Below, piece by piece: positions 1-64,000 of a stretch of DNA of 64,000 nucleotides. The DNA comes from Manis javanica. Lineage: Eukaryota > Chordata > Mammalia > Pholidota > Manidae. The translations under genes were made by a program, and so were the position numbers. The notes beneath the pieces were generated by a model. It searched no databases. It had not been told where the DNA came from and worked only from the letters and a program-made list of their open reading frames with translations. Each line of letters begins with the position of its first letter. The first letter of the stretch is position 1. Location: NCBI RefSeq assembly GCF_040802235.1, contig NC_133165.1, positions 44,777,629-44,841,628 of the forward strand, in the 5' to 3' direction.

Positions 1-234
1 CGCAGCATCACCCGGATCCCTGTGGAGGCTTTTTGATGATCATCCCCCAGCAGGAGTCCTCCAGAGAGTGCTGATGCCGGAAGCTCCTCCTCATATCGTA
101 TCTTAGTTCATTTTCTGGGTAGCCAAGCTAGGCCTCGAACTTCTGCATAGAAACAAACAGACCCTTTGCCCACACTTTGAAATGCCCCCTATACCACTGT
201 GTAGAACTCATTGGAGGTCAGCACACAGGAACTG
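1..234 (-). mobile_element. ERV-derived 3' extension of the left-edge L1 (partial)
   Basis: Read on the minus strand, this stretch follows the A-tail of the antisense L1 at 235-6396. It is homologous, roughly 80% by eye, to + strand 28768-28985. It holds the same remnant: the end of a retroviral integrase C-terminal domain followed after a short gap by the start of an env TM-like segment, with the surface subunit missing. The homology starts at the same base in both copies, just after an A-tract (CAGTTCCTGTGTG). The element runs off the left edge, so its LTR, poly(A) and target-site duplication cannot be seen. I infer that it is the 3' part of an L1-ERV composite. The alternative is an L1 inserted by chance at the edge of an ERV copy. 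Confidence 0.7.
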
Positions 235-574
235 ATTTTTTTTTAATCTTTAATCCACACTTACATGAAGAATACTATGTTTACTATGCTCTCCCCTATA
301 TCAGGTCCCCCCTAAAAACCACATTACGGTCACTGTCCATCAGCATAGCAAAATGTAGAATCACTACTTGTCCTCTCTGTGTTATACAGCCCTCCCTCCC
401 CTGCCTCCCTCCCCCCACTATGCATGCTAATCTTAATACCCCCCTTCTTATTACCACCCCTTATCCCCCCCTGCCCACCCATCCTCCCAGTTCCTTTTCT
501 TTTGGTACCTGTTAGTCCATTTTTCGGTTCTGTAATTCCGCTGCTGTTTTGTTCCTTCAGTTTTTCCTTTGTTC

Positions 575-3500
575 TTATACTCCACAGATGAGTGAAATCA
601 TTTGGTATTTCTCCTTCTCCGCTTGGCTTATTTCACTGAGCATAATACTCTCCAGCTCCATCCATGTTGCTGCAAATGGTAGGATTTTTCCTCTTCTTAT
701 GGGTGAGTAGTATTCCATTGTGTATATGTACCACATCTTCTTTATCCAATCATCTACTGATGGACATTTAGGTTGCTTCCAGTTCTTGGCTATTGTAAAT
801 AGTGCTGCGATAAACATAGGGGTGCATCTGTCTTTCTCAAACTTGATTGCTGCGTTCTTAGGGTAAATTCCTAGGAGTGGAATTTCTGGGTCAAATAGTA
901 GGTCTGTTTTGAGCATTTTGATGAACCTCCATACTGCTTTCCACAATGGTTAAACTAATTTACATTCCCACCAGCAGTGTAGGACGGTTCCCCTTTCTCC
1001 ACAGCCTCGCCAACATTTGTTGTTTGTCTTTTGGATGGCAGCCATCCTTACTGGTGTGAGGTGATACCTCATTGTAGTTTGAATTTGCATTTCTCTGATA
1101 ATTAACGATGTGGAGCATCTTTTCATGTGTCTGTTGGCCATCTGTATTTCTTTTTTAGAGAACTGTCTGTTCAGTTCCTCTGCCCATTTTTTAATTGGGT
1201 TATTTGTTTTTTGTTTGTTGAGGCATGTGAGCTCTTTATATATTCTGGACGTCAAGCCTTTATCGGATCTGTCATTTTCAAATATATTCTCCCATACTGT
1301 AGGGTTCCTTTTTGTTCTATTGATGGTGTATTTCGCTGTACAGAAACTTTTCAGCTTAATGTAGTCCCACTTGCTCATTTTTGCTGTTCTTTTCCTTGCC
1401 CGGGGAGATATGTACAAGAAGAGGTCACTCATGTTTATGTCTAAGAGGTTTTTGCCTATGTTTTTTTCCAAGAGTTTAATGGTTTCATGACTTACATTCA
1501 GGTCTTTGATCCATTTTGAGTTTACCTTTGTATATGGGGTTAGACAAAGGTTCAGTTTCATTCTCCTACATGTAGCTGTCCAGTTTTGCCAGCACCATCT
1601 GTTGAAGAGACTGTCATTTTGCCATTGTATATCCATGGCTCCTTTATCAAATATTAATTGACCATATATGTTTGGGTTAATGTCTGGAGTCTCTAATCTG
1701 TTCCACTGGTCTGTGGCTCTGTTCTTGTGCCAGTACCAAATTGTCTTGATTACTATAGCTTTGTAGTAGAGCTTGAAGTTGGGGAGTGAGATCCCCCCTG
1801 CTTTATTCTTCTTTCTCAGGATTGCTTTGGCTATTCGGGGTCTTTGGTGTTTCCATATGAATTTTTGAATTATTTGTTCCAATTCATTGAAGAATGTTGC
1901 TGGTAATTTGATAGGGATTGCATCAAATCTGTATATTGCTTTAGGCAGGATGGCCATTTTGACGAAATCAATTCTTCCTAGCCATGAGCAGGGGATGAGT
2001 TTCCATTTGTTAGTGTCCCCTTTAATTTCTCTTAAGAGTGACTTGTAGTTTTCAGAGTATAAGTCTTTCACTTCTTTGGTTAGGTTTATTCCTAGGTATT
2101 TTATTCTTTTTGATGCAACTGTGAATGGAATTGTTTTCCTGATTTCTCTTTCTATTGGTTCATTGTTAGTGTATAAGAAAGCTACAGATTTCTGTGTGTT
2201 AATTTTGTATCCTGCAACGTTGCTGTATTCCGATATCAGTTCTAGTAGTTTTGGAGTGGAGTCTAGGGTTTTTTATGTACAGCATCATGTCATCTGCAAA
2301 TAGTGACAGTTTAACTTCCTCTTTACCAATCTGGATTCCTTGTATTTCTTTGTTTTGTCTGGTTGCCGTGGCGAGGACCTCCAGTACTATGTTAAATAAC
2401 AGTGGGGAGAGTGGGCATCCCGGTCTGGTTCCCAATCTCAGAGGAAAAGCTTTCAGCTTCTCGCTGTTCAGTATAATTTTGGCTGTGGTTTTATCATATA
2501 TGGCCTTTATTATGTTGAGGTACTTGCCCTCTATTCCCATTTTGCTGAGAGTTTTTATCATGAATGGATGTTGAATTTTGTCAAATACTTTTTCAGCATC
2601 TATGGAGATGATCATGTGGTTTTTGTCTTTCTTTTTGTTGATGTGGTGGATGATGTTGATGGATTTTCGAATGTTGTACCATCCTTGCATCCCTGGGATG
2701 AATCCCACTTGGTCATGGTGTATGATCCTTTTGATATACTGTTGAATTCTGTTTGCTAATATTTTATTGAGTATTTTTGCATCTACATTCATCAGGGATA
2801 TTGGTCTGTAATTTTCTTTTTTGGTGGGGTCTTTGCCTGGTTTTGGTATTAGGGTGATGTTGGCTTCATAGAATGAGTTTGGGAGTATTCCCTCCTCTTC
2901 TGTTTTTTGGAACACTTTAAGGAGAATGGGTATTATGTCTTCTCTGTGTGTCTGATAAAATTCCGAGGTAAATCCGTCCGGCCCAGGGGTTTTGTTCTTG
3001 GGTAGTTTTTTGATTACCGTGTCAATTTCTTTGCTCGTAATTGGTTTAACTTTTGTGTTTCTTCCTTGGTCAGTCTTGGGAGGTTGTATTTTTCTAGGAA
3101 GTTGTCCATTTCTTCTAAGTTTTCCAGCTTGTTGGCATATAGGTTTTCATACTAGTCTTTAATAATTCTTTGTATTTCTGTGGGGTCTGTCGTGATATTT
3201 CCATTCTCATTTCTGATTATGTTGATTTGTGTTGATTGTCTTTTTCTCTTAATAAGTTTGGCTAGAGGCTTATCTATTTTGTTTATTTTCTCAGAGAACC
3301 AGCTCTTGGTTTCGTTGATTTTTGCTATTGTTTTATTCTTCTCAATTTTATATATTTCTTCTCTGATCTTTATTGTCCTTCCTTCTGCTGACTTTAGGCT
3401 TCATTTGTTCTTCTTTTTCCAGTTTCGATAGTTGTGATGTTAGACTATTCATTTGGGATTGTTATTCCTTCTTCAGGTGTGCCTGGATCGCTATATACTT

Positions 3501-4434
3501 TCCTCTTAAGACTGATTTCGCTGCATCCCACAGAAGTTGGGGCTTTGTGTTGTTGTTGTCATTTGTTTCTATATATTCCTTGATCTCTGTTTTGATTTGT
3601 TCATTGATCCATTGATTATTTAGAAGCATGTTGTTAAGCCTCCATGTGTTTGTGAGCCTTTTTGCTTTCTTTGTAGAATTTATTTCTAGTTTTATACCTT
3701 TGTGGTCTGAGAAATTGGTTGGTAGAATTTCAATATTTTGGAATTTATCTCTTTTTGTGAGCTAGCATGTGGTCTATTCTGGAGAATGCTCCATGTGCAC
3801 TTGAGAAGAATGTATATCCTGTTGCTTTTGGATGTAGAGTTCTATAGATGTCTGTTAGGTCCATCTGTTCTAGTGTGTTGTTCAATGCCTGTGTGTACTT
3901 ACTTATTTTCTGGCTGGTGGCTCTATCCTTTGGGGTGAGTGGTGTGTTGAAGTCTCCTAAGATGAATGCATTGCAGTCTATTTCCCTCTTTAGTTCTGTT
4001 AGTATTTGTTTCACAAATGCTGGTGCTCCTGTGTTGGGTGCATATATATTTAGAATGGTTATATCCTCTTGTTGGACTGAGCCTTTTATCATTATGTAGT
4101 GTCCTTCTTTATCTCTTGTTACTTTCTTTGTTTTGAAGTCTATTTTGTCTGATATTAGTACTGCAACCCCTGCTTTCTTCTCACTGTTGTTTGCCAGAAA
4201 TATGTTTTTCCATCCTTTGACTTTTAGTCTGTGCATGTCTTTGGGTTTGAGGTGAATTTCTTGTAAGCAGCATATAGATGGGTCTTGCTTTTTTATCCAT
4301 TCTATTACTCTGTGTCTTTTGATTGGTGCGTTAAGTCCATTTACATTTAGGGTGACTATTGAGAGATATGTACTTATTGCCATTGCAGGCTTTAGATTCG
4401 TGGTTACCAAAGGTTCAAGGTTAGCCTCTTTCAT
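575..4434 (-). pseudogene. L1-A ORF2 endonuclease/reverse transcriptase (broken)
   Basis: ORF2 normally carries an N-terminal APE-like endonuclease, a central reverse transcriptase and a C-terminal cysteine-rich region. Here the endonuclease part is open at 4434-3745, with LNVNGLN, GDFNTPL and SRIDH motifs. The reverse transcriptase is open at 2915-2199 and retains FADDMML. The C-terminal part is open at 2071-950 and then, in another frame, at 946-575. The segment 3744-2916 is interrupted by stops and shifts. At least four frame breaks make it a pseudogene. The stop at 575 matches the family stop used in L1-E. Confidence 0.9.
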
Positions 4435-4578
4435 ATCTTACTGCCTAACTTGGCTCACTTATTGAGCTGTTATATACACTGTCTGGAGATTCTTTTCTTC
4501 TGTCCCTTCTTATTCCTCCTCCTCCATTCTTCATATGTTGGGTGTTTTGTTCTGTGCTCTTTTTAGGAGTGCTCCCAT

Positions 4579-5436
4579 CTAGAGCAGTCCCTCTAAGATG
4601 CCCTGGAGAGGTGGTTTGTGGGAAGCAAATTCCCTCAGCTTTTGCTTGTCTGGGAATTGTTTAATCCCGCCATCATATTTAAATGATAGTCGTGCTGGAT
4701 ACAGTATCCTTGGTTCAAGGCCCTTCTGTTTCATTGCATTAAATATATCATGCCATTCTCTTCTGGCCTGTAGGGTTTCTGTTGAGAAGTCTGATGTTAG
4801 CCTGATGGGTTTTCCTTTATAGGTGACCTTTTTCTCTCTAGCTGCCTTTAAAACTCTTTCCTTGTCCTTGATCCTTGCCATTTTAATTATTTTGTGTCTT
4901 GGTGTTGTCCTCCTTGGATCCTTTCTGTTGGGGGTTCTGTGTATTTCCATGGTCTGTTCGATTATTTCCTCCCCCAGTTTGGGGAAGTTTTCAGCAATTA
5001 TTTCTTCAAAGAGACTTTCTATCCCTTTTCCTCTTTCTTCTTCTTCTGGTACCCCTAAAACACGAATATTATTCCTTTTGGATTGGTCACATAGTTCTCT
5101 TAGTGTTGTTTCATTCCTGGAGATCCTTTTATCTCTCTCTATGTCAGCTTCTATACGTTCCTGTTCTCTGGTTTCTATTCCTTCAGTGGCCTCTTGCATC
5201 TTATCCATTGTGCTTATAAATCCTTCCAGGGCTTGTTTCACTTCTGTGATCTCCTTCCTGACATCTGTGATCTCCCTCCGGACTTCATCCCATTACTCTT
5301 GCATTTTTCTCTGCATCTCTGTCAGCATGTTCATGATTTTTATTTTGAATTCTTTTTCAGGAGGACTGGTTAGGTCTGTCTCCTTCTCAGGTGTTGTCTC
5401 TGTGATCTTTGTCTGCCTGTAGTTTTGCCTTTTCAT
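4579..5436 (-). pseudogene. L1-A ORF1 (broken)
   Basis: L1 ORF1 encodes the RNA-binding, nucleic-acid-chaperone protein that trimerises and coats L1 RNA. The reading begins at the ATG at 5436 (MKRQNYRQTK...). A stop falls near 5290, where the family has a glutamine codon. The remaining 220 codons (5241-4579) are open. They cover the coiled-coil region, rich in heptad leucine, isoleucine and methionine, and the RRM/C-terminal domain (NNIRVLGVPEEEER, then ARIKDKERVLKAAREKK). It is non-functional because of the stop in the N-terminal part. Confidence 0.88.
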
Positions 5437-6396
5437 GGTGATAGAGATAGTTTGCAGAGCTGGTACGAGTGACTGCTGGAAGAGCTTTCCTTCTTGTTGG
5501 TTTGTGGCCTTCCACTCCTGGGAGAATAGCGACTCTAGTGGCTTATGCTTGGCAGCTGTGCCCAGATAGGGCTTCTGCTACCTGCACAGTTGCTATGGAG
5601 TTTATATCCACTGTTGCTGTGGGCTTGGCCTGGCTGGTGCTGCTCCTCCAAAATGGTGGATCCCCATTGGAGGGGGAGCGTCCGAGGGGCTATTTATCAT
5701 TGTAATGGGCCTCTGTGCTCCCTGTTGCCCAGGGGGTTAGAGTGCCCAGAGATCCCCAGGTTCCCTGCCTCTGGACTAAGTGTCCTGTCCTGCCTCTTTA
5801 AGTCTTCCAAAAAGTACTCTCCAAACCAAAACAACAACAGCAACAACGAAAGAGGGAAAAAAAAAAAAAAGGAAGAAACGCACGATTTTCTTTGTCCCCA
5901 GGCGCCGGTCTCAGGCACCTGCTCACCGGTCTTGCTGCCCTGTTTCCCTAGTATTGGGGTCCCTGTCCCTTTAAGGCTTCCAAAAAGCACTCACCAAAAA
6001 AAAAGGGAAAAACATGCGATTTTCTTTGTCCTCAGGTGCCGGTCTCAGGCACCCGCTCACCGGCCTTACTGCCCTGTTTCCCTGGTATTGGGGTCCCTGT
6101 CCCTTTAAGGCTTCCAAAAAGCACTCGCCAAAAAAAAGGAAAAAAACTGCTCCGGTTTCTTTCCACCCACCGGGAGCCGGAGGAAGGAGCGCTCGGGTTC
6201 CGCCGGGCTGGGGCTTGTATCTTACCCACTTCGCGAGGCGCTGGGTTCTCGCAGGTGTGGATGTGGTCTGGATGCTGTCCTGTGTCCTCTGGTCTCTATT
6301 TTAGGAAGTTGTCTTTGTTATATTTTCATAATTCTATGTGGTTTTGGGAGGAGAGTTCCTTTGCTCTACTCACACTGCCATCCTGGCTCCACCCCC
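5437..6396 (-). promoter_or_regulatory. L1-A 5' UTR with tandem promoter-like units
   Basis: The roughly 960-bp 5' UTR contains a repeated block, read on the + strand as CTTCCAAAAAG followed by an A-run and a GC-rich section. It starts at 5804, 5977 and 6111, giving periods of about 173 and 134 bp. The difference comes mainly from the A-rich part. By analogy with monomeric L1 promoters in other mammals, these could be internal promoter units. L1-E shows two such units and L1-F one. The tandem structure is seen directly; promoter function is inferred. Confidence 0.65.
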
Positions 6397-6794
6397 AAGA
6401 CTCACTTTTATACTTTCTACACTCCAACTTTTACATTTAAAGAGAAAAGAGAATCAGTGAAGTATTTTATGGTAATGTTTTTCATACTGTCTTCAAAATC
6501 TTGTGAGACACAAAGATGAGCCTGGCCAGGCTGCACACAGAGGTCCCTTCCCTGTTCCAATGCACAGATTGACAGACACAGGCACCCACCTAGAAGGGCA
6601 TTTCTTGAAATTTCCATGATGTATTTTTCTGTTTTCAACAGTTGTTTTTCTGTTTGTTGGTTTGTTTGTTTTAAGAATTTTCTTTTAAGGTTCTGGACTC
6701 ATAGCTGATTGGAAACCAGAGAATTCAGCAAGTCCTTTCTCTTAGTAAAGTTTCATATGAAGTAACTTTAGGAAAGTTTTGCTTTACAAAATAA
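6397..6794. other. Unassigned spacer
   Basis: No gene or recognisable repeat is seen here apart from a T/G-rich patch near 6645-6672. It is flanked by two L1 elements. Confidence 0.5.
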
Positions 6795-7255
6795 AAATTC
6801 TTCACTCCTAGGAATTTACCTGAAGAAAACAAAATCCCTGATTCAAAAAGATATATGGACCCCTGTGTTTATCACCACACTGTTTGCAGTAGCCAAGATA
6901 TGGAAGCAACCTAAGTGTCCATCAGTAGATGAATGAATAAAGAAGATGTGGTACATATACACAATGGAATACTACTCAGCCATAAAAAGAAATCCCACCA
7001 TTTGCAACAACATGGATGGATCTAAAGGGTATTAATGCTCAGTGAAATAATCCAGGTGGAGAAAGACAAATACTGTATGATTTAATTTATTTGTGGAATA
7101 TAAAAACAAAGCAAAACAGAAGGAACAAAATAACATAAGACTCATAGACACTGAAAGTGACTAATGGTTACCAAGGGGGAGGGGAGTAGGCGGAAGGGAG
7201 GGAGAGGGGATGGCTGAACTACCGTGATGTACATTTTATAAAAATTTTTTTAAGT
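6795..7255 (+). mobile_element. 5'-truncated L1 3' end fragment
   Basis: The last part of ORF2 (decayed coding around [16 protein letters not shown], with stops) is followed by the characteristic L1 3' UTR text AGGAACAAAATAACATAAGACTC and a G-rich tract at 7178-7212. It ends at an A/T-rich tail near 7240-7253. It is more diverged than L1-A, L1-E and L1-F, so probably older. No clear target duplication was found. Confidence 0.85.
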
Positions 7256-7884
7256 GAGTGAAACCCAGAGAATCTTTGCAGAGATGTAAAATAAAATACA
7301 ATGATATAAGTTTTCCCCCCATCATAGGAAATGGAAAAACAAGGAAACTGTCCATCATAGAGCATATGGTTTAAATCAGATAATATAAAAATAGGTTCCA
7401 ACAGCAAGGATTCTAGCTGGCATGTGGAGGACCCTATGACCATACTGTTCAGTGTGCTGACTGGGAGTCTCTGGCATTTGTACACCACACTGCAGATGCT
7501 ATTTCATGATGCACAGAGTGCTGGAAGAGGGAAGGAACAGAAGGAACAGGACAGGAATGATGGAACAGAACCACTGCACTGCTTCAACAGATGTGCTGGC
7601 CATTTCCTCTATTTATAAATTGTATTAGTACTCCCAAAGCCCAAATGGGATAGGCCAAAATGCTTCCTGTGGATAAAATATAAAGCTCTGGATAGCACAA
7701 AAATTTAAACATATTTTTGTGTAATAATACATGTCATAAAACAAATATTTTGGGGAAATGTATTTATTATGAAAAGAAAGGAATGAAGAAGGAAGAAAGG
7801 AACCATGAAAAGCTTTTCTTTGGTTACATCAACCTATAGTTACCATATTAGTAATTAAAATTGATCAATTTTTTTAAAACACAA
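7256..7884. other. Unassigned AT-rich spacer
   Basis: No gene or repeat family is recognised. There is a purine-rich patch (GAAAAGAAAGGAATGAAG...) at about 7770-7803. The right end, 7885-7896, is the left copy of the target duplication of the next L1. Confidence 0.4.
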
Positions 7885-7896
7885 GAACACACAGCA

Positions 7897-10338
7897 GAGA
7901 GAACCAAGATGGCGGCGTGAGTAGAGCAGTGGAAATCTCCTCCCAAAACCAAATATATTTTTGAAAATACAACTAATCCTAAAAGAGAGACCAGAAGACA
8001 CAGGATAACAGCCAGACTACATCCACACCTGCGAGAACCCAGCACCTCGTGAAGGGGGTAAGATACAAGCCATGGCCCGGCGGAACCCAAGCACCCCTCA
8101 CCCCAGCTCCTGGCAGGAGGAGAGGAGTCAGAGCCAGGAGAAAGAGGGAGCCCAGGACTGCTAAACACCCAGCCCCAGCCATCCGCACCAGAGTGTAGAC
8201 ACACAGTGCATGCATGGGGTGCTGGAAACTAGGGAAACAGGACAGTAAAACCTGTGAGTGGGTCCCCGCAGCTGGTGCACCCGGGACAAAGAAAAGAGAG
8301 TGCTTTTTGAAACCCTTAAAGGGACAGGGACCCCACAGCTGGACGGAAGTGCCCCCAGGACACTTAGCCCAGCAGCTGGGAATCACAGGGAACTCTGGGC
8401 ACCCGAACCCCCGCAGTGCAGCACGAAGGCCCCTCACCACGATAAACAGCCTCCCACCTGTTCCCCCTCCGACGCGGCTCTGTCACATTGGAGAAGCAGC
8501 CTGAGGCAAGTCACGCCCACAGCAACTGCAGTGCTAAACTCCATAGCAGCCGGGCAAGGTTAGAAGCCCCAACTGCATGCAGCTGCCCAGCACAAGCCAC
8601 TAGAGGCCGCTTTTCTCCCAGGAGAGGAAGGCCACAAACCAGCAAGAAGGGACTTTTTCTTACCCAACACACGTGCCAGCTCCCCACAAATATATCTATT
8701 TCCATGAAAAGACAGAAAAAATTGATACAGGCCAAGATCACAGAGGCAAACCCTGAGAAGGAGATAGACCTAACCAGTCTTCCTGAAAAAGAATTAAAAA
8801 TAAAGTTCATAACCATGATGATGGAGCTGCAGAGAAATATGCAAGAGCTAAGGGATGATGTCCGGAAGGAGATTACAGAAATGAAACAATCTCTGGAAGG
8901 ATTTATAAACAGAATGGATAAGATGCAAGAGGCCATTGATGGAATAGAAACCAGAGAACAAGAACACACAGAAGCAGATGCAGAGAGAGATAAAAGGATC
9001 TCCAGGAATGAAACAGTATTAAGAGAACTGTGTGACCAATCCGAAAGGAACAATATCCGCTTTATAGGTGTACCAGCAGAAGAAGAGAGAGAGAAAGGGA
9101 TAGAAAGTGTATTTGAAGAAATAATTGCTGAAAACTTCCCCAAACTGGGGGAGGAAGTAATCCATCAGACCATGAAAGTGTACAGAACTCCCAACAGAAA
9201 GGACCCAAGGAGGACAACACCAAGACACATAATAATTAAAATGGCAAAGATCAAGGACAAGGACAGAGTTTTAAAGGCAGCCAGAGAGAGGAAAAAGGTC
9301 ACCTACAAAGGAAAACCCATCAGGCTTCTCAACAGAAACAATACAGGCCAGAAGAGAATGGCATGATATATTTAATGCAATGAAAGAGAAGGGCCTTGAA
9401 CCAAGAATACTGTATCCAGCATGACTATCATTTAAATATGAAGGAGGGATTAAACAATTCCCAGACAAGCAAAAGCTGAGGGAATTTGACTCCCACAAAC
9501 CACCTCTACAGGGTATTTGAGAGGGACTGCTCTAGATGGGAGCACTCCTAAGACTAAATAGATGTCACCAGAAAAAATAAAATCACAGCAAAGAAAGCAG
9601 ACCAACCAAATACTAACTAAAGGCAAAAAATAAAATCAACTACCCACAAAAGCAGTTAAAAGAAGCACAAAAGAGCACAGAATTAAACAACCAACATATA
9701 AAGAACAGAGGAGGAGGAATAAGAAGGGAGAAAAATAAAGAATGACCAGACAGTGTTTAAAATAGCTCAATAAGCGAGTTAAGTTAGACAGTAAGATACT
9801 AAAGAAGCTAACCTTGAACCTTCGGTAACCACGAATCTAAAGCCTGCAATGGCAATAACTACATATCTTTTAATAATCACCGTAAATGTCACAGAATAAT
9901 AGAATGGATAAAAAAGCAAGACCCATCTCTGTGCTGCTTACAAGAGACTCACTTCAAACCCAAAGACTATAGGAACAAAGAAAGACTGAAGGAACAAAAC
10001 AGCAGCAGAATCATAGAACCTAAGAATGGACTAACAGTTACCAGAGGGAAAGGGACTGGGGAGAAAGAAAGGGAGGGAAGGGAGGGATAAACGTGGGGAA
10101 AAAGAAAGGGGGTATTATGATTAGCATGTATAATGTGGGGGGGGGCATGGGGAGGGCTGTGCAACACAGAGAAGACAAGTAGTGATTCTACAGCATCTTA
10201 CTATGCTGATGGACAGTACTGTAACGGAGTTTGTGGGGGGGGAGGGATTTGGTGAAGGGGGTCCCTAGTAAACATAATATTCTTCATGTAATTGTAGATT
10301 AATGACAACAAAATTAATTAATTAATTAATTAAAAAAG
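7897..10338 (+). mobile_element. L1 with internal ORF2 deletion (L1-F), flanked by TSD
   Basis: This is a 2.44-kb L1 with an intact 5' start (GAACCAAGATGGCGGCG), a 5' UTR with one promoter unit, ORF1, and the ORF1-ORF2 spacer. Only the first roughly 45 codons of ORF2 remain. It then jumps at about 9970 (...AAACCCAAAGACTA/TAGGAACAAAG...) straight into the 3' UTR. About 3.7 kb, including the endonuclease and all of the reverse transcriptase, is missing. The tail is (TTAA)n then A's. Perfect 12-bp duplications GAACACACAGCA lie at 7885-7896 and 10339-10350, so this is one insertion. The deletion arose either in the source element or after insertion. No GT-AG signature is seen at the junction; there is a 2-bp TA overlap. 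Confidence 0.92.
8704..9535 (+). pseudogene. L1-F ORF1 (frameshifted)
   Basis: ORF1 starts at ATG 8704 (MKRQKKLIQAKIT) and reads cleanly through the coiled coil (EIDLTSLPEKELKIKF, MQRNMQELRDDVRKEI) and the RNA-binding core (NNIRFIGVPAEEER). Near 9325 a small deletion relative to the L1-E and L1-A copies shifts the frame, and the reading ends at 9366. The remaining homology continues out of frame to about 9535. Frame conservation upstream extends into the 5' UTR (from 8488) but without a better start. It is an RNA-binding L1 protein relic, not a host gene. Confidence 0.85.
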
Positions 10339-10350
10339 GAACACACAGCA

Positions 10351-11574
10351 CATATTTCTTTAGCCATCAGAATGATAATATCATCACATGTTATGTACTC
10401 TCTGGAAAACTCCAGAGAGTGAAAAGGCAAATACACTCTTAGTATCAATATGAAAACAATTTTGATCTTGCAGTTCCTCTAAAAAGATTTGAGAACCCAC
10501 TGATGTCCCCAGACCTCACTTTGAGAACTGCTGGGCTAGATTATTACACTGTGGTAATAAACAATTCCAGAAGATTGGTAGCTTAAAGCATTACATTTAC
10601 TTTTGCTTTTTGCTTATGCTTCATGTCCACTGACAGCTGACTGAGGGCTCTGTTCTGCATCATCCTCATTCTTGGGCCACGCTAGAATGTTGCTGGTCAC
10701 TGAAGCAAGAGGGGGAAAAAAGCAAGCTCTGGAAGGTCTCAGAAGTAAAGCTGTGGTCTGTCATTTCCACTGACAGTTCATTAGCCACAAACTAGACACA
10801 CAGCTCTCCCCCACCACAAGGGGGCCAGGAAGTACAGTCCTGCTAAGTGAAAATGATGCTTTCTCCTTGAGTAGATTTTTATTTTTAATAGAGGAAGAAA
10901 GTCTTTCTCGGAAGCGCCAGCAGACATTCCCTGAATCTGACCAATGGCTGGTAAAGAGGAGCAATGTAAACCCAATAGTCTGGGGCTCATCCGCATGCAC
11001 TCCCTGGGCTGGGGGAGGGGACCTATGTCTATGAATGTATGGTTGCTCACCCAACTGGCTGAACAAATTTGGGGTCTGATTAGCAAGAAAGATGGATAAG
11101 AATGGCTGTCACAATCTTCCTCTCTCATTTTCGTTTCCATCTGTTCTCACACTAGCAATCACAAATAGTGTATTGAAATAGGCAGGAAACATTATCAGAA
11201 TATATCTCTTCAAAGGGAGTATTTCCATTTGCAGCAACACTTGCCTAAGAGACATCAAAACTGAATATTGCATTTCATCACAACCGGTTCCAACCAGCTG
11301 AAGCTCATAAAGGGGTGGACTTTGATCTGCTCCTGGATGCCAGACCCTTATTGGACCTAACTGAACACTCCTTCCTGACCAATGAGCATGGGACTTGTTT
11401 TAACCAATTGTTGAGTCACTACATTTATTCAAAGTGTTAAGTTTGAAAATTTAATTAGCAGATTACCATGAAAAACCCCTTCTAATACTCAAAACTCTCT
11501 TGACTTCTTCCTCTCAGCAGCCCTGCCCGTGAATTTCTTCTTCACTGGTGAGTTCCCTTGCCTGTCAAGTACAT
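10351..11574. other. Unassigned sequence between L1 elements
   Basis: No convincing coding exon, RNA gene or repeat family is seen. The open frames here (for example - strand 11140-10761) have no recognisable domain, no paired splice sites and no conservation evidence. They are treated as chance. Confidence 0.4.
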
Positions 11575-11590
11575 TCAGCCTTTTTCTTTT

Positions 11591-12071
11591 CTTACTTTTT
11601 TTATTTTATTTTATTTTATTTTTTACTTCTTTTAAGAGTTTTTTTATTATTATTAAAGTATCATTGATATACAATCTTTTGATGGTTTCACATACACAAG
11701 AGTGGTTCAGTGTTCACCCATATAATCAAGACCTCAACCCCTACATTGTGGTCACTGCCTATCAAGGTTGTAAAATGTTAGAGTCATTAATTGTATTCTC
11801 CAAGCTGTACTACTGTCCTACCTATGTTGTGACTGCGAATTATAGTGCCCCTTAATCCATTTTTCCCTTCCTACCCACCCTCCCCAACCCTTCCCCTTTG
11901 CTAACCACTAGTCCATTCTAGGTGTCTATGAGTTTACTGTTTGTTTTTGTTCCTTCTGTTTTGCTTTGTTTTTATACTACAAAATTAGTGAAATACATGG
12001 TGTTTGGCTTTCTCCATCAGACTTATTTCAATGAGCATAATACCCTCTAGATGCAACCATAATGTTGCAAA
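11591..12071 (-). mobile_element. 5'-truncated L1 3' end, antisense, with TSD
   Basis: This is an antisense L1 3' UTR plus a little ORF2 C-terminus. The long tail is seen as repeated TTTTATTTTA on the + strand (11601-11640). The 3' UTR landmarks (GTTCCTTCTGTTTTGC, then ATACTACAAAATTAGTG) are in inverted orientation. The direct repeats TCAGCCTTTTTCTTTT at 11575-11590 and 12072-12087 are a 16-bp target-site duplication. Confidence 0.88.
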
Positions 12072-12204
12072 TCAGCCTTTTTCTTTTTCAAACTTTGGTG
12101 ATCTTTGTTTTATTCATTGATAATCTTTACAAATAACATAACATTATCTTTTCGAAGTAGTTTTACATGGAAATTTGGTCCACAAGTTGTGCAGAACAAG
12201 GATC

Positions 12205-12393
12205 ATTACAATTTTTCTTAAAGGGCAAACAATAAATATTTAGGCTTTGTAAAGGTCTCTGTTACAGATATTCAACTCAGCTTTAAAGGCCAAAAGCAGT
12301 CACAGATAACACATAAATGATAAATGATGATAATTTATAAATGATTGGCAGTGACTGTGTTCCAATAACACTTTTTATAAAAACAGGTTGATG
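12205..12393 (+). mobile_element. MER20-like hAT relic, left part
   Basis: The text resembles the common mammalian hAT-Charlie MITE with AAAGGGC...AAATATTTAGGCTTTG and GTGTTCCAATAACACTTTTTATAAAAACAGG. It is cut at 12393 by an L1. Its remaining end (GGCCATAGTTTGCCAACTCCTAG) is found at 33295-33336. The family name is from memory of the consensus and should be confirmed. The two-part structure is direct evidence that everything between was inserted later. Confidence 0.7.
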
Positions 12394-13017
12394 ACACTCC
12401 CAAACTCATTCTACCAGGCCAGCATCACTCTAATACCAAAACCAGGCAAAGAAACCACAGAAGAAGAAAATTACAGACCAATATCCCTGATGAACATAGA
12501 TGCAAAAATACTAAACAAAATATTAGCAAACCGAATTTAAAAATATATCAAAAAAGATCATACATCATGATCAAGTAAGATTTATTCCAGGGATGCAAGG
12601 ATGGTACAACATTCAAAAATCCATCAACATCATCTACCACATCAACAAAAACTAGGACAAAAACCACATGATCATCTCCATAGATGCTGAAAAAGCATTC
12701 AACAAAATTCAACATCGATTCATGATAAAAACTCTCAACAAAATGGATATAGAGGGCAAGTACCTAATAAAGGCTATATATGACAAACCCACAGCCAAGA
12801 TCATACTTAACAGCGAGAAGCTGAAAGCCTTTCCTTTAAGATCAGGAACAAGACAAGGATGCCCACTCTTTCCACTTTTATTCAACATAGTTCTGGAGGT
12901 CCTAGCCATGGCAATCAGACAACACAAAGAAATGAAAGGCATCCAGAATGGTAAAGAATAAGTTAAACTGCCACTGTTTGCAGATGACATGGCATTATAC
13001 ATTAAAAACCCTAAAAA
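12394..13017 (+). mobile_element. Outer L1, 5' piece (L1-D), ORF2 reverse transcriptase part
   Basis: This is a 5'-truncated L1 beginning inside ORF2 at the equivalent of L1-E 25943. It covers reverse transcriptase sequence with a few stops and shifts. The catalytic region (TTTGCAGATGAC, Phe-Ala-Asp-Asp) is intact at about 12977-12988. It stops at ...ATTAAAAACCCTAAA, exactly the ORF2 position at which L1-C resumes at 30425. The two are halves of one insertion. Confidence 0.9.
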
Positions 13018-13783
13018 GAGGAGGGAGCCAAGATGGTGGCATGAGTAGAGCAGCAGAAATCTCTTCCCAAAACCACATATATCTATGAAAATATAACAAA
13101 GACAACTCATCCTAGAATAGGGACCAGAGGACACAGGACAACATCCAGACCACATCCACACCTGCGAGAACCCAGCGCCTCATGAACGAGGTAAGATACA
13201 AGCCCCAGCCCCGAGGGACCCGAGTGCCCCTCCCCCCAGCTCCCAGCAGGAGGAGAGGAGCCGGAGCAGGGAAGGAGAGGGAGCCCAGGACTGCTGAAGA
13301 CCCAGACCCAGCCATCCGGACCAGAGCACAGACACAGTTCATGCATGGGGTCCTGGATACTAGGGAAACAGGCCAGCAAGACCGGTGAGTGGGTACCAGA
13401 GGCCAGCGCCGGAGAACAAACAAAAGCGAGAGGCCATTTTTTTTTTTGGTGAGTGCTTTTTGGAAGTCTTAAAGGGACAGGGACCCCAATACTAAGGAAA
13501 TAGGGCAGCAAGACCTGTGAGCAGATGCCTGAGGCCGGTGGCTGAGGACAAAGAAAAGAGAGCAGGGTTTTTTTTTATTATTTATTTAAATGTTTTGTTG
13601 TTGTTCTTTTTCTTTTGTTTTGGCGAGTGCTTTTTGGAAGTCTTAAAGGGGCAGGGTGGGATACTTAGTCCAGAGGTAGGGAATCTGGGGAATCTCTGGG
13701 CACTCTAACCCCCTGGGCAGCAGGGAACATGGAGGCCCCTTACTGAGATAAATAGCCTCCCAGCCACTCCCCATCCAGTGGGG
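13018..13783 (+). promoter_or_regulatory. L1-E 5' UTR, left part
   Basis: Start of the L1 5' UTR: AGCCAAGATGGTGGCATGAG, then a GC-rich section and two promoter-like units marked by GAGTGCTTTTTGGAAGTCTTAAAGGG near 13450 and 13625. It is cut at 13783 by the provirus. The rest of the UTR (CTCCACCATTTTGGAGCAGC...) resumes near 23122. The insertion separates the 5' promoter region from both ORFs. Confidence 0.8.
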
Positions 13784-14321
13784 TGTCCCGACCTGCAGGA
13801 CTATCAATAGGGGTCGATGACCTAGAGGAGAGAATGAAGAGGCAAGAGACACAAAGAACAGACAGCAAGACAGGATGTCTGATCAAGCTGACCAATTTTA
13901 TTTTTCTCAGGTGCAATTTATATAGGTTGTGATGAAAAAATATATGTAAAGAGGTGATTGGTCTTCAGGTGGCACCAGCGGGAACGTGTAGAGAGGTGAT
14001 TGGGCTTCAGGTGGCGCCGGCGGGAACCGAGGACCCGGAAGAGAAGCAGGAAGTTCGCCATCTTGTGGGTGGGGACCCTTGGGAGGGAGGTTTAAGGGTG
14101 GGGCTTTTCCCTGGGGCAGCGGGTGTTCTTGAGAAGCAGGAGTTTGGCAGGGTTAGAAGGCCAGTGGAAAGAACGGAGGAGGAAACATTGCTTAGCAATC
14201 TGACTGCAGGATCTATATTGATTTGGCTAGGAGAGCAACTCTGCCTTACTGCAGAAATGATTGCTGTTGTCTTAAGACTTACATAACTAGCATTGCTTAA
14301 AAGTCCATACACTCACTCCCA
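13784..14321 (-). repeat. 3' LTR of the provirus
   Basis: 538-bp LTR bounded on the + strand by TGTCCCG... and ...CACTCCCA. On the minus strand a TATATAAATT box lies at 13924-13915 and an AATAAA at 13902-13897. These are only about 13 bp apart, so AATAAA is in U3 or at the start of a short R. Against the 5' LTR I count about 11 substitutions and one 2-bp indel over roughly 480 bp. Confidence 0.93.
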
Positions 14322-14340
14322 GCATCTCCCCCTTTCTTTA
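14322..14340 (-). promoter_or_regulatory. Polypurine tract
   Basis: The minus strand reads TAAAGAAAGGGGGAGATGC directly upstream of the 3' LTR. It is purine-rich and correctly placed as the plus-strand DNA primer. The last few bases before the LTR are not pure purine. Confidence 0.8.
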
Positions 14341-14652
14341 TTAAAAATTAAGACGATTTTGGTTGAGCAGGCTAAGGGGCGGGGACAGGGGCCTGATCCT
14401 CAGTGGATATCTGGTGCGTGAAGAGGACTCTTAGTCTTACAGGCTCTGCTGAAGAGAAAGAGTTTCTCTATTAAGCGCAAGGTGTCTTTTTCCTGAGGAG
14501 AGGAGGATGCAGGACACAAACCTCTATGCAATCAGGTATGTCCCTCAAGGAACCCAGGGCAGGCGTTAGCCTTTCCTTTGCAGTGCTTTGCCTCACATCC
14601 CCCTTAGTACTCAACCGGCACTCAGAGACTCCTGGAAGGGTCGCGCTGGTGC

Positions 14653-15226
14653 TTACTTTTGCTGAGAAGAGCTAGAGGGGGGTGCTTTGTCGTCGTCATC
14701 ACTCTCACGAGCTAGTTTGTGATAGTGGACTTGGATAGGTTTGCCAACAAGGGTATCTATTTGTCTCTTTATATGGCTCATCAAATGTTTAAGAGCCCAA
14801 GGGCCAAAAGACAAGAGCAATATCAATCCTATGAGGGGGCCTAGGAGAGAGGGCAAGAGAGTAGTAAGCCATGGGGAGGCTGAAAACCAATTTTTATACC
14901 AACTTTCATCTTGCTCTCTTTCTTTCTTTCTTTTTTCTAACCCTTCTCTAACTCTTTTCATACTATCTCTAACTACTCCTGTTTTATCAGCATAGAAGCA
15001 GCACTCTTCTTTCAGGCGGCGCAAAGCCCACCTTGCTGCAGAAAGAGTAGGTCTAGCCCTCTGCGGTTTTGTAGAACTACTTCAGTGAGGGACGCGATGG
15101 AATCTGTCAGGTCAGAGATTCCTTTCTGCAATTCTTGGATATCTTGATCTATAGTGGCACTGAGCTTGTGATAGCAGGAGTTAGAAAGAAGCAGAGAAGA
15201 TATGCCTGTGCCTGCACCTACAGTCC
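14653..15226 (-). pseudogene. Provirus env, transmembrane subunit remnant
   Basis: The reading frame at 15024-14653 holds the paired cysteines that end the CX6CC-type motif at about 15003-14998. It then has a charged helix, a Trp-rich pre-membrane segment (SWYKNWF), a hydrophobic anchor (LLPSLLGPLIGLILLLSF) and a cytoplasmic tail with acidic and serine runs. The upstream heptad/fusion-peptide region at about 15226-15025 is in other frames, so TM is separated from SU by frame breaks. The CX6CC arrangement is gamma/type-D-like. It is not expressible as a continuous protein. Confidence 0.85.
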
Positions 15227-16560
15227 CTAGGCTGAGCAGAACAGCGATAGTAACAGCAGTAATGGGTTCTCGGTGGGAGCAGGGAGGGAAGGGTCTGAAG
15301 ATTGTTCCCAGATATGGAAGAACTCATCAGGATGGTAGCAAATGAGCCTGGGTATAACTTTTATGAGAACACAAAATCCATGCTCTTGTAAAATGGGATT
15401 GTAGGCACAGGGGGTGATTCCGTCTAAGCAGGCCCACCAGGTATCATTGGGGGGAACTATAAATTGGGGTCCCTGTCCAATGGAGAAGATTTCTCGACAG
15501 AGGTGGGTGTACTCATGAGGGATCTTTTGAAGAGTGTTAGTTATACAAGTCTGGTTACCGACTACTTGGGCTAAGGTTAGGCCTTCCCAACTAGCGCGTT
15601 TCCAACAGCAGTTGTAGGTATCATTGGAGGTGGAGAAGTTGCCAGGGATGGTGGCACCTTCATAAAAAGGGGGGGAAGAGTGGTAACATAACCAACATTC
15701 GGCAGTAAGCTCGGGAGTGGAGGAATTAAGACTAAGGAAGGTTTGATTTATAAGGGTGAGGACAAGGTCTTTAGAGCTCGCTAGGGTGGACACTGGCGGT
15801 GTAGGGGAGGGTTTAAGACTGCTAGTTGTGAAGCTATGGTTAGGCGAGAGGGTGGAAGGCTTCAGTGGGGGAGGGTGCTTCCCACCTAGGACTGTATTTG
15901 GGCCTATAGCAGCAGAAGGGGTGGCAGGGAACTCTTTAAGAAGTTTAATAGTAAAGGTGATGCCTTCATCATAATGTTCTTTATATAAGCAAAGACCCCA
16001 AGTATATCCTTGTGTCCAGCTGGAGGCTTTTTTCCCTGTTTCGGTGAATGTGACTGAAAGAGGGTTGCACCAACCTCTAGTAGCACTGTATGTGTGCTCG
16101 CATTCTGGGAGGGCCTCAGGGTACTGAGGATTCTTGAATGGACGCCTGTTCACAAACGGACTGTGGGAGTAATTTGCTCTGGCTATAATGTAATCCCAGG
16201 AAGAGGATGGCTTCCAATAGGTATCTCTCATGGTCTCACACCCCCATGAAGCACAATAAAAATCTGTTTTGCCTCCGCATTTATGGAGGAGTTCATGGGG
16301 TCGGTGTTGCCCGGGGCAGACATAAAAAGAATATGACCTAAGAACTGACCGGCGCCCAGAATCTGAACAACCTGGCATGGCTACATGATCTTTCCAGAAG
16401 ATATTGGGCCGGAACTCTGGTCTAGAAGGTGTTCTATTCCCCAGGGGGCCCCTGCTCCCAGGGCTAACTTACAAAGATCAGGTTGTAAAACACTTGGCCA
16501 CCAGACGTCTGGCGAGGTTTGAGAGCAGGACCAAACAACATCTCCTCTTTCAGAAAGCAC
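15227..16560 (-). pseudogene. Provirus env, surface subunit remnant
   Basis: Open from ATG 16378 to 15227 (383 codons). The frame is also open upstream of this ATG toward about 16450, so the true start and signal peptide are uncertain. It has many cysteines, several N-x-S/T sites, a Ser/Pro-rich middle (residues about 165-205) and a CWLC motif at residues 228-231, the SU-TM disulphide-isomerase motif of gamma- and type-D envelopes. The 3' end of this frame is hydrophobic and then stops, so it no longer reads into TM. Confidence 0.85.
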
Positions 16561-16603
16561 TATCCAGGTGTAGTTCCAGGGAAAGTGTCAGGATCTCATG
16601 GGT

Positions 16604-17506
16604 TTAGGCGCTGGCTGATGGCTCAGAGCTGTGGTCATGATCAGGAGGATGAGGACTTTTGGCGACTGCATCCGCAATGGAAAGAGAATTTGTCTCAGGC
16701 GGAGATGGGAGCTCCAGTCTGGACTGTGGTAAGTTAGCGGTTTTAACTAGCCTTTCAGGGAGCCATCGAGGCTCGGAGTTTTGCTGCTCATAAATGCAGA
16801 CGGACCCTCGGCCCCAGATAATAACGGGGTCGGGACCTTTCCATGCGAAGGTCAGTGGATCTTTCCATTTTACTAACGCTTGAAGTTCATTGGTTTTTGG
16901 GTGCCATAACCGAACAGCAGCTGAGCGTCTGTGGGAGTCGAGCGTCAAGAAGTTAATGACAAACAAGGCATGACTAAGTTGATTATGGGGGCTGATAGTT
17001 GTATACAGGAGGGGATTGTTCTTGAGGCAGGAGAGCGTGTTTATAAGAGTTTGATGAGCTCGCTCTATAATTCCTTGTCCTTGGGGATTATATGGGATGC
17101 CTGTGATACGTTTTATCTGGAAGTCAGAACAGAAGCACTGAAATTTAGCTCCTGTGTAACCTGGCCCATTGTCAGTTTTTATTATCTTTGACTTGTCTAG
17201 CACTGTAAAACAGCGCAAGGTGTGGGTAATGACATCTTTAGAAGCCTCTCCGGTAAGGGGCGAAGCAAAGATAAAACCACTAAAGGTATCTATAGTAACA
17301 TGGAGGTATTTCATCTTTTTAAAGGGGGTGAAATGAGTGACATCCATTTGCCAAATTTCATTTGAGATTAGGCCCCGAGGGTTCAGGGACAGGAAGATGT
17401 GGAGCACAGTCATTACATCTTTTGACAATTTCTCGGGCTTGCTCTCTGGTAATTTTGAACATGAGCCGCAGAGTATTTGCTGAAACGTGGTGGAGCGAGT
17501 GAGCAT
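16604..17506 (-). pseudogene. Provirus pol, integrase core and C-terminal domain
   Basis: This 300-codon open stretch encodes the integrase catalytic core with the D,D35E triad visible at D55 (WQMDVTH), D112 (KTDNGPGY) and E148 (GIIERAH). The C-terminal domain follows with WKDPLTFAW, IIWGRGSVC and WLPERLV. The N-terminal HHCC zinc domain lies in the neighbouring frame (end of 18089-17358), so the protein is frameshifted. The sequence is betaretrovirus-like. Confidence 0.92.
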
Positions 17507-18089
17507 GCTGAGCTTGAGTTAGGGGTGCACCGCTGAAAGCTGGCGCTATTAAGGGAAGGGTACGGGTGGCCTGGTCAGCAAGGGCATTGCCTGCTGAAAG
17601 AGGGCCAGGGAGTCCTGTGTGAGCCCGCAAATGGCCAATAAAAAAGGGGTTGGAGCATCGGACTATGAGATATTGAATTTGTCTAAACAGATCAGCGGCA
17701 TTGGAGGAAGGTTTAATAAAGGGAGTGGTTTCTAGGAGAGGTACTGAGTGGGCTATGTAGGAACTATCTGTATAGAAATTGAAAGGGGTATTAGAGAGTG
17801 GTTGGAACACTTGGAGGACTGCGTAAAGTTCAACAAGTTGGGCGGATGAAAAGGGAGTGGGCAGGGAGACGGGGGTTTTATCTTGAATAACATATGCTCC
17901 CCGCCCTGTTGCTGAGCCATCTGTGAAGACGAGGAGGGCTTCTCGCAAAGGAGAGGGGGAGGTAACTTTGGGGAAAACTAGGGGATGTAGTCTACTAAAC
18001 TGGATTAAAGGGTCAATGGGATAATGATTATCTATGGTCCCAGCAAAGGAGGCACAAGCGATACCCCAGTCATCGTTGGTTTGTAGCAA
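17358..18089 (-). pseudogene. Provirus pol, RNase H and integrase zinc domain
   Basis: RNase H motifs appear in order: LVFTDGSATG, VELYAVL, FYTDSSYI and GNALADQAT, with the D/E/D/D residues kept. The frame continues into the integrase HHCC domain (HSLHH...CNDC). It overlaps the integrase-core frame by about 150 bp, showing a frameshift near 17400-17500. A TAA-like break at 18090 separates it from the RT connection domain. Confidence 0.9.
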
Positions 18090-19234
18090 CTAATCTATCT
18101 GCTCTGTAGTATATGGAACAACAAGGATATCGGGATCATTACCAAAATACTGTCTGCTTAGTTTTCTTCCTTTTATAATAACAGAGGCAGCTAGGGAAAA
18201 GTAAGGTGTTAGAACGTTCACAGGTTTGCTGGAGAGGTAGACCCAAAGAAGAGGCTTGCCTTGTTGTTCAAGGGTCTTGGCTGACTGCCAAAAAACTCCT
18301 ACTGGAGCATGGGTGGTGGCACAAATGATAAGATATAAAGGAGAGGAGTAGTCAATCTGAAAGGAGGTTTGTAGAGAGATAGCTTGATTTATCTGTTCTA
18401 TAGCAGCAACTGCTAGGGGCATTAGGGTGTGGGGGGAGAGGGGATGCGAGTTGCCTGCCAGTAAATTGTTTAAGGGAGTTAAACTTTCAGGGGGAAGTTT
18501 TAGGTATGGCCTTAAAAACTGTAGGTTGCCTAACAATTTTTGAAAGTCATGCAGCGTCTTAAGGGAAGAAGTGTGGAGCTCTATGTTAGGTGTGAAAATT
18601 CGGTGAGCTCGGAGGCTATAGCCTAGGTAAGTATAGGGTTAGGAAAACTGAATTTTATTGGGAGCAATTTTCAAGTGGGAGGCTTCAAGGGTTTCTAGGA
18701 GGTGTTGGAAACAGGCAATGCCTTGAGCTCCGTCGGGGGAAGCAATAAGTATGTCATCCATGTAATTAAGGAAGTAAATATGAGGCCATTGTCTCCTAAC
18801 GGGGTCTAGAATTCGGGCTACGAATTTTTGGGCTAAGGTAGGGCTATTCGCCATACCTTGGGGAAGAACACGCCATTGATACCTAGGCATTGGTTTGTTA
18901 AAGTTGATCTGGGGAAGGCTAAAGGCAAAATGGATACTATCATCTAGGTGGAGAGGAATAGTAAAGAAGCAATCTTGCAGGTCTATAACAATCTTATAAT
19001 AGTTTATGGGTATAGCAGCAGGGGACGGGAGGCCAGGCTGCAAGGCACCCATAGGGACCATAACTTTATTAATGGCTCAAAGGTCTTGTAGGAGCCTACA
19101 TTTGCCTGATTTTTTTTGCGATGACAAAAATGGGGGTATTCCAAGGAGAATTGGAAGGTTCGATATGGCCTGCTACCAGCTGCTCCTGTATGAGCTGCAT
19201 GGCTGCATGTAGTTTTTCTGCATTCAGAGGCCAC
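18090..19234 (-). pseudogene. Provirus pol, reverse transcriptase
   Basis: The RT fingers begin near 19234. The palm is open at 19061-18639, with VLPQGMANSP and the YMDD catalytic motif at 18764-18753. Thumb and connection follow at 18536-18090 after a break of about 100 bp. The YMDD aspartates are preserved, but in-frame stops and shifts (near 19060, 18640-18540 and 18090) break the enzyme. It copies viral RNA to DNA in the intact family. Confidence 0.9.
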
Positions 19235-20085
19235 TGATCAACCCAGACAGGCTCGGTTGTTTTCCATGTTATTTTATCAGCATACTGCTGGGGTACAGGT
19301 ATGATTGTGGCCTCTAGGGGAAAGGGAATCCTAGTCCCTTTCTCTTTAGTATTTGATATGATGGTCACAGGAGTTCTAATACCTTGTGCATTCATTCCTA
19401 GCCCTTGGCCAGGCAAGTAGCCTTGTGTCAGCATTTGCTTGGTCACTAACTTGTTTGGGCTACACATAATAATATTCATTTGAGAGAGAATGTCTCATCC
19501 CCACAAATTGACTGGAACCCTAGGAATTACAAAAGGAATAACTGTCCCTGAATTCCCTTCTTGATCTGACTAATGAAGGGACTGGGAACTAACTTGAGGG
19601 TTTTGTGACTATCCGATTCCCTGTAGGTGGGTGGTGGAGTTTGTAAGGGGCCAGGAAGGGGGCCACTGCTCTTTGGCAATAACAGTGGCATCTGCTCCTG
19701 AGTCTAGGAGGCCTTGAAAGGCTTTCCCATTTAAGGACAGAGTTAGCATGGGCCGGGCACACATAATTTGTTGAGTCCAATAGACATCTGTGGTGCCTAT
19801 GTCACTCGTTTCACAGTGCTCTTTAAGGCACTTATTGGAGGAAGGGATAAGGGGTAGGAGAAGAAGTTGGGCAAGGGTATATTCTGCAGGAATATATAGA
19901 GGGCCCTTAAGAGTGGAGGCTAGGATCTGAATTTCTCCTTTGAAATCTGGATCAATTACTCCAGGGTGTATTTGAAGCTCTTTTAGGGAGGCTGAAGCAC
20001 GTCCCAGAATTAAGCTGAAAGTGTTAGAGGGGAGGGGCCCTCGGATGCCCATCTGTAGAAGCTTTGTCCCTTCTTCTGGAGTCAA
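19096..20085 (-). pseudogene. Provirus pro region: dUTPase, protease, G-patch
   Basis: The 20085-19609 frame begins in the dUTPase fold (GVIDPDFKGEI, residues 42-52, the conserved motif 3). It continues into an aspartic protease with LLDSGADATVIA; the catalytic Asp codon is at 19704-19702. After a break around 19600-19490, the 19479-19096 frame carries a G-patch ([14 protein letters not shown]) and enters RT. A dUTPase fused to protease in pro, followed by a G-patch, is typical of betaretroviruses. The frame break near 19609 inactivates it. Confidence 0.9.
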
Positions 20086-20111
20086 TATTGTACTGGTGGT
20101 GGAACAGAGGT

Positions 20112-22434
20112 CTAATCCTGGGCTGTTTTTTGTGGCTCTTCAGAGGTCTGAAATTGATTTTGGGTTACTGTCGAGGGGATGAACCCAGTTGCTCCGGGGT
20201 GCATCTTCTGCAGGGGGGCCGGCGGCTGCCCCCTGAAGGGGTTTTCCTGGTTCCTAAAAGGGAGGGGCAGACCTTGTATATCGGTTTTTGACCGGCATTC
20301 TTTGGCCCAGTGGTATCCTTTTTGACATCTGGGACAAGGGGTGGAGGGGGGGGATGGATTAGTTGGTTTAGGGGTGTTGCCAGAATCGCTAGGAAGGGGC
20401 AGATTAAGGCCAGAATTGGGAGGCCAAGGGTTTTGAGGCTGTGGGCAATCTTTGGCAAAATGACCAGGCTGCTTGCAATTAAAGCAAGTTTTTTGTGTTG
20501 AGCCAATGCCTGCCCTTTGCAAGGCAACTCCAATAGCCAGTCCAATGGCATGACTAGTTCCGGCACCTGCGCAGAGGCACACAAAGTCGGACACTGACTC
20601 TTTGCGATGATGCCGAAGCAGGTCTTGACAGACTGGATTAGCATTCTCAAAAGCCAGCTGTTTAATAAAGGGGTTGTTGGGCTCTTGGATTCCGAACATG
20701 CGCTCAACTGCCTCCGTAAGGCGGCTGATGAAAGAGCTATAGGGCTCGTCTGCTTCTTGCCATATCTTAGTAAGAGTGGCAGTAGCGGCTCCTCTAGGGG
20801 TAACTTTTTCCAAGCTCCGAGGCCAGCTTGTCTGACTTGAGCCAGGAGGCCTGTGGGAAAGCATGCTTGGACTGCTAGAGTGTTATAAGGAGCTTCACCT
20901 AAAATTCTTTTTGCTGTCCAGTCTCGGGAACTGGGTTGGGTAAGATTTTTACTTTCAATTTCTTTAGCGAATTCGGCAAGCTCGGCTTTCCAAAGAACAA
21001 AGTCTCCCCTGTTTAAGGCTGCGCGAGCAAGCTGATGGAATTCATTTGGGGTAAGCCAATCATTGGTGATAGATTCTAACAGAGCTAGAGTAAATGGGGC
21101 GGTAGGTCCATAATTGGAAACAGCTGACTTGAGCTTCTCTAGAGCTCGGATATCTAGGGGTGAAAAGGATGTTCTTTTTATAGGGGCTGGGTCTCTCATC
21201 CCTGGAGGCCTGTCGCTAGGACATGGGCCTCTTTCGGCTCGGTCTTCAGGGCTATCGTTTAGATGGTCATCTCCATCGTCGTGCCATGAATCTCTCTGGG
21301 CTCTATCATCAAGAGTAGTACTCACGGGACTTTCTTGTCTCATATCAGGATCAGTGCTCTCTTCTTCAGGGTTATCGGGGTCAAATAACTTAGGGGAGGG
21401 GCTCCGGGGAATAGAAACCCCACTCCATAGGGAGACAGGAAAAGTCAGGACAGGGTTGGGCGATTTTTTTGTTTTGTGAAAAAGTGATTTTGAGGGAGGC
21501 GGAGTACTTTTAGAGGAAGAATTTGGGGTGTGGGTTAAATGGGTTAGATTGGAGAGCTCTTGATCTAGGTCGCGAATGGCTTGTAGGAGTTGGATTTGTA
21601 CTTTTCTATTTTTGACCATCTGCCTGAGGACTGAGAGGTCATTTGCAGCATGTAAATGCTCACAGGAGAGAGAGGAGAAGGTGGGAAACATTTGGTCATG
21701 AACAGGGGCGGGGGAATGAAGGGTGGTAAGGTTACTGCTTGTGGGTGAAGTGCAGAGGCAAGGGCGATGGTAGTGGCCTTAGGTGGCCAGTCAGGATTGT
21801 TATAACGCGCTGCCTCTTCTTCTAAAGTGGCTTCATCAGCGGGATCAAGGGGCTCAGCAGGACTTAAGTTGATGAGGCTAAGGTAAATATTTGGGGGAGG
21901 GATAGCACGGAGAGGACGGGAGTCATTGGAGTTATTAGGGGAGGAAACTTTTTCCGTCAGTGACAGGGAAAGAGACTCGACAGTCGGTAAAGGTGGGAGT
22001 CTGTCCGATATTTGAGAGGGGTTTGCAGCGGAATCTGAAGGATGTTCTTTGAGAGAAGGGGAGGCTGGCCGAGAAGCCTCGCAGGGGGGACGAGAGCGGG
22101 ATCTCATGGTTTTTTCTCCCTCAATGACAACTTTTTGTAAATCGGGCCACTCGCGATGAACACGCAAGATATCATTAATAAGATTCCAATAGCTAAATGC
22201 TGACACAGGTACTTTTTCTGGACTAAAAACTCTGTAATAGTCTTGAAGGCAATCGCCTACTTGTCAACATTTCTTTTCACTAATGGTCCCTTCCTGAGGG
22301 AACCAGGGACACACATTTTCAATAAAGGCTAAAAAACGTTTCGAATCTTTTTTCTTAACCCTTGTTCCTCATGTCCTGAGGGACTCTTTGAGTCCGGCTA
22401 TAAACAAATCTTCTTGCGAGGATGCTTGCCCCAT
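20112..22434 (-). pseudogene. Provirus gag (MA-CA-NC), broken
   Basis: The start is an ATG at 22434-22432 followed by Gly-Gln, a myristoylation-type MGQ start. The reading stops after 21 codons. Matrix sequence resumes in other frames (22206-21565). Capsid follows at 21691 to about 20850 and, after a shift, at 20864-20112. That last frame contains the major homology region (IWQEADEPYSSFISRL) and two nucleocapsid zinc knuckles (CFNCKQPGHFAKDC, CPRCQKGYHWAKEC). A proline/serine-rich acidic spacer lies between MA and CA. At least three frame breaks are present. Confidence 0.9.
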
Positions 22435-22444
22435 GACTTACCTT
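22435..22444 (-). promoter_or_regulatory. Provirus major splice donor
   Basis: The minus strand reads AAG/GTAAGTC immediately before the gag ATG at 22434. It is a perfect match to the U1 consensus. Its position fits a donor for spliced env mRNA. Inference from sequence only. Confidence 0.6.
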
Positions 22445-22604
22445 CTCAAATCCATCGCTGATTGAGTATATATGAGTCTCTCTCATGCCGGGTTCAGAAT
22501 GTGGAGACTCTGGCAAGGGTCTTGTAGCTGCAGACACCTCCTTTCATGGGTGGGCCCACCCCCACCCTCCTGGGGGAGATGTTCTCGCCTCTCCGGTCTG
22601 TCGG

Positions 22605-22622
22605 GCCCCATGTTGAGCGCCA
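22605..22622 (-). promoter_or_regulatory. Primer binding site, tRNA-Lys1,2 type
   Basis: The minus strand reads TGGCGCTCAACATGGGGC, two bases inside the 5' LTR. It matches the tRNA-Lys1,2 primer site used by type D and other betaretroviruses at 16 of 18 positions. Both mismatches are transitions. Confidence 0.85.
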
Positions 22623-22624
22623 GT

Positions 22625-23115
22625 TGTCCCGACCTGCAGGACTATCAACGGGGTTCGATGACCTAGAGGAGAGAATGAAGAGGCAAGAGACACAAAGAAC
22701 AGACAGCAAGACAGGATGTCTGATCAAGCTGACCAATTTTATTTTTCTCAGGTGCAATTTATATAGGTTGTGATGAAAATATATGTAAAGAGGTGATTGG
22801 TCTTCAGGTGGCACCAGCGGGAACGTGTAGAGAGGTGATTGGGCTTCAGGTGGCGCCAGCGGGAACCGAGGACCCAGAAGAGAAGCAGGAAGTTTGCCAT
22901 CTTGTGGGTGGGGGCCCTTGGGAGGGAGGTTTAAGGGTGGGGCTTTCCCCTGGGGCAGCGGGTGTTCTTGAGAAGCAGGAGTTTGGCAGGGTTAGAAGGC
23001 CAGTGGAAAGAACAGAGGAGGAAACGTTGCTTAGCAATCTGACTGCAGGAACTATATTGATTTGGCTAGGAGAGCAACTCTGCCTTACTGCAGAAATGAT
23101 TGCTAGCTCCCAGCA
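22625..23115 (-). repeat. 5' LTR of the provirus (U3 end shortened)
   Basis: It aligns with the 3' LTR from TGTCCCG... to ...CAGAAATGATTGCT at 23104. The remaining outer U3 end, about 57 bp in the 3' LTR, is reduced to AGCTCCCAGCA before L1 5' UTR sequence resumes. A deletion of about 45-50 bp inside or across the U3 end is the simplest reading. The TATA (22756-22765) and AATAAA (22738-22743) are retained. Confidence 0.88.
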
Positions 23116-23347
23116 ACGGGGCTCCACCATTTTGGAGCAGCAGCCCGAGCCAGGTCACCCCCACAGCAACAGTGGATATAAACTCCATAGCAACTGTGCA
23201 GGTAGCAGAAGCCCTGTCTGTGTGCAGCTACCCAGCACAAGCCACTAGAGGTCGCTGTTCTCCCAGGAGTGGAAGGCCACAAACCGACAACAAGGGAAGT
23301 TCTTCCAGCCATCACTCATTCCAGCTCTGCAAACTATCTCTATCACC

Positions 23348-24238
23348 ATGAAAAGGCAAAACTACAGGCAGACAAAGATCACAGAGACAACACCTGAGAA
23401 GGTGACAGACCTAACCAGTCCTCCTGAAAAAGAATTCAAAATAAAAATCATGAACATGCTGACAGAGAAGCAGAGAAAAATGCAAGAGCAATGGGATGAG
23501 ATGCAGAGAAAAATGCAAGAGTAATGGGATGAAGTCCGGAGGGAGATCACAGATGTCAGGAAGGAGATCACAGAAGTGAAACAAGCCCTGGAAGGATTTA
23601 TAAGCACAATGGATAAGATGCAAGAGGCCATTGAAGGAATAGAAACCAGAGAACAGGAACGAATAGAAGCTGACATAGAGAGAGATAAAAGGATCTCCAG
23701 GAATGAAACAACACTAAGAGAACTATGTGACCAATCCAAAAGGAATAATATTCGTGTTTTAGGGGTACCAGAAGAAGAAGAAAGAGGAAAAGGGATAGAA
23801 AGTCTCTTTGAAGAAATAATTGCTGAAAACTTCCCCAAACTGGGGGAGGAAATAATCGAACAGACCACGGAAATACACAGAACCCCCAACAGAAAGGATC
23901 CAAGGAGGACAACACCAAGAAACAAAATAATTAAAATGGCAAGGATCAAGGACAAGGAAAGAGTTTTAAAGGCAGCTAGAGAGAAAAAGGTCACCTATAA
24001 AGGAAAACCCATCAGGCTAACATCAGACTTCTCAACAGAAACCCTACAGGCCAGAAGAGAATGGCATGATATATTTAATGCAATGAAACAGAAGGGCCTT
24101 GAACCAAAGACACTGTATCCAGCACGACTATCATTTAAATATGATGGCAGGATTAAACAATTCCCAGACAAGCAAAAGCTGAGGGAATTTGCTTCCCACA
24201 AACCACCTCTCCAGGGCAACTTAGAGGGACTGCTCTAG
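23348..24238 (+). pseudogene. L1-E ORF1 (one premature stop)
   Basis: From ATG 23348 (MKRQNYRQTKITETTPEK) the frame is continuous to the natural stop at 24236-24238 except for a TAA near 23521, in a duplicated MQRKMQE-type heptad block (two copies of the AAAATGCAAGAG unit at 23476 and 23511). The C-terminal 220 codons include the RNA-binding core (NNIRVLGVPEEEER) and ARIKDKERVLKAAREKK. It encodes the L1 RNA-binding trimer. It is nearly intact but cannot give full-length protein. Confidence 0.88.
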
Positions 24239-24382
24239 ATGGGAGCACTCCTAAAAAGAGCACAGAACAAAACACCCAACATATGAAGAATGGAGGAGGA
24301 GGAATAAGAAGGGACAGAAGAAAAGAATCTCCAGACAGTGTATATAACAGCTCAATAAGCGAGCCAAGTTAGGCAGTAAGAT

Positions 24383-27300
24383 ATGAAAGAGGCTAACCTT
24401 GAATCTTTGGTAACCACGAATCTAAAGCCTGCAATGGCAATAAGTACATATCTCTCAATAGTCACCCTAAATGTAAATGGACTTAACACACCAATCAAAA
24501 GACACAGAGTAATAGAATGGATAAAAAAGCAAGACCCATCTATATGCTGCTTACAAGAAATTCACCTCAAACCCAAAGACATGCACAGACTAAAAGTCAA
24601 AGGATGGAAAAACATATTTCTGGCAAACAACAGTGAGAAGAAAGCAGGGGTTGCAGTACTAATATCAGACAAAATAGACTTCAAAACAAAGAAAGTAACA
24701 AGAGATAAAGAAGGACACTACATAATGATAAAGGGCTCAGTCCAACAAGAGGATATAACCATTCTAAATATATATGCACCCAACACAGGAGCACCAGCAT
24801 TTGTGAAACAAATACTAACAGAACTAAAGAGGGAAATAGACTGCATTACATTCATCTTAGGAGACTTCAACACACCACTCACCCCAAAGGGTAGAGCCAC
24901 CGGGCAGAAAATAAGTAAGGACACACAGGCACTGAACAAGACACTAGAACAGATGGACCTAACAGACATCTATAGAACTCTGCATCCAAAAGCAACAGGA
25001 TATACATTCTTCTCAAGTGCACATGGAGCATTCTCCAGAATAGACCACATACTAGCCCACAAAAACAGCCTCAGTAAATTCCAAAATATTGAAATTTTAC
25101 CAACCAATTTTTCAGACTACAAAGGTATAAAACTAGAAATAAATTCTACAAAGAAAACAAAAAGGCTCACAAACACATGGAGACTTAACAACATGCTCCT
25201 AAACAATCAATGGATCAACGAACAAATCAAAACAGAGATCAAGGAATATATAGAAACAAATGACAACAACAACACAAAGCCCCAACTTCTGTGGGACTCA
25301 GCAAAAAAAGCAGTCTTAAGAGGAAAGTATATAGTGATCCAGGCACACCTGAAGAAGGAAGAACAATCCCAAATGAATAGTCTAACATCACAATTATCGA
25401 ATCTGGAAAAAGAACAAATGAGGCCTAAAGTCAGCAGAAGGAGGGACATAATAAAGATCAGAGAAGAAATAAATAAAATTGAGAAGAATAAAACAATAGC
25501 AAAAATCAATGAAACCAAGAGCTGGTTCTTTGAGAAAATGAACAAAATAGATAAGCCTCTAGCCAAACTTATTAAGAGAAAAAGACAATCCACACAAATC
25601 AACAGAATCAGAAATGAGAATGGAAACATCACGACAGACTCCACAGAAATACAAAGAATTATTAAAGACTACTATGAAAACCTATATGCCAACAAGCTGG
25701 AAAACCTAGAAGAAATGGACAACTTCCTAGAAAAATACAACCTTCCAAGACTGACCAAGGAAGAAACACAAAAGTTAAACAAACCAATTACGAGCAAAGA
25801 AATTGACACGGTAATCAAAAAACTACCCAAGAACAAAACCCTTGGGCCGGACGGATTTACCTCGGAATTTTATCAGACACACAGAGAAGACATAATACCC
25901 ATTCTCCTTAAAGTGCTCCAAAAAACAGAAGAGGAGGGAATACTCCCAAACTCATTCTATGAAGCCAACATCACCCTAATACCAAAACCAGGCAAAGACT
26001 CCACCAAAAAAGAAAATTACAGACCAATATCCCTGATGAATGTAGATGCAAAAATACTCAATAAAATATTAGCAAACAGAATTCAACAGTATATCAAAAG
26101 GATCATACACCATGACCAAGTGGGATTCATCCCAGGGATGCAAGGATGGTACAACATTCGAAAATCCATCAACATCATCCACCACATCAACAAAAAGAAA
26201 GACAAAAACCACATGATCATCTCCATAGATGCTGAAAAAGCATTTGACAAAATTCAACATCCATTCATGATAAAAACTCTCAGCAAAATGGGAATAGAGG
26301 GCAAGTACCTCAACATAATAAAGGCCATATATGATAAACCCACAGCCAACATTATACTGAACAGCGAGAAGCTGAAAGCTTTTCCTCTGAGATCGGGAAC
26401 TAGACAGGGATGCCCACTCTCCCCACTGTTATTCAACATAGTACTGGAGGTCCTAGCCACGGCAATCAGACAAAACAAAGAAACACAAGGAATCCAGATT
26501 GGTAAAGAAGAAGTTAAACTGTCACTATTTGCAGGTGACATGATATTGCACATAAAAAACCCTAAAGACTCCACTCCAAAACTACTAGAACTGATATCGG
26601 AATACAGCAAAGTTGCAGGATACAAAATTAACACACAGAAATCTGTAGCTTTCCTATACACTAACAATGAACCAATAGAAAGAGAAATCACGAAAACAAT
26701 TCCATTCACAGTTGCATCAAAAAGAATAAAATACCTAGGAATAAACCTAACCAAAGAAATGAAAGGCCTATACCCTGAAAACAACAAGTCACTCTTAAGA
26801 GAAATTAAAGGGGACACTAACATACGGAAATTCATCCCATGCTCATGGCTAGGAAGAATTAATATCATTAAAATGGCATCCTGCCCAAAGCAATATACAG
26901 ATTTGATGCAATCCCTCTTAAATTAGCAGCAACATTCTTCAATGAACTGGAACAAATAATTCAAAAATTCATATGGAAACACCAAAAACCCCAAATAGCC
27001 AAAGCAATCCTGAGAAAGAAGAATAAAGTAGGGGGTATCTCACTCCCCAACTTCAAGCTCTACTACAAAGCCACAGTAAGCAAGAAAATTTGGTACTGGC
27101 ACAAGAACAGAGCCACAGACCAGTGGAACAGATTAGAGACTCCAGACATTAACCCAAACATATATGGTCAATTAATATTTGATAAAGGAGCCATGGATAT
27201 ACAATGGCAAAATGACAGTCTCTTCAACAGATGGTGCTGGCAAAACTGGACAGCTACATGTAGGAGAATGAAACTGGACCTTTGTCTAACCCCATACACA

Positions 27301-28257
27301 AAAGAAAATTCGAAATGGATCAAAGACCTGAATGTAAGTCATGAAACCATAAAACTCTTAGAAAAAAACATAGGCAAAAACCTTTTAGACATAAACATGA
27401 GTGACCTCTTCTTGAACATATCTCCCCAGGCAAGGAAAACAACAGCAAAAATGCACAAGTGGGACTATATTAAGCTGAAAAGCTTCTGTACAGCAAAAGA
27501 CACCATGAATAGAACAAAAAGGAACCCTATAGTATGGGAGAATATATTTGAAAATGACAGATCTGATAAAGGCTCGACATCCAAAATATATAAAGAGCTC
27601 ACCCACCTAAACAAACAAAAAACAAACAATCCACTTAAAAAATGGGCAGAGGAACTGAGCAGACAGTTCTCCAAAAAAGAAATACAGATGGTCAACAGAC
27701 ACATGAAAAAATGCTCCACATCACTAATTATCAAAGAAATGCAAATTAAAACTACAATGAGGTATCACCTCACACCAGTAAGGATGGTTGCCATCCAAAA
27801 GACAAACAACAACAAATATTGGCGAGGTTGTGGAGAAAGGGGAACCCTCCTACACTGCTGGTGAGAATGTAAATTAGTTCAACCATTGTGGAAAGAAGTA
27901 TGGAGGTTCATCAAAATGCTCAAAACAGACCTACCATTTGACCCAGGAATTCCACTCCTAGGAATTTACCCTAAAAACGCAGCACCCAAGTTTGAAAAAG
28001 ACAGATGCACCCCTATGTTTATCGCAGCACTATTTACAATAGCCAAGAAATGGAAGCAACCTAAGTGTCCATCAGTAGATGATTGGATAAAGAAGATGTG
28101 GTACATATACACAATGCAATATTACTCAGCCATAAGAAGAAAACAAATCTTACCATTTGCAACAACATGGATGGAGCTAGAGGGTATTATGCTCAGTGAA
28201 ATAAGCCAAGTGGAGAAAGAGAAATACCAAATGATTTCACTCATCTGTGGAGTGTAA
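24383..28257 (+). pseudogene. L1-E ORF2 (mutated RT motif and frameshifts)
   Basis: Open for 847 codons from ATG 24383 to 26926. The endonuclease ([33 protein letters not shown]) and most of the reverse transcriptase are in one frame. The RT catalytic box reads FAGD at codons 716-719, not FADD: codon 718 is GGT at 26534-26536. L1-D and L1-A keep FADD. A single-base loss near 26878 (GGCATCC against GGCCATCC) shifts the frame. The C-terminal region continues in other frames at 27193-27864 and 27886-28257, the natural stop. The element is therefore incapable of reverse transcription. Confidence 0.92.
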
Positions 28258-28604
28258 GAACAAAGGAAAAACTGAAGGAACAAAACAGCAGCAGAATCAC
28301 AGAACCCAAGAATGGACTAACAGGTACCAAAGGGAAAGGGACTGGGGAGGATGGGTGGGTAGGGAGGGATAAGGGGGGGGGGAAGATGAAGGGGGTTATT
28401 AAGATTAGCATGCATAAAGGGGGAGGTGGGAGAAAGGGGAGGGCTGTACAACACAGAGAAGACAAGTAGTGATTCTACAGCATTTTGCTATGCTGATGCA
28501 CAGTAACCGTAAAGGGGTTTATAGGAGGGACGTGGTATAGGGGAGAGACTAGTAAACATAATATTCTTCATGTAATTGTAGATTAATGATAACCAAAAAA
28601 AAAA
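28258..28604 (+). other. L1-E 3' UTR and first A-tract
   Basis: Typical 3' UTR text of this L1 family: GAACAAAACAGCAGCAGAATC, a G-rich run at 28334-28382 that could form a quadruplex, then ATATTCTTCATGTAATTGTAGATTAATGATAACC and A10. In an ordinary L1 the insertion would end here. In this one it does not. Confidence 0.85.
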
Positions 28605-28766
28605 GAAAGAAAGGGGGATTACTCCCTGATAGGATAAATCTAACTGTAAGTCAATGATTAATGTATGCTTTAAATATCCTTAATTTTTATCATTTAAAGG
28701 GTGTCAGATGATCAGGTATGGAAGTACATTTTTCTGATAATATTCTTTTCTCTTAAAAAAAAAAAA
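28605..28766 (+). other. Linker between L1-E and the ERV tail
   Basis: About 150 bp of AT-rich sequence (GGATTACTCCCTGATAGG...TTCTCTT) ends in A12 at 28755-28766. It is absent from the left-edge L1-A composite, whose A-tail joins ERV sequence directly. I do not recognise it. It may be genomic flank captured with the ERV, or a later insertion ending in its own A-tract. Confidence 0.5.
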
Positions 28767-28958
28767 GCAGTTCCTGTGTGGTGACCTCCAATAAGTTCTT
28801 CACAATGGTATAAAGGGCATATCAAAGTGTGGGCAAAGGGTCTGTTTGTGTTTATACAGAGGATCAAAGCCTAATTTCGCTACCCAGAAAACGAACTAAG
28901 ATACGATATTAAGAAGAAGTTCCAACATCTACATACTCTGGAAGAGTCATTCCAGAAG
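28767..28958 (+). pseudogene. Retroviral integrase C-terminal remnant in the L1-E tail
   Basis: Across two frames, short stretches resemble the integrase C-terminal domain seen in the nearby provirus: ...QWYKGHIKVWAKG, then SVCVYTEDQSL and LPRKRTKIR. The order W-x-P...KG-x-x-x-VW-x-x-GSVC...LP-x-R matches the provirus order WKDPLT...GPDPVIIWGRGSVC...WLPERL. Stops and a frameshift make it a relic. It is followed within about 60 bp by env TM-like sequence, so the SU part of env is deleted. Confidence 0.6.
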
Positions 28959-29457
28959 ATGATCATCAAAAACGTCAACAAAGATCCTGGCGTTGTTGCA
29001 GTTGTAGCTGCATTCATCTCATTGGTTCCTGGAATTGCCATTGGAATGAAGAAGGATATATCTAAGCTGGCCTGTGCATACAGTAAAATAACAAATTTGA
29101 CTAGATCTATACTGTCGGAACTCAACCAAGAATTAGGAGAAGTGCAAGTTGCAGCACTCCAAAATCTTGAGACTACAGACTATCTACTGTTAAAAGAACA
29201 TATAGGATGTGAACAGTTCCCAGGGAATGTGTTATTTTAAACTGTCGGATTTTTCTCAAACTATTCAAATTCAGTTAGACAATATCCATCATATCATAGA
29301 TAAGTTTTCACAAATGCTTAGGGTGCCTAACTGGTTTTCTTGGTTTCACTGGAGATGGCTGGTAATTGTAGTTCTGCTTTGGTTATGTAACTGTATTCCT
29401 ATTATGTTAATGTGTGTGCACAATATAATTAGTAGTTTAAAACCTATACATGCTTAA
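28959..29457 (+). pseudogene. Env TM-like remnant in the L1-E tail
   Basis: Two overlapping frames, 28959-29240 and 29209-29457, are separated by a shift near 29210-29240. The first begins with a hydrophobic, Ala/Val/Gly-rich segment (VVAVVAAFISLVPGIAIGM) that could be a fusion peptide, then a heptad-rich helix. The second has a further helix, Trp-rich WFSWFHWRW, a membrane anchor (LVIVVLLWL) and a short tail. The layout fits a retroviral transmembrane subunit. I cannot place the family. The cysteine pattern differs from the CX6CC type of the 9.3-kb provirus, so it is a different ERV. Confidence 0.6.
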
Positions 29458-30090
29458 GTTACTCTACAAAAACATATGTCAAAGAAATAACCAATCTTCC
29501 CATGTTTTCTTCTGTCTGCTACTTCTATAGCTTTTTTTCTTCCTTCCTAATTACAACCCTTAAATAGAATTCATGCCTCATATCGAATTTACCGAGTATC
29601 ATGATTCTTCCAAGTGGTAAAGATCCCTCAAGACAAATGCTGGACATAAAACCCACTGGGCATATATCTGCAAAGAAGTAAAAAGCTAACCTTTTCAAAC
29701 AATATTGCCTCTCTCTCACCTACCAACTTTACATTTTCCTGTATGGCCCCGGAAGATGACTGGTTAGCCAGAGACGGGTAAGATTCCTCAAGGGAGGAAC
29801 AACCTAAGACAGGCACAGTCGCAGGGGGGCCATCAGGTGAGAAATTGGGGATCAACAGAGGTGAGGCTTACAGCCTCACCCCCCCCCCCCGTTTTGAGAG
29901 AAATCTTCTGCATCTGTGGATGTTTTGTTGCCCTTGTCTAGCTTGGATTGATACTTAGCCTATAGGCACACACATGATCATCTACATTTGCTTTCTTACA
30001 GCACTAAACTATGTTTTCTACCTTTATCTTGCATCTACCTACCACTTCAGCATTTTATTAAAAATAATAATAATAATAATAAGGAAGAAA

Positions 30091-30413
30091 TGTGGGATTC
30101 ACATATAAATCAAGTATAAAAATCAAACAAATATTCATATTTGACCTGATTGTTTATAGTTCATAATGTGTGATCAAAACCGAAAGTTTCTGTGACGACT
30201 GCCCATGTACTGTTCACCATGTAAGAACTTATTCACTATGTAAGAATTTGTACACCATGTAAGAACTTGTTCGTTGTGCTTCAGAAGATCCGAGACTGAT
30301 GAGAATTAGACTTGGGGTGGATTAATGATTGTGCATTGAGTCCCCTGTACAGAATTTTATTGTTGTTAACTGTTAACAACCATTTGATCAATAAATATGA
30401 AAGATGCCCTCTC
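30091..30413 (+). repeat. ERV LTR (U3-R only) forming the 3' end of the composite
   Basis: TGTGGGATTC follows a purine tract (AGGAAGAAA), as an LTR follows a PPT. Inside is a short tandem motif CACCATGTAAGAACTT, repeated three to four times at 30217-30272 (CATGTAAGAACTTATTCACTATGTAAGAATTTG...). AATAAA is at 30390-30395, and the sequence ends in CTCTC followed by A's. There is no U5. Ending at the R poly(A) site shows the copy was made from a polyadenylated RNA. The LTR signal therefore served as the 3' end of the L1-E transcript. Confidence 0.75.
30390..30395 (+). terminator. AATAAA used by the composite transcript
   Basis: AATAAA lies 19 bp before the A-run that begins at 30414 and is followed by the target duplication. 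That is normal spacing for cleavage and polyadenylation. Confidence 0.8.
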
Positions 30414-30424
30414 AAAAAAAAAAA

Positions 30425-32454
30425 CCCTAAAGAATTCACTCCAAAACTACAAGATCTAATATCTGAATTCAGCAAAGTTGCAAGATACAAAATCAATACC
30501 CAGAAATCTGTTGCATTCCTATACATTATTGATGAACTAGCAGAAAGATAAATCAGGAAAAAATTCCATTCACAGTTGCACCAAAAAGAATAAAATACCT
30601 AGGAATAAACCTAACCAAGGAAGAGAAACACCTATACTCTGAAAACTACTAGACACTCATGAGAGAAATTAAAGAAGACACCAATAAATGGAAACACATC
30701 CTATGCTCATGGATAGGAAGAATTAATATTTTCAAAATGGCCATCCTGCCTAAAGCAATCTACAGATTCAATGCAATCCCTATCAAAATACCAACAGCAT
30801 TCTTCAATGAACTAGAGCAAATTGTTCTAAAATTCATATGGAACCACAAAAGACCCCGAATAGCCAAAGCAATCCTGAGAAGGAAGAATAAAGTGGGGGA
30901 GATTACACTTCCCAACTTCAAGCTCTACTACAAAGCCACAGTAATCAGGGCAATTTGGTACTGGCAGAAGAACAGACCCATAGACCAATGGAACAGACCA
31001 GAGAGCCCAGATATAAACCCAACCACATATGGTCAATTAACATATGATAAAGGAGCCATGGATATACAATGGGGAAATGACAGCCTCTTCAACAACTAGG
31101 GTTGTTGCAAGAGAAAGAAACTGGATTATTGTCTAATCCCACACACAAAAGTAAACTCAAAATGGATCAATGACCTGAATATAAGTCATGAAACCATAAA
31201 ACTCTTAGAAGAAAACATAGGCAATAATCTCTTGAATATAAACACAAGCAACTTTTTCCCAAATGCATCTCCTTGGACAAGGGAAACAAAATAAAAAATG
31301 AACAAATGGGACTACATCATACGAAAAAGCTTCTGCACAGCAAAGGACGCCATCAGCAGAACAAAAGGGCATCCTACAGTATGGGAGAGTATATTTATAA
31401 ATGACATATCCAACAAAGGGTTAACATCTAAAATATATAAAGAACTCATATGCCTCAAAACCCAGAAAACAAATAGCCCTATCAAAAAATGGGTAGAGGA
31501 GATGAACAGACACTTCTCCAAAGAAGAAGTTCAGATGGCCAACAGGCCCATGAAAAGATGTTCCACATGGCTAATTATCAGGGAAATGCAAATAAAACCA
31601 CAATGAGATATCACCTCACACCAGTTAGGATGCCAACATAAAAAAGACTAGGAACAAACAACAACAAATGTTGGCGAGGTTGTGGAGAAAGGGGAACCCT
31701 CCTACACTGCTGGTGAGGATGTAAATTAATTCAACCATTGTGGAAAGCAGTATGGAGGTTCCTCAAAATACTCAAAATAGACTTACCATTTGACCCAGGA
31801 ATTCCACTTCTAGAAATTTACCCTAAGAATGCAGCACTCCAGTTTGAAAAAGACAGATGTACCCCTATGTTTATCGCAGCACTATTTACAATAGCCAAGA
31901 AATGGAAGCAACCTAAATGTCCATCAGTAGATGAATGGATAAAGAATATGTGGTACATATACACAATGGAATATTATTCAGCCATAAGAAGAAAACAAAT
32001 CCTACCATTTGCAGCAACATGGATAGAGCTGGAGGGTATTATGCTCAGTGAAATAAGCCAAGCAGAGAAAGACAAATAACAAATGATTTCACTCATCTGT
32101 GAAGTATAAGAACAAAGGAAAAACTTAAAGAACAAAACAGCAGCAGAATCACAGAACCCAAGAATGGACTAACAGTTACCAAAGGGAAAGAGACTGGGGA
32201 GAATGGGAGGGTAGGGAGGGATAAGTGTGGGGAAGAAGAAAGGGGGCATTATGATTAGCATGCATAATGTGGGGGGAGGGGCATGGGGAGGGCTGTGCAA
32301 CACAGAGAAGGCAAATAGTGATTCTACAACATCTTACTATGCTGATGGACAGTGACTGTAATGGAGTTTGTGGGGGGACTTGGGGTAGGGGAGAGCCTAG
32401 TAAGCATAATGTTCTTCATGTAATTGCAGATTAATGATAACAAAATTTTTTTTT
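30425..32454 (+). mobile_element. Outer L1, 3' piece (L1-C1)
   Basis: It resumes ORF2 at CCCTAAAGAATTCACTCC, exactly where L1-D stops at 13017. It contains the rest of the reverse transcriptase, the C-terminal region (open pieces 30659-31099, 31298-31606 and 31738-32079) and the 3' UTR to GATTAATGATAACAAAA at about 32440. Multiple stops are present. Its terminal tract AAAATTTTTTTTTT is unusual for an L1 tail and abuts another L1 fragment. Confidence 0.9.
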
Positions 32455-33275
32455 TAAAGACTAGAAACAACAAATGCTGGCAAGGATGCAGAGAAAGGGG
32501 AACCGTCTTACACTGCTGGTGGGAATGTAAACTAGTTCAACCATTGTGGAAAGAAATATGGAGGTTCCTCAAAAAACTAAAAATAGAAATACCATTTAAC
32601 CCATGAATTCCACTCCTAGGAATCTACCCAAAGAATATAATTTATCAGATTCAAAAGGACATGTGCATCCCTATGTCTATTGCAGCACTATTTATAATAG
32701 CCAAGATATGGAAGCACCCTAAGTGTCCATCAGTAGATTAATGGATAAAGAAGAGGTGGTACGTGTAGACAATGGAATACTATTCAGCCATAAGAAATAA
32801 ATCCTATCATTTGCAACAGTGTGGATGGAGCTAGAGGTTATTATGCTCAGTGAAATAAGTCAGGCAGAGAAAGACAAATACCAAATGATTTCCCTCATTT
32901 GTGGAGTAAAACAATGAAGCAAAACTGAAGGAACAAAACAGCAGCAGGCTCACAGACTCCAAGAAAGACCTGGTGGTTACCAAAGGGAAGGGGTGGGGGA
33001 GGGCAGGTGGGGAGGGAGGGAGAAGGGAATTGTGGGGTGTCATGATTGGTGCACATGGTGTGTGTGGGGGTAACAGGGAAGACAGTGTAGCTCAGAGAAG
33101 ACAAATAGGGATCTGTGGCATCTTACTACACTGATGGACAGTGATTGCAATGGGGTATGGGAAGGGACTCGAATGTAATAAACATTGTTTTTCTTGTGGA
33201 ACCTTCATAAGAGTGTACATCAATGATACCTTAATAAAAAAGATTTCATGGAAGTGGAAGCATTACAAGAAGAAT
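32455..33275 (+). mobile_element. Second L1 3' end joined to L1-C1 (L1-C2)
   Basis: It starts inside the ORF2 C-terminus (GACTAGAAACAACAAATGCTGG) and runs through a 3' UTR of a different subfamily (GATACCTTAATAAAAAAG at about 33224) like the one at 51554-52257. It ends with about 35 non-L1 bases and A8 at 33275. The outer target duplication lies after this piece, not after L1-C1. The two L1 tails therefore appear to belong to one insertion, or one inserted exactly at the other's 5' junction. Confidence 0.75.
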
Positions 33276-33336
33276 TAAAAAAAACAGTTTGATGGGTGGA
33301 CTTGGCCTGAGGGCCATAGTTTGCCAACTCCTAGAC
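33276..33336 (+). mobile_element. MER20-like hAT relic, right part
   Basis: This completes the element begun at 12205. The repeated boundary AAAACAGTTTGATG here, against AAAACAGGTTGATG at 12380-12393, has one mismatch. It is the target-site duplication of the outer L1. The terminal GGGCCATAGTTTGCCAACTCCTAG closes the MITE. Confidence 0.65.
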
Positions 33337-33955
33337 TAGAATTAAAGTCACTAAATTATGGCCTATTATAAAAATCAATCTGAAAGCAGAGTAGAAATCA
33401 AGTTGGAGGTCCCTGGCTGTACCCAAATCTCCTAAGACACAGCCCTGTGTGGATGGTCCATAGCAAAAAGGGATCAGGCAGCCACATGGCTTCTTCTTGG
33501 AGCTGTTTGGGGCTGAGTAGAAATTGGCCTGTCATCCCCTGGACAGGTTCATGTACTCACCTAACCAAGACATTAGACTTTAGTGATCAGAAATTTATGA
33601 CCGTTTATAGGAAAGGTCAACTATCAAGGGAGCCAACACAATTCCAAAAACAAGATACAAAGCAGACAACCCTCTGTAGAGAACTGTGAGAAATACCAGT
33701 CAATCAGAGGACAGGGCCAGAGTTACTGGCAAACCACCATTTCTCCTAATGTCCTGGTTGGCCCAGCTTGAGTCACTTGTCCTGAATCAAGAACTGGCCA
33801 GGGAAGTGAGGTTGTGTTTTTCCAAATGGCTAATAGTGTGAGATTGGATAAAGCACCCCCTAGGGGCCTGTTACTTTAGGGCACTGTAGGCCATACTGAG
33901 GAGTTTGATTTAATTATAAGAGCCTTGAGCAGCCAGAGAAGATTTTGAAATAAGG
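33337..33955. other. Unassigned spacer
   Basis: I see no gene or clear repeat in this stretch. Confidence 0.4.
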
Positions 33956-34273
33956 TATAACTCTAGGGGGGAAATCCCAGGGCAAAATAACTTTGAAACC
34001 AAAATCAGTCAAAGGGAGAAATAAAGTGGGAGAAACCCGTTATCTCTTACAAACAATCATCCACTTCTCTCCTGTGTCTCTCATGACCTGTCTGCAGAAG
34101 AGACCACACCCAACCTCTCCGGTCCAGATATACCCTTGCTTGCCCTTGTAATTACTAATTACCTACTGACATGGAGATGGACTACTTCTCTCCACCCTTT
34201 GGAAACACCTACTGATACGGAGATGCACTAAGGCCAGGCAAGAGATTCTGGAAATACTGCAATTTTACCCACA
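33956..34273 (-). repeat. Solo LTR, cluster copy 1
   Basis: About 318 bp, + strand TATAACTCTAGGGGGGAAATCCC...TTTTACCCACA. It is the same family as copies at 34676, 35444 and 35785. The TG...CA ends of the family and the AATAAA seen in copy 3 mark the orientation as minus. No internal retroviral genes lie between copies. Confidence 0.7.
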
Positions 34274-34381
34274 CAGGGATAATTTTTAAATTTGACTTAA
34301 TTGCAGCTAAGTCATTATTTCTGTAGATCAGGGGAATAGGTAAGAGGAATGGTTATTGTAAGATGGACAAATAATCCAAAA

Positions 34382-34596
34382 CAGTGGCTATCCAACAGAA
34401 CTTTCCGTAATGACTAGAAATGTTTCATATCTGTGTTGTCCACTGTAATAACTGCTAGCCACATGTAGTATTGAGCATTTAAAATGTGATTAGTGCAACT
34501 AAGGAAATTAATCTTAAATTTTATTTAATTTTAATTCATTTTAATTTTGGTAGCCACATGGGATTAATGACCTCTGAGGCAGACAGTACAAGTCTA
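34382..34596. mobile_element. hAT-like MITE
   Basis: CAGTGGCTATCCAACAGAAC...GCTAGCCACATGTAGTATTGAGCATTTAAAATG...ATTTTAATTTTGGTAGCCACATGG. The internal GTAGCCACATG repeats and partly inverted ends resemble a common mammalian hAT MITE also present at 52414-52633. The family name is not assigned. Confidence 0.65.
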
Positions 34597-34675
34597 GAAG
34601 TCCAGCATATGTAGCTCTAATCCCTTGGGAGCTTGTGATATAATGTTATAAGAAGTACATATTTGGTCATTCATA

Positions 34676-35029
34676 TGTGAGTCTGGGGAAAGGAAATCCC
34701 GGGGCAAAACACCTCTAAAAACTGAAATCAGTCAAAGGGAGAAATATAGTTTAAAATATGTTTATTGCTTACAAAACTTCAGTCCAGCCCATCACTCTCT
34801 CTCCTGCTCCAGCAGCAGCAAAACTGGCCCTCCCCCTCACCTCTCAGATACAAATAAGCCCTCCTTGCCCAAGCAATAACTCACTGATTTGGAGATGAAC
34901 TTCTCTCCAGTCCTGAGGAATGATACAAATGCACTAAGCTATACTTCTTTCCACCACTGAATGCCTATTGATATGCAGATGTACTAAAGCCAGGCGAGAT
35001 ATTCTGGAAATGTTACAATTTTACCCACA
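34676..35029 (-). repeat. Solo LTR, cluster copy 2
   Basis: Diverged member of the 33956 family: TGTGAGTCTGGGGAAAGGAAATCCC...TTACAATTTTACCCACA. The minus-strand AATAAA is replaced by a related AT-rich stretch. Confidence 0.68.
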
Positions 35030-35089
35030 CAGGTACATTTGGTCTTCAGTTTCTGAGAACACTACAGTCTTAAATGTGAAACAGGTGTT

Positions 35090-35440
35090 TTGTCATGTTA
35101 ATGAGAGACCTTTGGACGCCCCCACCCAAGGGCAGGGCTGGAGGCTGGATCACCCAATGGCCAGCAATGTAGTCAATCATTACTATGTAGTGAAGCCCTC
35201 ACAAAAACCTCTGAGATCTCTCTCTCTGTCTCTCTCTGTCTCTCTCTTTCTCTCTCTTGTACTCTGCTTTGCTGTACCTGCTTTGCTCAGTTTGATCCTG
35301 CTTCTTGGCTGGAGAGCTCTTCTATGCTTGGGGAACCAGAACACCTCCATGTGCCACTGATCCAGGCCCCAAGCTCCATGAGAATAAAAGCTCCTTTATT
35401 TGAGACCTTGCCCTACGTCTTCCTTCATCTGGCCATTAAC
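35090..35440 (+). repeat. LTR-like sequence with TCTC microsatellite
   Basis: Contains a (TCTC)n tract at 35218-35260, then CAGAACACCTCCATGTGCC, GAGAATAAAAGCTCCTTTATTTGAG (AATAAA at about 35381) and a U5-like end. This composition is typical of an ERV1 LTR. The open frame 34968-35360 across it encodes only low-complexity Ser/Leu and is not a gene. Confidence 0.5.
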
Positions 35441-35443
35441 CTG

Positions 35444-35740
35444 TGTGGTTAAAACTGTAATATTTCCAGAATATCTGACCTGACTTTAGTGCATCTGCAT
35501 ATCAACAGGCATTCCTCAGGGCCAGAGAAACTAGTCCATCTCTATATCAATGTGACCGAGGGCTTATCTGAACCTGAGAGGTTAGGGGAAGAACGGGTTT
35601 GCTTCTGCCGGAGCAAGAAAGAGAAATGGCCCTGGACCACAGTTTGTAAGCAATAAACGGGTTTTAAACTTTATATCTCCTTTTGACTGATTTCAGTTTT
35701 AGAGGTATTTTGCCCTGGGATTTCCTTTCCTGCAGTTACA
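35444..35740 (+). repeat. Solo LTR, cluster copy 3 (inverted relative to the others)
   Basis: TGTGGTTAAAACTGTAATATTTCC...GGGATTTCCTTTCCTGCAGTTACA. AATAAA (AAGCAATAAACGG) near 35649 reads on the + strand. With copy 4 it forms a near-adjacent inverted pair of about 300-bp arms. Confidence 0.72.
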
Positions 35741-35784
35741 TATGTATCCTTTATGGTATTCTTTATTAAACTGGTAAACGTAAG

Positions 35785-36100
35785 TGTAACTCCGAGGGGG
35801 AAAACCCCAGGGCAAGATACCTTTGAAATCAAAATCAATCAAAAGGAGAAATAAAGTGGGAGAAACCCGTTTATCTCTTACAAGCAGTCGTACACTCCTG
35901 CTCTCCCCTGTGTCTTGCAACCTGGCTGAGGAAGAGGCTCCACCCAACCTCTCAGGTCCAGATAAGCCCTCACTTGCCCTTGTAATTACCTACTGATATG
36001 GAGATGGACTACTTCTCTCCACCCCTTGGAAGCACCTATTGATATGGAAATGCACTAAGGCCCGGAGAGAGATTCTGGAAATACTGCAATTTTACCCATA
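35785..36100 (-). repeat. Solo LTR, cluster copy 4
   Basis: TGTAACTCCGAGGGGGAAAACCCC...CAATTTTACCCATA. It is closest in sequence to copy 1 (shared GAGAAATAAAGTGGGAGAAACCCG). It lies head to head with copy 3, with a 44-bp gap. Confidence 0.72.
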
Positions 36101-36639
36101 GTGTTTTCCTGAGTTCTGTGAGCCACTCTAGCAAATTAATCAAATTTAAGGGGGAGGTCATGGGAACCTCCAATCTGTAGCCAGTAGGTCAGAAACACAG
36201 GGGGCCTGCGGCATCTGGAGTTGGGGGTGGAGGGCAGTCTTGTAGGACAGAACCCTTAACCTGGGAATTGGGTGCTGTCTCCAGGCAGATACCATCAAAA
36301 TTGAGTTGAGTTCTCCAACACCCTGCTGGTGTTCAAGAATTGCTAGGTCTAAATATGTGTGGGAAGACCCCCTCCCACATATTTATACACATTGGAATCA
36401 TGTCCAGGTACATGAAGTTACACTACTATTACTGCTGTGTATAATAGTTACTGTTATATGTAGGGAAAAAATACACCATCTCATATGGTGTCAGAGATGT
36501 TATAGAGCTCTTGGGTTTCAGTGAGAAACCCTCAATATCCTTACAATAATGTACTTGTTTTTGTTAGGCTGGAGGAAGGAAAAACAAGGACATACAAACA
36601 GAACAGAGAGATACCATAAAAGGAGAACAGACCAGACCC
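36101..36639. other. Unassigned spacer
   Basis: No gene recognised. It contains a small imperfect palindrome around CCCCCTCCCACATATTTATACACAT (36369-36392). Confidence 0.35.
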
Positions 36640-36990
36640 CAAGATCCGTGCCTTATATGGAAAGGGGACAGCTCTTCCTGAATTCCATCCTTCTGATGTG
36701 CCAACTAAGACCCGGATGTCAGCCTCCTCCCTCTTGGAAGGAAAAAAGTTTCTAGTTGTCTATTATGTCACCTTTAGCCAATCATACCTCTCCATGCCCC
36801 CTAGGATAGCTTGCCCACTCCTCCCTCTCCTAACCCCTTAAAAGCCCCCACCTCCCTGACCGGGTGTGACTTCCCCAGCCTGTAATATCCAGACCGGGGA
36901 ACATCACCTGGTCAAATAAACTGCCTGGCCCTTTGTTGCCTCTCTTCACCTGCTTATTTTGGCTAGAATTTATCTTACAGTTTTTGGTTA
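36640..36990 (+). repeat. Gamma-ERV-type solo LTR
   Basis: CCTTAAAAGCCCCCACCTCCCTGACC at about 36836, then CCGGGGAACATCACCTGGTCAAATAAACTGCCTGG (AATAAA at about 36915), then a TTGTTGCCTCTCTTCACC U5-like stretch. The pattern of U3 promoter, short R with AATAAA, and pyrimidine-rich U5 is that of an ERV1 LTR. No ERV genes flank it. Confidence 0.5.
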
Positions 36991-37867
36991 AGATAGAATG
37001 GGTTTCTGTCACCTACAGCTTCCCTCCTCATACAAACCCTCCTGATAGATGTTTAGGCTTCAGAAAACACAATCTACAATCTACCTGCTATGGCATGTGT
37101 AGCTGAGGTCCCAACATGCCCCATGTTTACCAGAGGGGTCCAGAAAGTTTCTTGAGTTCTGGCCTCTGATTCAGGGCCTTATTGCCTCCAGTCACTTCTC
37201 AAAAATCTTGACCTCATCCCCATCCTCTCTTGGTCTCCTATTTCACCACAGGGGATAGCCAGGCTCAACCACACCTGTCCAGTTTCTGCAGGAAAGCCCC
37301 ACAGCTGCTTTCTTCAGAGGCAGAGGGTCTCTCTCCCAAACCCAAACCCAGATTATTCTGTTTCTCAGGAGTCACCCTCCAAATTGCATATAGTGCATCT
37401 CACTTAAGGAAGGTACTCTTGAATAAGGGCTGCTCATTTGAGACCAAAGTACTGAGTTTTGGGGCAACTTCTGGCTCCAGTAGGCCTCAGCTTCTCAGGA
37501 GCTGTATTGAGGGAAAGGATGGAAAGTGCAGGTGATGGTGACCAGGTACCAGCATGGTCCCTGGAGACCAGGTGATGGAGGCCAGGAGTTGGGGTGCCTG
37601 GCTGAGTGAAATGGAAGGTGCAGTTATTCTTTCTGCCACAAGAGAGAGCACTGGGGGTAACTCTGGAACCAACCAGTCAAGGAGGCAACTGGCACAGAGC
37701 GGAGGCAGTATGTCTTTCAAGTATCACCATTAGAGGGTCACTACATTGAGCAGTACAGACCCCACCTCAAGTTATTTTGGAACACACACCAGAAAGTCTC
37801 ATTTTTCCAAGGAGAGGCAACAACACAGTGACTTAGCAAGACAATGTTATCGCCAAGGGAATAAGAT
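36991..37867. other. Unassigned sequence
   Basis: Several short open frames occur (for example 37230-37535 +), but none shows a domain or splice logic. No repeat family recognised. Confidence 0.35.
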
Positions 37868-38053
37868 TGCCAGATTAAGCAAACAGAAATACAGAACACC
37901 CAATTAAATCTGAATTTCATATAAAAACAAAACATCGTTAGTGTAAGTATATCCCAAATATTGCATGGGACATAATTACACAAAAAGTCATTCATTGATT
38001 ATCTGAAATTCAGATTTAACTGAACATCCTCCATTTTATCTGACAAACTTACA
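37868..38053. repeat. Palindromic MITE-like element
   Basis: The left arm ATTGCCAGATTAAGCAAACAG...AATTAAATCTGAATTTCAT and right arm ATTATCTGAAATTCAGATTTAACT...TTTATCTGACAAAC are imperfect inverted repeats of about 60-80 bp. They surround a centre with TAAGTATATCCCAAATATTGCATGGGACATAATTA. This is a long-hairpin DNA transposon relic; family not assigned. Confidence 0.65.
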
Positions 38054-38359
38054 AAGGGTTACATCTGCCTTAACAGTTTTCCAAACTAAAATGCTTGTAG
38101 CCTTGCTCTGTAATGGCACCCCTTCTAGTGTACATTAGAGCTGATACCCCAGATTCCTTTCTGGGGGTAGATATATGGCCTTGCCTACAAAATCTTCACA
38201 GAGTAGCTGATCAGAAGTGGAGTGGCTTCCAATTTCTGTGCATCCTTTTACAAGGAGATGCAGTACTGCCCAACTTAGCTGATGAAACCTGTAAAACAAC
38301 CTCCTGCTCCCTCCATTCAGCCCCTTCCAAAAGCTTGGCTGACAGAAACAATGCATTTT

Positions 38360-38690
38360 TTCCAGTTTTAATGTGGGTTCATGCTCCCGGAGCAGATCTC
38401 CGGGGGTGAGTGTTTAGCTGTCTTGGGTTTCTACTCCCTCCCGGCTCCATTTCTCTTCTTCCTGACTGTGAGCTGAGGTGGGGGAAGGGCTTGGGTCCCA
38501 CCAGATCATGGCTTCGCTACTTTACCCTTTCCTGTCAGGTCTCCTCTTTTCCCCAAATGTAAGCAGTGTGTTCTGCAGTCTCCGGGTTGCTTTCGGGATT
38601 AGTTTTATTCACTGTATTTTCTTGTTATATGTGTTTTTGGGAAGAGGTTTCTGCTTACTTCTCATGCTGCCATCTTTTTTCCCCTCCTGT
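38360..38690 (-). mobile_element. L1 5' UTR fragment, antisense
   Basis: The minus strand reads AAAAAGATGGCAGCATGAG then AAACCTCTTCCCAAAAACAC, the start of an L1 5' UTR, then a GC-richer section. It is a different subfamily from L1-A, E and F. No ORF1 follows, so it is a 5' end left behind by rearrangement or an inverted insertion. Confidence 0.65.
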
Positions 38691-39860
38691 TTTTTCCAGC
38701 TTTATTGATAAATATTAGCATACAAAAGAAACTGTTTTTTAAGGATTATCTGAAGAATGTCTTTTTTGCTAGGTCAGTGATAATCAACCTTTTAATGAGA
38801 AGTCCAGTTCAGAAAAAAGTAACCTGTTGACCAAATTCTGAAAAAAGAAATTATCTTTTTAATCAGGAATGCAATATCAACAACTGTGTTTAAGTATGCT
38901 TTTATTGTTTCTCCAATTGCTAAAGGGTTTCATTATTTTGGCTAAACTTTCAGAAATTATATGACATGCAAGCCCTGGTGTATCTGATGTAATGCTCCAC
39001 CTTTTATCAAAGTTTGTGGTCTAGGAAAGCATTTTTGGGGCTGGTTCAGTGTTTGTCCTTAGCTGACCTTGCAATTCACTTAATTGAAAAATGTGTTTTG
39101 TCTCTTTTTGAGGCATGATGATACAGTAAAGTGCATAAAGTAAACTAATCTTAATGGTATAGCTCAATGAAATTCTATATTTGTATAAACCTTTATAGCC
39201 ACCACCTTGATATAGAACTTTCCTACACTCCAGCAAGTTCCTCTGTGCTCCTTCCTGGTCAATATTTCTACCAGAGGTAACCATCATTCTGATTTCTATC
39301 ACCATCAATTAGGTTTGTTTGTCCTTCAGTTATGTATAAGTATGATCCTTCTATTTGTTGAACATAATTTCTATGAGATTCATCCATGTTGTTGTGCATA
39401 TCAGTAATTCTTTTTTTTATTGCTTCACAGAATTCCACTGTATGAATGTGTCACAATAATAAATTGTGGTACAAATTGTCAATTTTCCTGTTACTGGACA
39501 TTTAAATTGTTTCTGAATTTTGGCTTTTGTGAATAAAGTTGCTATGGACACTACACTGTGCTCGTGCCTTTGGTACAGTCATTTCTCTTGGGCCATAATG
39601 CAGGTATACATTTAGCCTTAGTCAAGATGGCCAAACCATTTTCTGCTTACCCTCCCCACCCCACAGCAGTGTATGAGAAGTTCAGTTGCTCCACATCCTC
39701 ACCAACTTTGGTGTTGTCAGCCTTTTTAATTTCAGCTATTTTGGTGGTATGCGGTGGTACCTCTTGGTTTAAATTTCCATTTCTTTCAAGTGATGTTATG
39801 CAATTTTTCATCTGCATATTGGCACTGTATATTCTCTTTTTGTGAAGAACCTGTGAAAGT
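38691..39860 (-). mobile_element. Old L1M-like 3' end, antisense
   Basis: Inverted L1 3' text: TTTATTGATAAATATTAGCATACAAAAG, AATGAAATTCTATATTTGTATAAACC, ATTCTTTTTTTTATTGCTTCACAGAATTCCACTG, GTGAATAAAGTTGCTATGGAC. It is highly diverged, with short broken coding traces. Boundaries approximate. Confidence 0.6.
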
Positions 39861-39864
39861 CTGT

Positions 39865-40375
39865 GGTAGCTCATCTCCACAGTTGACCTGCAATAAACCA
39901 TGCCTGCTAGTATTCATGCCCTTTGTAGACCACTCCTTCACTGAGTCTGGGCAGGGCTGTGACTCACATTAGCCAATGGAATGCTGCACAAGAGGTGCTA
40001 TGCCAGCTTAAGTCCCAAGCCTTAAGAAGGCATGGCAGCTTCAGCTTTGGGCTTTCAGAAATTCTGAGCCACCCCTACAAAGTCCAGCCACTCTTCTGGA
40101 GAGACCATGTAGAATGGCTACATGGGGAGGGGAGACTTGAGATTCCATGGAGGAGGAGACAGGCTGAACCATCCCAGGTGAACACCCTGCAGTTTTTCCA
40201 GACCCAACTGCGTCTGACTGCAGCCTCATCAGAGACACCAAGCAAGACCAGCAGAAGTACTGCCCAGTGGAGCCCAGGCACAATACAAAGCCATGAGAGA
40301 TAATAAGGGATTTTGTTTTAACTCACTAGGTTTTCAGGTAGCTTATTACACAGCAATAGAACACTAAAACAATCT
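39865..40375 (+). repeat. MaLR-type LTR (probable)
   Basis: The CCAATGGAATGC...GGCATGGCAGCTTC...GTTTTAACTCACTAGGTTTTCAGGTAGCTTATTACACAGCAATAGAACACTAA pattern is that of an ERVL-MaLR LTR. Its end is shared with 40795-41315. The exact subfamily is not assigned. Confidence 0.55.
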
Positions 40376-40794
40376 TTGCCCCTTTTTTCAATTGTCTTTT
40401 TCTTAGTGTGTTGTAAGGATTTTTTAAAACAAGAGTTTTCCCATTGCAAATAAAATACACAGTCATTGTAATTCACTCATTTTCAAATAATACAGGATTT
40501 TCATCAGCTACTTTTCATTTTTTGGTGGCTGCCAGAGCTGTGTTAACTTTCATTCATAAAAATCAATACTCTTTCCCCAAATGTACATTACCTGTTCCAT
40601 AAGCCACCCTCCTGACTGCAAAATGCCCAAATTGAATATGTATTCACAACCAGCATGTCCAAGAATACTAGTGCAGATCTAGGTCAACATTGGTGCCAAT
40701 GGAGACTCAATTTTCCCATCTGAATATAAGGGACTTCCTAGAATTTGACCTCAGCACACATGGGAGACAGGTGACATAGTAGTCACCAATTCTC
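40376..40794. other. Unassigned spacer
   Basis: No gene or clear repeat recognised. Confidence 0.35.
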
Positions 40795-41315
40795 TGGCTG
40801 TAGAGGGCAGAATAATGACCCCTAAAGATGTTCATGCCCTAATCCCCAGAAACTGAGATGCCTTCCAAGGTAAAAAGGACTTTGCAGCTCTATTGAAGGT
40901 ATGGATTTTAAGATGGGGAGATTATCCTGGGTTATCCAGGTGGGCCCAGTCTAATCACATGAATCCTTAAACTCAGAGAACTTTTCTTGGTTTTGGTTGG
41001 AGAGGAAAATGTGAAGACAGAAGTTTCAGACAGATGTAACCTTTCTGGCTCAGAAGATGGAGGAAGGAAGCCATGAGACAAGGAATAAGAGCAGCCTATC
41101 AAAGCTGAAAAGGCCAGGAAATGGCATCCCCCTTAGACACTCCAAGAAGGAACTCAGCCCTGCTGATACCCAGGGTGATGTGAGCCCAGTTGCAACCAGT
41201 GTCAAACTTTTACCTCTCAGAACTTTAAGATAATAAATTTGTGTTGTTTTAAGTCACTAACTCTATGGTAGTTTGTAATTACGTCAGCAATAGAAAACAA
41301 ATACACTAGCTGACC
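40795..41315 (+). repeat. MLT1-type MaLR LTR
   Basis: AATAATGACCCCTAAAGATGTTCATGCCCTAATCCCC, GATGGGGAGATTATCCTGGGTTATCCAGGTGGGCCC and TTTAAGTCACTAACTCTATGGTAGTTTGTAATTACG are landmarks of MLT1 LTRs as I know the consensus. Confidence 0.75.
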
Positions 41316-41704
41316 TGAAATTTACCCTTCCACTAATCAGAGCAGAAAAGAACTGTGTATGTGTATTGCCTTTCTTACTCAGAGGCAACCCCCATATAAT
41401 TATTTTATTGACTGTGGTTTGATCATGATGTTGTTGGCTGACATTGACCTGCTCATATTGGTTGTTCTGAATCTTAAAGTAAGGGCAATCTCAAGAAAGG
41501 GCATCTTGGGGTGCAAGAACTATCAGAATGACCTGGGCAGCTATTACAAACTGTACTTGCACCCCCCAGAAATTTCAATCTGTCTCCCTAAAGGAAAGTG
41601 TTCCTGCTTCCTCCCACAAGATTCATTGCTTTGGTGAGCCACTGCTACTTAGAAGAACAAGTCTTCTTCTTCAGGTCTATGGGAAATGGTTAAGAATTAT
41701 TTTC

Positions 41705-42115
41705 TTAGAGCAGCAGTTCTAAAACGTGGTCTGGGAACTCCTGGCGTGGTCCCCAGGACCCTACCAGGGGGTCCAAAGGCCAAAGCTATTTTCATGATAT
41801 CAGGTATACAGTGTAGGTTTCCAAGGGCTACTTGACACATAATATCCCAATAAGCTAGATGCAGAAGATATGAGAATCTAGCCGTATTCTATTAATCTGG
41901 ACACTAGAAAGGTTTGCAAAAATGTAAAACAGTACTACTCATTGCTTGTCTTGGAAATTAGTGTTTTTTTTTAGTATTTTAAGTATTTCTCAGTTTTAAT
42001 TTCAAATTCAGTAAATATTGATAGATACAATGCACATAAGCAAAACTCTTTGGATTCCTCAATAATTTAAGAGTGTTGGAGGGACTGAGACCAAAATGTT
42101 TGGGAGCTACTGAAT
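41705..42115. mobile_element. hAT-like DNA transposon relic
   Basis: Ends CAGCAGTTCTAAAACGTGGTC and CCAAAATGTTTGGGAGCTACTG are imperfect terminal inverted repeats of the CAGNGGTTCTCAAA type. Internal GGGGGTCCAAAGG and CTTTGGATTCCTCAATAATTTAAGAGTG fit a known nonautonomous hAT. Confidence 0.6.
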
Positions 42116-42484
42116 TAGAGCAAGCAATTTGTAGGTGAGGGTCATCATGACCTACACATTTTGCTTTAACTACCTGCACACTCTGTCTCCTTTCCTATCT
42201 TTGCCTGGCCATTGCCTCATATTTTGAGTGTTTGTTGAACAAATGACTGGTTTTTTATCTTGGAGGGGAAAATGCCTACAAATGAGGAGGCTTAGAAATT
42301 CCAGGATTGTGTTAACAAGTCTGAAGTTGTTACCACCAAGTTCACCTTCATTTCTGCCACGGAGTAGCTAAAGTTAACAAGATTAACAATGGAATCCAGG
42401 CAACTGTTGAGTCCCTGATTTGTACTTCCTCCCTCCCTGATCACTTCTCATTTTCCTCACTCTTGCTGCCCAGGATTGCACCTC

Positions 42485-42631
42485 CCAATCAAGCATGTAG
42501 GCTTTGTCTAGGCCTCTGTTTTCTAGGGAAACAGGACTAATAGAGTTAAATTATTATTATTAGCTTATATTTTGGTAAGAACATAAACGTACATGTATCC
42601 CTGCTTTTTCCAAGTTTTCGTTATGCCACTT
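42485..42631 (+). repeat. Perfect 147-bp direct repeat, copy 1
   Basis: From CCAATCAAGCATGTAGGC to CGTTATGCCACTT. It is identical at every base to 43125-43271, exactly 640 bp downstream. It includes (ATT)4. Confidence 0.95.
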
Positions 42632-43124
42632 CACTTTTACTAAAGATGTTTTTACTCATCTTATATTTGGAGCTGTTTTCACTAAACAAAAGAAATCTGA
42701 AGAGGATTTTCACTTTTATGAAAAAAGGCCAGGAAAAAGAACAAGAGTTAAGCATTTGTTTTGCAGCAAACCCTTACAGAGGCATCGCACGCCAAGAGCA
42801 GCATGGGTGGCCCCTTCAAATCCCTTTACCCAGGAAACACTCAGTGTCAGGATGCTGCAGCTTGAGCTGTATCTGTGAGCATCTGTGCTTTATTTTGATT
42901 TATTTTGTGGATCCATCAGCTAGATTTATCCTAAAGTATTAGAAAAGCCTAAGAGAGGTTATTTTGGGGATCTGGGAATGCTCAAAAACTTTTCTGTGTA
43001 AACTAATTGCTTCTTTGCTTTACTCCATTTCAGTTTAGGAAAGGTTTCATAGGAATGCTCTACTTCTGGATGGAGGGGGAAACCTGCATGTGTGGGGGTA
43101 TCTTTTACCCTAATGTCCACTCTT

Positions 43125-43271
43125 CCAATCAAGCATGTAGGCTTTGTCTAGGCCTCTGTTTTCTAGGGAAACAGGACTAATAGAGTTAAATTATTATTAT
43201 TAGCTTATATTTTGGTAAGAACATAAACGTACATGTATCCCTGCTTTTTCCAAGTTTTCGTTATGCCACTT
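43125..43271 (+). repeat. Perfect 147-bp direct repeat, copy 2
   Basis: Second copy of 42485-42631, 147/147 identical. The intervening 493 bp is unique. It may be a recent local duplication, a remnant of a much larger tandem duplication, or an assembly artefact. Confidence 0.95.
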
Positions 43272-43429
43272 TCTCTGTTATGATCTGTTCCCCCAGAGTG
43301 ATCTTTATGGGCCACTTAAAGGGCTCCCTTGCAAGCTGGATTTTCGAAGGTTTCAGATAGGGGAAGAGCTGGCAGGTGATCAGAGGGTAGAAGGGTTAGG
43401 CAGGAAAATAGATGACCGGGGTGGAAAGA

Positions 43430-44225
43430 GAAAAAGGCCAGGAAAGTCCACTAAAAAGAGCCAGAGTTGATCAATTAAAACTCAAAAGCCAGGAGTAACT
43501 TAGCCTGGAATGTTTTAATATTCTCCAGATAAAGGAGGGTAACCTCAACATAACCCATGTTTTTATAGTGTTAATCATGCAGGCCCATCTTATTGTTCAA
43601 CTTTATACCTATATGCTGGTTTTTTTCCTTCCCACCCTAATCAAGTAGTTTGAACCTAGGCACCTAATTTAGCATGCAGGCCTAGCTGTAAACAACACAG
43701 TAAAAGGCAGGAAGGATTCCACCTTAAAGATTGCATTTTAATACCCAGGAAGTAAAGAAGTAAGATTCTTACTCTTTAGCAAACAGAATAACTCAGCCCA
43801 CCTTGGGGGCTGGGCAGGTGGTCTGTTTGATATGCTCCCAGACCAAAACACCAGTATCCCAGGGAGAAATCAGAGCAGGAAGTTCCTTGTGTTAAGCTAA
43901 TTCTAAGTATTCAGAGACCACTTAACAAGTCTGCACCCCCAGACCTTAGTCACATTCTTAAAGAATCCTTAAAAGGGGGAACCCCCAACCTTTTGGGGGT
44001 ACTCCTCTCTCTGAGGTTGCCCATACTTTCTAAGTGTGTAACCTTTTAACTTTAAACTTTCTCTTTCCAACCTCTCAGGGTGCCTCTCCTCGCTATGGTT
44101 GCCTGCTGCACTTTTTCTCTAAGTAACTTTAAATAAAACATTTACTCTGCTTCACTACTGTGTCTCTGCCCTTCAGTTCTTTGTTGCAGTGGGGACAAAG
44201 ACCGAGGAAAATATTCCCCAACAGA
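43430..44225 (+). repeat. ERV1-type LTR (probable)
   Basis: Contains AACTTTAAATAAAACATTTACTCTGC (AATAAA at about 44132) and a U5-like end GTCTCTGCCCTTCAGTTCTTTGTTGCAGTGGGGACAAAGACCGAGGAAAATATTCCCC. This is a pattern I know from gamma-type ERV LTRs. The left limit is uncertain. Confidence 0.55.
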
Positions 44226-44329
44226 AGGAGAGGGAAATGGGGACTTTTATTTCCCAGCTCCCTCAGGACTGAGCCACACACTGATAAAGGCTCCATCAAA
44301 GGTGCTCTCATTGTGAAGGCAAATTCTGG

Positions 44330-44580
44330 TGTGCTAAGACCCCCCCACCCCTTAAGATCCAATCACCACCAACCAGACGGTTGCCCACCCCTTAAGATCT
44401 AATCACCCATGCAGAACACACCCTACCCCTACTCCTTAAAAACATGCTTCCTCACCCACGAGTTGCTGCTTCCTCTCTCTGGGGGCAGCCATCTTCTCTT
44501 TCAGATAATAAAGTCTCTTGCGTGGGCCCGTGTCTCCTGAGTCATCCTGGGTAAGGAGGGTCACGGCGAGATACCCTTTC
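44330..44580 (+). repeat. ERV1-type LTR, R-U5 part (probable)
   Basis: CCTTAAAAACATGCTTCCTCACC, CAGATAATAAAGTCTCTTGCGTGGGCCCG and GTGTCTCCTGAGTCATCC look like promoter, R with AATAAA, and U5. A 20-bp motif CCACCCCTTAAGATCYAATCACC is repeated at 44345 and 44387. Confidence 0.5.
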
Positions 44581-45549
44581 ACATTGTCTGGTCTTCTAAC
44601 ACTACAGCTCTCTCAATTTCAGCAGCTGCTCCCTCTCTTCATTCTCTGCCTCTTCAGGCAGGGCTCTCCATTACTGCTAGCCCCAGGGTACATCACCATA
44701 CAATGTTGTTTTCCCTCAACTCTGCCCACATCTCTATAAATACTTACTTCATTAAACTCTCCTCAGTTCCTCTTTAAGGCCCAGAATGTTTCTTAAGTGA
44801 ACTCATTGATAATACACTTAAGGGTTGAGTGACTTTCCCAAGGTCATACAAAGAGTAAGTGACAAATCACCTGAGAGTACTCTAACACCTAGAGAGGTGT
44901 AGTCTTTTTAGGCCTTGCCAGCGTGCCCAAACCCCTCCCAGAACCCTATGCCTTGCCCAACCTGCTGGAATGTGTGATCCTTTTGTTGGGATGGGATTGA
45001 ATTCCCTAGGGCTCCAGTCCCAGATCTGGCCAGTAACTCCAGTAACCAGAGCTGTGTGAGAAGAAAAGACCACGCCATTGGGGCAGCCCCACCCCAAACA
45101 GAAGTTAGGTCTCAGGTGAGTTACACTGATGAGAGGCTACCTCCTGCATTCCAAGGGCCACTACTCACCTGTAGCCCTGCCTTACCAAGGACTCAGAACA
45201 TTGGCTTCCCAGCCCCTGGCTGTCCTCTCCTGCTGCCTTTGCCCACAGGGTTCTCCACTCCTCCCTCCCCAACCTGAGAGGTGTCCTGGAGGTAGGACAT
45301 CTGCCTCCCACCCCCACCCTGGGCCTCCAGAGATGTGAGATGTACACAGGGCTCTGGGTGGGGACTTCAGGCTCCCTACTTCCCCCTTCCAGTCCCAGAT
45401 CTCAAATTCCCAGAGATGGGCTTGAGCCAGGGAGGGTGGGGCTGCTCTTGGGACCATCAGGAGTCACAGGCTGCCAAGGCAGTGACAGAGCTGTGGCAGG
45501 AGCAGAGAACTTCACCCATCTCTGTGTCTCCAGCTGACTCACATGTGCC
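44581..45549. other. 5' flank of PRSS36
   Basis: GC-moderate sequence upstream of the PRSS36 start. No TATA box or CpG island is evident. The nearest upstream LTR (to 44580) is about 1 kb away. The many short open frames here are chance. Confidence 0.4.
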
Positions 45550-56621
<11,072 letters not shown>

Positions 56622-56836
56622 GGGGGCCTGGGTCCCTGGGTCACCTGTACTCCTCCCCACCCCTCCTGCCTTCCACTTCATGCCCAGCGGGGCTGGAATG
56701 TGACCCAACCAGCTCTGCTGCTTTGCCAGAACCTCCAAAATACCCCACCCTCCTGGGTTGCAGCGGCTTCAGATAATTGGGCCTCAGTGCCCAGCTATTC
56801 TGGGCCCTGGAATCCTTGGGGGCAGAGCAAGCGGAC

Positions 56837-56842
56837 AATAAA
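56837..56842 (+). terminator. PRSS36 poly(A) signal
   Basis: AATAAA (GGACAATAAAGGTG) lies 216 bp after the stop codon and gives a short 3' UTR. A G/T-rich CTTGTGGCATTGCTGCGG follows as a likely downstream element. Confidence 0.85.
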
Positions 56843-56859
56843 GGTGTAAACACGGACTC

Positions 56860-58830
56860 ATAGCCTTGTGGCATTGCTGCGGGCAGGCTGAGGGGCTGGG
56901 GGAAGCCCAAGTAGGGCCCCTCCCTCCTGGGCCTCAGTGAGTCAGGCCTTGGGCTCCCAGGAAATGTATCCCTGATAACGTGGCAGCTGTCCCTCATTCC
57001 TGCCCCAGGGCGGGGGAGGGTGGACAGCCAGCTGGGTGTGTGTCACCTCCCCAATGCAATCAGCATCCCTGGCACCTGCTGGACACCTCAGCCCTAGCTT
57101 GGTCCCTGCTGCACCCTCTCCACAAAGCAAGAAAGATTGAGGATGAGGGTCCAAAGAAGAGTCCAGGAGATGGATGTCCAGGGTCTGTCTACCATAACCT
57201 ATACCCACAGGACCCCCCGCATCTACACACTCTGACAAATGATGCCTGAAAGTGTACATTCCAATGTTCCCTTGTACACTGTACCCTTCAAAGGTTCACT
57301 ACTTTCACATCCTGCCCAGTGCCCCCGGGGTTTGAGCCCCACCATGGGCCCTTGTCCCTTGTATGTACATCCCACTACCTCACCCACCACTCCCTGGTGC
57401 ACCTCCTGCATTAATTCAGCTACATTCCCTACTAACTACTAAGTCATGGCACAGCTGGGGTCCAATGGATAAGCCCTTGAAGAACTCCCAGTGCAGTAAG
57501 GACACATATGGACAGCCCTGGTGGGGTCAGAAAAGGGTCATACAGGAGGTGATGTGTGAGCACAGAAAAAGGGCAAATGGGGACCTGGGGAAGGGGGCTC
57601 TTGGAGTGGAAGTCAGCTGAGGAGGGTGCCGAAGGGGCACCTCTGGGGCTGGAGTCACCATCTCTGGGTTGAGTAGGCAGAGGATAGGGAGACACTTAGA
57701 AGGAAGTTGGACCATTTTAGGAGATCGAGGAATGGGCAGAGGTTATTAAAGAGCCAGTCTTATCATTAGGTCCCTGACTCCAAAGAGAATATTCCCCTGA
57801 ATCTCCACAGGGACATACATTTCCACCTGCTCCCCATACCCAGTCAGTGACTCCTCTGCCACTCCCCACAAACATTTAATTTGCACACCCTCAACCCAAA
57901 CCCACCTACAACATCCAGTGTCTCGCTCCCTCCTTCCCAGCTTATACCCCTTCCAGAGTCAGCCTCCATCCTCTCACCCACTCCAGGAAGTCCCTGCCCC
58001 TCCAGTCTGGGCCTTGAAGTCTGGGCTCAAGAGGTCCAGACACCTAGTCTTATGGAAGGTAGGTGGGGAAGTGCAACTCAGCTTATTCTTCTGAAGCTTG
58101 AAGCCAACAAGCATTCCCAATTGCTCACAGACTTTTTAAACTCAAAGGACACACTTGACTCCCAGTCTAGTCACATGCACATGGGCCTTTTCTCTCTGAA
58201 CCCATGCCACCTGCTCCCTCCTCTGAGTACCTCACAGGGACCACCCTTCCCCCATCTTTGCCTGGTTAATACAATTTCCTTACACCTTCAGGTCTCAGTT
58301 CTAATGTACTTCCTTGAGGTACCCTCCTTGATGCCAGCCTACATCAAGCTCCTGTGAACTTGTCCCCAGAGGCCCTGTTTTTCTCTCTCCACCACTCATT
58401 TTAATTTATTCTGCAATTGCTTGTGTGACTATTTGATTCTCGGCTGTAATCCCACTTTGCTTTGAGCTCCAGGAAGGCAGGGATGAGGACTGTTTTGTCT
58501 CTTATGCCTGGAACATAGTAGGTGCTAGTAAATATTTGTGGGATGATTGGTACTGCCAGACACACTCACCACACCTCACCACACACAGGTGAGGCAGCAG
58601 GCTGTACAGAAGGGCCTGAAACCCTGAAATGGTAAGGCCAAGGGCAGACCCGGGTGTCCTGAGCTCAGATACCAGAGAGGGGTGGCTGTGGTCCAGGACC
58701 ACAAAGGCTGGGCCAGGCCCTGGCAGATACAACTGGTCTGGGACCCTGCCTGGGGCTGCTCTAGCCGATTAGATCCTCACACACCCCCACCCTCAGACTG
58801 GCTAATTAGCTCCTCGCACTTGCACCCCCA
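56860..58830. other. PRSS36-PRSS8 intergenic region
   Basis: About 2 kb without a supported gene. It has a TGTAC-rich patch at 57252-57291, a C-rich pyrimidine region at 57830-58000, and an L2-like piece at 58440-58545 (CTCCAGGAAGGCAGGGATGAGGAC...GGAACATAGTAGGTGCTAGTAAATATTTG). The long open frames are compositional. Confidence 0.5.
58440..58545 (+). repeat. L2 3' end relic
   Basis: TTTGAGCTCCAGGAAGGCAGGGATGAGGAC and CTGGAACATAGTAGGTGCTAGTAAATATTTGTGGGATG match the well-known L2 3' end. Confidence 0.65.
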
Positions 58831-58940
58831 AAGACAGACAGACAGACAGACAGACAGACACACACACACACACACACGCACCAGTGTGTTATTAGCTCCT
58901 CGCACTTGCACACACACACACACACCCCACCAGTGTGTTG
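58803..58940 (+). repeat. Duplicated (CAGA)n/(CA)n microsatellite upstream of PRSS8
   Basis: TTAGCTCCTCGCACTTGCACnCC occurs at about 58804 and 58891, each followed by (CAGA)7(CA)n or (CA)n, then CACCAGTGTGTT. An approximately 88-bp unit has been tandemly duplicated, with expansion differing between copies. It lies about 100-200 bp upstream of the likely PRSS8 promoter. Confidence 0.85.
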
Positions 58941-58977
58941 GGAGGAGGGTGTTGTGCTGGGAGGACGCAGGTCCTTG

Positions 58978-59035
58978 TCGGCTACAAAAGCGTGAGGAGG
59001 GCGGGGCCAGGGGAGGGGCGGGCAGGTAGGTTCTT
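58978..59035 (+). promoter_or_regulatory. Probable PRSS8 core promoter
   Basis: CTACAAAAG at 58982 is a TATA-like element. It is followed by GGGCGGGGCC and GGGGCGGGC GC boxes at 59000-59025. Distance to the ATG (59281) leaves an approximately 270-bp 5' UTR. The transcription start is inferred, not shown. Confidence 0.5.
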
Positions 59036-59280
59036 TTTCCCTAAGGAGCCAGCACTCTGGAACGTCTCTGCATAGCCAGGCCGTGCTGAAGACGTGTCCT
59101 CACCGCCAGCTGCTGAGACCCCAGCATCTCTCCTTGTACCAGCTCCCTGCCTTTGAAGCCAACCTTGGTCACCAGGATCCCTTTCCTCTGGGCCTGACAC
59201 TGGATCTTGCCTTCCAAATCAGTCCTAGGTCCTTTCCTTTGGGTGCCTGGTGTCTCCCCAGGGGCCCCTGGTCCTGGGCC

Positions 59281-62500
<3,220 letters not shown>

Positions 62501-63117
62501 GCTACTCATCCAGGGGGTGACCCTGCTTCCAGGATTTTCACACTGCACTTGAAGACCGATGCCTGTTCCCAGGAATAGACCTGACCCCTTCCTAACACTC
62601 ATTGGATGTGGGGCCTGACTTGAGCCACCCTTTCCTCCTGGACCCTGTGGGAATCCAGGCAGCATTCTAACCTTTGCGTCCACACTACTGGGTTTGTTCT
62701 TTGGGACAACCCAGTCAGGAGTTTTACTGCCTGTGGTTCTGGCTGGAGCCTCTGGCTACTTCTACCTGCTGTCCACAAGCCTACTGGTTGGGCTCCTATG
62801 GAGCCCTTAGGACCATTACCTATGAAAAATGGGCCCTGTTTGTAGAAGACTAGACAGCTGCCCAGCTAGTTGCTGTTGAAGGGCTAGCCCTGGTGCCCTG
62901 CCTGCTCTGCCAGATTAGCCCCATCATTTCACCCTTTTCCTGTCTCCTGGGCTGCAGCTGCCTCTGGGCATCATGTTTTCAAGGACAGAAAAGGCCCGTC
63001 TTGCCCCTTTGGTTGCCATGCCCCACTTGAGCCGTGACTCCTGGACTCCGGAGGACTGAGCCCCCACCGGAACTGGGCAAGTGCTTGGATCTGGGGTGGG
63101 AGCAGGAGGAGCAAGAA

Positions 63118-63123
63118 GTAAAA
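63118..63123 (+). terminator. Candidate PRSS8 poly(A) signal (AGTAAA variant)
   Basis: No AATAAA is found in the 700 bp after the PRSS8 stop. AGTAAA, followed by ATATTTTGTGCATAATTGG and TGTGTGATATG, is the best candidate. It would give a 3' UTR of about 640 nt ending roughly 70-80 bp before the opposing KAT8 poly(A) region. Confidence 0.5.
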
Positions 63124-63224
63124 TATTTTGTGCATAATTGGCTATATGTGTGATATGAAGTGAATTATCAGTTCCTGGCCTCTCCTTCCCTCCTCCAAGG
63201 TCCAGAGTCATCGGCAGAACTTAC

Positions 63225-63230
63225 TTTATT
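63225..63230 (-). terminator. KAT8 poly(A) signal
   Basis: The minus strand reads TTAAATAAAGTAAG: AATAAA 85 bp after the KAT8 stop (63315). KAT8 and PRSS8 transcripts converge here with little or no spacer. Confidence 0.8.
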
Positions 63231-63314
63231 TAAGAAGTGATGAAACAGGTCCTGTACATATTTATAAGCCAGGGGGCAAGAAGGCATGGGTCCAACAGCA
63301 GGGGCACAGGCCAC

Positions 63315-64000
63315 TCACTTCTTAGAGAGTTTGACTTGCTTGTGCTTGGGAGGTGCCCACTTAAGACAGACAGAGTCCACTGTGGGAAGAAGAGGCATGA
63401 GAGGCAGGGCTGGGCCTCTGGGCCTGGCCTGCTCACAGAGCTGCTCTGCTCTGGGCCCAGGCCAGGTTTCACCTCTAGGTGAGAACAAGGGCAGACTGAG
63501 TCCTGGGGAGGGGGCAGGGAAGTTCAGAAATGATTAGCCTGCCCCAGGTTTCAGTCCTGGGAACTGGTCAGACTGGTTTGGGATCATGTGACAGCAAAAA
63601 GGAGGCCTTCATCCCTAGGAATCCTTATGCCTACCCCCACCACATGCACCACGGGTGCACGCGCACACACACACACACAGGGCACCCCCCACCCACCTGT
63701 TATGGGTGGTTTCTTATACTGGGCACTTTTGAGGTGCTCCTCTACCAGCTTGGGTGTGACACAGATCACATGCTGGCCTTTCCAGTACTTGACCATGTTG
63801 AGGGACTGTAGGGTGCTGATGATGTCGTTCTGAGTGATGCTGGTCATCTGGCTGCAGAAAGGGATTAGAGCAGATGCTGGAGAGAGTTCCCTTGTGGTGT
63901 CTGGCTGGGTTGATAAAGGGGAACAACAAGACAGGATCATGGCCAATCTTCCTTCCCTCTTTTGAGGGTTCCAGGAAGCCTCCATCACGAGGTCCTTGAT
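63315..64000 (-). CDS. KAT8: KAT8 (MOF/MYST1) histone acetyltransferase, C-terminal exons, partial
   Basis: KAT8 is the MYST-family acetyltransferase that acetylates H4K16 in the MSL and NSL complexes. Visible minus-strand coding parts: the end of an exon at 64000-63989 (IKDL), an exon ending at 63697 (from about 63851 or 63845), encoding [11 protein letters not shown]...[12 protein letters not shown]...[10 protein letters not shown], and the last exon 63379-63315 ([21 protein letters not shown], stop TGA at 63317-63315). These form the C-terminal winged-helix-like part of the MYST domain and are essentially invariant in mammals. The catalytic region lies beyond the right edge. The junction between the first two exons is unusual (see findings). 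Confidence 0.95.
63661..63680. repeat. CA microsatellite in the last KAT8 intron
   Basis: (CA)-rich run GCGCACACACACACACACAG, next to the splice donor of the penultimate exon. Confidence 0.85.

What the first reader, a model, noticed from the sequence alone, without database searches (positions are those of the whole stretch)
28594..30431. L1 that carries an ERV-derived 1.8-kb 3' end: a composite L1-ERV retrotransposon
Seen: L1-E's own 3' UTR and A-tract end at about 28604. The inserted unit continues through a linker, an integrase C-terminal remnant, an env TM-like segment, a PPT and an LTR U3-R, then A's. AAAAACCCTAAA follows, the same sequence that precedes the L1 5' end at 13004-13015, and the host L1's ORF2 resumes there in register. 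So L1 and ERV tail were copied together from one RNA that was cleaved after the LTR's AATAAA. Known: L1 3' transduction occurs when the weak L1 signal is bypassed. Inference: here the ERV signal became the 3' end, and the tail may be a stable part of an L1 subfamily.
Basis: partly seen in the sequence, partly recalled or inferred. Interest (0 to 1): 0.92.

Follow-up and report, generated by a model that had tools for sequence, protein, structure and literature searches.

The report
Pangolin L1 with retroviral 3' tail
In the pangolin genome a common jumping gene (LINE-1) picked up the back half of an ancient retrovirus as its own 3' end, and thousands of insertions ending in that retroviral piece now lie across the genome.

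Summary
The window lies in a Malayan pangolin assembly. The L1/ERV junction is not unique: 40 of 40 scored genome hits span it. Of 20 fetched copies, 13 reach an L1 5' end and 7 are 5'-truncated L1s; 18 of 20 end at the same ERV base followed by an A-run. Target-site duplications bracket the whole unit in 11 of 17 independent insertions and in the window copy. A 22-mer of the tail's end plus A5 has 19,183 exact matches; the same end followed by non-A bases has 9.

One correction: the 'linker' is retroviral integrase sequence, contiguous with the rest in a related provirus. There the junction is a textbook L1 endonuclease site (TTTT/AA). So an L1 probably landed in sense orientation inside an env-deleted provirus, and its RNA ran on to the LTR's poly(A) site and founded a lineage. 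Side lineages lost the 'linker'; many of those carry a third 3' module.

The closest analogue is the SINE-R end of SVA, here on an L1 with its own ORFs. How many of the roughly 18,000 tails descend from L1-bearing copies rather than a tail-only family is open.

The parts
13004..13015 (+). 5' target-site duplication AAAAACCCTAAA
13016..13783 (+). L1 5' end / 5' UTR part shared with other composite copies
   Evidence: 12 of 20 fetched copies start within 13016-13030
13784..23113 (.). DNA absent from the other composite copies, i.e. nested insertion(s) in this copy, including retrovirus-like open frames on the minus strand
   Evidence: alignments of other copies pass from about 13783 to about 23114; open frames
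23114..28604 (+). rest of the L1: ORF1 and ORF2 region (longest open stretch 847 aa at 24383-26926, so ORF2 is broken) and 3' UTR with A-run 28595-28604
28605..28981 (+).
   Evidence: contiguous in provirus L040:2149-2517; integrase match
28983..29460 (+). ERV part 2: env TM remnant; the env surface part (906 bp of the provirus) is missing before it
30080..30091 (+). polypurine tract next to the LTR start (named from recall of the motif)
   Evidence: sequence
30091..30413 (+). LTR U3-R with AATAAA at 30390-30395; ends where a real LTR goes on into U5
30414..30424 (+). A-run of the insertion, overlapping the TSD
30420..30431 (+). 3' target-site duplication AAAAACCCTAAA
1..6396 (-). second composite: L1 down to 236, then tail from 234 to the window edge without the 'linker'; the unit goes on outside the window (L029)
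6397..6409 (-). 5' TSD of the second composite, AAAAGTGAGTCTT (AAAAGTGGGTCTT at its 3' end in L029)

Best explanation
This is one copy of a large family of composite L1 elements. An L1 inserted in sense orientation into the integrase gene of a class II (alpha/beta-like) endogenous provirus that lacked the env surface part. Its transcript ran past the L1 end into the 3' half of the provirus and was polyadenylated at the proviral LTR. L1 proteins copied that RNA by target-primed reverse transcription, and daughter copies kept the retroviral end, with its AATAAA signal, as their own 3' end. Shown: recurrent junctions, one common 3' end, bracketing TSDs, 5' truncation, copy number, and that the tail is contiguous 3' provirus sequence minus env surface. 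Inferred: the founding insertion, and read-through rather than template switching. A guess: that the LTR's poly(A) signal helped the lineage spread.
For: Junction recurs in 40 of 40 scored hits. Of 20 fetched copies 13 reach an L1 5' end and 7 are 5'-truncated; 18 of 20 end at window 30422-30424. TSDs of 9-17 bp in 11 of 17 independent insertions. 19,183 exact tail ends with A5 against 9 with non-A. The provirus carries 'linker' and tail in one piece and at the junction reads TTATTTATTAAAACGAAAAGGGGG, i.e. TTTT/AA on the bottom strand. Two junction words, 1,255 and 595 exact. A tail-only 5'-truncated copy has a perfect 16-bp TSD.
Against: No TSD was found in L009, L021, L025 and L026; L018's tail is interrupted and L020 has only a low-complexity match. 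Of 100 listed mid-tail sites only 7 have the exact tail-start word and 4 the 'linker' word at the right distance, so most tails may be truncated, diverged or tail-only. The founding locus was not found. The provirus seen is only about 80% identical, so the junction site is a homologue, not the donor. L1 and tail distances correlate weakly (0.29 over 78 pairs) on star-like trees.
Confidence: 0.85

Rival explanations
1. The founder arose by template switching: reverse transcription started on a polyadenylated ERV RNA, stopped in the integrase region and jumped to the poly(A) of an L1 RNA. The later history is the same.
For: It also gives L1-poly(A)-ERV. Repeated 3' ends inside the TSDs of L011 and L022 start at internal A-rich tracts, as template jumps would. 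Template switching by L1 is known (PMC13174262 and PMC12593883, abstract or passages).
Against: The junction falls on a TTTT/AA site of the provirus homologue, which a jump does not need.
Confidence: 0.25
2. The tail is mainly an independent non-autonomous, SINE-R-like family moved by L1 in trans; the L1-bearing copies are a minority of fusions.
For: Mid-tail word 17,691 against 2,603 tail starts after AAA; 11 of 100 listed mid-tail sites have an exact tail-start or 'linker' word; L045 is a tail without L1.
Against: L045 begins at 29281 with its own TSD, as 5' truncation gives; the other two mid-tail sites read are joined to L1. Exact-word counts also depend on divergence. Only three sites were sampled.
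Confidence: 0.15
3. A separate insertion of the ERV piece into this L1's A-tail (TSD of A's).
For: A-runs at 28595-28604 and 28755-28766 would allow it at this locus alone.
Against: The junction recurs in 40 of 40 scored hits and the second A-run corresponds to an A-rich stretch of the provirus.
Confidence: 0.02

Closest known systems
SVA (SINE-R end)
   Same: Its SINE-R end derives from the env 3' end and 3' LTR of HERV-K10 (PMC12593883 passages): the same part of a retrovirus, ending in an A-tail and moved by L1.
   Different: SVA has no L1 ORFs and carries hexamer, Alu-like and VNTR parts. Here the ERV end sits on an L1, and includes integrase sequence.
L1 3' transduction
   Same: Read-through past the L1 end to a downstream poly(A) signal (definition seen in PMC12593883 passages).
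   Different: Usually single events or small groups (recall); here it became the lasting end of a lineage with over a thousand exact 'linker' junctions.
HERV-W retrocopies made by L1
   Same: ERV RNA with an LTR poly(A) end copied by L1 (PMC8554740 passages).
   Different: Those are ERV transcripts without a fused L1.
L1 chimeras and L1 module exchange
   Same: L1 acquires foreign sequence, and new families can follow (PMC13174262 abstract, section 22 and passages; PMC3600994 passages).
   Different: What I saw there concerns mostly 5' fusions or exchange among L1 families. In PMC13174262 'ERV' and 'endogenous retrovirus' occur 0 times.
Chinese pangolin ERV with an L1 between env and 3' LTR (ERV-Gamma.b9-Mpen)
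   Same: L1 next to a proviral 3' end in a pangolin (PMC12584738 section 6).
   Different: A gamma provirus reported as one insertion, with no L1 family described in what I saw; the tail here has alpha/beta-like proteins.

Membership tests
LINE-1 (L1) | ORF2 with L1-type endonuclease and reverse transcriptase | tested here: met
   847-aa open piece matches L1 ORF2 of mammals, best-named kin Manis javanica 93%; the frame is broken in this copy
LINE-1 (L1) | TSD, A-tail, TTTT/AA-type site, 5' truncation | tested here: met
   TSD in window and 11 of 17 independent insertions; 7 of 20 truncated
LINE-1 (L1) | own 3' UTR end followed by the A-tail | tested here: not met
   A-run at 28604 is followed by ERV sequence and the real A-tail lies after 30413; so it is an L1 with a replaced 3' end
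LINE-1 (L1) | present retrotransposition activity | not testable with these tools
   no ORF2-length frame in 11 fetched copies or the window (longest 847 aa)
class II (alpha/beta-like) ERV, for the tail | integrase, TM and LTR in order, LTR with U5 in proviral copies | tested here: met
   L040/L039 order, integrase best 2.6e-9, TM against ASLV TM 6.8e-4
class II (alpha/beta-like) ERV, for the tail | paired LTRs and 4-6 bp duplications around each copy | tested here: not met
   fetched copies have one U3-R end, A-run and 9-17 bp TSDs; so the tails are not proviruses
SVA | hexamer, Alu-like and VNTR parts | tested here: not met
   L1 lies upstream instead
L1 3' transduction | source locus where the L1 lies directly upstream of the transduced DNA | tested here: inconclusive
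   a provirus with the empty, A-rich site was seen; an occupied founding locus was not found

The most novel reading that the evidence does not exclude
A pangolin L1 lineage that evolves by serial 3' accretion. A founder lands in older DNA, its RNA ends at the next poly(A) site, and that site becomes the lineage's new end: first a proviral LTR, then in side lineages a piece resembling the 3' UTR end of an older L1, while losses between A-runs trim the middle. The retroviral end, with a canonical AATAAA in place of the L1 end, would have been an adaptive swap that let the lineage spread.
Probability: 0.45. Interest if true: 0.85.

Novelty: new variant of a known kind. Interest (0 to 1): 0.74.

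Why it matters
L1 promoter swaps are well documented. A lasting replacement of the L1 3' end by a retroviral poly(A) site, at this copy number, is not described in the papers that my searches listed (open-access PMC only; most seen as listings). It bears on what an L1 3' end must contain, offers a SINE-R-like capture on an element with its own ORFs, and gives a case to test whether a canonical poly(A) signal helps an L1 spread. It may also mislead annotation: such tails could be counted as LTR elements in pangolins, where LTRs are put at 11-14% of the genome (PMC11825179 passage). That last point is a guess.

Tried and rejected
Separate insertion of the ERV piece into the L1 A-tail: rejected by recurrence and the provirus. 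Splicing as cause of the missing env surface part: no GT...AG at the join. A curated RNA element in the tail: Rfam gave 2 matches up to E 5, both far below their gathering scores. Pfam on four pieces of the tail region: one sub-cutoff match of no bearing. Relatives of the TM piece in viral contigs: none; the protein search gave 25 unnamed ENA proteins on short contigs. The diversity profile was spoilt by truncated copies and was redone on complete copies. Trees are star-like with few firm forks; L022 hints at module exchange (its L1 lies near the plain host L1, its tail near the window's) but was not pursued. The idea that the 'linker' was a separate small retrocopy was held until, then dropped.
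Full report
WHERE. The window is G000:C10:44777629-44841628 of a 2,559,957,944-base assembly in 63 contigs, whose contig 1 has 241,980,339 bases. PMC11825179 (passages) gives the Malayan pangolin assembly as 2.56 Gb in 62 scaffolds, the longest 241.98 Mb. The window's L1 ORF2 is 93% identical over 63% of its length to a Manis javanica L1 ORF2 entry; the closest other named species is a donkey at 75%. So the host is very likely Manis javanica.

OBSERVATION. The unit at 13016-30424 has an L1 5' end; L1 sequence interrupted in this copy by nested DNA; an L1 3' UTR with an A-run ending at 28604; an ERV part ending at 30413; and A's. TSD AAAAACCCTAAA flanks the whole unit, and the top strand at the insertion reads ATT|AAAAA, a usual L1 endonuclease site.

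A FAMILY. A genome search with 28500-28900 gave 2656 first-look candidates. 40 were scored and all 40 matched across the junction, the 39 others at 93-96%. I fetched 20 of those 39 at 10 kb each. 12 start within 13016-13030 of the L1, and one more (L025) has a diverged L1 5' end (70%). 7 are truncated inside the L1 (L012, L015, L020, L021, L023, L026, L028). 18 of 20 end at window 30422-30424; L018 is interrupted at 29920 and L020 ends at 30265. L013, L014, L019 and L027 share flanks and count as one, so there are 17 independent insertions. TSDs of 9-17 bp were found in 11: L010, L011, L012, L013, L015, L016, L017, L022, L023, L024, L028. None was found in L009, L021, L025 and L026; L018 has no 3' end; L020 has only a low-complexity match. 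The 18 readable 3' ends stop at the same place with AATAAA or a one-base variant upstream.

COPY NUMBER. The 22-mer ATGAGAGATGCCCTCTCAAAAA has 19,183 exact matches over both strands; the reversed control has 0. The same end followed by non-A bases gives 9: 4 of these (L038, L039, L041, L042) run into one shared continuation, the real LTR with U5, and two (L035, L036) reach A's a few bases later. The R-U5 boundary at up to 3 mismatches gives 256 places, some in a local array on C10. Other exact words: mid-tail 17,691; tail start after AAA 2,603, with non-A at the two outer positions 31; a subfamily word near the tail start 139; 'linker' 1,255; direct L1-A-rich-tail junction without 'linker' 595. 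Exact words miss diverged copies, unequally from word to word. Of the first 100 listed mid-tail sites, 7 have the tail-start word and 4 the 'linker' word at the right distance. The tail is on a subset of L1s: of 6 L1 3' ends in the read sequence that the junction search had not chosen, 1 has it.

WHAT THE TAIL IS. L039 is a real proviral 3' end (C11:70.187 Mb) and L040 lies just upstream. Window 28610-28981 is one unbroken match in L040 at 80%. L040:1999-2421 matches solved retroviral integrases, best 2.6e-9, RSV integrase 7.7e-7; Pfam gave nothing for that piece, but the piece before it matches the integrase core just under its cutoff, 31.5 of 32.6 bits. The tail's TM piece matches ASLV TM at 6.8e-4. 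So the tail is the 3' half of an alpha/beta-like provirus without the env surface part. The join has no GT...AG, so deletion is likelier than splicing. Open TM stretches in the copies reach 165 aa; no function is claimed. At the homologue of the L1 junction the provirus reads TTATTTATTAAAACGAAAAGGGGG; its bottom strand TTTT/AA is a textbook L1 site. Inference: an L1 landed there in sense orientation and its RNA ran on to the LTR poly(A) site. Template switching from an ERV RNA to an L1 RNA remains the main rival for that step.

L1-TYPE INSERTION OF THE TAIL. Three mid-tail sites, the first three listed, were read. Two (L043, L044) are joined to L1. The third (L045/L046) is a tail truncated at 29281 with a perfect TSD AAAACATGTATTTCTG. 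In L011 and L022 a second copy of the 3' end (from 29672 and from 30052) lies inside the TSD, so it went in as one unit. Both start at A-rich tracts, which fits template jumping by the L1 reverse transcriptase. Among the first 45 of the 100 places listed, neighbouring same-strand ends lie 370, 372, 378 and twice 657 bp apart.

SIDE LINEAGES. The window's second L1 (minus strand, about 6396 to 236) has the tail without the 'linker'. Beyond the window edge (L029) it has a repeated 3' end, then a third module of about 190 bases ending in an A-run, then about 85 bases and another A-run, closed by a near-perfect TSD, AAAAGTG(A/G)GTCTT. L043 and L044 join L1 at 28536 to the tail at 28849 and carry the start of the same module; they are 95% alike and may be two members or one duplicated insertion. 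ERV end, A-rich run and module together give 801 exact matches; the module's own, slightly longer word gives 1,008. On contig 1, 16 of 54 no-linker junctions have the module word 1.5-2.3 kb downstream, against 1 of 100 listed 'linker' sites. The module resembles, from recall only, the 3' UTR end of common laurasiatherian L1s. The 'linker' form is likely ancestral, because its 'linker' is contiguous with the provirus and could hardly be regained; that L029's tail is the most diverged would then mean an early side branch. This order is inference.

AGE. Mean pairwise K2P is 0.058 for the tail (17 rows) and 0.075 for the L1 3' end (13 rows); the 'linker' at 0.034 is biased low by the search query. 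At 2.2e-9 per site per year, the average mammal rate quoted in PMC4643047 (passage), the sampled copies are roughly 13-17 million years old, near the Chinese-Malayan pangolin split of about 16.4 Mya quoted in PMC12584738 (passage). L029's terminal branches of 0.068 and 0.078 suggest some 30-35 million years. L1 and tail distances correlate at only 0.29, and trees are star-like. No ORF2-length frame was seen in 11 fetched copies or the window (longest 847 aa), so present activity is not shown.

COMPARED WITH WHAT IS KNOWN. SVA's SINE-R comes from the env 3' end and 3' LTR of HERV-K10 (PMC12593883 passages): the same kind of capture, on an element without L1 ORFs. HERV-W retrocopies (PMC8554740 passages) are ERV RNAs moved by L1 without fusion. 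The L1 chimeras of PMC13174262 (abstract, section 22, passages) are, as far as I saw, mainly 5' fusions; mouse L1s exchange modules (PMC3600994 passages). PMC12584738 (section 6 and passages) describes ERVs of the Chinese pangolin: a gamma provirus with a LINE-1 between env and 3' LTR, and an alpha-like lineage that may be kin of this tail (not tested). It also cites Dfam families of Manis javanica. None of the titles listed by searches points to an L1 family with a retroviral 3' end, and one search listed none. Dfam and Repbase could not be searched, so parts may be catalogued there.

VERDICT. New variant of a known kind.

Noticed in passing
window 14653-22206, minus strand: Retrovirus-like open frames (gag-, pol- and env-like by eye, from recall) of another ERV nested in the 5' part of the composite L1; absent from the other composite copies.
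   Followed up: no
G000:C13, 19.9-27.3 Mb (L013, L014, L019, L027): One composite insertion with the same flanks at four places on contig 13: a segmental duplication.
   Followed up: partly
G000:C10:1478769-2119329: LTR-U5 matches spaced 44-49 kb apart, nine in a row on + and then three on -, as if a unit of about 45 kb were tandemly amplified.
   Followed up: no
G000:C1:1823005/1827767, 4500632/4505394, 23476198/23480960: Three pairs of tail starts in opposite orientation, each exactly 4,762 bp apart: an inverted pair copied at least three times.
   Followed up: no
L011/L031, L022/L032, L029: Tandemly repeated 3' ends starting at internal A-rich tracts; in L011 and L022 they lie inside the TSD.
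   Followed up: partly
window 53864-62683: Open stretches that look like trypsin-type serine protease exons (from recall).
   Followed up: no
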